NCBI GenBank assembly: GCA_946479255.1
Contig: CAMLFK010000010.1
Coordinates: 1 to 46,876 of the forward strand
Direction: 5' to 3'
Origin: an uncultured Oxalobacteraceae bacterium
Lineage (GTDB): Bacteria > Pseudomonadota > Gammaproteobacteria > Burkholderiales > Burkholderiaceae
DNA: 46,876 bases
Shown: positions 1 through 46,876 of the stretch, one piece after another
Numbering within the stretch: the first letter of the stretch is position 1
How the letters are laid out: each line of letters begins with the position of its first letter
Translations under genes and position numbers: made by a program
The notes under the pieces: model-generated
Databases searched by the model: none
What the model was told of the DNA's origin: nothing
The model's input: only the letters and a program-made list of their open reading frames with translations

Positions 1-40
1 CGAAATTCTGCCGCATCAATGCAGTGGAAAACTGATTAGT

Positions 41-478
41 TCAGCGCTTCCCTAGAGTGTCTGGATATGTGCGAACTGAATCTACACCTTCGCAACCGAC
101 AAAATGGATCTTGAGATTTCGCAAATCGTATCTGGACGACATGTTAGCTATCTGGACAGTGTAATGGTCCATTGGTCGAAAATTTGTGTCCGACAAGATT
201 GCTGGCAGGGATTGATACACCTCTCTTCCTATTTTCTTAAGCAAGGGCTTCGCAAATGAATCGGAGTTCACATCACTTTGGGCATCTAGTTTCTTCAGGA
301 ACCGCTCCATCGTCCGGTTCCATTCTAGTATGGGGTTCTTAGTGTATTCACCGGAATATACGAATATTTCGTCTGGTTCAATTACAGCGTCGTAAATATT
401 GGGTAGAAATGGCGAAATGAACATGGCGATTGGTACCAACGTCATCCCGCAAAACTCGAGTATCTTTTTAATTTCCAT
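41..478 (-). CDS. Hypothetical membrane-anchored protein, AT-rich
   Basis: About 145 residues with no family that I recognise. A hydrophobic stretch near the N terminus (roughly residues 8-25) suggests one membrane anchor or an uncleaved signal, followed by a polar domain with several Lys and Asp. The start at 478 is preferred over an in-frame ATG 12 codons upstream because a GAGGAG ribosome binding site lies a few bases before it. Base composition and codon use are clearly more AT-rich than the rest of the window, which suggests acquisition by transfer. Function unknown. Confidence 0.6.
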   Translation of the reverse strand: MEIKKILEFCGMTLVPIAMFISPFLPNIYDAVIEPDEIFVYSGEYTKNPILEWNRTMERFLKKLDAQSDVNSDSFAKPLLKKIGREVYQSLPAILSDTNFRPMDHYTVQIANMSSRYDLRNLKIHFVGCEGVDSVRTYPDTLGKR

Positions 479-902
479 TTTTCTCCTCAATGTAATTCGA
501 TGTATTTTTGGCAATGCAATGTGTTTGGCGGTCCGGAAGTGGAATTAGTGCCTCAGACTCTAACCTATTTATCGCCGGAAATCACGGGGCAAATTTGGCA
601 ATTTCGGCCACATACTCGAGTGCACTAAGTAAGGTCCCCCGATTTGCAAGGTCAAGCGGGCAGATGCGGAAACTGACATTTAAGGCGGGGGCATCACGAC
701 TTTATGATGGATTGGAAGTCAAAAATGTCCGTTCGCTGGACCAGACCCCAAGATCGCTTCTGACCCTTCACTCTGTCGATTACCCGATGTCTCAAACGTC
801 GTAGGCTAAGGGCGGATCAAAGCGCAAGCTGTCGACGCATTCATTGCTTTTGCTCCGCTTGTTCATCCCTGTCAAAGTCTCGAACAATCGGAAGGAAGCA
901 CC
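479..902. other. Intergenic stretch without recognisable gene
   Basis: This 424-base stretch separates the AT-rich gene from the first VOC gene. A 98-codon open frame (508-804 plus) has no ribosome binding site, no recognisable domain and a composition unlike a protein, so I do not call it. The last bases hold the GGAAGGA ribosome binding site of the following gene. I see no RNA gene or repeat here. Confidence 0.5.
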
Positions 903-1304
903 ATGAACAAACAGATCATCGTGAACATGTCGGTCAAGGATCTCGACAAGTCAAAAGCCTTTTTCAGCGCGCTGGGCTACACCTTCAACCCGATGTTTTC
1001 CAATGAACATGCCGCCTTGATGGTCATTGCCGAAAACAGCATCAACGCCATGCTGATGACGGAATCGTTCTTCAAATCCTTCCACAGCAAGCAGATCACC
1101 AACGCGCGTGAAGCAATCGAAATGTGGGTTTGCCTGACTTGCGACAGCCGCCAGGAAGTCGATAGCCTGGTGGCAAAAGCCGTCGCCGCCGGCGCGACCG
1201 CAACCGGCAAGCCGGAAGACCACGGTTTCATGTACGGACACGGGTTCGAGGACTTGGACGGTCATACCTGGCAATTGAACCACATGAGCAGCCTGCCGGG
1301 CTAA
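903..1304 (+). CDS. VOC family (glyoxalase/bleomycin-resistance fold) protein
   Basis: A 133-residue single-domain protein of the vicinal-oxygen-chelate superfamily, of the small uncharacterised glyoxalase-like type. The N terminus shows the beta-alpha-beta opening with the pattern VKDLDKSKAFF, and the C terminus ends with the typical FEDLDGHTWQL strand. GGAAGGA lies a few bases before the ATG. The specific substrate cannot be read from sequence; members act as lyases, dioxygenases or binding proteins. A close paralogue lies at 14027-14443 on the other strand, sharing the MNKQI start, the FFSALGY segment and the HGFMY.HGFEDLDGHTW segment. Confidence 0.85.
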   Translation: MNKQIIVNMSVKDLDKSKAFFSALGYTFNPMFSNEHAALMVIAENSINAMLMTESFFKSFHSKQITNAREAIEMWVCLTCDSRQEVDSLVAKAVAAGATATGKPEDHGFMYGHGFEDLDGHTWQLNHMSSLPG

Positions 1305-1543
1305 AGCCGCTTTGGGGCCTACCCGAAATCGATGGCAATAAGCTGACGCAGCAGTTGCGCGCCCATCCAACAATCGCCAAAGCGGGCAATGTGTTTACGG
1401 GCAGCATTGATTTAGATTGAACCTTTGCACGAATTCATGGATCATCAACAGGGCCATGTTGTGCAGCTAGTTCTTTTTACACATAGACAGCACTAGTACC
1501 GGCCAACATGGGACATCGTCACTTGTTACCGCTTTAGGCATCT

Positions 1544-4500
1544 ATGGATAGTTTCCTCGAAGGCAACAGCGAAATGGCGGCCTTGATCCGCTCGCACAAC
1601 TGGGCCGATACGCCGCTAGGGCCAATCGCCGGCTGGTCGCAAGCGCTGCGCACCACCGTCAGCCTCTGCCTGGCCTCCAACTTCCCCATCAACATTGTGT
1701 GGGGCGATTCCAACGTCCAGATTTACAACGATGGCTACCGCGTGATTTGCGGCGACAAGCATCCCGCCGCCCTCGGCATGGACTACACGGTATGCTGGGA
1801 ATCGGCCTGGCCGGCGATCGGTGAAGCGTTCGACGTGGCCAAGAGTGGCCGGACTTCATTCCTGGAAAACCAGCGCATGTTCCTCACTCGGAACAACTAT
1901 CTGGAAGAAACCTTCTTCACATTTTCCTTAAGCCCCATCCGTGATGAAACGGGCGGCATCGGCGGTCTGTTCCATCCTGTCACCGAAACCACCGCCACCA
2001 TGATCGCCGAGCGCCGGACCCGCCTGGTGCGTGACCTGACCGCGCAGTTGGCCACGGCGGACAGCGTCAAGGCGGTGTACCGCCTGTTTGCGCATACGCT
2101 GGCGCAATATGAGCTCGATACTCCGTTCGCCCTGGCTTATGCGCACGATGGCGCCGGCCAGTACGATCTGGTCAGCAGCACCGGACTGCATGGCGACAGC
2201 CCGCTGAACCCGCGCAGTCAGCGTTTTGCGGACAGTACGGTCTGGCCGGCTGAACTGCTGCAACAATCCGGCCTGTGCGAACGCCGCGGCATTCGCGCCA
2301 TGCTGGGATCGGTGCCTTGCGGCCCGTACGCGGAAGCCCCCGATACCGCCTTCGCCGCTCCAATCCACGATACCCAATCGGACCTGCCCGACGTCATCCT
2401 GATCGCCGGCGCCAGCCCGCGCCTGCCGATGACGGACAACTACCGCGGCTTGTTCGACTTGATCGGCGCCGCATTCGGCGCGGCGCTTGCCCGCGTCAAG
2501 GCGGCCGAAGAAGAGCGTCGGCGCATGGAGGCGCTGGCCTCGATCGACCGCGCCAAGACCGTCTTTTTCTCAAACGTCAGCCACGAATTCCGCACCCCGC
2601 TTACGCTCATGCTGGGCCCATTGCAAGATGCGCTGGAAAGCCAGTCCTTGCCGCCCGCGCAGCACGAGCGCATCGATACGGCACATCGCAATGCGCTGCG
2701 CCTGCTCAAGCTGGTCAACTCCCTGCTGGACTTCTCGCGCATCGAAGCCGGCCGCAATGAAGCACGCTTCGCCGAGACCGACCTGGCATCAAGCACGGTG
2801 GAGCTGGCCAGCAGCTTCCGCTCGGCGTGCGAGCGGGCAGGGCTGGCGCTGCAGGTCGACTGCTCGCTGCGCCAGCCGGTGTACGTCGATCCGGAGATGT
2901 GGGAAACCATCGTCCTCAATCTCCTGTCCAACGCCTTCAAGTTCACCCTGGAAGGTGCGATTTCGGTCAGCCTTGGCGCTGTCGAAGATCACGCCCTCTT
3001 GAGCGTCGCCGATACCGGCGTCGGCATACCACCAGGCGAGCTGACGAAAGTATTCGACCGCTTTCACCGCATCGACAACCAGACCGGACGCTCGGTCGAA
3101 GGCAGCGGTATCGGGCTGTCGCTGGTACGGGAACTGGTGCGCTTGCACGGTGGCGAGATCGGCGTCGAAAGCACGATGGGAAGCGGAACCCGCTTCACCG
3201 TCCGGCTGCCATTCGGCAAAGCCCATTTGCCACCCGCGCAGCTTGACGTGCCCGGGCGCGAGGCGGGCGGCGTTCAGCGCGCCCACCAGTTCGCAGAGGA
3301 AGCCCTGCGCTGGCTGCCTGCCGCTGAACCGGTCACATCGCAAGACTGCCTTGAGAGCGCGCCAGGCGAGGGGCCGTACGTCATCCTGGCCGACGACAAC
3401 GCCGACATGCGCGCCTATGTACGCCGTCTGCTGGTGGAAGGCGGCTACCGGGTCGCGGCCTTCGATAACGGGGCCGCTGCTTTAGACCATGCGCTGTATG
3501 GACCGCTGCCGGAGCTCATTCTGAGCGACGTGATGATGCCGCGAATGGACGGCTTTGAATTGCTGTATTCCTTGCGCAGCAACGAACGAACACGCACGAC
3601 GATGGTGATGCTGTTGTCGGCAAAAGCCGGCGAAGAAGCCCGGCTCGAAGGCTTGAATGCCGGCGCCGACGACTACATGGTCAAGCCCTTCAGTGCGCGC
3701 GAACTGCGGGCCCGCGTCGACGCCGCAGTGCGTCTCTGCCGGCACCGGCGCAAGGCGGCCGAACGCGAGCGCGAACTGCTGCTGCAGGTGCAGTCCGAGC
3801 GCAGCCGCGCCGCGCTGCTGGCGAGCGAAGCGCACATCACCTCGTTCTTTGAACAGGATGCCGCCGGCATCGTGGAAGCGGACCGGCAGGGCACTATCGT
3901 GCGCACCAACCGCCGCTTCGACGAGATCGTCCGGCGCGCGCACGGCAGCGCCATCGGCATGCCGCTGGGCGAGCTGGTGCACCCCGACGACGTCGCGCAG
4001 AACATCGCCCTGACAGAGCGGCTGTATCGTACCGGCGAAGCATTCAACATCGAGAACCGCTTTCTCACACCGGACGGACATACCGTATGGGTCAGCAAGG
4101 CGGTCACCGGCATTCGCGCCAAACCGGGGCAGCTGCCCGGCAGTTCGCTGGCAGTGGTGCTCGACATCACCCAGCGCAAGCGGGTCGAGGCGGAGCTGAG
4201 CGAAACCAGCCGCCGCAAAGACGAGTTCCTGGCGATGCTGGCCCACGAGCTGCGCAATCCGCTGGCCCCGATCAGCGCCGCGGCGCAGCTGATGTCACTG
4301 GCCCAGCACGACAGCAAGCGCATCAAGCAGACCGGCGATGTGATCACCCGCCAGGTAGCCCATATGACCGCGCTGGTGGACGATCTGCTGGATGTCTCGC
4401 GCGTGACGCGCGGCCTGATCACGATCGTGCGCAGCCAGCAGGAGATGAAGGCCATCGTGGCCGCATCGATTGAACAGGCCCGTCCCATCATGCTGGCGCG

Positions 4501-5326
4501 CCGCCATCGCCTGATCCTGGATCTGACGCCGGAGCCGGACTATGTCTCGGGCGACCGCAAGCGCCTGGTACAGATCCTGACCAACCTGCTCAACAACGCC
4601 GCCAAGTACACGCCGGAAGGCGGTACCGTCCGTGTGCACACCGAACTCGAAGCCGGCCATGTGGTGGTGTCGATCCAGGATAATGGCATCGGCATCGATC
4701 CGGCGCAGCAAGCGCACATGTTCGAGTTGTTCGCCCAGGCTGAGCGCAGCTCGGACCGTGCACAGGGCGGCCTCGGGCTGGGCCTGGCGCTGGTCAAAAG
4801 CCTGGTTGAACTGCACGGCGGAACAGTGGCCTGCCATAGCCAGGGCGTTGGACAGGGAAGCTGTTTTACGGTCCGGCTGCCGCTCCTTTGCCTGATGGGG
4901 GAGGACGACGGCCACGATGGTGCTTTGCCCGATCCGATCGACGGGCAGGCTCCATTGAAGATCCTGGTGGTGGACGATAACGTTGACGCGGCGCGCATGC
5001 TGGCCATGGTGCTGCAGGTACTCGGGCATGAGGCGCTGGTCGCGCATCGCTCGCTGGACGCGCTGGAGATCGCGCGCAAGGAAGGGCCGGATGTGTGCAT
5101 CCTGGACATCGGACTGCCGGAGATGGATGGCAATGAACTCGCCGAACGCTTGCGCGGGTCGGCGCAGACGCGCGACGCCACGCTGATCGCCCTGACCGGC
5201 TATAGCCAGGAATCGAACCGGAGCCGGGCCATGTCGGCCGGCTTCGACCACTTCCTGGTCAAACCGATGGAGATGTCCAAGCTCACCGAACTGCTTACTG
5301 CGGTCGATCGGAGCGCTCGGGATTGA
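1544..5326 (+). CDS. Hybrid sensor histidine kinase with two kinase cores and two receivers
   Basis: A 1260-residue predicted cytosolic sensor kinase with no evident membrane segments. Domains in order: an N-terminal PAS-like region (about 30-150); a GAF-like region (about 155-320); HisKA with H347 in SHEFRTP and an HATPase with the LLSNAFKFT N-box and GSGIGLSL G-box; a receiver with D662 in LSDVMMPRMDG; a PAS domain (about 763-885); a second HisKA with H901 in AHELRNPL and a second HATPase (LLNNAAKYT, GLGLGLAL); and a C-terminal receiver with D1188 in LDIGLPEMDG. All phospho-sites and ATP-binding motifs look intact. There is no output DNA-binding domain, so a separate partner is expected. 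The gene ends 32 bp inside the convergent mrpG. Confidence 0.93.
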   Translation: MDSFLEGNSEMAALIRSHNWADTPLGPIAGWSQALRTTVSLCLASNFPINIVWGDSNVQIYNDGYRVICGDKHPAALGMDYTVCWESAWPAIGEAFDVAKSGRTSFLENQRMFLTRNNYLEETFFTFSLSPIRDETGGIGGLFHPVTETTATMIAERRTRLVRDLTAQLATADSVKAVYRLFAHTLAQYELDTPFALAYAHDGAGQYDLVSSTGLHGDSPLNPRSQRFADSTVWPAELLQQSGLCERRGIRAMLGSVPCGPYAEAPDTAFAAPIHDTQSDLPDVILIAGASPRLPMTDNYRGLFDLIGAAFGAALARVKAAEEERRRMEALASIDRAKTVFFSNVSHEFRTPLTLMLGPLQDALESQSLPPAQHERIDTAHRNALRLLKLVNSLLDFSRIEAGRNEARFAETDLASSTVELASSFRSACERAGLALQVDCSLRQPVYVDPEMWETIVLNLLSNAFKFTLEGAISVSLGAVEDHALLSVADTGVGIPPGELTKVFDRFHRIDNQTGRSVEGSGIGLSLVRELVRLHGGEIGVESTMGSGTRFTVRLPFGKAHLPPAQLDVPGREAGGVQRAHQFAEEALRWLPAAEPVTSQDCLESAPGEGPYVILADDNADMRAYVRRLLVEGGYRVAAFDNGAAALDHALYGPLPELILSDVMMPRMDGFELLYSLRSNERTRTTMVMLLSAKAGEEARLEGLNAGADDYMVKPFSARELRARVDAAVRLCRHRRKAAERERELLLQVQSERSRAALLASEAHITSFFEQDAAGIVEADRQGTIVRTNRRFDEIVRRAHGSAIGMPLGELVHPDDVAQNIALTERLYRTGEAFNIENRFLTPDGHTVWVSKAVTGIRAKPGQLPGSSLAVVLDITQRKRVEAELSETSRRKDEFLAMLAHELRNPLAPISAAAQLMSLAQHDSKRIKQTGDVITRQVAHMTALVDDLLDVSRVTRGLITIVRSQQEMKAIVAASIEQARPIMLARRHRLILDLTPEPDYVSGDRKRLVQILTNLLNNAAKYTPEGGTVRVHTELEAGHVVVSIQDNGIGIDPAQQAHMFELFAQAERSSDRAQGGLGLGLALVKSLVELHGGTVACHSQGVGQGSCFTVRLPLLCLMGEDDGHDGALPDPIDGQAPLKILVVDDNVDAARMLAMVLQVLGHEALVAHRSLDALEIARKEGPDVCILDIGLPEMDGNELAERLRGSAQTRDATLIALTGYSQESNRSRAMSAGFDHFLVKPMEMSKLTELLTAVDRSARD

Positions 5327-5684
5327 CCTTGTAAACACCGCCAGCCGCAACGCCAGCCTCATGCTTGCGTGCCCGCAGGTCGCGATACACGGCGGCCCGC
5401 ATGATCGTCATCGCCACCACGGGCGCCGTCATCAGCAAAAACACCGAGATGATCAACTCGTGTATCACCAGCCGTGACTGGGTCACCGTGAAATACAGCA
5501 TCGACGCCAGCAGCAGGCAGCCGGCGCCGAGTGTCACGGTGATGGCAGGCCCATGGATGCGCTGGTAAAAGGTGCGCAGGCGCAGCAGGCCGAGTGCGCC
5601 CGTCAGGATGATGGTCGCGCCCAGCATCAGCAGCACGGCCACCGGCAGCGCCGCCCACATCGGCACGGATTCAATACCGTTCAT
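5295..5684 (-). CDS. mrpG: Mrp-type cation/proton antiporter subunit G
   Basis: About 129 residues, last gene of the antiporter operon. Three predicted membrane helices and the family pattern GLLRLRTFYQRIHGPA identify the MnhG/PhaG subunit, a small integral membrane part of the multi-subunit Na+(K+)/H+ antiporter. Its start overlaps the stop of mrpF in an ATGA arrangement, indicating translational coupling. The polar C-terminal tail overlaps the convergent sensor kinase gene by 32 bp. Confidence 0.9.
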   Translation of the reverse strand: MNGIESVPMWAALPVAVLLMLGATIILTGALGLLRLRTFYQRIHGPAITVTLGAGCLLLASMLYFTVTQSRLVIHELIISVFLLMTAPVVAMTIMRAAVYRDLRARKHEAGVAAGGVYKVNPERSDRPQ

Positions 5685-5959
5685 TCGATCACCTCCCCAC
5701 GCATCAAAAACTTCGCCATGGCGATGGTGGACACGAAGCTCACCAGCGCAATCAGAATCGCCACTTCAAAATATACCTGCGTGCCGTAGCGGATACCCAG
5801 CACCAGAGCCAGCAGCATCCCGCACATCCACAAGGTGTCGAGCGCCAGCACCCGGTCGTGCGCGGATGGGCCGATCAGCAGGCGCACCGCGCAGAACACC
5901 ATCGCCAGCAGCACGCAGACCAGCGAATAGGCGATCGCGAATTCAAGCAGTGTTTGCAT
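5681..5959 (-). CDS. mrpF: Mrp-type cation/proton antiporter subunit F
   Basis: About 92 residues with three predicted membrane helices. The central segment GPSAHDRVLALDTL is the MnhF/PhaF signature containing the conserved acidic residue. I prefer the start at 5959 because GGGGA sits about 8 bases before it; ATGs at 5965 and 5977 in the same frame would add two or six residues. The gene overlaps the end of mrpE by 17 bp and couples by ATGA to mrpG. It is part of the membrane antiporter complex. Confidence 0.88.
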   Translation of the reverse strand: MQTLLEFAIAYSLVCVLLAMVFCAVRLLIGPSAHDRVLALDTLWMCGMLLALVLGIRYGTQVYFEVAILIALVSFVSTIAMAKFLMRGEVIE

Positions 5960-6461
5960 TGTCATTCCCCGTTTCAAAAATCTCGATCAGCGGCTGTTCG
6001 TAACTGCCCTTGATGGTGTCGATCCACCACTGCATGTCGTGCAGGTCGAATATATGCAGCGACAGCTCATGCCGCTCCGGGAAAATCTCCACCCACACCG
6101 TCCCAGGCGTCATGTTGATCAGGCAGGACAAGAGCGCCAGGCCGTGCGGATCGCGCAAGGTCAGCGGCACGAGGATGAACTGCGAATTGACCGATTGGCC
6201 GTTCTTGAACAGGATGATGATGCTGACGTTGTAGCAAGAGCGCACGATCTCCACCGATGCCATCGCGATCAGGCGGGCAAACACCAGCGGTGCGCGCATG
6301 CGCGGATAGCCAAGCGCCTGCAGCCTGCGCGTGAGCAGCGGCACGACAATGCCAAGCGCCGCGCCGAACAGCAGGTTGGCCGCATCGAGAGTCTGGTTCA
6401 GCATCAGCCACAGGGCGCACAGTCCCAGCGACACAAACGGAAATGGTAGCCAGGCCGTCAT
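5943..6461 (-). CDS. mrpE: Mrp-type cation/proton antiporter subunit E
   Basis: About 172 residues. Two or more N-terminal membrane segments are followed by the MnhE hallmark region LLSCLINMTPGTVWVE and the LHIFDLHD segment. The start at 6461 has an excellent GGAGGTGAA ribosome binding site and overlaps the mrpD stop (ATGA). A longer in-frame extension upstream runs through the mrpD coding region and is not real. MrpE is the non-transporter-like subunit needed for assembly or full activity in characterised Mrp systems. Confidence 0.9.
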   Translation of the reverse strand: MTAWLPFPFVSLGLCALWLMLNQTLDAANLLFGAALGIVVPLLTRRLQALGYPRMRAPLVFARLIAMASVEIVRSCYNVSIIILFKNGQSVNSQFILVPLTLRDPHGLALLSCLINMTPGTVWVEIFPERHELSLHIFDLHDMQWWIDTIKGSYEQPLIEIFETGNDNANTA

Positions 6462-8083
6462 TTCACCTCCGGGACAGTAGTGGGGCCGGGCACGGCCGGC
6501 GTGCCAAGCACGCGCTCGATGTACAGGCCGGGCCGGTGGATATCGGCACTGGCGCGCGCCAGGAAGGCGAACACCGGCTGGGCCTGGAAGGTAAGCAGCA
6601 CCGATACCAGCAGCAGCGCCGCCACCGGCATCACTTCGGCGATGTGCAGGCGCGGCTGGGCCGGGGCGCCGGATGCCCAGAAGGTGCGCACGCCGAAGCG
6701 CATCAGCGAAATATTGGCGGCCAGGCTTGATGCGAACACCAGCGCCATCAGGGTCCAGGTGGCGGCACCGATCGCCGGCGCCGTGGCCCCCGGATGAAGC
6801 AGTGCATGGAACAGCCCGAATTTGCCGACGAAGCCCGATAGCGGCGGCAAGCCGGCGATCATCAAAGCGCAGGCGGCGAAGGCCAGCGCCAGGAAGGCCA
6901 TCGCCGCCGGCACGCCCCGGCCCTTGGGTTCGGCGGGCGCGTCTTCCACGGCATACGCCTCCATGGTCAAGGCCAGCAGTGCGGCGCCGGGCGTGCGGAT
7001 GCGCTCGATCAGTTCGATCAGCAGCACGAAGGCGGCAATGGCAATCGTCGATGCGAGGAAGTAGTACAGGCCCGCGGTCACGACGTTTGCCTGGCCGTAG
7101 CCGATCACCGCCAGCAAGGTACCGGACGACACCGTCGCCGCATAGCCGGCCATGCGCCCGGCCGTGTCGGTGGCGAGCATGCCGGCGGCGCCGAACACGA
7201 TGGTCGCCATGCCGCCCCACATCAGCGCCTCGTAGCCGAAGCGCGCCGCTTCACCGGCGCCGTCGGGGAACACCAGCAGCCAGATGCGCAGGATGACGTA
7301 GGCGCCTACCTTGGTCATCAGCACCAGCATGACGGCCACCGGCGGCGACGCCACCGAATAGGTGGTCGGCAGCCAGAAGCCCAGCGGCCACATGGCGCAC
7401 TTGGTGAGGAAGGCAAGCGCCAGCACGGCCACGCCGGCCTTGAACAGGCCCATGTACTGCACCGGCAGGACGGCGGCCTGGCGTGCCAGGTCGGCCATAT
7501 TGAGCGTGCCCGTGGTCGCGTAAATCAACGCGATGCCGATCAAAAACAGCAAGGCGGCGCCGAGGTTGACGGCGATGTATTGCATGCTGGCGCGCAGGCG
7601 AGCCGCGTTATAGCCGTGCAGGACCAGGCCGTAGGAGGCGGCCAGCATCAGCTCGAAGAACACGAACAGGTTGAAGATGTCGTGGGTCAGGAAGGCGCCG
7701 TTGATGCCCATGAGCAGGAACTGGAACAGCGAGTGGAAGTGCACGCCGATCTGGCTCCAGCGCGCTTGCGCGTACAGCAGGGCGGCCAGCGCCAGCACGG
7801 CGGTGAGCACCAGCATCAGCGCCGACAGGCGGTCGGCCACCAGGGCGATGCCGAACGGTGCCGCCCAGTTGGCGGCCAGGTAGACGCCGATGCCGCCGGG
7901 CCAGCCATCATCTGTGCGCGCCACCAGCGCCAGTGCATTCATCAGCAGGCCGAGCGCCGCGCCAATACTGATCGCAAATTTCAGGCGGTGCCGTACTTCG
8001 GGCAGGGTCGCCATGAACGCTCCGGCCAAGAGCGGCAGCAGGACCGGATTGACCACCAGGTGCTGGGTCCAGTCGATGCTCAT
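6458..8083 (-). CDS. mrpD: Mrp-type cation/proton antiporter subunit D
   Basis: A 541-residue polytopic membrane protein of the proton-translocating NuoN/MrpD family, with about 14 predicted helices. The conserved glutamate helix (LFVFFELMLAASYGL) and the lysine-containing helix around TKCAMWPLGFWLP are both present, so proton conduction looks intact. It overlaps mrpC at its start (8080-8083) and mrpE at its end by ATGA. It works with subunit A as a proton-pumping-like module of the antiporter. Confidence 0.93.
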   Translation of the reverse strand: MSIDWTQHLVVNPVLLPLLAGAFMATLPEVRHRLKFAISIGAALGLLMNALALVARTDDGWPGGIGVYLAANWAAPFGIALVADRLSALMLVLTAVLALAALLYAQARWSQIGVHFHSLFQFLLMGINGAFLTHDIFNLFVFFELMLAASYGLVLHGYNAARLRASMQYIAVNLGAALLFLIGIALIYATTGTLNMADLARQAAVLPVQYMGLFKAGVAVLALAFLTKCAMWPLGFWLPTTYSVASPPVAVMLVLMTKVGAYVILRIWLLVFPDGAGEAARFGYEALMWGGMATIVFGAAGMLATDTAGRMAGYAATVSSGTLLAVIGYGQANVVTAGLYYFLASTIAIAAFVLLIELIERIRTPGAALLALTMEAYAVEDAPAEPKGRGVPAAMAFLALAFAACALMIAGLPPLSGFVGKFGLFHALLHPGATAPAIGAATWTLMALVFASSLAANISLMRFGVRTFWASGAPAQPRLHIAEVMPVAALLLVSVLLTFQAQPVFAFLARASADIHRPGLYIERVLGTPAVPGPTTVPEVK

Positions 8084-8424
8084 GCCTCCGGCTCCTCTCC
8101 GTCCACATGGTCGGTGCCGGTCACGCCGCGCGCGCCGATCATCACCACCAGGTACAGCGCGGTGGTGGCAAAGCCGATGACGATGGCGGTGAGCACCAGC
8201 GCCTGCGGCACCGGGTCGGCCAGCGCGGCCGGGTCAGGCACCAGGCCGGCCGGCGTCAGGGGCGGGCGGTCCACGGTCAGGCGTCCCATGACGAAGATGA
8301 ACAGGTTGACGGCGTAGGACATCAGCATCAGGCCGATCAGCACCTGGAAGCTGCGCGGGCGCAGGATCAGCCAGATGCCGGAGCCGAACACGACGCCGAT
8401 GGCCAATGAGATTACGGTTTCCAT
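8080..8424 (-). CDS. mrpC: Mrp-type cation/proton antiporter subunit C
   Basis: A 114-residue NuoK-like small membrane protein with three predicted helices. The GSGIWLILRPRSFQVLIGLMLM-type segment and the DPVPQALVLTAIVIGFA region are typical of MnhC/PhaC. It lies directly after the stop of mrpA (next base) and overlaps mrpD by 4 bp, so it is part of one polycistronic unit. Confidence 0.92.
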   Translation of the reverse strand: METVISLAIGVVFGSGIWLILRPRSFQVLIGLMLMSYAVNLFIFVMGRLTVDRPPLTPAGLVPDPAALADPVPQALVLTAIVIGFATTALYLVVMIGARGVTGTDHVDGEEPEA

Positions 8425-11331
8425 TTATTCGATCTCCTTGGCAAGCGCTAACGTCACTGCACTGCGCACCGCGCCCGGTGCGGGGCGGCGGCTGCGCAGC
8501 GACTGGTGGGCCAACGCCACCAGGATCAGCATGGTGGTGCCGACCACGACAAAAAACACGCCGAGGTCGAACACGAAGGCCGACGGCAGGTGCAGTTCGC
8601 CCAGTACCGGCAGCGATACATGGGCGGTGTGGCTGGTTAGGAAAGGGTAGCCAAACAGCCAGGCGCCCAGGCCGGTGGCGCAGGCTGTGGCCAGGCCCCA
8701 GCCGATCCAGCGGTGCGGGCGCAGGCGCAGGTGCGATTCAACCCAGTCGGTGCCGGCCACCATGTATTGCACGATCAGGGCGGTGGCGACGATCAGGCCG
8801 GCCACGAAGCCGCCGCCGGGCAGGTTGTGGCCGCGCATGAAGAAGTACACGGCAATCACCCCCATCACCGGCAGCAGGAAGCGCAGGTAGACCGCCTGGA
8901 TCATCAGGTAGCCATCGCGGGCCTGATGGGCCGCCTTCTGGCCGACCGCCGGGTCGACGTCGTTGGCCTGCTGCACCGGAATGGCGACACTCTCCGGCGC
9001 CGGCCTGAAGCGGCGCAGCAGCGCATAGACGGTGAGCGCGACGGCGGACAGCACGGTGATTTCGCCCATGGTGTCAAAGCCGCGGAAGTCGACCAGCAGC
9101 ACGTTGACCACGTTGGCGCCGCCGCCTTCGCCCAAGGCGCGCTGCACGAAGAAGTCGCGGATGCTGAGCACCACGGGCTGGGTCAGCACCGCGTAGCTGG
9201 CCGCCGCCAGACCGAGCCCGCCGGCTGCGGCAACCAGGCCGTCGCGCGAACGGCGCAGCCAGGTGCCGGCAGGGATGTGCTGGGCCAGGTGGGCCGGCCG
9301 CTTGCGCGGCGGCAGCCAGCGCAGGCCCAGCAGGACCAGCACCGTGGTGACCGTTTCGACCATCAGCTGGGTCAGCGCCAGGTCGGGCGCGGACAGCCAC
9401 AGGAAGGTGACGCAGGTGACCAGTCCGGTGCCGCCCACCAGCACCAGTGCGGCCAGGCGGTGGTATTTGGCGCTCCACGCGGCGGCCACGGCGCAGCCGG
9501 CGCCGATCAGCCAGAGCAGCGCGAACAGCGAGTCGGCGAGTCCCAGGTCCGGCGTGGCGAAGTGCTGCGCCGGCCGCGCCAGCATCAGTGGAACGATCAC
9601 CATCGCCGCCATCAGCACCAGCAGCTGCGGCTGCAGGCGCTTGGTGCCAGTCCAGCGGATCAGCCATGCCGCGCCCTGCGACAAGCCCAGCATGGTGTTT
9701 TCGTAGATCTGCGCGCCTTTGAGGCGATGCAGCAGCGGCACCCGGTCGCGCAGGTCCAGGCCGAAGCGATGGCGCAGCAGCAGGTAGAGCAGCACGCCGA
9801 ACACCAGCGCCGCCGCACTCATCAGGAGGGGCAGGTTGACGCCGTGCCAGATGGCCAGGTCGTAGGCCGGCATGGCGGGGCCGAGCACGGAAAGGGCGGC
9901 CACGGCCAGCACATCGCCCACCACGCGCTCGGGCATCACGCCGACCGCGATGCACAGCAGCACCAGGCATTCGATCGGCACGCGCATCCAGCGGGTCGGC
10001 TCGTGCGGCTCTTTGGGCAGGCCGCGCGCCAGCGGCCCGAAAAACACGCTGATGAAGCGCAGCGAATAGACCACGCTGAACACGCCCATCGCCACCGCCG
10101 CCACCGACATCCACCAGTTCTCGGTGCCGCCGACGATCATGGTTTCGGCGAAGAACATCTCTTTGGACAGGAAGCCGTTCATCAGCGGCACGCCTGCCAT
10201 GGCGGCGCTGGCCACGATCGCCAGGGCGGCGGTATGCGGCATCGCGTGCCGCAGGCCATCGAGCCGGCGCATGTCGCGCGTGCCGGTTGCGTGGTCCACA
10301 ATGCCCACGGCCATGAACAGCGAAGCCTTGAACACCGCGTGGTTCATGGTGTGGAAGATGGCGGCGACCACCGATAGCGGCGTGCCGATGCTCAGCAGCA
10401 CGGTGATCAGGCCCAGGTGGCTGATGGTGGAGTAGGCCAGCAAGCCCTTCATGTCGTTCTGGAAAATCGCGTAGAAAGAGCCCAGCAGCAAGGTGCACAC
10501 GCCGGCGCTGCCAAGTATCCAGGTCCATTCATCGGTGCCCGCCAGGGCCGGCCACAGCCGGATCAGCAGGAATACGCCGGCCTTGACCATGGTGGCTGAA
10601 TGCAGGTAGCTTGATACCGGCGTGGGCGCGGCCATCGCGTGCGGCAGCCAGAAGTGAAACGGAAACTGCGCGCTCTTGGTCAGCGCGCCGAGGGCGACCA
10701 GCACCAGGGCCGGCAGGTACCACGCGTGCGCGCGGATGAGGTCGCCGGCCGCCAGCACGGTTTCCAGTTCATAGCTGCCGGCCATGTGGCCGAGCAGCAG
10801 CACGCCGGCCAGCAGGCACAGGCCGCCGATGGTGGTGACGGTGAAAGCCATGCGCGCGCCGCGCCGCGCGTCGTTGCGTTCCTGCCAGTAGCCGATCAGC
10901 AGGAAGGAGGTAAAGCTGGTCAGTTCCCAGAACACGACCAGCTGGATCAGGTTGCCCGACAGCACAACGCCCAGCATCGCGCCCATGAATGCCATGACAT
11001 AGGCGTAGAAGCGCGGCACCGGGTCGTCGTGCGACATGTAATAGCGCGCATACAGCAGCACCAGCATGCCGATGCCCAGCACCATGATGGAAAAGACCCA
11101 CGCCAGGCCATCCATGCGCAGGATGATATCGACGCCGAATTGCGGCATCCAGGCAAAGCGCATCTGCGGCACAGTGCCCGCCGCGATATCGCTGAACTGA
11201 AAGATGGCGATCAGCAGGGCGAGCAGGGTGGCACCGCCCGCCACGGCAGCGGGCCGCCCGCGTGAGTTGTCCGGCATGCAGGCCGCAAGGAGCGTGGCGG
11301 TGAAGGGGAGTAGTAGCAGTAACAAGAGCAT
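8425..11331 (-). CDS. mrpA: Mrp-type cation/proton antiporter, fused subunits A and B
   Basis: A 968-residue integral membrane protein. The N-terminal ~500 residues are a NuoL/MrpA-type proton-translocating domain with a glutamate helix (VVFWELTSFTSFLLIGYW) and the KSAQFPFHFWLPHAM lysine segment. A middle region follows. The C terminus (from about residue 810) is the MnhB domain with the signature RGHNLPGGGFVAGL. Fusion of A and B is the usual form in the six-gene Mrp operons of Gram-negative bacteria. It is the largest subunit of the Na+ or K+/H+ antiporter used in pH and cation homeostasis. The gene follows the stress-protein gene by about 30 bp. Confidence 0.94.
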   Translation of the reverse strand: MLLLLLLLPFTATLLAACMPDNSRGRPAAVAGGATLLALLIAIFQFSDIAAGTVPQMRFAWMPQFGVDIILRMDGLAWVFSIMVLGIGMLVLLYARYYMSHDDPVPRFYAYVMAFMGAMLGVVLSGNLIQLVVFWELTSFTSFLLIGYWQERNDARRGARMAFTVTTIGGLCLLAGVLLLGHMAGSYELETVLAAGDLIRAHAWYLPALVLVALGALTKSAQFPFHFWLPHAMAAPTPVSSYLHSATMVKAGVFLLIRLWPALAGTDEWTWILGSAGVCTLLLGSFYAIFQNDMKGLLAYSTISHLGLITVLLSIGTPLSVVAAIFHTMNHAVFKASLFMAVGIVDHATGTRDMRRLDGLRHAMPHTAALAIVASAAMAGVPLMNGFLSKEMFFAETMIVGGTENWWMSVAAVAMGVFSVVYSLRFISVFFGPLARGLPKEPHEPTRWMRVPIECLVLLCIAVGVMPERVVGDVLAVAALSVLGPAMPAYDLAIWHGVNLPLLMSAAALVFGVLLYLLLRHRFGLDLRDRVPLLHRLKGAQIYENTMLGLSQGAAWLIRWTGTKRLQPQLLVLMAAMVIVPLMLARPAQHFATPDLGLADSLFALLWLIGAGCAVAAAWSAKYHRLAALVLVGGTGLVTCVTFLWLSAPDLALTQLMVETVTTVLVLLGLRWLPPRKRPAHLAQHIPAGTWLRRSRDGLVAAAGGLGLAAASYAVLTQPVVLSIRDFFVQRALGEGGGANVVNVLLVDFRGFDTMGEITVLSAVALTVYALLRRFRPAPESVAIPVQQANDVDPAVGQKAAHQARDGYLMIQAVYLRFLLPVMGVIAVYFFMRGHNLPGGGFVAGLIVATALIVQYMVAGTDWVESHLRLRPHRWIGWGLATACATGLGAWLFGYPFLTSHTAHVSLPVLGELHLPSAFVFDLGVFFVVVGTTMLILVALAHQSLRSRRPAPGAVRSAVTLALAKEIE

Positions 11332-11361
11332 CGTGGTTAGTCCCCGCCTGGCGCAATTCGA

Positions 11362-12237
11362 TTAGTCATCGGCACTGCCTTCCATTGCCCGCACCAGCAG
11401 AGTATCGCACGGCAGTTGCCGCAGCAGCTCGTCGCTTTGGCTGCCCATGAACACGCGCGACAGCGCGGAACGCTGGCGCACGCCCAGCACCACCAGCTCG
11501 GTGGCGTGGTCGCGCACGTGGCTGGTCATGGCGCCGGTCAGCGGGCCCTGGCCGATTTTCACGTCGATGCGCTCGCGCGTGCCGGCGGGTAAGGCGCAGC
11601 CATCGAGGAAGCGTTCGCAGCCGGCCACAGCGGCCGCCACCGCGTCGGCAGGCGCGCCCGGGTAGTCGTCGATGCAGTGAAACAGGCTGATTTGACGGCC
11701 GGGGAACAGGCCCGCCGCCATTTCCAGCGCGCGCTGCGATGCCTTCCCGAAGTCGCTGGCCACCAGGATGCGGACGTACGGGCCGCGGCTGCGCTGGCGC
11801 ACCACCAGCAGGGGCTGCGCCAGTTCCTGCGCCAGCCGGGTGGCGGTGGAGCCGAGCAGCAGCTGGCCTACCGTCTCGCTACGCGACGCACCGATGATGA
11901 CGAGCCCGTGGACCGGACTGGCGGCGGCGTCGAGAATGCCGTCGCTGACGTCGCCGCGCTTGACCCGCAAGGCCGGTATGACGCCCGTGCCGGAAAATTC
12001 CTCGGCCAGATCAAAGCGTGCCTGCCGTTCAAAAGGGTGGACGACCTTGCTGCCATCGAACCAGGACGAGACTTCTTCCGGCGTGCCGGGCAGCTCGCGC
12101 ACCATCAGCACGGTGAGATGGGCTTGCCATTCCAGCGCCAGTTGCTTGGCGCGGTCGAGCGGGCGATCGCCGTGCACGGACATGTCCGTGGCGAGCAGCA
12201 ATTGTTGTGGTGGAAAGGTTGGGATGCTGTCGTACAT
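11362..12237 (-). CDS. Universal stress protein, two tandem Usp domains
   Basis: About 291 residues comprising two UspA-like domains in tandem (roughly 5-145 and 150-285). The first carries LLLATDMSVHGDRPLDRA and the second ILVASDFGKASQRAL. The glycine-rich ATP-binding stretches are visible as GLVIIGASR...GQLLLGSTA in the first and LVVLGVRQRS...FMGSQS in the second, so nucleotide binding is likely. The start at 12237 is set by GGAGG six bases upstream; the frame stays open upstream without another good site. Being about 30 bp in front of mrpA, it is probably the first gene of the antiporter operon, linking ion homeostasis with stress. Confidence 0.9.
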   Translation of the reverse strand: MYDSIPTFPPQQLLLATDMSVHGDRPLDRAKQLALEWQAHLTVLMVRELPGTPEEVSSWFDGSKVVHPFERQARFDLAEEFSGTGVIPALRVKRGDVSDGILDAAASPVHGLVIIGASRSETVGQLLLGSTATRLAQELAQPLLVVRQRSRGPYVRILVASDFGKASQRALEMAAGLFPGRQISLFHCIDDYPGAPADAVAAAVAGCERFLDGCALPAGTRERIDVKIGQGPLTGAMTSHVRDHATELVVLGVRQRSALSRVFMGSQSDELLRQLPCDTLLVRAMEGSADD

Positions 12238-12416
12238 CGTAGCCTCCATGATGGAATCGATACGGATGAAGATAGTTATGGGATTGAATAGGGTTTCTCC
12301 CGGTTCCTGACGATGTAGGGAAAACCGTGCGGCGAAGCGCTTTCCGCATGGGTTAAATGCACGTGCGCAATCAGGACGGGAATCGATTCCCGTCACACAG
12401 GGACAGAGGAGAAAAT

Positions 12417-12725
12417 TCAGCCGCGCGGAGGCGGTTCAATCGTGGGCAGTTTGATCGACAGGAAAGCCACGCAGGGGAGGTGACGGGTCGGAACGGGGTA
12501 AATCGTTTGCGGAATGGATAGATCGGCAGGCAGGTAGTCCGACAGTTCTTCGACATCGCAAGCCACTTCCAGGCCATGGTCGACGCCGTCGTCCGGCGAG
12601 CCGATGGTCAGCGAAACCTGGGAATGTTCCGCAGACACGGCCACCACCAGATCCTCGCCAACGGCCGCAAAAGCGCCTTGGAAGGAAAAGATAGCGAGCA
12701 GGAATGCGAAAAGCAGGTTCTTCAT
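12417..12725 (-). CDS. Small secreted hypothetical protein
   Basis: About 102 residues. A clear signal peptide (KNLLFAFLLAIFSFQGAFA, cleavage near residue 20) is followed by an acidic region and a proline-rich end. I recognise no domain. Two cysteines remain in the mature part (ACDVEE and HLPCVAF). The start at 12725 is chosen over an ATG three codons upstream because the signal peptide begins there. It stands alone between the stress-protein gene and the divergent oxidoreductase gene. Confidence 0.6.
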   Translation of the reverse strand: MKNLLFAFLLAIFSFQGAFAAVGEDLVVAVSAEHSQVSLTIGSPDDGVDHGLEVACDVEELSDYLPADLSIPQTIYPVPTRHLPCVAFLSIKLPTIEPPPRG

Positions 12726-12904
12726 ACAACCCATCTTACAGCATTCCCGCCAAACGGGAGCGGGCCCGCTGGCTTACCGGCCTGCCGCGCTTGACCGAAG
12801 CCGAATGTCACAACTGCCGAATTTCGACTATATTCTGGTAGCGCATCCATATAGGATGGCCGGACTACTCAACATACCCTTACACCAAGAGAGCGGAGCT
12901 GGAA

Positions 12905-14005
12905 ATGATTGATCTGAATCGGCGTGGTCTTGTGCTTGCCGCCGGCGGCGCCCTCGCGGCAAGTGCCCTGGCTTCATCCGCATGGGCGGCGCCCCAGCAC
13001 AAACTGGGCTATGCCATCGTCGGTCTGGGCTATTACGGCGTCAATATCATCATGCCGCAGTTTAAGAACTGCCAGCACAGCAAACTGGTCGCACTGGTCA
13101 GCGGCGATCCGGCCAAGGCCAAGCGGCTTGCTGCCGAGTATGGTTTGCCGGAAAAGAATACCTACAACTATCAGAACTACGACAGCATCCGCGACAACCC
13201 GGACATCGACATCGTCTACGTCTGCCTGCCGGTGTCCATGCACGCGGAGTACACGATCCGCGGAGCTGCGGCCGGCAAGCACGTGATGTGCGAAAAGCCG
13301 ATGGCGATCTCCGCAGCCGAGTGCGTGTCGATGATTGCCGCCTGCAAGAAGGCCGGCAAGAAGCTGATGATCGGCTATCGCAGCCATTTTGAGCCACACA
13401 ATATTGAAGCAATGCGGCGTGCGCGCTCGGGTGAAATCGGCAGCTTGCGGTATTTCCGTTCGGAGCATGGCTATGTGCACCGCGATGCATCGGCCTGGCG
13501 GGTCAAGAAAGCCATGTCCGGCGGCGGATCGCTGATGGACATCGGTATTTATTCGCTGCAGGCCGCGCGCTACATGACCGGCGAAGAGCCGCTTGCCGTG
13601 TACGCGAAGGAAACGAGCGACCGCAAGGATCCGCGTTTCCGCGAGGTTGAGGACATGATCGATTTCCAGCTGGAGTTTCCCTCCGGTGTGATTGGTTCCT
13701 GCATGTCGGCCTACAGCGCGAATCGCAACCAGTTTTTGCTGATGGGCGAAAAAGGGCGCATTGAGATGGAGCCGGCCACCGGCTATACCGGCCACAAGCT
13801 GTGGGTCGGGGAAGGGCGCGGCGTCGAGATCACGCCGCCGCCGGGCCCAGCCGCGACCCAGTTCGCCGGCCAGCTGGACCACTTGTCGCAGTGCATCCTC
13901 AACAATCGCGAGCCCATCGTGGCCGGTGAAGAGGGCTTGCGCGATATACGCATCATCGAAGCGATCTACCGCTCGGCGCGCGAGCAGAAGCGTATCGCGC
14001 TGTAG
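12905..14005 (+). CDS. Gfo/Idh/MocA family oxidoreductase with Tat signal
   Basis: A 366-residue NAD(P)-dependent sugar-type dehydrogenase. The N terminus NRRGLVLAAGG followed by a hydrophobic stretch and an AWA cleavage site is a twin-arginine signal, so export of the folded, cofactor-loaded enzyme is likely, as in glucose-fructose oxidoreductase. The Rossmann motif is GLGYYG (about residue 41). The EKP motif (CEKPMA) with the catalytic-type lysine and the downstream GGGSLMDIGIYSL region are present. A GGAGCTGGAA ribosome binding site precedes the ATG. The substrate is unknown. A hairpin just after the stop probably ends the transcript. Confidence 0.88.
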   Translation: MIDLNRRGLVLAAGGALAASALASSAWAAPQHKLGYAIVGLGYYGVNIIMPQFKNCQHSKLVALVSGDPAKAKRLAAEYGLPEKNTYNYQNYDSIRDNPDIDIVYVCLPVSMHAEYTIRGAAAGKHVMCEKPMAISAAECVSMIAACKKAGKKLMIGYRSHFEPHNIEAMRRARSGEIGSLRYFRSEHGYVHRDASAWRVKKAMSGGGSLMDIGIYSLQAARYMTGEEPLAVYAKETSDRKDPRFREVEDMIDFQLEFPSGVIGSCMSAYSANRNQFLLMGEKGRIEMEPATGYTGHKLWVGEGRGVEITPPPGPAATQFAGQLDHLSQCILNNREPIVAGEEGLRDIRIIEAIYRSAREQKRIAL

Positions 14006-14019
14006 CAAGCCCGCGCTTG

Positions 14020-14038
14020 GCGGCCCTTATTGGGCCGC
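14020..14038. terminator. Hairpin between convergent genes
   Basis: A perfect 7-bp stem (GCGGCCC / GGGCCGC) with a 5-base loop lies between the stop of the oxidoreductase gene and the end of the convergent VOC gene, overlapping the VOC stop codon. Only a weak T stretch follows on either side, so it is a plausible but not strong bidirectional terminator. Confidence 0.5.
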
Positions 14039-14443
14039 TTCAGTGTCCGGCATGGCGCTCATATACACCAGTTCCCAGGTATGGCCGTCCAGGTCTTCGA
14101 AACCGTGGGCGTACATGAAGCCATGGTCCTGCGGGGCACGCGGCGCGGTGCCGCCGGCGGCAATCGCCTTGGCCACCATCTGGTCGACTTCCTCGCGGCT
14201 TTCGCACGACAGGCAGTTCAACACTTCCGTCACTTCCTGGGTCTTGGCGATCTGCTTGCTGGTAAAGGTCTTGAAGAAGTTTTCGGTCAGCAGCATGGCA
14301 TAGATGCTGTCCTCCGAAATGATCATGCAGGCACCGTCGTCGTTGGAAAACTGCGGATTGAAGCGGTATCCCAGTGCCGAGAAGAATTCTTTCGATTTGT
14401 TCAGATCTTTGACCGGCAGATTGACGAAAATTTGCTTGTTCAT
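14027..14443 (-). CDS. VOC family protein, paralogue of 903-1304
   Basis: A 138-residue vicinal-oxygen-chelate fold protein. It shares with the 903-1304 product the opening MNKQI.VN..VKDL.KSK.FFSALGY and the closing HGFMY.HGFEDLDGHTW, so the two are paralogues within 13 kb. Substrate unknown. Members of this group are often annotated as glyoxalase-like or extradiol-dioxygenase-like, but neither activity can be assigned. It is convergent with the oxidoreductase gene and divergent from the small membrane protein at 14477. Confidence 0.85.
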   Translation of the reverse strand: MNKQIFVNLPVKDLNKSKEFFSALGYRFNPQFSNDDGACMIISEDSIYAMLLTENFFKTFTSKQIAKTQEVTEVLNCLSCESREEVDQMVAKAIAAGGTAPRAPQDHGFMYAHGFEDLDGHTWELVYMSAMPDTEAAQ

Positions 14444-14476
14444 GGCGTTCCTTATGGTGGTTTAGGGGGGCGTATC

Positions 14477-14689
14477 ATGGCGGGCAAAATGCCCTGCTCA
14501 CTGGTACGACGTATGATTGGACCTCAAATCGACATCCTGTTCAAAATTTTTTTCGCATCGTTCACCCTGGTGATGATGGTGCTGGCCGTCTTGCTGATCC
14601 TGGCGCGGCCCTGGATCGAGTCGGGCTGGTACGGCCTGCGCCTGTCGTGGATGCCGGCACCAGGCAGCCTGGACATGCAATCAAACTGA
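14477..14689 (+). CDS. Small single-pass membrane protein
   Basis: A 70-residue open frame with one strong hydrophobic helix (FKIFFASFTLVMMVLAVLLILA) and a short polar end. The start at 14477 has a run of G about 7 bases upstream; ATG 14513 would give a 58-residue version starting just before the helix. No family recognised. It lies between the VOC gene and the xylanase gene, whose stop is 3 bases away. Small membrane proteins are easily over-called, hence the moderate confidence. Confidence 0.45.
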   Translation: MAGKMPCSLVRRMIGPQIDILFKIFFASFTLVMMVLAVLLILARPWIESGWYGLRLSWMPAPGSLDMQSN

Positions 14690-14692
14690 AGC

Positions 14693-15877
14693 TCAGGTGT
14701 TCGTGCAAGCCTTGCCAGATAAGGCATCGGCGACTCCGCGCAACGCCGGTTTATCGCGATAGTCGGCGTCGAACATCAGCGGCCAGTCGGCATGGGCGTT
14801 ATTGAAAAGCGCCTGCATCAGCCAGGAGCTGGGGTCATTCACGCCCCAAATGGACACGCCGCCGCGCAGGTTCGCCGGCACCGTGTCCAGATACGCTTTG
14901 ACGATGTCGCAATAGCGTTTTTTCTGTGCCAGCCCGAGTTCCAGCGTATAGGTCCTCTTGATATCGCCGCTCTTGTAGGCGCTGCTGTATGGATTATTGA
15001 TCGGAATATCGAGCTCGGTGATTTTCACCTTCAGGTTGCGGTCGACCGCTTGTTTGAATGCCGCCGAAATCGTGGCAATCGATGGGTAATCCATGAACAC
15101 GTGCATCTGGAAACCGACACCGGTAATCGGCACGGCGCGCGCCTTGAAGCCATCGAGCATCTGGGTCATGGTGTTTAATTTGGCCGCGTCGGATTCGATG
15201 TTGTAGTCGTTGTAGTACAGCTCAGCGGTGGGATCGGCGGCGCGCGCATTGATGTACGCCTGTTCGATGTAGTCGGTGCCGGTCTTTTGATAGAACAGCG
15301 AATTGCGGTAGCCGCCGCCGTCGTTAATCGCTTCATTGACCACATCCCAGCTGGCCACCTTGCCGGAGAAATGCCCGGCGATGGTCTGCACGTGGGTCTT
15401 GAGCATGGCCAGCCAGGCCGCCTTGTCGCCGGTGAAGCTCTTCATGAATGCCGGCACCTGGTAATCGGAGTGCCAGATCAGCGCGTGGGCGTGCATGCTC
15501 ATGCCGTTGTCGGTGGCGAACTTGAGCAGCTCGTCCGCTTGCGCGAAGGTAAAGCTGTCCTGGGTCGGATGCAGGTAACTCATCTTCATGATGTTGCCGG
15601 CGGTGAGCTGGCTGAAGTGCTTCTTGACGACGGCCTGCTGCGCCGTGCTGCCACTGAGGCTGTAGCTTTCGCCGCCGTATGAGACTGCCACGCCGACCGG
15701 GAAGGGGGCCAGCGCCTTGAGGCTGGCGACGCCTGCGTCGTATGCGGCAGGCGCAACCGGCTTCTTGGCGGTGGCCGCGGAGGAAAGGACTTCGGGCGTA
15801 GCGGACGAACCGGCGCCATCGCCACCGCAGGCAGCGAGGGCTGCACACAAGCTTAGGATGAGGTAACTATTTCGCAC
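14693..15877 (-). CDS. Endo-1,4-beta-xylanase, GH10 family, lipoprotein
   Basis: About 394 residues. A short lipoprotein signal with lipobox LAAC (Cys at residue 17) precedes a linker and one GH10 catalytic domain. The acid/base glutamate lies in WDVVNEAIND (E182) and the nucleophile in KITELDIPI (E288); the HALIWHS, GFQMH and SIWGVND segments of family 10 are present. It should cleave internal beta-1,4 bonds of xylan at the cell surface. I chose the GTG start at 15877 because GGAGG lies six bases before it; an ATG four codons upstream overlaps that site. No carbohydrate-binding module and no neighbouring xylose genes are seen. Confidence 0.93.
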   Translation of the reverse strand: MRNSYLILSLCAALAACGGDGAGSSATPEVLSSAATAKKPVAPAAYDAGVASLKALAPFPVGVAVSYGGESYSLSGSTAQQAVVKKHFSQLTAGNIMKMSYLHPTQDSFTFAQADELLKFATDNGMSMHAHALIWHSDYQVPAFMKSFTGDKAAWLAMLKTHVQTIAGHFSGKVASWDVVNEAINDGGGYRNSLFYQKTGTDYIEQAYINARAADPTAELYYNDYNIESDAAKLNTMTQMLDGFKARAVPITGVGFQMHVFMDYPSIATISAAFKQAVDRNLKVKITELDIPINNPYSSAYKSGDIKRTYTLELGLAQKKRYCDIVKAYLDTVPANLRGGVSIWGVNDPSSWLMQALFNNAHADWPLMFDADYRDKPALRGVADALSGKACTNT

Positions 15878-16024
15878 TGTGGCCTCCATTGTTTTAGGTA
15901 TTTTTGCTTGCTTCTAACATTCTTAATAACACGCTTGTTAGCGCACCCATCCGATCATGCCGTAATTGCATTGGAGCGTCAACGGATGCTGACGAGCGCG
16001 CGCGCGCAGTGGTATGCTCTGCCG

Positions 16025-16234
16025 ATGATTCTGAAACTTATTATTTTCGCGGCGGCACTGTATATCGTCGTATCGCTGCTCACGCGCGGGGGGCGCAAGG
16101 ACGGCAAGCTGAGGGACGAAGCCAACCGCGCCGTGACGGCGCTGGCGACGACCACACGCTACGTGCTGATCGCCATCCTGGCATTCGTGGTGGTGGCGCT
16201 GGTGTCTTTTGTCTGGGGAATTTTCTCGCCCTAA
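16025..16234 (+). CDS. Small two-helix membrane protein
   Basis: A 69-residue protein with two predicted membrane helices (LKLIIFAAALYIVVSLL and YVLIAILAFVVVALVSFVW) separated by a basic loop rich in Arg and Lys. No family recognised. The frame is open further upstream (to 15908), but the hydrophobic protein begins at the ATG at 16025. It is convergent with the metallo-hydrolase gene and ends just before a GC-rich hairpin. Confidence 0.5.
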   Translation: MILKLIIFAAALYIVVSLLTRGGRKDGKLRDEANRAVTALATTTRYVLIAILAFVVVALVSFVWGIFSP

Positions 16235-16241
16235 GGGCGAT

Positions 16242-16264
16242 GCCCTCCCGATGAGAGGGAGGGC
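16242..16264. terminator. GC-rich hairpin between convergent genes
   Basis: A perfect 8-bp stem GCCCTCCC / GGGAGGGC with a 7-base loop lies in the 39-base gap between two convergent genes. There is no T tract on either side, so it is a candidate bidirectional terminator only. Confidence 0.45.
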
Positions 16265-16273
16265 AGAATGACA

Positions 16274-17236
16274 TTAACGCATCTGGGTGTAGTTCACCGG
16301 CACCCACTGGTAACCTTTGCCGTTCGACTTCAGATGTCCCAGGCCAGGGAACTGAATGTGCGAGGCGCCGACGATGGCGCCTTCCTTGGCGGCCGCACTG
16401 AATACACTCAGGCGCTGAGCGAGGGCTTTCTTGCTGTCGCTGTCGAACTGGATCGTGACGTGCGGATCCGGAAGCTGCACCGACCCAACGTGGATCAGGT
16501 CGCCGATCACCACCAGCTTCTGTCCTTTGCTCTCGACCACATAACTTGTGTGGCCCGGCGTATGGCCGTGGGTGGCATAGGTCTTCACGCCTGGCACCAG
16601 TTCCGTCTCGCCGTCGAAGGTCTTGAAGCGGTCTGCCTTGATGTATGGCTCAAGCACCATCATCGCACCCTGGAAAACGCCCTTCAGCTCTTCCGGCGCC
16701 GCGTCCATTTTCTCCTTGCTCAGCCAGAGGTCGGCATCATCCTTGTCAGCCCGCACCAGCGCATTCGGAAACGCCGCCGCACCGGCCGGGGTCAAGCCGC
16801 CCAGGTGGTCGCCGTGCATGTGGGTGATGTAGATCTCGTCGACTTGCTCCGGCTGGTAGCCGGCCGCCTTGAGGTTGTCGATCAGCTTGCCCAGGGTAGG
16901 GCCGAACAGGGCGCCGGCGCCGGCATCGATCATCACCAGCTTGGTGCCGGTGTTGATCAGGTAAGTGTTTACTGAGGTTTCCAGCGGGGCTTTCAGGAAA
17001 TTCGCGCTCAGCGCCTTTTCGATCTTGGCCGGCTTTTCGTGCAGCAGCTGATCGACGGGCAGGTCGACCGTCCCGTCGCTCAGGGCGGTGACTTCAAAAT
17101 CACCCAGCATCATGCGGAAGAAGCCTGGCGCCGGCGTCTTGGCCATCGGCGCTGCGGCATAGGCCGCGCTGCTGAAGGCGATCCCGGCGATGGCGGTGGC
17201 GAGCAAGGTACGGCCCAGTTTCAAACGAGTGGTCAT
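16274..17236 (-). CDS. Secreted metallo-beta-lactamase-fold hydrolase
   Basis: A 320-residue protein with a Sec signal peptide (cleavage near AYA, residue 27). The zinc motif HMHGDH (H139, H141, D143, H144) is complete, followed by HGHTPGH and the GDLIH aspartate/histidine region. Overall layout resembles the methyl parathion hydrolase and lactonase branch of the fold, which are periplasmic or secreted enzymes; the actual substrate is not readable. It is divergent from a LysR gene with two palindromes in the shared 115-bp promoter region, so control by that regulator is likely. Confidence 0.88.
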   Translation of the reverse strand: MTTRLKLGRTLLATAIAGIAFSSAAYAAAPMAKTPAPGFFRMMLGDFEVTALSDGTVDLPVDQLLHEKPAKIEKALSANFLKAPLETSVNTYLINTGTKLVMIDAGAGALFGPTLGKLIDNLKAAGYQPEQVDEIYITHMHGDHLGGLTPAGAAAFPNALVRADKDDADLWLSKEKMDAAPEELKGVFQGAMMVLEPYIKADRFKTFDGETELVPGVKTYATHGHTPGHTSYVVESKGQKLVVIGDLIHVGSVQLPDPHVTIQFDSDSKKALAQRLSVFSAAAKEGAIVGASHIQFPGLGHLKSNGKGYQWVPVNYTQMR

Positions 17237-17309
17237 GGTGTGCTTTCTGTAACGACGAAGGAGATACGCAGTATGTTGTCTTGATCCAATCTAAACAATA
17301 TGGCAAGCT

Positions 17310-17335
17310 GCAAAGCTTCTTTGCGTAATACGCAA
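17310..17335. promoter_or_regulatory. Putative LysR operator, two overlapping palindromes
   Basis: GCAAAG-CTT-CTTTGC (17310-17324) overlaps TTGCGTA-A-TACGCAA (17321-17335). The second is a perfect 15-base palindrome that fits the T-N11-A pattern of LysR-type regulators. Both lie between the divergent hydrolase and LysR genes, about 20-40 bases before the LysR start, consistent with autorepression and control of the hydrolase. Confidence 0.65.
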
Positions 17336-17351
17336 ACTTCATGGAGCATGC

Positions 17352-18287
17352 ATGATCGAAGCTTTACGCTGTTTTATTGCAGTGGTCGACACCGGCAACC
17401 TGTCCAGCGCCGCGCGCGCCCTGCAGCTGGCGGTGTCCTCGGTGTCGCGCAAGATCGACTGGCTGGAAGCCGACCTCGGCACCCGCCTGTTTCACCGCAG
17501 CTCACGGCTGGTGCTGCTGACCGATGCCGGCGAGCAGCTGGTCGGCCGGGCGCGCAACATCCTGTTCGAGCTGGACGAGGCGCGCAGCAGTGTCGCCATG
17601 CTCGACACCGAACCGCGCGGCTTGCTGACCGTGACCACCTCGGCCGGCTTCGGACGGCGCCACGTCGCGCCGGCGGTCGTGGAATTTCTCAAGCGCTATC
17701 CGCAAATCGAGCTGGACCTGCATGCCAGCGACGACCTTGTCGACCTGACCGCGCGCCGGGTGGACGTGGCGATACGCATCAGCCTCCTGCCCGACAGTGA
17801 CCTCAAGGCGACCTTCCTGGCGCGCCAGACGCGCTATGTCTGCGCCAGCCCGGACTATCTCGCCAAACATGGGCGGCCCGCCACGCCGCTGGATTTGCTC
17901 AAGCATAATTGCCTGGTGCTGGGCTCAGGCGCCTGGCCGCCGGGATGGTGGACCTTTGGCGGCATCAACCGCAACCAGCCGCTGCCCGTGCGCGGCGCAT
18001 TGCGCACCGACGATGTCGACATCATGCTCGAGGCGGGCATCGGCGGAGTTGGCCTGGTGCACCTGGGCAGCTGGCTGGTGGCCGATGCCATTACGAGCGG
18101 CAAACTGGTCCCCTTGTTCGGCCCGGAAACCCACCCGCCACGGCTTGTACAGCCGGCGATTCACGCGTTACGATTGCCTGGAAGATCGCACCCTGTGAAG
18201 GCACAATTATTCATCACGCATTTGCGCGAGACCTTCGGAAAAGAGCCATACTGGGAACGTGCGGCCGCGTCCGGTCTGGCGGCATGA
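17352..18287 (+). CDS. LysR family transcriptional regulator
   Basis: A 311-residue regulator. The N-terminal winged helix-turn-helix (about 1-60) reads IEALRCFIAVVDTGNLSSAA with LAVSSVSRKIDWLE as the recognition region. The LysR substrate-binding domain of periplasmic-binding-protein type follows (about 88-295), containing RVDVAIRI and GGVGLVHLG. It belongs to the group that controls an adjacent divergent gene, here the secreted hydrolase. GGAG lies 5 bases before the ATG. The ligand is unknown. Confidence 0.92.
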   Translation: MIEALRCFIAVVDTGNLSSAARALQLAVSSVSRKIDWLEADLGTRLFHRSSRLVLLTDAGEQLVGRARNILFELDEARSSVAMLDTEPRGLLTVTTSAGFGRRHVAPAVVEFLKRYPQIELDLHASDDLVDLTARRVDVAIRISLLPDSDLKATFLARQTRYVCASPDYLAKHGRPATPLDLLKHNCLVLGSGAWPPGWWTFGGINRNQPLPVRGALRTDDVDIMLEAGIGGVGLVHLGSWLVADAITSGKLVPLFGPETHPPRLVQPAIHALRLPGRSHPVKAQLFITHLRETFGKEPYWERAAASGLAA

Positions 18288-18396
18288 TTCATTTTGGACA
18301 GTTCTTAAATCCACCTTATGTGGGGTAACGGACAGAACTGGCCGATAAATGAGCGGATAAAGGTGGCAAGCAAGTAATCTTTGTGTGGAGCCGATC

Positions 18397-19203
18397 ATGA
18401 TTTCCTTCCGTTTGTCCGTCATCGCTCTCGGCGCCTGCGCTGCGAACGCCTGCGCGCAGACGTCCACGCTGGTGTACCAGGGCATCCCTGAGGTATCGGC
18501 CAAGCGTTTGCGCGGAATGCCGCAGATCGATATCAGCGGCCTGCTGGAGCCCGGTACCAGCGACAGCGCGACCCAGGTATTCGGATACCCCGGCAAACGC
18601 ATGGGGCTGGACAATGTAGGCAGCGGGCGCAGCAGTCTCTACAGTGAGGCGGTCACAGATGCCCGCAATCATCGAGCGTGGGGTATCTCGGTCGGCGTGG
18701 AGCGTGGACCGCTCGGCCTTCGCATTGCACACCAGAACAAAAACGTCGCCAAAGTCGCCCCGGCCATGCCGCTCGGCAATCGCATCGACGCCAAGAACTC
18801 CACGATCGCGCTTAACCTGGATGTCGGCTTCGCCAAGGTGTACACGGCCTACAGCGCCAATCGCGGCTGGGGCAGCTCGCCGCTGTGGAATCCAGACAAT
18901 CCTTACGGCGCGGCACTGGCTTCCACGCCATCAACCGACAGCCGCGACGTGCTGGTAGGCATAGCGGTGCCGATCGGCAACCGCACCACCTTCCTGGCAT
19001 CCTTCGTCCGCAAGAACGACCGCGACAAGGCCGACAACGATGCCGACCAGTTCGCCTTTGGCGCCACGTACACGATGTCGCGCCGCACCGACTTTTATGC
19101 CGCCTTGTCGCACACCCAGTTCCGTCCGGCGATCAGCGGCTTTCCGCGCGACCCGCTCAAGGGCTCGTCCGCACTCAACATCGGCATGCGCCACGCGTTC
19201 TGA
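18397..19203 (+). CDS. Short porin-like outer-membrane protein
   Basis: A 268-residue protein with a signal peptide ending ANACAQ and a C-terminal phenylalanine (GMRHAF), the usual outer-membrane barrel signal. The second half alternates polar and apolar residues in strands like those of the general porins of betaproteobacteria (FAFGATYTMSRRTDFYAALSHTQF). It is about 80-100 residues shorter than usual, and the typical early strands (for example the GSRLGFRG-type segment) are not seen, so it may be a reduced or decayed porin. GGAG precedes the ATG at 18397; an in-frame ATG lies four codons upstream. Confidence 0.65.
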   Translation: MISFRLSVIALGACAANACAQTSTLVYQGIPEVSAKRLRGMPQIDISGLLEPGTSDSATQVFGYPGKRMGLDNVGSGRSSLYSEAVTDARNHRAWGISVGVERGPLGLRIAHQNKNVAKVAPAMPLGNRIDAKNSTIALNLDVGFAKVYTAYSANRGWGSSPLWNPDNPYGAALASTPSTDSRDVLVGIAVPIGNRTTFLASFVRKNDRDKADNDADQFAFGATYTMSRRTDFYAALSHTQFRPAISGFPRDPLKGSSALNIGMRHAF

Positions 19204-19289
19204 GGCCGCCGTCCGTGCGCCACCCGGCGCCGAAACGAGCTAGCCTCGGAACAATCACCCCCAACTCATTCCAACATCCTGGAGGCAGC

Positions 19290-19736
19290 ATGACAGGCAG
19301 CAGCACACTTGACCCGGATAATTTCCCCCAAGCTCCAGACCGCAAACTTGGTACCGGCCACGGCACCGGCGCACTGGGCCCCAGCGACACGTCCGACAGC
19401 GGCAGCGACGTGGCCGGCGCATCCGGCCTGGCCCAGGACGAAGGGCTCGACCTCGGCAGCGGCACCAGCTCCGACCTCGAAGCCGGCAGCGCGGGCCGCA
19501 CAGCCGGCCCGGACGTCGGCGATGCCGACCTCAGCAGCGACAGCGATAGCGGCGGCACCGGCGAGCGCGCCGCGGCCGGGCGCGACGCGGTGGCCCGCGA
19601 CGGGGCCGACATCGATGTCGATCACATCGAGGCTATCCCCTCGGTGCCGCTGGACGACGACGACATCGACTTCCTATCGACCAATCCGCCCGGTGCCCGC
19701 GCCCGGGGTGCGGGCCAGGCGCCACGCGGCAAATAA
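19290..19736 (+). CDS. Acidic low-complexity hypothetical protein
   Basis: A 148-residue protein dominated by Gly, Ser, Asp, Ala and Thr, strongly acidic, with no hydrophobic core or signal; probably disordered. GGAGG sits 5 bases before the ATG, the best support for it being a real gene. The C terminus turns basic (ARARGAGQAPRGK) exactly where it overlaps the convergent SDR gene by 63 bp. No function can be assigned. Confidence 0.55.
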   Translation: MTGSSTLDPDNFPQAPDRKLGTGHGTGALGPSDTSDSGSDVAGASGLAQDEGLDLGSGTSSDLEAGSAGRTAGPDVGDADLSSDSDSGGTGERAAAGRDAVARDGADIDVDHIEAIPSVPLDDDDIDFLSTNPPGARARGAGQAPRGK

Positions 19737-20714
19737 GGCACCGCCGCCGACCAGCGCGGCCATCCACGGACGGCCGCGCATGGTCACCTCCGTGTACGGG
19801 CAGTTCTCGTGGACTTTTTCGAGCATGCCCTGGCGCTGGCGCAGCTCCTGGCTGGGGTCCGGCGCATGCAAGGCATCACCGCGGTTCGGCTCGGTAGGCA
19901 CGCCGCTCTTTTGCTGCTTGAACATAGTGCGCTTCATGTAGGCATCGAGCAGCTTGGGCGAAGCGTAGCCGCCGGTAGCCACCATCTTCGCCGCGCCGCC
20001 CACGTACACGTCCCGTTTGGGATGCTCGGCGGCATACAGGATTGCCTTGGCCACCAGTTCCGGCGCATAGATCGGTGGCGGCAGGCTCGGCTCCTCCTCC
20101 ATGTAATTCTTGGCGTGCACCGCGAACATGGTGTCGATCGCCGCCGGCTTGATCAGCGTGACCGAGACCGGCGCGTCCTCGTGCTCGAGCTCCATCCGCA
20201 GCGAATCGGTGAAACCCTTGACGGCGTGCTTGGAGGCACTGTACATGCCCTGCAGCGGTACGGCCCGGTCCGACACTTCGCTGCCCAGGTTGATCAAGGC
20301 ACCGCCGCGCGCCTTGAGCAGCTTGACCGCCTCCAGCGAACCGTGCACCACGCCCCAAAAGTTGGTATCGAACAAGCGGTGGAAGTCTTCCAGCGACACG
20401 TCCTCGTTGCGGCCGAAGATCGAGATGCCGGCATTGTTGACCCAGGTATCGACACGCCCGAAGGTTTCGAGCGCTGTCGCGCTGATGCGTGCCACATCGT
20501 CCGGCAGGCCCACGTCCGCCACGACCGCCACCGCCTCGGTGCCGCTGCTGCGCAGCTCATCGCTCAATTCGCGCAAGGCCGCCTCGCCGCGCGCCGCCAG
20601 CACCAGCTGCGCCCCTTGCGCGGCCGCCATGCGCGCCGTGGTCAGGCCGATGCCGCTGGTCGCCCCGGTGATGACGACCACCTGGTCGGATAGTTTCTTC
20701 AGTTTCACGCCCAT
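19674..20714 (-). CDS. Short-chain dehydrogenase/reductase (SDR) family oxidoreductase
   Basis: About 346 residues. The N-terminal Rossmann fold carries TGATSGIG, NNAG (VNNAGISIFG) and the catalytic YSASK motif, so the core is intact. The protein is about 90 residues longer than a classical SDR: after the domain come a basic linker and a hydrophobic segment (AALVGGGALFAAW), possibly a membrane anchor. The start at 20714 has GGGAGAA upstream; longer frames lack a site. Substrate unknown. Its 3' end overlaps the acidic-protein gene. Confidence 0.87.
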   Translation of the reverse strand: MGVKLKKLSDQVVVITGATSGIGLTTARMAAAQGAQLVLAARGEAALRELSDELRSSGTEAVAVVADVGLPDDVARISATALETFGRVDTWVNNAGISIFGRNEDVSLEDFHRLFDTNFWGVVHGSLEAVKLLKARGGALINLGSEVSDRAVPLQGMYSASKHAVKGFTDSLRMELEHEDAPVSVTLIKPAAIDTMFAVHAKNYMEEEPSLPPPIYAPELVAKAILYAAEHPKRDVYVGGAAKMVATGGYASPKLLDAYMKRTMFKQQKSGVPTEPNRGDALHAPDPSQELRQRQGMLEKVHENCPYTEVTMRGRPWMAALVGGGALFAAWRLARTPGAGTGRIGR

Positions 20715-20813
20715 TCGGTTCTCCCTACCTTGTGTGCCTGAGGTATTGACCAGCGGCCGGCGCGTCAGTTCGGTGACACAGCTTCGACGACTACAACGCC
20801 CCATCCAAGTAAG

Positions 20814-20826
20814 GGGGTCAGACCCC
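20814..20826. repeat. GGGGTCAGACCCC palindrome
   Basis: A perfect 13-base palindrome in the gap before tonB, followed by ATCACGAGCTC. The start of the 31-bp repeats at 33.9-34.4 kb also reads GGGGTCAG with ACGAGCTC downstream, so this may be a diverged relative of the same REP-like family. It could alternatively be a simple hairpin. Confidence 0.45.
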
Positions 20827-20855
20827 ATCACGAGCTCGACAGTAGCTGGTGGCGG

Positions 20856-20872
20856 GCTGCGCGGTGTGCAGC
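20856..20872. promoter_or_regulatory. Putative upstream activator site 1 for tonB promoter
   Basis: Perfect inverted repeat GCTGC-N7-GCAGC, centred about 119 bases before the predicted sigma-54 transcription start of tonB. This is the normal range for enhancer-binding-protein sites. A second identical-geometry copy lies 31 bp (three helical turns) downstream. Confidence 0.6.
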
Positions 20873-20886
20873 AGCCGGCCAGCAGT

Positions 20887-20903
20887 GCTGCGTTTTGAGC
20901 AGC
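20887..20903. promoter_or_regulatory. Putative upstream activator site 2 for tonB promoter
   Basis: Perfect inverted repeat GCTGC-N7-GCAGC, extended to TGCTGC/GCAGCA, centred about 88 bases before the predicted start. Together with site 1 it forms a phased pair on the same face of the helix, as expected for cooperative binding of a sigma-54 activator. Confidence 0.6.
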
Positions 20904-20957
20904 AGGATTTCGCAGCCGGGTGAGCGCTTTCCGAGGGAACAGCTAGGGAACAGGGCG

Positions 20958-20973
20958 TGGCACGCTTCCTGCT
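20958..20973 (+). promoter_or_regulatory. Sigma-54 promoter of tonB-exbB-exbD
   Basis: TGGCACG-N4-CTGCT, with GG and GC separated by exactly 10 bases as required for -24/-12 promoters. Transcription would start near 20984, about 16 bases before the tonB ATG, leaving just the TAAGGAGG ribosome binding site. Confidence 0.75.
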
Positions 20974-20999
20974 GAGAGACAGGCATAAGGAGGATTGCC

Positions 21000-21710
21000 A
21001 TGTCTACACTGACTCTCGATTATCGTGCCCCGCTCTCACCCAGCCGGCGCGCGCCCAGCGCCGCCATCGCGGCCAGCCACAGTTTCGGCCAGGCATCGAC
21101 CCGCTGGCGCATGCTGCCCGTCGTAGCCGCAATTGCCGCCTTGCACATCGCGGCTGTCGGCGTGTTCAGCCGCGGCAGCGCAAGCCGCAGCTTGCCGCCG
21201 CAAGCCAAGCCGGTGACGATCGACATCGTTCCTATCCGCGAGGAAGTGCCGCCGCCACCGCCGAAGCCGGTCACGCCGCTTGTCGCCGCGACACCTGCCG
21301 CGCCTAGCCATAACTTGCCGGTAGTCAGCGAACCGAGCGCATCGAGCGCCAGTGCCGACGCCGTCCAGGTGGCCAGCGCGCCCTCGATTCCTTCGCCGGC
21401 CCCGCCACCGCCCGCGCCCGTGGTCGAGAAAGTGACCGAGCCGCGCGGCTACGCGGGCTACCTGAAGAATCCGGCGCCGGAATACCCACTGGCCGCACAG
21501 AAACGCGGCCTGGAAGGGCAGGTACTGCTCAAGGTGCACGTGCTGGCCACGGGCCAGCCCGACCAGGTCGCCGTCGCCAAATCCAGCGGCCACGCCATTC
21601 TCGATGACTCCGCCGTCAAGGCGGTCTTGCAGTGGGTGTTCGAACCGGCAAAACGGGGCCAGAACCCGATTGACGGCTGGGTACAAGTTCCCCTCAATTT
21701 CAAAATTTAA
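21000..21710 (+). CDS. tonB: TonB family energy transducer
   Basis: A 236-residue inner-membrane protein that passes proton-motive energy to outer-membrane receptors. One N-terminal membrane helix (about 37-56, LPVVAAIAALHIAAVGVF) is preceded by an unusually long cytoplasmic start of some 35 residues. A proline-rich periplasmic spacer (EVPPPPPKP, PAPPPPAP) and the TonB C-terminal domain (about 150-236, with the YPLAAQKRGLEGQVLL motif) follow. TAAGGAGG lies before the ATG. It is the first gene of the tonB-exbB-exbD operon, behind a sigma-54 promoter, and most likely serves the two receptors encoded next door. Confidence 0.93.
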   Translation: MSTLTLDYRAPLSPSRRAPSAAIAASHSFGQASTRWRMLPVVAAIAALHIAAVGVFSRGSASRSLPPQAKPVTIDIVPIREEVPPPPPKPVTPLVAATPAAPSHNLPVVSEPSASSASADAVQVASAPSIPSPAPPPPAPVVEKVTEPRGYAGYLKNPAPEYPLAAQKRGLEGQVLLKVHVLATGQPDQVAVAKSSGHAILDDSAVKAVLQWVFEPAKRGQNPIDGWVQVPLNFKI

Positions 21711-21741
21711 TTTCCCCCCACCATACTGAAAGGCAAAAAAT

Positions 21742-22455
21742 ATGAACGAGCAATACTTAAATCTGATCGTGCAGGGGTCGCTGTATGCGCTTGTGCTGTT
21801 TTCCATCCTGACCTGGGTGCTGATCATCGCCAAGGGCGCGCAGCACTGGCGGGTGTCGCGCCAGGACAAGGCGTACGCGCGCCAGTTCTGGAGTGCGACT
21901 TCGCTCGACACCGCAGCCGCGCTGCCGCGCGATGCCGGTCCCAAGTCGCGCGTGGCCAGCGTGGGCTTCGATGCGCTGTATGTGACCGATACGCAGGCCG
22001 GCCATGACCTGGAGCACAGCTGGGACCGCAAAGAGCTGCTCGAGCGCCATCTGCGTCAGCAGATCCAGAAGGAGCACGCCTCGCTCGAAAGCGGCCTGGC
22101 TGTGCTGGCATCGATCGGCAGTACCGCGCCCTTCGTCGGCCTGTTCGGCACTGTGTTCGGCATCATCCACGCGCTGTCGGCCATTGGCAAAAGCGGCTCG
22201 GCCAGTATCGACGTGGTGGCCGGCCCGATCGGTGAAGCACTGGTGGCCACCGGTGTGGGTATCGCGGTGGCGGTGCCGGCGGTCCTGGCTTTCAACTTCT
22301 ATGTGCGCCGCCTGAAGGTGTCCGCGCTGGAGCTGGATAACTACGCCGGCGACCTGGTCAACCTGGCGCAGAAGAGCGGCTTCCGGATCAACCGGGTCGT
22401 CCCTAGATCGGAAAGCGCCAGCGCGTCGCTGCCTGTCAATGGAGCATTCGCATAA
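21742..22455 (+). CDS. exbB: ExbB-type proton channel protein
   Basis: A 237-residue MotA/TolQ/ExbB family protein with three membrane segments (about 10-30, 128-150 and 178-200). The conserved GSTAPFVGLFGTVFGIIHAL region and the third helix GVGIAVAVPAVLAFN carry the family pore residues. It forms the inner-membrane proton channel together with ExbD and energises TonB. The spacing from tonB is 31 bp, and its stop overlaps the exbD start (TAATG), so the three genes are one operon. Confidence 0.94.
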   Translation: MNEQYLNLIVQGSLYALVLFSILTWVLIIAKGAQHWRVSRQDKAYARQFWSATSLDTAAALPRDAGPKSRVASVGFDALYVTDTQAGHDLEHSWDRKELLERHLRQQIQKEHASLESGLAVLASIGSTAPFVGLFGTVFGIIHALSAIGKSGSASIDVVAGPIGEALVATGVGIAVAVPAVLAFNFYVRRLKVSALELDNYAGDLVNLAQKSGFRINRVVPRSESASASLPVNGAFA

Positions 22456-22868
22456 TGGCCTTCTCGACTAGCTCAAGCGGCAGCGCGGACGTGCTCAGCG
22501 AGATCAACATCACGCCGCTGGTCGACGTGATGCTGGTGCTGATGGTGGTGTTCCTGCTGACGGCGCCGCTGCTCAATAACGTCGTCAAGATTAACCTGCC
22601 CAAGACCGCCACCACTGCGCCGGCCGACACGCCCAAGCCGGTCACGGTCAGCGTCGACGCGGCCGGCCAGGTGTTCATCGACAAGCGGGTGGTGGGGCTC
22701 GATGCGCTCGAGCCTGAACTCAAGCAGCTGGTGGCCGCATCGCCCGAGCTGGCACTGAGCCTGCAGGCCGATGAGGCGGTGCCGTACAAATCGGTGGCGA
22801 AAGCGATGGCGGCGATTTCGCGCAGCGGCGTGACCAAGCTGTCGGTGCTCACTGCCAGTGCCAACTAA
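22455..22868 (+). CDS. exbD: ExbD-type biopolymer transport protein
   Basis: A 137-residue ExbD/TolR family protein. One N-terminal membrane helix contains the essential aspartate in ITPLVDVMLVLMVVFLL, followed by a periplasmic domain (about 45-137). It completes the TonB-ExbB-ExbD motor. The start overlaps the exbB stop. The gene ends 16 bp before the convergent sigma-54 activator gene, with no evident terminator between. Confidence 0.94.
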   Translation: MAFSTSSSGSADVLSEINITPLVDVMLVLMVVFLLTAPLLNNVVKINLPKTATTAPADTPKPVTVSVDAAGQVFIDKRVVGLDALEPELKQLVAASPELALSLQADEAVPYKSVAKAMAAISRSGVTKLSVLTASAN

Positions 22869-22884
22869 GAGCAATCATGCTTTT

Positions 22885-23943
<1,059 letters not shown>

Positions 23944-23953
23944 GATGCGTCCT

Positions 23954-23982
23954 CGTGTGTGGCTTGTCAGCCTACGCACACG
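23954..23982. promoter_or_regulatory. Imperfect palindrome upstream of the sigma-54 activator
   Basis: CGTGTG at 23954-23959 and CACACG at 23977-23982 flank an inner GGCT/AGCC pair, about 10-40 bases before the activator start and after the upstream hydrolase gene. It may be an operator for control of the activator gene or a transcription-attenuating hairpin. I cannot decide between these. Confidence 0.3.
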
Positions 23983-24044
23983 GGACGCCTTTGAGAACGA
24001 ATGATTTTGCGCTTGCTTATGAACTTTCTAGCAAGGCCCCCGGA

Positions 24045-24938
24045 TCACCCCTTGGCTTTCAGGTGCTGGCGGAAGAAGTCGATCGTGCGCTGCCAGGCCA
24101 GCTTGGCGGCCGCCTCGTCATAGCGCGGCGTGGTGTCGTTGTTGAAACCATGCTCCACCGCCGGGTAGATGAAATGCTGGTAATCCACCTTGGCGTCGCG
24201 CAAAGCCGCCTCGTACGCAGGCCAGCCCGCGAGGATGCGGGTGTCCTTCTCGGCGTCGTGAATCAGCAAGGGCGCCTTGATCTTCTTTACTTCGGCGGCC
24301 GGCGGCTGGGCGCCATAGAAGGCGACCGCCGCGTCCAAGGTCGGCAGCTGGGTGGCCAGGTAATTGGCGACGCCGCCGCCGTAGCAGAAGCCCACCACGC
24401 CGACGCTGCCGTTGCCATCCTTGTGCTTCTTGAGGACGCCGGCGGCGGCGACGAAGTCCGCGCGGCTCTTGGTCTGATCGAGCTTGCCGAACAGTTCGCG
24501 TGCCTTGTCCTCGTCGCCGGGGTAGCCGCCCAGCGGATACAGCGCATCCGGTGCGAAGGCGATAAAGCCGTCGACCGCAAGGCGGCGCGCGATGTCTTCG
24601 ATGTGCGGATTCAGGCCCCGGTTCTCATGCACCACCAGCACTGTCGGCCGCTTGCCGCTTGCCTTCGCTGGCGTCACCAGGTAGCCGCGCAGGGTTCCGT
24701 AGCCGTTTGGCGACGGGTACTCCACGTAGCTGGCTTTGATGCGCGGATCGGCCGGCTGCACCACGGTGGCGGCGAAGCTCGGCGAGAGCGCCGCCAGCAG
24801 ACTCGCGCCGGTGGCACCGCCGACCGCATAGCGGCCGGCTGACGAGAGGAAACCGCGACGGTCGATATGACCGTGGACGTACTGGTCAAACAGCTTCAGG
24901 ACTTCTGGGTGAAAATCGTCTGCGGTCAAGCGGGTCAT
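24045..24938 (-). CDS. Dienelactone hydrolase family protein, Tat-exported
   Basis: A 297-residue alpha/beta hydrolase. An N-terminal DRRGFLSSAG twin-arginine motif with a following hydrophobic segment indicates export. The nucleophile is C185 in GFCYGGG, with D232 and H263 (VEHGFNND) completing the triad, and E105 in HENRG matches the glutamate that contacts the nucleophile in dienelactone hydrolase. The reaction is probably ester or lactone hydrolysis in the periplasm; the actual substrate is not known. It lies 37 bp after a TonB-dependent receptor gene, so the two are likely co-transcribed from the sigma-54 promoter upstream of the receptor. Confidence 0.88.
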   Translation of the reverse strand: MTRLTADDFHPEVLKLFDQYVHGHIDRRGFLSSAGRYAVGGATGASLLAALSPSFAATVVQPADPRIKASYVEYPSPNGYGTLRGYLVTPAKASGKRPTVLVVHENRGLNPHIEDIARRLAVDGFIAFAPDALYPLGGYPGDEDKARELFGKLDQTKSRADFVAAAGVLKKHKDGNGSVGVVGFCYGGGVANYLATQLPTLDAAVAFYGAQPPAAEVKKIKAPLLIHDAEKDTRILAGWPAYEAALRDAKVDYQHFIYPAVEHGFNNDTTPRYDEAAAKLAWQRTIDFFRQHLKAKG

Positions 24939-24975
24939 GGCTTCTCCAGTGGTTCAAAAGATCAAGTGAGTGTAA

Positions 24976-27468
24976 TTACAGCTTGGCTCGGAACACCAGT
25001 GCGACGGTCCGATCATACCCCGGTTGGCGGGTGACTGCGTTACTGCCGCTGTACGTGTTCGCGCCGGTCGCGTAGTCCTTGTCGAGCAGGTTTTTGCCGA
25101 CCACGGAGAACTCGTATTTACCGTTCGCCGTCAGCAACGACAAGCCGCCATCGACCAGCGAATAGGCCTTTTGCCAGGTCAGCGGCGACTGGGTCGCGGA
25201 CAGGTAGGAGCCCGAACGGTAGGACTCGTTGACGAACACCCGTCCCAGATAGCTGCCCAGCGGGAGCGTGTAATCGACGCCGGCGTTGACGATGACTTTC
25301 GGCGCCCCGTGCAGCTGGCGGCCGGCGAAGTTGACGGCCAGGGCGGTGGAGCTGTCCGGCTGGGTGGTCGGGAAGTCCAGGTAGATGGCGCGGTTGAACG
25401 AGGCGTTGAAGTTCAGCTTGAGATTGCGGGTGGCGGCGTAGTTCGCTTCGAGTTCCAGTCCGCGCGCACGCACGCCGGGGATGTTACCGAGATAGGTGCG
25501 CAGGCCGCTCGGGCTGGACAGGTCTTCCACCGTCAGGTTGGCCTGGTAGTCGGTGACCTTGGTCTGGTACAGGTTCACGTTGAGCAGCAGCGAACGGTTC
25601 AGCAGCAGGCTCTTGACGCCCAGTTCATAGTCGCGCGCTTTTTCCGGCGCTACGTTCAGCGGCGTGCCCAGCTGCGGGCCGTTGGCGGTGACGAATTCCA
25701 CCGCGCCCGACTTTTCGCCTTGCGAAGCCGAGGCGTACAGCAGCACCTCGTCATTAAGTTTATAGCTCGGGCTGAGCAGCCAGGACAGCGAGTTGTCGCT
25801 GATCGAAGCGCCTTCCTTCCAGTCGTACACGCCGCCGGCGCCGCCGATGGCGTTGATGTACAGCGCCTTGGCGGCGTTCCACGCGGCCAGGTCGGCCGCA
25901 TTGGCCAGGTTCAGGCCATACGCGCCGGCGCGGCTGTTGTCGGTACCGGTCTCGTTGGTCAGCGCGCTGCCGTTGCGATCGAGCTCGCGGCGGTTGCGGC
26001 CAGTTTTCTTCTCGTGCGTCTGGCGCAGGCCAAGCGTCAGCGTGCCGCGCTCGCTGATGTGCCAGTTCAGCTGGCCGAAGGCGGCCAGGCTGGTGGTCTT
26101 CGGTTCCAGCACATAAGAACGGTACACGCCGTCTTGCGAGGCGCGCAGCAGACCGCGGTACTGCGGCGCGGCCAGTGCGTTGTACTGCGCATTGCTGGCG
26201 TTGAAGGCGCCGGCGTCGGCACCGAAGGCGGTCGGATCGTCACTGTAGACTTCGGCCTTGAGCGCATAGAGTCCAACCTGGTAGTCGATCTTTCCTTTCA
26301 ATGGAGAGCTCAGGCGCAGCTCTTCGGAGAGCTGCTTGTTCCACAGCTGCTGGCCGCCGTCGGCGATGTCGAAGCGCGTCACGCCGCCGTTCTTGATGTC
26401 GAAGTGCTGCTCGCGGTAGGCCGTGATCGACGTGAGCGAGAACTCGCCCAGCTGCTGGTTGATCTCGGCCGAAATGCCGCTTTGCTTGGTGCGTTGCGGA
26501 CGCGCCTTGACGTCTTCGATCTGCTTGTTGCCGAACACCGGACGATAGGCGCTGCCGTCCGAGTTGTTGAAGTAGCTGCGTGCCAGGCGGCTGGCGAAGG
26601 TGGTGGTACGGGCCGGGCCGTCGGCGAAGTTGGCCGGGCCGTTATCGACCAGCTGCGACTTGTTGCCGTTTTCCTGGGACTGGATCTGGTCGAGGATGAT
26701 GCGGGCCGACAGGTCTTTGCTTGGCGTGAAGAGGAACTGCAGGCGCCCGCCGATGCGGTTGGTCTCGTTCCAGGTTTCCGGGCCGGACTGCCAGGTGTTT
26801 TTCAGGACGCCATCCTTCTTGTTGATGAAGAAGGAGCCGCGGTAGGCCAGCACGCCATCCTGAATCGGACCGGTCGCGGAGAATTTGCCTTCGAGGTTGT
26901 TGTAGCTGCCCACGCGCGCTTCGTACACATAGCCGGGTGTGAAGCTCGGCGCCTTGGTGGTGATGTTGATGACGCCCAGCGTGGTGTTCTTGCCGAGCAG
27001 GGTGCCTTGCGGTCCGCGGATGACTTCAATGCGGTCGAGGTCCACCCAGTCGGTCCAGTTCTGGCCCACATAGGTACTGGCCACGCCATCGACGATCACG
27101 CCGACGCTCGGCTCCATGGTGTCGTTGGCGGCGTTCTTGCCGATGCCGCGGATCGAGATGCTGGTCTGGCGCGGGTTACTGCCGAACAGTCCCAGGTTCG
27201 GTACCTTCTGCGTCAGGCCGGAGATGCCGACCACGTTGTCGCGCTCGAGCGTGGCGCCGCTGACCACCGAGACCGGCACCGGCACATCCTGGGCGATCTC
27301 TTCGCGGTTGCGCGAGGTGACGGTGACGTTGTCGAGCGTGACGACTTCGCTTTCGGCCTGGGCATGGCCTTGCGCGGCACTCAATAGCGACAGTGCGGCG
27401 ATAACGGCGGCAGCGCCGGCGCGCAGTTTGAATGGATGGGCGGCGGGGGCGATTCTATAAGTATGCAT
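24976..27468 (-). CDS. TonB-dependent outer-membrane receptor 1
   Basis: About 830 residues. Signal peptide (cleavage after GHAQA), a TonB box (VVTLDNVTVTSR), a plug domain with VPVPVSVVSG, SIRGIGKN and IEVIRGPQGTLLGKNTTLG, then a long beta-barrel ending in VALVFRAKL. The usual terminal aromatic residue is replaced by Leu. It is of the large class used for siderophores, aromatics, carbohydrates or organic sulfur compounds; the ligand cannot be read. The start at 27468 has AAGGAAG upstream. A near-perfect sigma-54 promoter lies about 40-60 bp before it. Confidence 0.93.
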   Translation of the reverse strand: MHTYRIAPAAHPFKLRAGAAAVIAALSLLSAAQGHAQAESEVVTLDNVTVTSRNREEIAQDVPVPVSVVSGATLERDNVVGISGLTQKVPNLGLFGSNPRQTSISIRGIGKNAANDTMEPSVGVIVDGVASTYVGQNWTDWVDLDRIEVIRGPQGTLLGKNTTLGVINITTKAPSFTPGYVYEARVGSYNNLEGKFSATGPIQDGVLAYRGSFFINKKDGVLKNTWQSGPETWNETNRIGGRLQFLFTPSKDLSARIILDQIQSQENGNKSQLVDNGPANFADGPARTTTFASRLARSYFNNSDGSAYRPVFGNKQIEDVKARPQRTKQSGISAEINQQLGEFSLTSITAYREQHFDIKNGGVTRFDIADGGQQLWNKQLSEELRLSSPLKGKIDYQVGLYALKAEVYSDDPTAFGADAGAFNASNAQYNALAAPQYRGLLRASQDGVYRSYVLEPKTTSLAAFGQLNWHISERGTLTLGLRQTHEKKTGRNRRELDRNGSALTNETGTDNSRAGAYGLNLANAADLAAWNAAKALYINAIGGAGGVYDWKEGASISDNSLSWLLSPSYKLNDEVLLYASASQGEKSGAVEFVTANGPQLGTPLNVAPEKARDYELGVKSLLLNRSLLLNVNLYQTKVTDYQANLTVEDLSSPSGLRTYLGNIPGVRARGLELEANYAATRNLKLNFNASFNRAIYLDFPTTQPDSSTALAVNFAGRQLHGAPKVIVNAGVDYTLPLGSYLGRVFVNESYRSGSYLSATQSPLTWQKAYSLVDGGLSLLTANGKYEFSVVGKNLLDKDYATGANTYSGSNAVTRQPGYDRTVALVFRAKL

Positions 27469-27509
27469 TGCAGTGCTTCCTTGTTGTGGTGACGATTGCC
27501 AGCTTCTAT

Positions 27510-27525
27510 TGCAAAGCACGTGCCA
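27510..27525 (-). promoter_or_regulatory. Sigma-54 promoter of receptor 1 and hydrolase
   Basis: On the minus strand TGGCACG-N4-TTGCA, an exact match to the -24/-12 consensus with 10 bases between GG and GC. The start of transcription is expected near 27499, about 31 bases before the receptor ATG at 27468. Confidence 0.85.
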
Positions 27526-27574
27526 CATCGCAGGTTATTGATTTATATGGTTTAGTTTCTTGAGATGCTGAGTC

Positions 27575-27625
27575 GCCGCTGTTGAGCAGCCAGCAGCGCT
27601 GTCGGCGCGCCGCTGGCTGTGCAGC
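27575..27625. promoter_or_regulatory. Putative activator sites upstream of receptor 1
   Basis: GCCGC-N7-GCAGC at 27609-27625 (one mismatch from the tonB sites) and GCCGC-N6-GCAGC at 27575-27590 sit about 117 and 83 bases before the predicted start, close to the positions of the two tonB sites. An 8-bp perfect inverted repeat CAGCCAGC / GCTGGCTG (27587-27594 and 27612-27619) also spans the segment, so a hairpin after receptor 2 is an alternative reading. Confidence 0.45.
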
Positions 27626-27645
27626 AGTGGATCAGACGCAGTGAA

Positions 27646-29739
27646 TCAAAAGTATTGGCGCAGGCTGACCCGCAAGGTGCGCGGCTCGAGCGGGTGCACC
27701 AGCCGGCCATCGATGCCGCCGCCGCAGGCGCCGCTTTGCTGCTCGGCGCGGGTGCAGGCGCCGCCCCAGTACTCGATGTCGTTGCCGTCGCGGTCGAACA
27801 GGTTGGTCACATCGAAGGACAGCTGCAGCTTCGGGGTGAATCGGTATCCCAGCTTGACGTTGGCGGTCGGCAGGGCGCGCGAGCGCTGGGTGTTGGTCGT
27901 CTCCAGCGCATACGCGCCGATGTAACGGGCGCGCAGGCCGCCGAACCAGCTACCACCGGGATCGACACCGACACCGATGGACGCCGTCACCGGAACCGCA
28001 TTGGGTACGTGAATGCCACCGTCGCTGGCTTGATTGAAACGCGCACGCGACAGCGCCAGATCGGCATCGACGATTACCCCGGGATACGGCGTAATGTAGT
28101 TGGACCACTCGATGCCGCGCCGGTGCGAGGCTCCGCGCGCTTCCGTCACGCCGGCGTCGCCGACGAACACCAGTTCGGACGCAATCGACATGCGCCACAA
28201 GGACAGGCTGCTGACCCAGCCGGGCAAGGGCTGGGTGCGCCATCCGAGTTCAGCACCCCTGGCGCGGGCGAACAGGTCGAGCCGCTCGGCCGCGCTGGCG
28301 TCAAGCGGGTTGACGGTGGACGTGGCGCCGCGCACGTCGTTGCTATGAAAACCGTGGCCCCAGTTGGCGAAGACCTCCGTGCGGCCCTGTTCGCCGAAGG
28401 GAGACCAGGCGATGCTCAGCTTCGGGCTGGTCTGGCTTGCGGACACCTTGCCGCCGTTGACCACGTTGAGCGCGCCGCCGGTGGCGCGCACGTCGGCACG
28501 GATGCGGTCGTAGCGTGCTCCGAGTGTGGTGCGAAGATACGGCGACCAGTCGGAGTGCACGCTGGTGAACAGCGCGGCGGCGGTTTCGTCGGCCGTGTCC
28601 TGCCGAATGGTGTCGACGCGGCGGCGTTCCACGGTGCGATACAGGCCAAGCACGGCGATATCGTCATGGCGCAGCTGGCCGCCCACCATCAGCTCATGGC
28701 GCCCGGCGACCCAACTGCGGCGTGCATCGCCGCCCCACAGGACGCGCTGGTCGGCCTGCTCGTGCTGGTCGCCGTCAAGGCCTTCGATGAAACCGGAAGG
28801 GGCAGAGAACAGGTTCAGGCGATAGCGCGACACATAGCCGCTGACGCGCGCCGTGCCTTGCGCGCTGCTGCGCGCCCACTCGCCGGTCAGGCTGTGGCGC
28901 GTGGTCACGCCGCCGTCTTGCGGCGACAGCGCGCCAAAGCGGCCGATCTCGCCGCTGGCGATGGCCCGTTCCGGCACATGCTCGGTGGCGTTCCAGCGCG
29001 AACGGTAAGCCAGCGCGGTCAGTGCGTAACCATTGACCGGGCTGCCGTTCGACCAGCGCAGCAGGGCATTGGCCTTGCGGAGGTCCTCGGGCTGATCCCA
29101 CGGGCCATCGTTGACGGCCAGTTCCAGCGCCGCCATCAAGTGATGACCGCTGATGGTGGTACTGCCCGCGGCGAGGGCGCGGCGGTAGCCGTGCGGACCG
29201 CCGGTCAGATCGAGAAAGGGCGCGTCGATTGCGCGCCGATAGTCGATGCGCGCGGAACCGGTGATCGAAAAGTCGCCATCGTCGGCCGCGTACACGCCCT
29301 TGCGGTAGAGGATCGTATCGACCAGCTCAGGAATCACGGGGTTCAGGTCCAGATAGCCCTGGCCGTGCGCATGGCTGGCGATGTTGACCGGCATGCCCGA
29401 CAGGGCGATGGCGAAATCGCTGCCATGGTCGAGGTTGAACCCGCGCAGGAAGTACTGGTTGGCCTTGCCGTCACCGGAATGCTGGGTGACGATCATGCCG
29501 GGAATGGTCTCGGCCAGTTCTGCCGCGCGCAGCAGCGGGCGCGTGGCGATCTGCTCGGCGCTGATGGTGCCTTCGGTGGCCGAATCGGCCAGGCCGAACT
29601 GCATGCCGGCGCCGGAGCGGACCGTGACTTCTTTGAGAATCGGGATGCCGCTGGCGTGGGCCCCGCTGGCGCACAGCGCCAGCAGGGCCAGCACGCCCGG
29701 CCTTAATTGCGGGCGGAGCACCACAGCGATGGTTTTCAT
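27646..29739 (-). CDS. TonB-dependent outer-membrane receptor 2
   Basis: A 697-residue receptor. A signal peptide ends near ASGAHA. Next come a TonB-box-like ILKEVTVRSG, the plug domain with IPGMIVTQHSGDGKANQYFLRGFN, and a barrel ending in LRVSLRQYF with the aromatic C terminus. The plug sequence FLRGFNLDHGSDFA belongs to a receptor subgroup often linked to unknown or metal-related uptake. The gene is 42 bp after a DUF6644-like gene and reads as the last gene of the rhodanese-DUF6644-DUF6644-receptor operon. Ligand unknown. Confidence 0.92.
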   Translation of the reverse strand: MKTIAVVLRPQLRPGVLALLALCASGAHASGIPILKEVTVRSGAGMQFGLADSATEGTISAEQIATRPLLRAAELAETIPGMIVTQHSGDGKANQYFLRGFNLDHGSDFAIALSGMPVNIASHAHGQGYLDLNPVIPELVDTILYRKGVYAADDGDFSITGSARIDYRRAIDAPFLDLTGGPHGYRRALAAGSTTISGHHLMAALELAVNDGPWDQPEDLRKANALLRWSNGSPVNGYALTALAYRSRWNATEHVPERAIASGEIGRFGALSPQDGGVTTRHSLTGEWARSSAQGTARVSGYVSRYRLNLFSAPSGFIEGLDGDQHEQADQRVLWGGDARRSWVAGRHELMVGGQLRHDDIAVLGLYRTVERRRVDTIRQDTADETAAALFTSVHSDWSPYLRTTLGARYDRIRADVRATGGALNVVNGGKVSASQTSPKLSIAWSPFGEQGRTEVFANWGHGFHSNDVRGATSTVNPLDASAAERLDLFARARGAELGWRTQPLPGWVSSLSLWRMSIASELVFVGDAGVTEARGASHRRGIEWSNYITPYPGVIVDADLALSRARFNQASDGGIHVPNAVPVTASIGVGVDPGGSWFGGLRARYIGAYALETTNTQRSRALPTANVKLGYRFTPKLQLSFDVTNLFDRDGNDIEYWGGACTRAEQQSGACGGGIDGRLVHPLEPRTLRVSLRQYF

Positions 29740-29781
29740 GGGGTGGGTCTGCCTTATGCTTGTTTTATTGGGTGTTTGAGA

Positions 29782-30255
29782 TCAGACAAAGCCGATGGCG
29801 CGGCCGAACAGGCCGACTGCGAACCACAGGCTGAGGGACAGCACGGCGGTGATCCGTGCGAGCGACGGCGACGGGTGCTGCCGGCGCGTGATGTTGCGGT
29901 ACAAGGTGAACTGGATCGTCAGCGCCGCGATCAGCAGGATCATTTTCGGAACGAAGGCCGTATTGCCGGCGTAGTGCACCGGGGCGGACAGGAACAGCAG
30001 CACGCCCGAGGCGATGGTCAGGGTCAGTCCCAGGTGTTGGGCCCAACGGGTCGAGCGTACTATGTCGGGCAGGCTCTGGGCACGCAGTCCCACGCCCAGC
30101 AGGCGCAGGTTGACGATCACCAGTGAGGTGAGCAGCAGGATCAGGCCCAGTACATGGCCGAGCTGGATGCCCAGCACGGCGGTCGGGCTGGCGGCACGCA
30201 GCATCAGGCCGGGAGCGCTTTGCTGGGCGGCGTGGGCGAAATCGATCAGAGACAT
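29782..30255 (-). CDS. DUF6644-like integral membrane protein (copy 2)
   Basis: A 157-residue membrane protein with four or five predicted helices. It shares its plan with the next gene upstream: GHVLGLILLLTSLVIVNLRLLGVGL here, GIHLLGLALSFGLILFTDLRLIGVF there. Histidines in the first helix and in the middle (HLGL, HYAGNTAF) could bind a metal or heme, but this is not established. A GAGGAG ribosome binding site precedes the start at 30255, 8 bp after the stop of the paralogue. I assign the family from memory as DUF6644. Function unknown. Confidence 0.75.
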   Translation of the reverse strand: MSLIDFAHAAQQSAPGLMLRAASPTAVLGIQLGHVLGLILLLTSLVIVNLRLLGVGLRAQSLPDIVRSTRWAQHLGLTLTIASGVLLFLSAPVHYAGNTAFVPKMILLIAALTIQFTLYRNITRRQHPSPSLARITAVLSLSLWFAVGLFGRAIGFV

Positions 30256-30263
30256 GATGCTCC

Positions 30264-30755
30264 TCAGGCGAAATAGGGAATCAGGCGGCCGCCCACTGTC
30301 GCCGCGCTCCAGAACGACAGCGAGATCCAGCCTGCCGTGACCGCGGCCCGCGGTGCGCGCGGCTGGTCCAGCCAGGTGCTGCCGCGCCGATGCAGCAGCC
30401 ACTCGAAGGCCGCTGCATTGATCAGCGCGACCACCATGGCAGCCACCTTCCACAGGAAGGCCGGGTTCTCGATCATGGTGTCCGCCTCGGCCCAGAACAG
30501 CAGGAAGCCGGTCAGGAAGGTCAGGCCGAAGCCGGCCAGGATCAGGCGGCGCAGCTGGCCGTGGATCTGCGAGATCGGCACGGAGGGCATGAACACGCCG
30601 ATCAAACGCAGGTCGGTGAACAGGATCAGGCCGAACGACAAGGCCAGGCCAAGCAGGTGGATGCCTTCGATCAGCGGGAACAGAATCAACGATTCGCGCA
30701 AGGCGGTACCGATCTGCGATTCCGCGATCGCGACGGCGATCTCAGTGGACGACAT
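30264..30755 (-). CDS. DUF6644-like integral membrane protein (copy 1)
   Basis: A 163-residue protein with four or five predicted helices. Helix 1 contains LFPLIEGIHLLGLALSFG with an intramembrane histidine, followed by the LRLIGVF motif shared with copy 2. It starts 9 bp after the rhodanese-like gene and is followed 8 bp later by copy 2, so two diverged membrane subunits are made together, perhaps as a heterodimer. I recognise the family as DUF6644 but with no known activity. Confidence 0.75.
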   Translation of the reverse strand: MSSTEIAVAIAESQIGTALRESLILFPLIEGIHLLGLALSFGLILFTDLRLIGVFMPSVPISQIHGQLRRLILAGFGLTFLTGFLLFWAEADTMIENPAFLWKVAAMVVALINAAAFEWLLHRRGSTWLDQPRAPRAAVTAGWISLSFWSAATVGGRLIPYFA

Positions 30756-30764
30756 GACAGCTCC

Positions 30765-31244
30765 TTATTTCGCCGCGACCTTCGGCGCAGGCGCCGCGAT
30801 CCTGGTCAGTTTGCCGCCTTCGGCCTCATAGTCCTGCGCGCCGACCGCGCCTGCCACCTTGAAGCCTTTGGCCAGCAGCGCATCGGCGGCACGCAGGGCG
30901 CGGCCGGCGTGGTTGGAGACGGTGATCAGGGTTCGGTCCTGGGGAATGAATACGCTGCCTTTTTCGATGTCGGCCAACTGCACGCTCAGGTAGGTTGGAA
31001 AGCCGCCGATGGTGGAGATCTCGTCAGGACGGCGAACGTCGACGATCAGGACCTGGTCGGGATAGGTGAGATAGCCGTCGAGCTGCTTGCGATTGAGCTT
31101 GGGCGAGATCGGCGTGGCCTTCTCGGCTGCCGGGGCAGCTGGCGCGGCCTCCTGTGCCAGTACGCTTGGCGTGGCCAGGACGGCGGCCGCGAAAGCGATG
31201 GCAGTTACAAGGTGGCGGGTGATTGGGTTCTTGGTTGGTTTCAT
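30765..31244 (-). CDS. Exported rhodanese-like protein without catalytic cysteine
   Basis: A 159-residue protein with a cleavable signal peptide (ends VLAQ, residue 31) and one rhodanese domain (about 50-148). The family core VLIVDVRRPDEI is present, but the active-site loop reads TVSNHAGRA: where rhodaneses have Cys there is S110. Sulfur-transfer activity is therefore unlikely; a binding or scaffold role in the periplasm is more probable. First gene of the operon leading to receptor 2. GGAG precedes the ATG, and a sigma-54 promoter lies about 45-60 bp upstream. Confidence 0.8.
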   Translation of the reverse strand: MKPTKNPITRHLVTAIAFAAAVLATPSVLAQEAAPAAPAAEKATPISPKLNRKQLDGYLTYPDQVLIVDVRRPDEISTIGGFPTYLSVQLADIEKGSVFIPQDRTLITVSNHAGRALRAADALLAKGFKVAGAVGAQDYEAEGGKLTRIAAPAPKVAAK

Positions 31245-31286
31245 GATGGCTCCTAGGTTTGAATGGGTGGTCCCGATGGCTTTAAT

Positions 31287-31302
31287 AGCAGGGACTGTGC
31301 CA
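31287..31302 (-). promoter_or_regulatory. Sigma-54 promoter of the rhodanese-like operon
   Basis: On the minus strand TGGCACA-N4-CTGCT, with GG and GC separated by 10 bases. Start expected near 31276, about 32 bases before the rhodanese-like ATG. Confidence 0.72.
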
Positions 31303-31375
31303 AGCCCGCCTTTTTCTTTAAGTGCTTGATTTGACGGGCGCCACGCCGCGCCGGCGCTGGCTGTCTGGGTACAGG

Positions 31376-31392
31376 GCTGTGCCGTTTGCAGC
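31376..31392. promoter_or_regulatory. Putative shared activator site
   Basis: GCTGT-N7-GCAGC, one mismatch from the perfect tonB sites. It is centred about 108 bases before the minus-strand start and about 157 bases before the plus-strand start. Confidence 0.4.
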
Positions 31393-31514
31393 AGCGCTGT
31401 CGGGTTCCTGCTGCACGCTCATCAGGGCACGCGGGTTGCCGCATACCGTGGGTTCAAGCCAAATAGCCCGTCGATTCAAGCGCTTGCGCCTGTCGGCCCG
31501 GGCGGAGAGCGGCA

Positions 31515-31530
31515 TGGCATGGAGCTTGCT
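31515..31530 (+). promoter_or_regulatory. Sigma-54 promoter of the DUF6152-like operon
   Basis: TGGCATG-N4-TTGCT, one base away from the consensus, with 10 bases between GG and GC. Start expected near 31541, about 52 bases before the ATG at 31593. Confidence 0.75.
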
Positions 31531-31592
31531 GAAAGGAGGGCTGTGCCGCTGTGAACCGCAGCTAATTCAATGTCGCTTTTCTGGAGAACCGC

Positions 31593-32030
31593 ATGACCGA
31601 CACAACGTCACGCCTGCTGCGCAGGCTCTCTTTTACGCTCGTCACGGTGGCCGCCGGCGCCGCGCTGCTGGCCGGCGCTCCTGCCAAGGCGCACCATGCC
31701 TTCGCCGCCGAATTCGACGCCAAGCAGCCGATTGAACTGAAGGGCAAAGTCACCAAGGCCAAGTGGGTCAATCCGCACAGCTGGCTGTACTTCGACGTGA
31801 CCGGTGCTGACGGCAAGGTGACCAACTGGGGCGTGGAGTTCGGCGCACCGAACGCGCTGGCCAACAAAGGCCTGTCCAAAGCCGACATCAAACCGGGCGA
31901 TATTGTCTCGGTCAAAGGCTACCGCTCCAAGAACGGCGAGGCTTATGGCTACAGCGTGTACGTCACGCTGGCTGACGGGCGAACCTTCCAGACCGGCGGC
32001 GCGCAGGATGCACCTGGAGGCGGGGCATAA
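31593..32030 (+). CDS. DUF6152-like exported protein
   Basis: A 145-residue protein with a signal peptide ending PAKAHHAF. The mature part begins with a double histidine (HHAFAAEFDAKQPIELKG), which is typical of this family and could bind a metal at the mature N terminus. A small beta-rich domain follows, with KAKWVNPHSWLYFDV and GDIVSVKGYRSKNG. It resembles an OB-fold, but that is inference. Its stop overlaps the next start (TAATG). First gene of a three-gene operon behind a sigma-54 promoter. Activity unknown. Confidence 0.78.
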   Translation: MTDTTSRLLRRLSFTLVTVAAGAALLAGAPAKAHHAFAAEFDAKQPIELKGKVTKAKWVNPHSWLYFDVTGADGKVTNWGVEFGAPNALANKGLSKADIKPGDIVSVKGYRSKNGEAYGYSVYVTLADGRTFQTGGAQDAPGGGA

Positions 32031-32812
32031 TGGCTTTGACGCTTTTGAACTTTCGCCGTCAGCACGCGCGCCTGCTGGCCGCGGTGCTGCTGTCGCTGGC
32101 CACGGTGGCGGCGGCAGCGGCCGACAAGATCCCACGCACGGCGAACGGCAAGCCCGACTTCTCCGGCATCTGGGAGAGCATGAGCGGCGCCGACTACGAT
32201 CTTGAACCGCATGCGGGCCGGCGCGACACGCCGCCGGGCGCAGGCGTGATCGAAGGCGGCGGCACCATTCCCTATCTGCCGGAAGCGCTGGAAAGGAAGC
32301 GCAAGAACTTCGAAGGCCGCAATACGCTCGATCCGCGCCTGAAGGGCTGGACCCTGGGCACGCCGCGCGCGGTGTACTACCCGGCGCCGTTCCAGATTTT
32401 CCAGCGCGCGCGCGACCTTACCCTGGTGTACCAGTTCGGCCAGCCGGTGCGCACCATCCACACCAATGGAACGCCGCATCCGAAGGGCGAACCGAACGAG
32501 TTCTGGCTGGGCGACTCGCGCGGCCGCTGGGAAGGCGACACCTTGGTGGTGGACGTGAAGGACTTCAATGACGAGACCTGGCTGGACCGCGCCGGCAACT
32601 ACCACAGCGACGCGCTGCACGTGGTCGAGCGCTGGAAGTTTTTGGACGCGAACACCATTGAATACAAGGCGCGGATCGAAGACCTCAAAGTGTTCTCGGC
32701 GCCGTGGACCATCGGCGTGATCCTGCATCGTCACCGCGAGAAGAACTCCCAGATCATCGAGGACTACCGCTTTACGCACGACTACGAACAGCATTACCCA
32801 CCAAAAAAATGA
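32030..32812 (+). CDS. Exported protein of unknown function, PDFSGIW type (copy 1)
   Basis: A 260-residue protein with a signal peptide (cleavage near AAAADK, residue 35) and the start motif GKPDFSGIWE. The central block FGQPVRTIHTNGTPH and DSRGRWEGDTLVVDVKDF is shared with the next gene, so the two are diverged tandem paralogues. The family is common in soil bacteria, usually next to TonB-dependent receptors, but I know of no assigned activity. It overlaps the DUF6152-like stop codon, showing translational coupling. The predicted location is periplasmic or outer membrane-associated. Confidence 0.75.
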   Translation: MALTLLNFRRQHARLLAAVLLSLATVAAAAADKIPRTANGKPDFSGIWESMSGADYDLEPHAGRRDTPPGAGVIEGGGTIPYLPEALERKRKNFEGRNTLDPRLKGWTLGTPRAVYYPAPFQIFQRARDLTLVYQFGQPVRTIHTNGTPHPKGEPNEFWLGDSRGRWEGDTLVVDVKDFNDETWLDRAGNYHSDALHVVERWKFLDANTIEYKARIEDLKVFSAPWTIGVILHRHREKNSQIIEDYRFTHDYEQHYPPKK

Positions 32813-32841
32813 GCAGCCACGCGCACTTAGACAGGAAGACC

Positions 32842-33804
32842 ATGAAGAACCAACTCACCAGGCTGGGCGTGCTGGGTGCTGCCCTGACGCTGCCGGCGCT
32901 GGCACTGGCGCAGACCACGGCACCAGTGTCCCCGCCATCGCAGCCGGCCAAGCAGAAGATCACGTTCGAACCGACGTTCAGCAAGGTGGTGCCGGGCCCG
33001 TGGAAGGGCAAGCGCATCGCCGGCGGTCAGCCGGATATTGAAGGGCACTGGTCCAATACCGTCGCCAATCACAGCAACTGGACCGATCCGCAGGGGACCA
33101 TTCCGCACGACCCCAATCCGCGCAAGCTGACTACCACGCGCGAGCAGCGCGCGCCGAGCCGGGTCAGCGATCCGCCGGACGGCCAGGTGCCGTTCCAGCC
33201 GTGGGCGCGCGAGAAGCAGCAGGAATTCGTCAAGAACTTCCACAACCCGACCAAACCGGAATACATCGAACCGCTGGCGCGCTGCGCGCCGGGCGGGGTG
33301 CCCAAATCGCTGATCTGGCATGGCTACGAGATCCGCCAGTATCCGGCTTACGTGGTGTTCCTGTTCGGTTCCGGCACACGCATCATCCATCTGGATGGCA
33401 AGCCGCACCTGCCGGCCAACATCAAGCTGTGGAACGCCGACTCGCGCGGGCGCTGGGAAGGCAACACGCTGGTCGTCGACGTGACCAACAACAACGCCAA
33501 GGCTTTGTTCGGCCGGACTGGCGAGTTCGCCAGCGAGAACGTCCACATTAGCGAGCGCTACACGTTCAGCAACGACGGCAAGCAGTACACGTATGAAGCG
33601 ACCTTCGACGATCCGACCGTGTACACGCGCAAGTGGACGGCGACGATCCCGGCGCGCCGGCGCACTGCCGAGAACGCCATCGACGGTTGGCATTTTGAAG
33701 TTGCGGTCAATGAAGCAAATGGGAAGGAGGTGATCGAGCGTTACGAGCAGGTATGCACCGAGAACAATATCGGTTTTGGAAATGTGGCGGTAACGCCACG
33801 CTAA
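32842..33804 (+). CDS. Exported protein of unknown function, PDFSGIW type (copy 2)
   Basis: A 320-residue protein with signal peptide LGVLGAALTLPALALAQ. It carries QPDIEGHWSN in place of PDFSGIW, then FGSGTRIIHLDGKPH and DSRGRWEGNTLVVDVTNNN, matching copy 1. Compared with copy 1 it has an extra middle region with LARCAPGGVPKSL and another cysteine near the end (QVCTENNIGFGN). The start at 32842 is favoured by the signal peptide and AGGAAG; ATG 32809 overlapping the previous stop is an alternative. Last gene of the operon, followed by a strong terminator. Confidence 0.75.
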   Translation: MKNQLTRLGVLGAALTLPALALAQTTAPVSPPSQPAKQKITFEPTFSKVVPGPWKGKRIAGGQPDIEGHWSNTVANHSNWTDPQGTIPHDPNPRKLTTTREQRAPSRVSDPPDGQVPFQPWAREKQQEFVKNFHNPTKPEYIEPLARCAPGGVPKSLIWHGYEIRQYPAYVVFLFGSGTRIIHLDGKPHLPANIKLWNADSRGRWEGNTLVVDVTNNNAKALFGRTGEFASENVHISERYTFSNDGKQYTYEATFDDPTVYTRKWTATIPARRRTAENAIDGWHFEVAVNEANGKEVIERYEQVCTENNIGFGNVAVTPR

Positions 33805-33817
33805 TTGTAGTCGTGGG

Positions 33818-33860
33818 TCCCCCCTTGAGCCCCCCCCTTGGGGCCCCCCTGGGGGGGGCG
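33818..33860. other. C-run/G-run self-complementary segment
   Basis: Alternating runs of up to eight C and eight G directly after the stop of the last operon gene can fold into a very stable stem or a G-quadruplex-like structure. It lies just before the conventional terminator. Homopolymer length here should be treated with caution. Confidence 0.5.
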
Positions 33861-33875
33861 TAGTAGAGTGGGTTT

Positions 33876-33902
33876 GCCCTCGCTTCGGCGAGGGCTTTTT
33901 TT
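33876..33902 (+). terminator. Rho-independent terminator of the DUF6152-like operon
   Basis: A perfect 8-bp stem GCCCTCGC / GCGAGGGC with a TTCG tetraloop is followed by seven T. Classic intrinsic terminator on the plus strand. Confidence 0.88.
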
Positions 33903-33930
33903 GTCGATTGAAATCGTTGTCTCCAACCCC

Positions 33931-34416
33931 GGGGTCAGTGCCCACATTGATATACGAGCTCATCCGTTCAAGTTAATCGCTGCCTATTTGGCTCGGATTT
34001 CGGCACAAAAATCGCCACCTCTTAATGTCAAAACGGGCGCTTATTAAAAGCGAGTTGAAATCGGCTTGATCACCGACGAATTGGCCATGCTTCCCGCCTG
34101 AATGCTGGCGTTTATCCGCCACGATGCGAAGATATTCATGTGACTTGGATGCGAGAGCGCGAATGAGGCTTGTGGCCAGTTTGCGGGTGTCAGTGCCCAC
34201 ATTGATATACGAGCTCATCAAGTACCGGGATTCGCGATCCGGTGAATATGGCAATCGGGACGGATGCTTGGATAACCGCGGTCGTCGGCTCGGCGATGAA
34301 TGCGGGGAGGCCCCGCCGTGGGCTCCAGCGGGGATATGAGACGGTATTTTGGGGGCGGGACCGGGATATTTTTATATTCGCTGTTGAGCTCGTATATCAA
34401 TGTGGGCAGTGACCCC
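33931..34416. repeat. REP/MITE-like repeat region, three 31-bp copies
   Basis: A 31-base unit beginning GTCAGTGCCCACATTGATAT and ending ACGAGCTCATC occurs at 33934-33964 and 34189-34219 in the same direction. It occurs inverted with about one mismatch at 34386-34416 (ATATCAATGTGGGCAGTGAC). The outer copies form a long inverted repeat enclosing about 420 bases without a credible gene. Two copies are preceded by GGGG or GGGT. The arrangement looks like a REP cluster or a small non-autonomous element. No transposase is present in the window. Confidence 0.7.
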
Positions 34417-34421
34417 AGGGT

Positions 34422-35030
34422 TTAGGGGTTTGCTGCTGGGCTTGGCTTTTGGGCTTGGAGCGGGGCCGGCCATGCCGCTGCGCTCGGGCCCTTTGTCTTG
34501 GGGTACCAGTAGACGCTGTGGCAGTGCTCGCAGGCCTGGTCGATGCGGGCGCCAAGCGCGAGCAGGCGGGCGGCATCTTTGTTGTCGATGGCGGCTACCG
34601 CTTCAGCTGCGGCATCGTGCAGCCGGCGCGCGGCGGCATCGAAGCCGGGACGGGCGGTGGCTATGCTTTGCTGTACTTGCTGGGGCGTGGAGACGCCTTC
34701 GACGTCGGCATCTTCCGTTTCCTTGCCAGCATGGACTACCGGCCGGCCAGGGATCCGTAACAGGTTGGCGGACTCCTGCAGGGCGATGGCGTAGTTGCGC
34801 ACGCTTTGCCATTCCTGGTCGGTGCGCGGTTGCCGTTCTTCGATGCCCTTGGCGGTGGTCTCGCTGCTGACCGATTCCCACAGGGCGTCGGCGGAGGGAT
34901 CGATGATAGCGACCATCAGGTCCTGGATCGAGGCGGATGGCTGGAACGCGGACGCGGCCGGCGCTTGCTGCTGGGGCTTGGTGCAGCCAGTTAATGCAAG
35001 AATGAGGATGGCGGTGAGTGGTCTTTTCAT
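34422..35030 (-). CDS. c-type cytochrome-like lipoprotein
   Basis: A 202-residue protein with lipoprotein signal (LTGC, Cys16) and one heme-binding motif CEHCH near residue 167, preceded by a helical region (FDAAARRLHDAAAEAV, LLALGARIDQAC). The helix-rich plan with the heme motif near the C terminus is like cytochrome c' and related c-type cytochromes. The tail is rich in Pro and Ala. It would be anchored in the membrane with its heme in the periplasm. It lies after the sulfate-binding-protein gene on the same strand, but a terminator hairpin separates them. Confidence 0.72.
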   Translation of the reverse strand: MKRPLTAILILALTGCTKPQQQAPAASAFQPSASIQDLMVAIIDPSADALWESVSSETTAKGIEERQPRTDQEWQSVRNYAIALQESANLLRIPGRPVVHAGKETEDADVEGVSTPQQVQQSIATARPGFDAAARRLHDAAAEAVAAIDNKDAARLLALGARIDQACEHCHSVYWYPKTKGPSAAAWPAPLQAQKPSPAANP

Positions 35031-35077
35031 GGCGTGCTGGCGGCTTCTTTTGCCGACTTTTCGGCGCTTGAATGAGA

Positions 35078-35099
35078 AACGCCCTCGATCGAGGGCGTT
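35078..35099 (-). terminator. Terminator of the sulfate-binding-protein gene
   Basis: A perfect 22-base palindrome (arms AACGCCCTCGA / TCGAGGGCGTT) lies just downstream of the sulfate-binding-protein stop. On the minus strand it is followed by a T-rich stretch, fitting an intrinsic terminator. Confidence 0.7.
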
Positions 35100-35122
35100 G
35101 TGCTGGCTGCTGCTTTCGCTAT

Positions 35123-36139
35123 TTATTTCTTGCCAGGCTGGTAGATCTGGTCGAACTGGCCACCGTCGGCGAAGTGGGCTTTCTGGGTCTGGGCCCAGGT
35201 GCCGGTGACTTCAGCCAAAGTGAACAGCTTGACTTTCGGGTATTGCCCGGCGTACTTCATGACGTACTTGTCGACCGTCGGACGGTAGTAGTTCTTGGCG
35301 ATGATGTCCTGGCCTTCGTCGCTGTACAGGTATTGCAGATAGGCTTCCGCTACCTTGCGGGTGCCGTGCTTGTCGGCGATCTTGTCGACGACGGCTACCG
35401 GTGGCTCAGCCAGGATGCTGACCGATGGTGCAACGATCTCGACCTTGTCTGGGCCGAGTTCTTTGATGGCGAGCAGGGCTTCGTTTTCCCATGCCAGCAG
35501 GACGTCGCCAATGCCGCGCTCAACGAAGGTGGTGGTGGCGCCGCGTGCGCCGGAGTCGAGCACGGGGACGTTGCGGAAGATCTTGGTGACGAATTGCTTG
35601 GCGGTGGCGTCGCTGCCGCTTGGCAGCATCTTGGCGTAGCCCCATGCCGCCAGGTAGTTCCAACGGGCGCCGCCGGAGGTCTTTGGATTCGGGGTGATGA
35701 TGGACACACCCGGCTTGACCAGGTCAGCCCAGTCCTTGATGCCTTTCGGATTGCCTTTGCGGACCAGGAAGACGATCGTCGAGGTGTACGGCGAGCTGTT
35801 GTGCTGCAGGCGCTTTTGCCAGGTGGCCGGCAGCAGGCCGCGCTCGGCGATGGCTTCGATGTCGTAGCCGAGTGCCAGGGTGACGACGTCGGCTTCAAGG
35901 CCGTCAATGACGGTACGGGCTTGCTTGCCGGAGCCGCCGTGCGATTGTTTGATGGTGAGCTTGTCGCCAGTTTTGGCTTTCCAGTGTTTGGCGAACGCGG
36001 CGTTGAAGTCCTGGTACAGCTCGCGCGTCGGGTCGTACGAGACGTTCAGGAGCGATACGTCGGCTGCGCCGGCGGCCTGGGACAGGACTGCCAGAGCCAG
36101 TGCGGAAAGGATGCGCTTGGAAAACAGGATATTCGACAT
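35123..36139 (-). CDS. sbp: Sulfate ABC transporter periplasmic binding protein
   Basis: About 338 residues. Signal peptide ends SQAAGAAD. The mature protein shows the family signature with [14 protein letters not shown] at the start and [26 protein letters not shown], the region that binds sulfate through main-chain amides and a serine. [17 protein letters not shown] is also typical. It captures sulfate or thiosulfate for the CysTWA permease, whose genes are not in this window, so the gene is an orphan here. The start at 36139 skips an ATG three codons upstream. It has its own terminator. Confidence 0.94.
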
Positions 36140-36262
36140 CTGGAACACTCTTTTCTTAGGTGAGGTGGAGTGTGTAGATTACCGATTTGGTTTCCAGAAA
36201 CGAAGGAATTTAATCGCTTATCCTTAGTCGCTTTTTGTTGGATGCCGCGCGCGCTAATGCAT

Positions 36263-36712
36263 TTACTGTAGAAATGAGCGGGATCGGAGCGCGCTGCGCA
36301 GTTCTTGTCCGACCTGGGCGCGGATGTCTTCGGAAACGAAGGCGCCGATCTGGACCTTGATGCCACGGGCCTCGAGTACGATGAGGGCGTGGTCGTGATC
36401 GGGCAGGGCGATGCGGGTCCAGCAGGAATCCAGGCAGACCTGGCGCAGCTTGCCGCCGTCGATGCGCTGGACCAGCAGGCAGCCCTCGGCCAGGACCACC
36501 CGCTCGAAATCGGTCGCATGGCGGGCATAGTGCAGCAGGGCCAGGGTGAGCGCGATGATGTCGAGCGCGGCGAAAATGAGCATCGGCCAGGCGCCATGCA
36601 GGGCGAATCCCGCACCGACGATGAGTACGGCGATGCACAGCGATCCGTAGACCCATACCGTTCGCCGCGGCGACATGGAGCAGTTACGCTTGAGTAGCCA
36701 TTCGGTCTCCAT
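36263..36712 (-). CDS. DUF2244 family membrane protein
   Basis: A 149-residue protein with two adjacent membrane helices (about 20-65) and a soluble C-terminal domain with VLEARGIKVQIGAFVSEDIRAQVGQELRSAL. This is the DUF2244 layout, commonly encoded beside cytochrome oxidase genes in proteobacteria. Here too it follows the cytochrome oxidase subunit I gene by 41 bp, so it is likely co-transcribed with it. Its biochemical role is unknown, perhaps oxidase assembly. Confidence 0.85.
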   Translation of the reverse strand: METEWLLKRNCSMSPRRTVWVYGSLCIAVLIVGAGFALHGAWPMLIFAALDIIALTLALLHYARHATDFERVVLAEGCLLVQRIDGGKLRQVCLDSCWTRIALPDHDHALIVLEARGIKVQIGAFVSEDIRAQVGQELRSALRSRSFLQ

Positions 36713-36753
36713 GATGTTTCGCCTTGTAATTCACCAGCATATTGTATCTCCCG

Positions 36754-38352
36754 TCACTTGACATGCGGTGGTGTTTCGAACGTGTGGAAGGGTGCCGGAC
36801 TGGGGACGGTCCATTCCAGCCCTTCCGCGCCTTCCCAGGCTTTTGGCCTGGCCGGCTCGCCGCCGCGAACGACGGGAAGCACCACGGCAAACAGCCAGTA
36901 CACCTGGGTGAGGCCGAACAGGAAGGCGCCGACGCTGGTCAACATGTTGAAGTCGGTGAACTGGGTGGGGTAGTCGGCATAGCGGCGCGGCATGCCGGCC
37001 AGGCCGAGGAAGTGCATGGGGAAAAAGGTGACGTTGACCCAGATGAGCGAATTCCAGAAGTGGAAGCGGCCACGCGCTTCCTTGATCATGTGGCCGGTCC
37101 ATTTGGGTACCCAGTAGTAAAAGCCCGCAAACAGGCAGAACAGGGAGCCGGCCACCAGCACGTAGTGGAAATGGGCGATGACGTAATAGGTGTCGTGCAC
37201 GGCGATGTCGATCGGGGCGATCGACAGCAGCACGCCGGACAGGCCGCCGATGGTGAACACCCAGAGGAAGCCGACGGCGAACAGCATGGCGGTCTCAAAC
37301 GTGAGCGAGCCGCGCCACATGGTGGCGACCCAGTTGAACACCTTCACGCCGGTGGGTACGGCGACCAGCATGGTGGCGTACATAAAAAACAGCTGGGCGG
37401 TGACCGGCATGCCGGTGGCGAACATGTGGTGGGCCCAGACGATGAAGGACACGATGGCGATGGCGGCCGTGGCGTAGACCATCGAGGCGTAGCCGAACAG
37501 CGGCTTGCGCGAAAACGCCGGGATGATGTGGGAGATCATGCCGAAGCCCGGGAGGATCATGATGTAGACCTCGGGGTGGCCGAAGAACCAGAAGATGTGC
37601 TGGAACATGACGGGGTCGCCGCCGCCCACGGCATTGAAGAAGGTGGTGCCGAAGTGGCGGTCGGTGAGCAGCATGGTGACGGCGCAGGCCAGCACCGGCA
37701 TCACGGCAATGAGCAGGTAGGCGGTGATCAGCCAGGTCCAGCAGAACATGGGCATTTTCATCAGGGTCATGCCGGGGGCGCGCATGTTGAGGATGGTGGT
37801 GATGATGTTGATGGCGCCCATGATGGAAGAGGCGCCCATCAGGTGGATGGCGAAGATGGCCAGGTCCATGCCGATGCCCATTTGCAGCGACAGCGGCGGG
37901 TAGAGCGTCCAGCCGGATGCGCTGGCGCCGCCGCCGGTGGCGAAGGCCCCCAGCAGCAGCAGGGCGGCGGGCGGCAGCAGCCAGAAGGAAAAATTGTTCA
38001 TGCGCGCGAACGCCATGTCGGACGCGCCGATCTGCAGCGGCACCATCCAGTTGGCGAAGCCGACGAAGGCGGGCATGATGGCGCCGAACACCATGATGAG
38101 GCCGTGCATGGTGACGAACTGATTGTAAAGCTCGGGCTGGAAGAATTGCAGGCCGGGCTGGAACAGCTCGGCGCGGATCAGCAGGGCGAGCACGCCACCT
38201 GTCATGAACATGATGAGCGAAAACCACAGGTACAGGGTGCCGATGTCCTTGTGGTTGGTGGCATATAGCCAGCGCCGCCAGCCGTGCGGCGTGGCGTGCG
38301 CTTCTTCGTGGCCGTACCCACTGCCTTCCCTGGCGGCGGCGCTCGTTGACAT
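36754..38352 (-). CDS. ctaD: Cytochrome c oxidase subunit I
   Basis: About 532 residues, the heme-copper catalytic subunit of an aa3-type terminal oxidase. The heme ligand helix TMHGLIMVFG, the copper-site WFFGHPEVYIMILPGFG (with the cross-linked His-Tyr pair and proton-channel Glu), WAHHMF and the HFHYVL histidines are all present. The first 30 residues are polar, cytoplasmic. The start at 38352 has AGGGGG before it; a longer frame to 38592 lacks support. Unusually, subunits II and III and the heme-assembly genes are not adjacent. DUF2244 follows. Confidence 0.96.
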   Translation of the reverse strand: MSTSAAAREGSGYGHEEAHATPHGWRRWLYATNHKDIGTLYLWFSLIMFMTGGVLALLIRAELFQPGLQFFQPELYNQFVTMHGLIMVFGAIMPAFVGFANWMVPLQIGASDMAFARMNNFSFWLLPPAALLLLGAFATGGGASASGWTLYPPLSLQMGIGMDLAIFAIHLMGASSIMGAINIITTILNMRAPGMTLMKMPMFCWTWLITAYLLIAVMPVLACAVTMLLTDRHFGTTFFNAVGGGDPVMFQHIFWFFGHPEVYIMILPGFGMISHIIPAFSRKPLFGYASMVYATAAIAIVSFIVWAHHMFATGMPVTAQLFFMYATMLVAVPTGVKVFNWVATMWRGSLTFETAMLFAVGFLWVFTIGGLSGVLLSIAPIDIAVHDTYYVIAHFHYVLVAGSLFCLFAGFYYWVPKWTGHMIKEARGRFHFWNSLIWVNVTFFPMHFLGLAGMPRRYADYPTQFTDFNMLTSVGAFLFGLTQVYWLFAVVLPVVRGGEPARPKAWEGAEGLEWTVPSPAPFHTFETPPHVK

Positions 38353-38510
38353 GTGCATCCCCCTGCTCTGGCTGGCGACCTTGAGTTGGATTGCGGGATA
38401 AGGCAGGAGTTCGACGGGAAAAGCGTTTATTGGCGGCGAACCGTCACGCGGTGATAGCACCCTCTGCAGTAGGATGAGGGCTGCAGGAGTGCTGCCAGCG
38501 CGGGTGAGAG

Positions 38511-38723
38511 TTAGTGCGCCTTGGAGAGAATCAGCAGCCAGCGGCGCATCAGCAGCACTTCCACGTGCCCAGGTTCGACGCCGGTGTCGCACTCGATCAG
38601 CGGATTGACCGGGTAGAAGCGCTTGCGGAAGTCACGCGTGACCAGGACTTCGCGGCGGCCGAGGCGCAGCATGAAGGGGGTTGGGGCGTATTCCATACCG
38701 AAATTGCTGTTCAAGGTGGTCAT
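38511..38723 (-). CDS. Small hypothetical protein
   Basis: A 70-residue soluble protein with several Arg and a C-terminal RRWLLILSKAH. No family recognised. The start at 38723 is supported by AAGGAC seven bases upstream; the open frame extends further but through an AT-rich promoter-like region. It lies 158 bp upstream of ctaD, in the same direction, and may be in its own unit. The gap to the divergent PAP2 gene is AT-rich and probably contains the promoters of both. Confidence 0.55.
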   Translation of the reverse strand: MTTLNSNFGMEYAPTPFMLRLGRREVLVTRDFRKRFYPVNPLIECDTGVEPGHVEVLLMRRWLLILSKAH

Positions 38724-38850
38724 GACAAAGTCCTTAGATAGGTTTGCGTTGATCGAGTGATTCAAGAATAGCATTAAGTACTGTATAAATCCACAGCTAC
38801 TGTGAAAATAAACAGTGTTTCGCGCAGTGTGGTTTTTTCGCCAATAAAAC

Positions 38851-39576
38851 ATGGTGCCTCATATGAAGCAACGTTTCCCCCGCTTTCACGGCTTCGTGGC
38901 GGCGCGCTTTTCAGCCAAGGAGGTGTTCGGCTTGCACCTGACGATAGGACTGGTGTTGCTGCTGTCCGCGGCCTGGGTGTTCGGCCAGATCGCCGATGAC
39001 GTGGTGCGCCAGGCCCGCATCACGGTGCTCGATGTGCAGCTGGCGCAGTACTTTCATGCCTTTGCCGGCAGCGGCTGGACCAGGTTCATGCTGGTCATCA
39101 CGCACACGCACGCGACCATTCCGCTGCTGGGCCTGGCGGCCTTGCTGGGCATCTGGTTCTACCGCCGCGGCGCGCACTATTGGCTGCTGACACTGGTGAC
39201 GGCGGTCCCGGGCGGCATGATCCTTAATGTTTTGCTAAAGTTGAGCTTCCAGCGCGAACGCCCGCGCTTCGATGAGCCATTGCTGAGCTTGACGACGTAT
39301 AGCTTCCCCAGCGGCCATGCGCTCGGCGCCACCGTACTGTACGGCGTGCTTGCGGCCTATCTGGTGTACCAGGTGGATAGCTGGGGCGCGCGCGTGGGCA
39401 TCGCCCTGGGCGCGCTCGCGATGGTGGCGCTGGTCGCCTTGAGCCGGGTGTATCTGGGAGCGCATTACCTCTCCGATGTGCTGGCCGCGGTGATCGAGGG
39501 CATAGCATGGCTGGCGATCTGCATCACGGCGACCGCCACCCTGAAACGGCACCGGGCTGCGCGCGCGGGTCCTTAA
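38851..39576 (+). CDS. PAP2 family membrane phosphatase
   Basis: A 241-residue membrane protein with about six helices. The three phosphatase motifs are intact: K-x6-RP as KLSFQRERP, PSGH, and SRVYLGAHYLSDV with the nucleophilic histidine. Members dephosphorylate phosphatidic acid, undecaprenyl pyrophosphate or related lipid phosphates at the outer face of the inner membrane. The ATG at 38851 may be followed by a second usable ATG at residue 5. It heads a plus-strand run with a lipid-kinase-like and a metallophosphoesterase gene, 40 bp upstream of the former. Confidence 0.9.
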   Translation: MVPHMKQRFPRFHGFVAARFSAKEVFGLHLTIGLVLLLSAAWVFGQIADDVVRQARITVLDVQLAQYFHAFAGSGWTRFMLVITHTHATIPLLGLAALLGIWFYRRGAHYWLLTLVTAVPGGMILNVLLKLSFQRERPRFDEPLLSLTTYSFPSGHALGATVLYGVLAAYLVYQVDSWGARVGIALGALAMVALVALSRVYLGAHYLSDVLAAVIEGIAWLAICITATATLKRHRAARAGP

Positions 39577-39616
39577 GACAAGCATACTGGAGTTTCATAT
39601 CCTGACGCCAACCGCC

Positions 39617-40510
39617 GTGATCATCAATTGCAGTGCCGGTTGTGGCCATCCGGAAGAGCTGGCTGAGGATCTGCGCACCAGGTTCGCGCTAGTCGGGCTG
39701 GATGCCGTGGTGACAATGGCCAAGGGCGGCGCGGAAATCATCGACGCGGCGCGCCAGGCGGTGGCGGCCCAGGCCGCCCTGATCGTGGCCGGCGGCGGCG
39801 ACGGCACCATCAACGCGGTGGCGTCGGTGGTGCATGGGGCAGCCCTGCAGGGTTCGGACTTACGTCTGGGCGTGCTGCCTTTGGGTACGCTGAATCATTT
39901 CGCGAAGGACCTGGGTATTCCCCTGGACCTGGACGGAGCGATCCGCAACGTGGCCGAAGGTGTGCCGCGGCGGGTTGATGTGGGTGAGGTGAACGGGCGA
40001 ATCTTTTTGAATAATTCGAGTCTGGGTCTGTATCCGGACATCGTGCATGACCGCGAGAAGCAACAGCGCCGGCTGGGCCGCGGCAAGTGGCTGGCGGCGT
40101 TCTGGGCGACGGTGGCGGCGCTGCGGCGTTATCCTTTTTTGGATGTGCGCCTGCGCATCAATGATGAGGAGCACGCGCGCCGCACGCCCTTTGTTTTTAT
40201 CGGCAATAACGAGTACACGATGGAAGGGCTGGCGATCGGCGAACGGACGCTGCTCGATGGTGGCAAACTGAGCTTGTACGTGGCCCAGCGGCCCGGCCGG
40301 CTGGGCTTGCTGCGGCTGGCGCTGCATGCCTTGATGGGGCAGCTCAAGCAGCAGCGCGATGTCGATATCTTGTTGGCGGAACACATGGAAATTGTCAGTC
40401 GGCACGCCGTGATGCGCGTGGCGACCGATGGTGAAGTCAAGCTCATGGCGACCCCGCTGCGCTACCGGATTCGTCCGGGCGCGCTGACGGTGATGACGCC
40501 GGCTTATTAA
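39617..40510 (+). CDS. Diacylglycerol kinase family (DAGK_cat) protein
   Basis: A 297-residue soluble lipid kinase of the YegS/DgkB/sphingosine-kinase type. The nucleotide-binding motif GGGDGTIN (59-66) and the later LPLGTLNHFAKDLGIP are diagnostic, and a C-terminal beta-rich domain with NNEYTMEGLAIGERTLLDGGKLSLY follows. It probably phosphorylates diacylglycerol or another lipid alcohol, opposing the upstream PAP2 phosphatase. The start is uncertain: GTG 39617 is used, but a CTG at 39602, placed nine bases after a GGAG, would add five residues. Confidence 0.88.
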   Translation: MIINCSAGCGHPEELAEDLRTRFALVGLDAVVTMAKGGAEIIDAARQAVAAQAALIVAGGGDGTINAVASVVHGAALQGSDLRLGVLPLGTLNHFAKDLGIPLDLDGAIRNVAEGVPRRVDVGEVNGRIFLNNSSLGLYPDIVHDREKQQRRLGRGKWLAAFWATVAALRRYPFLDVRLRINDEEHARRTPFVFIGNNEYTMEGLAIGERTLLDGGKLSLYVAQRPGRLGLLRLALHALMGQLKQQRDVDILLAEHMEIVSRHAVMRVATDGEVKLMATPLRYRIRPGALTVMTPAY

Positions 40511-40527
40511 GCATATTAAGGAGCATT

Positions 40528-41364
40528 ATGCGTACCCTCGTTCATTTATCCGACCTGCACTTCGGTAAGGTTGACGACAGTCTGCTGGCGCCGCTGCGCA
40601 GCTGTATCGAGGCCATCGCGCCCGACCTGGTGGTGGTGTCGGGCGACCTGACCCAGCGCGCCAAGAGCGAGCAGTTCGAGGCGGCGCGCGAGTATCTGGA
40701 TACCTTGCCCGGTCCGCAGATTATTGTGCCGGGCAATCACGATATTTCGCTGTACAACGTGTTTCGCCGATTCATCCAGCCGCTCAAGCGCTACAAGCGC
40801 TATATCACCGAGGATTTGTCGCCCAGTTATGTGGATGAGGAAATCGCGGTGCTGGGGGTGAACACCGCCCGCTCATTGACCTTCAAGGATGGGCGGGTGA
40901 ACGAGGAGCAGATCCAGGAGATTCACGCTCAGCTCGACAAGCTCGATCCTGCGCTGGTGCGCATCATCGTCACCCATCACCCCTTCGACCTGCCGGAAAG
41001 CGCCGACGATGAGGACCTGGTGGACCGGGCGCCGATGGCGATGCAGGCGTTCGCGCGTTGCGGGGTGGATTTACTGCTGTCGGGACATATGCACACCAGC
41101 CATGCGGCCAATACTTCGGAGCGTTACCGCATCAGCGAGTACGCGGCGCTGGTGGTGCAGGCCGGCACGGCCACGTCGACGCGGGGCCGCGGCGAGACCA
41201 ATTCCTTTAATGTGGTGCGGGTGGAAAAGGAACGCATCGAGGTGGACCGCTATGGCTGGGATGACGTGGGTAAATCGTATTCGCTGATGCGTACCGATCC
41301 TTTCCTGCGCAAGGGGAATATTTGGACTGCGCACAGCGAGGGTTTGATGGCGTCGGGGATCTGA
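40528..41364 (+). CDS. Metallophosphoesterase
   Basis: A 278-residue calcineurin-like phosphoesterase. Motifs DLHFG (D9, H11), GDLTQ (D40), GNHD (69-72), THHP and GHMHTSH supply the two-metal centre. The type resembles 3',5'-cyclic nucleotide phosphodiesterases (CpdA) and lipid-processing enzymes of the same fold; the substrate cannot be decided. It is 17 bp after the lipid-kinase-like gene, so they are one operon. A long hairpin overlapping the stop ends the unit. Confidence 0.9.
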   Translation: MRTLVHLSDLHFGKVDDSLLAPLRSCIEAIAPDLVVVSGDLTQRAKSEQFEAAREYLDTLPGPQIIVPGNHDISLYNVFRRFIQPLKRYKRYITEDLSPSYVDEEIAVLGVNTARSLTFKDGRVNEEQIQEIHAQLDKLDPALVRIIVTHHPFDLPESADDEDLVDRAPMAMQAFARCGVDLLLSGHMHTSHAANTSERYRISEYAALVVQAGTATSTRGRGETNSFNVVRVEKERIEVDRYGWDDVGKSYSLMRTDPFLRKGNIWTAHSEGLMASGI

Positions 41365-41386
41365 GGCCTCGGCGGCGCTCAGATCC
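41357..41386. terminator. Bidirectional hairpin between convergent operons
   Basis: A perfect 9-bp stem GGATCTGAG / CTCAGATCC with a 12-base GC-rich loop spans the stop codons of the metallophosphoesterase and the convergent phospholipase-D-like gene. No T tract is visible, but its placement argues for termination in both directions. Confidence 0.55.
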
Positions 41387-42776
41387 AGTACTCCGCCAGC
41401 CGCGCGGCCCATTCCTTGATACGGTTGGACCAGGCGCGGTGGCGCCATTGCTCCAAAGTCACCTCCTTGGAATCGCGCAGGTCTTCATTGAATGCGCTTT
41501 CCATGTCGCGCCCAAAGGCCGGGTCGATCACGACCACGTTCAGTTCGTAGTTGTGCAGGAAGCTGCGGCGGTCGATATTGGCCGAGCCCACGGTTGCCCA
41601 GGTGCCATCGATGACGGCCGTCTTGGCGTGCAGCACCGCCACCTGGAGCTCGTAAATTTTCACGCCCGCCGACAGGAGCTCGTCATAGAAAGCCCGTCCC
41701 GCGTGAAACACCAGCCCGTGATCGGTCACGCCGGGCAGTACCAGCTTGACGTCGACGCCGCGCCGCGCGGATTCGCACAGGGCGTCGACGAACTGGCGGT
41801 CCGGCACGAAATAGGCCGAGGTAATGTGCACGCTTTTTTTGGCTTCCTGCACGGCGACGATGAAGGCCTTGTAAATCTCCGATTCGCGGTCGGGATCGGT
41901 CGGCAGCACGCGCACCAGCTTGTCGCCAAGCGGCGCCAGCTTAGGGAAGTAATTGCCTTCGGGTAGGTCTCCGGCATCCTGGTTCACCCAATTATCGATG
42001 AAGCTCCATTGCAATGCGGCCACCGCCGGGCCTTCGATTTTGACGTGGGTGTCGCGCCAGCCGACCTCCTTGCTGTCGACCCGGTCCGGTTTCAGTTTGG
42101 AGCGGAAGAAGGAACTGTTGGCATAGGTGGCGCTGATATTGATGCCGCCCGTGAAGGCGACCTTGCCGTCGACCACCATCAGTTTGCGGTGGTCGCGGTT
42201 GTTGAGCTCCCATTTGCCGACCCGCGCTGCCGGGTTGACCGGATTGAAGGCGAGCAGGGTGATACCAGCTTCTTTCATGCGGTCAAAGAACTCTTTCGGC
42301 GTGCCGATGGTGCCGACACTGTCGTACAGCACATTGACCGTGATACCTTGCTTGCGCTTCTGGATCAGCACCTTGGCAAACTCGATGCCGACCGGGTCCT
42401 GGTCGAAGATATAGGTCTCCAGGTTGATCGAGCTTTTCGCCGCCGCCGCCGCCGTCATCATTTCCTTCATCGTGGCCGGGCCGTCGAACAGCAGGCTGAC
42501 CTTGTTGCCGGCGATCAGGGGTATGCCGGTAGCGGCTTCTTCCAGCACGGCCAGCGCCTTCATGTCGGGCGCTACCCTGGCCCAGCGCTTGGCCAGCAAC
42601 TGGGCTGCCTGTTTCTTGGCCAGCCTGCCGGCTTGGGTATTTACCGTGGGCAGCGTTTTCCTGGGCTTGAGCTCTTCCAGGTTGTCCATGTCGGGCAGCG
42701 AGGCACACCCCATCAGGCTGGCGGACAAGGTAGTTGCCAACAACAGGGCAAGGCAGCGCAGCAATAGGGTCTTCAT
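41379..42776 (-). CDS. Phospholipase D/cardiolipin-synthase-family lipoprotein
   Basis: A 465-residue protein with lipoprotein signal (SLMGC) and two complete HKD motifs: NRDHRKLMVVDGKVAFTGG and LHAKTAVIDGTWATVGSAN. The architecture matches the ClsC/YmdC-like enzymes, which transfer or hydrolyse phosphatidyl groups, but as a lipoprotein it is located at the outer side. It couples by ATGA to the upstream membrane protein gene and so is the second gene of that operon. The plus-strand neighbours also handle lipid phosphates. Confidence 0.9.
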   Translation of the reverse strand: MKTLLLRCLALLLATTLSASLMGCASLPDMDNLEELKPRKTLPTVNTQAGRLAKKQAAQLLAKRWARVAPDMKALAVLEEAATGIPLIAGNKVSLLFDGPATMKEMMTAAAAAKSSINLETYIFDQDPVGIEFAKVLIQKRKQGITVNVLYDSVGTIGTPKEFFDRMKEAGITLLAFNPVNPAARVGKWELNNRDHRKLMVVDGKVAFTGGINISATYANSSFFRSKLKPDRVDSKEVGWRDTHVKIEGPAVAALQWSFIDNWVNQDAGDLPEGNYFPKLAPLGDKLVRVLPTDPDRESEIYKAFIVAVQEAKKSVHITSAYFVPDRQFVDALCESARRGVDVKLVLPGVTDHGLVFHAGRAFYDELLSAGVKIYELQVAVLHAKTAVIDGTWATVGSANIDRRSFLHNYELNVVVIDPAFGRDMESAFNEDLRDSKEVTLEQWRHRAWSNRIKEWAARLAEYWI

Positions 42777-44926
42777 GGAGGTCTCCTGGTCGGTGCTGCT
42801 TCGGTCGCCTGGACGGGGTCTTTGGGGCCGATAAAAAAATCGATGGGGGCGGAAAGGAAGTGGCGGCCGATGGCGCGGGTCAGCTTGGCTCCGGCCCGGA
42901 ACCGGATGCGGCGCGCGCGCAGCGCCACCCACAGCGCCAGGCCGAAGCTCACCACCAGGTTGACGGCGCCGATCGACAGGAAGCCGGCAATCGAGGTGAG
43001 CGCCAGTTTCCAGTCCATATTGTGATCGAGGGCCACCAGTGCAGTGGCGAAATTGGCGGAGGAGAAGGTGACGTGGCGGATATCCAGCGGCAGGCCGAGC
43101 AGGAAGCCGAGCGTACCCATGCAGCCGAGCAGGATGCCGAAGTAAAAATTGCCCATCAGTCCGCCCAGATTGTTTTCGACATAGAGCGCCAGCCGCGCCA
43201 GGCGCTCGTGGCCGATGATTCGTCCCAGGCCGCGCAGCTGGCGCACGCGCTGGGCCATCTGGGTGTACACGGCCTTGTTGTCGTAGTAGCCGGAGATGAG
43301 GCCGGCGACGAACAGGCAGACCCCGGCAACCGCCGCGTACCACAGCGCCGGGCCGTGGAGGGGATCGATGTCGTGCAGCATGTGCATGGCTTTTTGCGGC
43401 GTGACCATGTGTTTGCCGCTGATCGCGTGCCAGGACACGGCCAGGCCGTAGGCGACCGGAATGGCGGTGGCCAGGTTGCCCAGGATGGCCACGCACTGGG
43501 TGCGAAACACCTTGTTGACCAGCACCGCCATACTGTCGAGGTCGATGCGGCGGCCGTCCGGGCTGGATAGGCCGGCGGCAATGCGCGCGGCCGTCATGGC
43601 CGGTTGCTTGGTGGCGATGGTGAAGTGCAACACGTGGATCAGCATGAAGCCGAGCGAGTAGTTCATGCTGAAGAGAAATGCTTCGACCAAGGGGGCGGCG
43701 CGCAGATAGCCCAGCAATGTTTTAAACATCGCCATGAAGCCGACGATGAAGCCGGCCCCGGCCGATGAGAGAAACATGCGGCGCAACTGCTTGCGCGTGT
43801 CGGCAATATAGTTCTCGCCGGTGCGGCTGGCGTTCTCGGTGACGTTGCGTGCCAGCAGGTCGATATTGTCGGCCACCAGGTCGCGCACGGTGTACTTGTT
43901 GTTGTGCGCTTCGATCAGTTCCTGGGCCAGGGCAATGGCGCCGGCGCGCCGCAGCGAGGTGGGCGGGGCGGTGGCGGACGTGGCTTCCTGGGCCACGGCT
44001 TCGAGGTCGACCGTGGGCGCGCTGGGCAGGGCGCCGCTGTGGTCGACCAGAAACAGCAGTTTGCGCAGGCGGTCGATGCTCTGGGTCAGCGCCACCAGCA
44101 GATAGGTCAGCGCGATCGTGGTGCCTTGCGTCAACGAATTCTTGCGCACTGTAGCGACCACGGTGTCGCACTGGTCCAGCATCACCAGCAGGTGGCGCGC
44201 GTCTTCATGCGGGCCATCTTCGCCGGCCAGAAGACGTGCGTAGTCATCCAGATAATTATTCGCCTCGATGTTTTGCATCAGGAAGGGCGAATCGAAGTTT
44301 TCGATCGCGGCGTGGCTGCGGATCAGGCGCGGCTCGAGTCCGAGCGCGCAGACCCTGCACGACAGGATGCGTACAGCGGCCAGCATGCCGGCAATGGTGG
44401 TGCGGCGCGGATCGGCCTCGGCCGTATGCGGGGCCGGCGGCGCATCGCTGACGACGTCGTACAGTTCCAGCCAGTCGTGCAGCGGCACCGCATTGATCCA
44501 CAGGTGGTCGGTATCTTTATAGAGCACCTGGTCGATGGCGTCGGCCAGGTAGATGTCGCCCAGGGCCGGCGGCAGCACGCGGTAGGCGGCGCGGCGCTTG
44601 AGCTCGGTGACGAAGCCGTCGTTGGAGAGAATGCCGATATCGGTGTACAGGCTGGCGTGGCGGCGGCGTTCCAGCAGCCGGGCCAGGTAGCTGCGCAGGG
44701 CCGAGGCGTGGCGCGGCTCGCCCTTGAGTAATTGTGTGAGCGTCTTGACGCGCTCGCTGGTGCGGGCGGCATCGGGCGGACGGCGTGGACGCAGTTGTTC
44801 CACCAGCATGACCAGGATATCGATCCGGTCGCTATGGGGATCTATGCCTTCGAGAATGGACAGCATCATGGTAGGTACGTAGCCGCGCGGCGGTGACAGA
44901 AGCAAACGCACAGTGTACGTCTGCAT
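42773..44926 (-). CDS. SpecificRecomb (site-specific recombinase Gcr-like) membrane protein
   Basis: A 717-residue protein matching the family annotated as site-specific recombinase (PF10136, Neisseria Gcr type). The first ~360 residues are soluble and helical. The second half has six to eight membrane helices (GAGFIVGFMAMFKTLLGYLRAAP, ALWYAAVAGVCLFVAGLISGYYDN, NFYFGILLGCMGTLGFLLGLP). No tyrosine or serine recombinase active site is visible, so the name is probably historical; a membrane function is more credible. The start is uncertain: 44926, 44869 or 44866. It is translationally coupled to the phospholipase-D-like gene. Confidence 0.85.
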   Translation of the reverse strand: MQTYTVRLLLSPPRGYVPTMMLSILEGIDPHSDRIDILVMLVEQLRPRRPPDAARTSERVKTLTQLLKGEPRHASALRSYLARLLERRRHASLYTDIGILSNDGFVTELKRRAAYRVLPPALGDIYLADAIDQVLYKDTDHLWINAVPLHDWLELYDVVSDAPPAPHTAEADPRRTTIAGMLAAVRILSCRVCALGLEPRLIRSHAAIENFDSPFLMQNIEANNYLDDYARLLAGEDGPHEDARHLLVMLDQCDTVVATVRKNSLTQGTTIALTYLLVALTQSIDRLRKLLFLVDHSGALPSAPTVDLEAVAQEATSATAPPTSLRRAGAIALAQELIEAHNNKYTVRDLVADNIDLLARNVTENASRTGENYIADTRKQLRRMFLSSAGAGFIVGFMAMFKTLLGYLRAAPLVEAFLFSMNYSLGFMLIHVLHFTIATKQPAMTAARIAAGLSSPDGRRIDLDSMAVLVNKVFRTQCVAILGNLATAIPVAYGLAVSWHAISGKHMVTPQKAMHMLHDIDPLHGPALWYAAVAGVCLFVAGLISGYYDNKAVYTQMAQRVRQLRGLGRIIGHERLARLALYVENNLGGLMGNFYFGILLGCMGTLGFLLGLPLDIRHVTFSSANFATALVALDHNMDWKLALTSIAGFLSIGAVNLVVSFGLALWVALRARRIRFRAGAKLTRAIGRHFLSAPIDFFIGPKDPVQATEAAPTRRPP

Positions 44927-44980
44927 CAGCCAGAACTTTGTTCGCTACCGTACAGATTGCTGTCCTTGCTGATGGGTTCC

Positions 44981-45574
44981 TTACTTCGGCTGCATCGCCG
45001 GCGGCATGGTCCTTGGCTTGACCTTGCCGCAATCGGCGCCCAGCCATTTGCCGCTGGCATCGAACGCCATGCTTTCTTGCTTGCCATTGACGGTGGCCGT
45101 CGAATTCATGGTCATGTTGTACGAGGTGTCGCTCTTGATCACGATGCGCGCTTCGCCCTTGGCGGGCGGATTGGTGCAGCTAAAGGTGGTCTTGATGACA
45201 CCGCCCTCCATCGGCGTATTCTTTTGCGTGCAATTGCCGCGCTGGGTCTGCTGGGTCAGCAGCTGGCTCTTGTCGATCATTTCCTTCGTCATGCAGGTCT
45301 TGGTGATGATAGCGCCATCGTCGGTTACGGTTGGCATGGAGATGCCGCTGCCTTGCTTGGCCATCATCGCTTCCATGGCCTTGCGTTGCTCTGGCGACAT
45401 ATTGGCCATTTGTTTTTGCATCATGGCCATGGCGGATGCCATCTCGCCATTGGCTGCCTGCATCTTGCTGGTGGTCTCCCACAGGCCGGGTTTCATCATT
45501 TGCGCCTGGGCAGCGGAGGCGCCCAGGCTGAGCGTGACGACGGCGAGTGCGAGGAGTGGGGTGCTCGGCTTCAT
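44981..45574 (-). CDS. DUF3617 family exported protein
   Basis: A 197-residue protein with signal peptide (cleavage near AQAQ, residue 24). The DUF3617 hallmark MKPGLWETTSKM follows at once, then a methionine-rich stretch (AMAMMQKQMANMSPEQRKAMEAMM), and three cysteine-containing segments (TKTCMTKE, RGNCTQKN, TTFSCTNPP) that may form disulfides. Methionine richness hints at copper contact but is not evidence by itself. GGAG lies before the start at 45574. Function unknown. It is divergent from the peptidase gene. Confidence 0.85.
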   Translation of the reverse strand: MKPSTPLLALAVVTLSLGASAAQAQMMKPGLWETTSKMQAANGEMASAMAMMQKQMANMSPEQRKAMEAMMAKQGSGISMPTVTDDGAIITKTCMTKEMIDKSQLLTQQTQRGNCTQKNTPMEGGVIKTTFSCTNPPAKGEARIVIKSDTSYNMTMNSTATVNGKQESMAFDASGKWLGADCGKVKPRTMPPAMQPK

Positions 45575-45677
45575 GGTTTTCTCCGGTGTGTGCATGTGGA
45601 AATAAGGTTCCACGGATGCCTGGTCTGGTGGCATACTTTTCGTTTGCATCATACGTTCTGCATTCGGAAAGCTCAAT

Positions 45678-46876
45678 GTGAAAGTCCTTCCTGTCGTTTT
45701 GGCCTGCGCCCCGCTGTTGTCCCTCACCTTGCCGGCCTCCCTGGTCCACGGCGCGCCCGCCAAAGTCGCACAAGTCGAGGGCATCAGCGAATACCGCCTG
45801 GCCAACGGCTTGCGCGTGCTCTTGTTCCCGGATGCCAGCAAGCCGACCGTGACCACCAATATCGTCTACCTGGTCGGTTCGCGCCATGAGAATTATGGCG
45901 AAACCGGCATGGCGCACCTGCTGGAACACCTGCTGTTCAAGCCGACCGCCAATTTCGGCATCAAGCCGGGCACGCCGACGCCGGTCGATGTGTTGAATGC
46001 CAGCGGGGCCGATTTCAACGGCACCACCTGGTACGACCGCACCAACTACTATTCGACCTTTCCGGCCAATGAATCCAACCTGGCCACCATGCTGGCGCTG
46101 GAAGCGGACCGCATGGTCAATGCGCCGATCGCCCAGAACGACCTGTGGAACAAGCGGCTTGATGCCGGCGAGATGACGGTGGTGCGTAACGAGTTCGAGA
46201 TGGGCGAAAGCGATCCGATCGCGGTCACCACCGAGCGCTTGCAGGCGGTGGCCTATGACTGGCATAACTACGGCAAGTCGACCATCGGCGCGCGCTCGGA
46301 CATCGAGCAGGTCGACGCGCGCCGCCTGCGCGCTTTCTACAAGCGCTACTACCAGCCGGACAACGCGGTGCTGATGGTGGCCGGGCGCTTCGATGAGAAA
46401 CGCGTGCTGGCCCAGGTGAACGCGCTGTTCGGCCGCATCCCGGCGCCAAGCCGGCGATTGCAGCCGACCTACACGGTGGAACCGACCCAGGACGGCGAGC
46501 GCAGTGTGACGGTGCGGCGCAGCGGCGGCACCCAGTTTGTCGGGGCCGGCTACCACGTGGCCGCCTCAAGCCATGCCGATGCGGTCGCGCTGGCGGTGCT
46601 GTCGCATGTGCTGGTCAACGCGCCGGGCGGGCGCCTGCACAAGGCGCTGGTGGAGACCGGGCTGGCCGCGCGCCTTGAGGCCACGACGGTCAGCAGCCTT
46701 GAGCAGGGCTACCGCATCTTCGGCGCGGTGGTGCCCAAGGAGCAGCCGCTGGCCGCGACCGAAGAGGCGCTGCTGCGGGTGCTGGAGAACCTGCGGCAAG
46801 CGCCGGTGACCGAGGCCGAGCTGGCGCGCGCGCGCCGCGCCTTAGCCAAGCAGATCGAACTGGCCAGCACCGACAC
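45678..46876 (+). CDS. M16 family zinc metallopeptidase (3' end outside window)
   Basis: A GTG-started gene of which 399 codons are visible before the window ends. Signal peptide (LPVVLACAPLLSLTLPASLVHG), then an M16 peptidase domain with the inverted zinc motif HLLEH (H80, E83, H84) and the downstream acidic helix VVRNEFEMGE. The second domain of the half-repeat follows, with FYKRYYQPDNAVLMVAGRFD. Proteins of this kind are periplasmic pitrilysin-like peptidases of about 450 or 900 residues. The start overlaps ATGTGA, where an ATG is directly followed by a stop in another frame. Confidence 0.9.
   Translation, partial: MKVLPVVLACAPLLSLTLPASLVHGAPAKVAQVEGISEYRLANGLRVLLFPDASKPTVTTNIVYLVGSRHENYGETGMAHLLEHLLFKPTANFGIKPGTPTPVDVLNASGADFNGTTWYDRTNYYSTFPANESNLATMLALEADRMVNAPIAQNDLWNKRLDAGEMTVVRNEFEMGESDPIAVTTERLQAVAYDWHNYGKSTIGARSDIEQVDARRLRAFYKRYYQPDNAVLMVAGRFDEKRVLAQVNALFGRIPAPSRRLQPTYTVEPTQDGERSVTVRRSGGTQFVGAGYHVAASSHADAVALAVLSHVLVNAPGGRLHKALVETGLAARLEATTVSSLEQGYRIFGAVVPKEQPLAATEEALLRVLENLRQAPVTEAELARARRALAKQIELASTD

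Follow-up and report, generated by a model that had tools for sequence, protein, structure and literature searches.

A TonB system is commonly taken to be an iron system, and a sigma-54 activator to be a switch for nitrogen, flagella, or carbon; the known targets of the Pseudomonas activator SfnR are sulfone and sulfonate enzymes. The tonB2-exbB-exbD genes of P. aeruginosa are strongly up-regulated by sulfate starvation and, in the available excerpt of that report, are not described as iron-regulated (PMC3377617); an excerpt of another paper assigns to the P. aeruginosa TonB2-ExbB1-ExbD1 complex the coupling of energy to iron transport (PMC8120321). The sulfate-ester receptor SftP is placed beside ats genes in the accessible part of the Pseudomonas sp. 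UW4 genome description (PMC3596284). A further Pseudomonas TonB-ExbB-ExbD cluster (L153) lies near cysA, cysW, and sbp. Literature searches returned no paper joining sigma-54, a TonB-dependent receptor, ExbB, and an enhancer-binding protein, and no paper on DUF6152.

The locus described here lies in a 46.9-kb stretch (46,876 nt, hereafter the window) from a Massilia relative and probably constitutes a sigma-54 regulon with an SfnR-type activator in control, the job of which regulon would most likely be sulfur scavenging through the outer membrane (Table 1). Its likeness to tonB2-exbB-exbD of P. aeruginosa and P. fluorescens is that of a second TonB energiser, induced by sulfate starvation according to the excerpted report (PMC3377617). 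The likeness of the two receptors of the window (TBDR1 and TBDR2) to SftP, a TonB-dependent receptor within a sulfur-scavenging locus (PMC3596284, excerpt), would be one of receptor class and locus type, and the present locus has no sulfatase. L153 and L155 differ from the window in having no sigma-54 site scoring ≥13 and a neighbouring SfnR-like frame without GAFTGA, the DNA-binding end of which is apparently missing. Like SfnR, the window protein is a predicted sigma-54 activator without a sensor domain, although the genes that it would control encode a TonB energiser, receptors, and DUF proteins.

The activator matches the AAA+ sigma-54 interaction domain PF00158, and the position at which this domain begins leaves no N-terminal sensor domain. 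Its C-terminus has no Pfam hit (PF02954 is listed for some close relatives) and contains a helix-turn-helix-like segment, NQV.TA..LGISRN, conserved across the clade. In a midpoint-rooted tree of 65 rows (L009-L080 thinned to every third row; L153, L155, L082, L083, L133, and L075 omitted), a group of 42 rows with support 100/98 contains the activator together with the Pseudomonas activators from L004-L006. The activator gene of L004 is the last in its operon, after MsuE, SsuD/MsuD, and an MsuC-like gene, and the promoter of this msuE-led operon bears the enhancer CTGTTGCCCTGGCAACAG. Because it lacks a sensor domain and shares clade and enhancer palindrome with this activator, the window protein is classed by sequence as SfnR-type and associated with sulfur genes. 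Among 13 hand-picked clade genes directly downstream of enhancer promoters, nine are sulfur-type, several of them below family cut-offs (MsuE, two; SsuD-like, two; NtaA/DmoA-type, one; TauD-like, one; SsuA-like, three), two belong to other families, and two are without a hit. A gene for sigma-54 itself, rpoN, was found in all six relatives searched.

The preliminary description of the window had reported four matches to TGGCAC-N5-TTGC with exact spacing before four operons. The 10-base gap between GG and GC (-24/-12) holds at all four, whereas the exact consensus occurs only at 27525-27510, with one mismatch in each of the other three. In the weight-matrix scan proposed there, run with an approximate matrix that was not derived from a data set, the four sites are the top four scores of the window, and all are intergenic, upstream of the named operons, and correctly oriented, as judged by gene calls from a simple codon-usage caller; codon use marked two frames, 32827-33963 (minus) and 35072-36163 (plus), as shadow frames, and other queries took their place. 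The fifth-best score (14.1, at 22750) lies within exbD and was set aside, together with a candidate at 31425 (score 9.1); the next-best site before a gene scores 10.9.

Table 1. Features of the locus, in window coordinates; sigma-54 scores are from the approximate matrix, and functional names are predictions.
Feature	Position	Strand	Details
Weaker enhancer dyad, tonB promoter	20857-20874		7.4 bits
Enhancer dyad, tonB promoter	20885-20902		13.8 bits
Sigma-54 site before tonB-exbB-exbD	20958-20973	+	TGGCACGCTTCCTGCT; score 15.9, rank 3 of window
TonB	21000-21710	+	PF03544
ExbB/TolQ-type	21742-22455	+	PF01618
ExbD/TolR-type	22455-22868	+	PF02472
SfnR-type sigma-54 activator gene	22885-23943	-	AAA+ from residue 25; GAFTGA
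Own promoter region of activator gene	23969-24020	-	conserved element and -10-like hexamer
Dienelactone-hydrolase-family protein (DLH), YghX-like	24045-24938	-	PF01738; NF041440 below cut-off
TonB-dependent receptor 1 (TBDR1)	24976-27468	-	PF00593, PF07715
Sigma-54 site before TBDR1-DLH	27525-27510	-	TGGCACGTGCTTTGCA; score 19.6, rank 1 of window
Enhancer (UAS) dyad, TBDR1 promoter, proximal	27579-27596		18.1 bits, rank 1 of window
Enhancer dyad, TBDR1 promoter, distal	27610-27627		12.9 bits; 31 bp from proximal
TonB-dependent receptor 2 (TBDR2)	27646-29739	-	PF00593, PF07715
DUF6644 membrane protein	29782-30255	-	PF20349
DUF6644-like membrane protein	30264-30755	-	PF20349 just below cut-off
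Exported rhodanese-like protein	30765-31244	-	no Pfam hit; weak match to rhodanese domain
Sigma-54 site before rhodanese-like/DUF6644/DUF6644/TBDR2 operon	31302-31287	-	TGGCACAGTCCCTGCT; score 14.9, rank 4
IHF-type consensus, exact, between enhancers and rhodanese-like operon promoter	31319-31331	-	
Enhancer dyad common to divergent rhodanese-like and DUF6152 promoters	31377-31394		11.6 bits
Second dyad common to the same promoters	31408-31425		15.9 bits; 31 bp from first
Sigma-54 site before DUF6152 operon	31515-31530	+	TGGCATGGAGCTTGCT; score 17.1, rank 2
DUF6152 protein	31593-32030	+	PF19649
Exported protein, large unnamed family	32030-32812	+	no Pfam hit
Exported protein, last gene of DUF6152 operon	32809-33804	+	no Pfam family
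Terminator-like hairpin after DUF6152 operon	33876-33895		

The four sigma-54-type sites look real, and their significance resides in score and position and not in the consensus count: the consensus by itself shows no enrichment (65 matches in the window at two mismatches or fewer vs 76.9 expected by shuffling), and counting it was dropped as a test on its own. Simulated windows (n = 100) held a mean of 0.77 sites scoring ≥14.9, with a maximum of four, the number observed, and at most one such site placed upstream of a gene vs the four observed; under random placement, the chance of all four lying upstream is approximately 8e-7. In 400 kb of the closest relative (20 stretches of one contig), four sites reach 14.9, one of which is intergenic and less than 150 bp from a gene start, and none of the four is accompanied by an enhancer of ≥10 bits, so the many similar scores at random sites that had been named as a possible objection did not appear there.

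The closest relative (L121) retains three of the four sites, those before the tonB operon (TGGCACGGATCCTGCT), the rhodanese-like homologue, and DUF6152, and the latter two are also found in L122. The TBDR1 site is present in L122 and absent in L121, where receptor 2 runs into receptor 1 across a 34-bp gap without a TBDR1 promoter, and this promoter is not universal among relatives. Around some related activators (L124, L128, and L153-L158), no sigma-54 site in the stretch examined reaches 13; L158 carries DUF6152, DUF6644, and rhodanese-like homologues, and its best site before them, ahead of the rhodanese-like homologue, scores 12.0.

A palindromic enhancer, CTGYTGC-N4-GCARCAG, learned from 79 regions of relatives with the window left out, is present in all three promoter regions of the window. 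These regions make up 1.3% of the window and contain five of its top six hits, or four of the top five in a stricter hold-out that also excluded L121 and L122, in which the dyad at 31377-31394 is outside the ten best. Under the same hold-out, the top six hits in L122 all lie in its own promoter regions; the two best hits in L158, 31 bp apart, precede its rhodanese-like gene. The enhancers of the tonB promoter score lower than those of the other promoters, in L121 as well (10.2 and 10.1). Enhancers of ≥10 bits occur in 60 of 83 clade regions, of which 79 had trained the matrix and which include divergent pairs and near copies (44 of 64 distinct regions once overlapping or near-identical ones are merged), and are not found in the other 23; among control regions, 3 of 54 carry one, including one in L008, itself a clade member. 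Lone enhancer-like hits are frequent (40 of ≥10 bits in the 400 kb of the closest relative). A single enhancer pair would serve two divergent operons, those of the rhodanese-like and DUF6152 genes. The IHF-type match is the only exact one in the window and recurs at the same place in L121, yet 31 of 100 shuffles contain one.

The preliminary description had read the locus as a single self-contained regulon. The conserved sites, the enhancers, the GAFTGA motif, and rpoN in the relatives bear out its grouping of four operons under one activator, and there is strong support at the level of sequence for their sigma-54 control by the activator that lies in their midst, but self-containment is right only in part, as the activator gene has a conserved promoter-like region of its own that is not sigma-54 type. 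This consists of ATAAG..ATCATTCGTTC (24020-23995), 20 nt, and TAGGCT (23974-23969), and the simple sigma-70 scan made no call there. The element was learned from 23 of 33 upstream stretches, the window among them (operon-internal, mis-set start, and one duplicate stretch being omitted), and 7 of the 23 activator genes lack a strong copy. The spacing between element and -10-like hexamer is 20 nt in 16 of 17 loci, a set that counts one gene twice (as L001 and L133) and includes the near copies L124-L126. Copies of the element stand upstream of sbp in L142 and L130 and of some CysT-like genes as well, although a strong copy stands before only two of nine called sbp homologues or fragments; the window sulfate-binding protein gene (35123-36148) has a weak copy (7.5 bits) and no sigma-54 site before it, and L004 msuE is without the element (2.6 bits). 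Since the element is shared with some sulfate-transport genes, the input signal of the regulon probably comes from outside, and we infer that the element is a CysB site.

In the proposed mechanism, low sulfate would lead a CysB-type LysR regulator to switch on the activator gene at the promoter specific to that gene, and since the activator has no sensor domain, its amount would set its activity. It would then bind the paired palindromes approximately 60-130 bp upstream of -24 and open sigma-54 polymerase at the four promoters, perhaps assisted, in the case of the rhodanese-like promoter, by DNA bending of the IHF type. The products, comprising a dedicated TonB-ExbB-ExbD energiser (three adjacent genes on one strand, in one operon), two TonB-dependent receptors, a hydrolase, and membrane and exported proteins, would import and handle a compound, probably sulfur-containing. 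Since the activator gene follows TBDR1-DLH in the same orientation, read-through could give positive feedback. Somewhat less firmly, we lean towards seeing here a dedicated sulfur import system of Oxalobacteraceae, with its own energiser and two receptors under a CysB-type, SfnR-type, and sigma-54 cascade, in which DUF6152, DUF6644, and the exported families would be new parts of organosulfur uptake. The regulon gives its several families without assigned function a testable condition, sulfate starvation, and the palindrome pair together with the -24/-12 site supplies a sequence rule for mapping SfnR-type regulons in other genomes.

The sigma-54 regulon may also be real and import a compound of carbon or lipid-like kind, with nothing but the ancestry of the activator linking it to sulfur. 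This is unlikely, although Pfam and family scans found no known desulfurisation enzyme in the four operons, and 4 of the 13 clade target genes scanned are not sulfur-type; against it, the window activator gene bears the element that it shares with some sulfate-transport genes. The 32030-32812 protein, whose family is very large (at least 7980 hits), likewise favours a lipid-like substrate, as its predicted structure (pLDDT 69.6) resembles lipid-binding barrels (TM to target approximately 0.5-0.6, rmsd approximately 6) and may have a beta-barrel carrier-like fold, but this model was too uncertain to use. The rhodanese-like protein has distant matches only among solved structures and lacks the catalytic cysteine, with serine at that place in all five sequences compared.

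Iron or siderophore uptake under sigma-54 control is far less probable. A TonB system with two receptors would suit it, as would the resemblance of the TBDR1 sequence to siderophore receptors, with pesticin, colicin I, and siderophore receptors its nearest, distant matches among solved structures, and the iron-transport role ascribed to the P. aeruginosa coupler in the excerpt cited (PMC8120321); however, receptor scores fall well under NCBIfam cut-offs, the activator clade is linked to sulfur genes, and the P. aeruginosa locus responds to sulfate starvation and is not reported as iron-regulated in the available text (PMC3377617). That the motif matches are fortuitous and sigma-70 promoters drive the operons is scarcely credible: the consensus is not enriched, but the position, rank, and conservation of the sites and their enhancers argue against it, and a simple sigma-70 scan of 20700-34500 gave three matches vs 1.8 expected, the sole one near a start of these operons (20995-21023) overlapping the tonB start codon.

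Sigma-54 regulons under SfnR-type activators are known, and the variant in the window differs in that its predicted targets form a TonB import system. The four sigma-54 sites on which it is built are real: they lie where the preliminary description had placed them, each with 10-base GG-GC spacing, although TGGCAC-N5-TTGC is exact at one site only and has one mismatch at each of the other three. The window holds no excess of the bare pattern (65 matches, 76.9 expected). With an approximate sigma-54 matrix, the four sites are the top-scoring positions of the window, every one intergenic and followed, after 27, 42, 43, or 63 bases, by the start codon of a gene in the right orientation, while simulated windows contain a mean of 0.77 equally good sites and at most one positioned upstream of a gene. 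Similar scores at many random genomic sites, which by the preliminary description would have spoken against the regulon, were not found in 400 kb of the nearest relative, taken as stretches of a single contig, which contain four such sites; one of the four precedes a gene and none is accompanied by an enhancer.

Features of the window and of related loci
Feature	Location	Strand	Remark
Sigma-54 site, tonB-exbB-exbD	20958-20973	+	
Activator gene	22885-23943	-	
Sigma-54 site, receptor 1-hydrolase	27510-27525	-	
Rhodanese-like protein	30765-31244		
Sigma-54 site, rhodanese-like operon	31287-31302	-	
Sigma-54 site, DUF6152 operon	31515-31530	+	
Exported proteins	32030-33804		Two
34-38-nt repeat	33925-34422		Core GTGCCCACATTGATATACGAGCTC; three copies, two direct and one inverted
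Sulfate ABC transporter substrate-binding protein gene	35123-36148		
Additional gene, closest relative	L121:5162-5665		Between DUF6644 and receptor 2; absent from window operon
SfnR-like frame, Pseudomonas	L153:7984-8913		Adjoins tonB-exbB-exbD
SfnR-like frame, Pseudomonas	L155 near 11389-12183		Adjoins tonB-exbB-exbD

Motif discovery in 83 regions that precede intergenic sigma-54 sites, all from the loci around related activator genes (clade regions), yields the palindrome CTGYTGC-N4-GCARCAG, a predicted enhancer that the preliminary description did not contain. The palindrome re-emerges from the 79 regions left when the window is held out (likelihood 435 vs. 143-162 in three simulated sets), and five of the six top window matches to this hold-out matrix fall inside the three promoter regions, which make up 1.3% of the window. 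With the loci of the closest relative (L121) and of genome G352 (L122) also removed, four of the five top window matches and all of the top six in L122 are in promoter regions. By chance alone, single strong matches are not uncommon (simulated windows have a mean maximum of 14.1 bits, and the 400 kb of the nearest relative contain 40 matches of ≥10 bits), so placement, and not score alone, carries the enhancer argument. Matches of ≥10 bits occur in 60 of the 83 clade regions, or in 44 of 64 when only distinct ones are counted, vs. 3 of 54 regions taken from other activators' loci. Dyads are spaced by 20-22, 30-33, or 41-42 bp in 22 of 29 distinct two-dyad regions, near whole helical turns, a count not set against chance. 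One dyad pair in the window is common to the divergent rhodanese-like and DUF6152 operons. The sole exact IHF consensus of the window, of a kind also present in 31 of 100 shuffles, is placed between that pair and the promoter of the rhodanese-like operon; it is found again in L121 and in 14 of 83 clade regions, some counted twice (0.23 in shuffles).

The activator (352 residues) has an AAA+ domain from residue 25, GAFTGA, a helix-turn-helix-like C-terminal segment conserved across the clade, and no sensor domain. A 65-protein tree places it with those of L121 and L122 (support 98/93), nested in a 42-member group (100/98) that includes the activators of the Pseudomonas loci L004-L006. The gene order of L004 is MsuE, SsuD/MsuD, MsuC-like (below the family cut-off, the first two being above), and activator, which fits the msu operon that one account groups with sfnR (PMC8234197). 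The palindrome is present in promoters of both L004 and L005, and in a hand-picked set of 13 genes directly under palindrome promoters in the clade, nine are sulfur-source-like (MsuE, SsuD-like, NtaA/DmoA-type, TauD-like, and SsuA-like, several below cut-offs), the others being an exporter-type ABC protein, an aldolase-type protein, and two without a match. Taken together, grouping, gene order, palindrome, and target type identify the activator, by sequence, as SfnR-type, likewise an addition to the preliminary description. The SfnR-like frames of L153 and L155 are without GAFTGA and apparently also without the DNA-binding end, which suggests a former activator that has become something different.

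Among the relatives whose genomes were compared, the closest, judged to be Massilia sp. CF038, carries the activator and the genes of all four operons, with one additional gene ahead of receptor 2. Its sigma-54 sites lie upstream of tonB, the rhodanese-like gene, and the DUF6152 gene; receptor 1 has none and follows receptor 2 after a 34-bp gap. In the rearranged locus of G352, sites precede DUF6152, TBDR1 (receptor 1), the rhodanese-like gene, and DUF6644. L158 speaks against this conservation: several of these genes have homologues in it, yet no sigma-54 site there scores ≥13; its rhodanese-like gene has a weaker site (12.0) and two strong enhancers (20.3 and 18.6, 31 bp apart), the best two of that locus.

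A 26-bp element (ATAAG...ATCATTCGTTC) recurs upstream of activator genes, reaching ≥18 bits in 16 of 23 loci, with the window itself among the training sequences (likelihood 234 vs. 93-100 in shuffled sets). A TANNHT -10-like hexamer follows exactly 20 nt after it in 16 of 17 loci, where shuffles would give 1.2; a simple sigma-70 scan did not call this promoter. When 650 genes are ranked by this element, those at the top, activator genes aside, are L142 sbp, an ssuF/Mop-like gene that precedes an activator, and two permease genes of CysT-like type (we assigned the names Mop and CysT by reading the sequences). High scores are reached by only two of the nine sbp homologues or fragments called, and genes in the msuE place score 9.2 (L005) and 8.2 (L006), with L004 msuE at only 2.6. 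As the natural reading, we infer a CysB-type LysR site. With such a sulfate-type element at the activator gene, a third addition, the regulon probably does not form a closed circuit but listens to sulfate through that gene. The preliminary regulatory reading was right in substance, except for the word "self-contained".

The tonB2-exbB-exbD locus of P. aeruginosa is reported to be strongly induced when sulfate is scarce, and iron regulation is not reported for it (PMC3377617). In Pseudomonas locus L153, TonB-ExbB-ExbD is near cysA, cysW, and sbp. The window's sulfate-binding protein gene lies ∼1.2 kb beyond the terminator-like hairpin of the DUF6152 operon and has no sigma-54 site upstream; its copy of the sulfate-type element, 53 bp upstream, is weak. 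No desulfurization enzyme was recognized in the locus. Ser takes the position of the catalytic Cys in the rhodanese-like protein and in the four called homologues compared; the protein may thus bind sulfur rather than transfer it. The repeat copies, flanked on one side by the terminator of the DUF6152 operon and on the other by a cytochrome-c'-like gene, resemble a small mobile element or one of REP type. The two exported proteins have no Pfam family; for the first, the protein collection contains a family of at least 7980 proteins.
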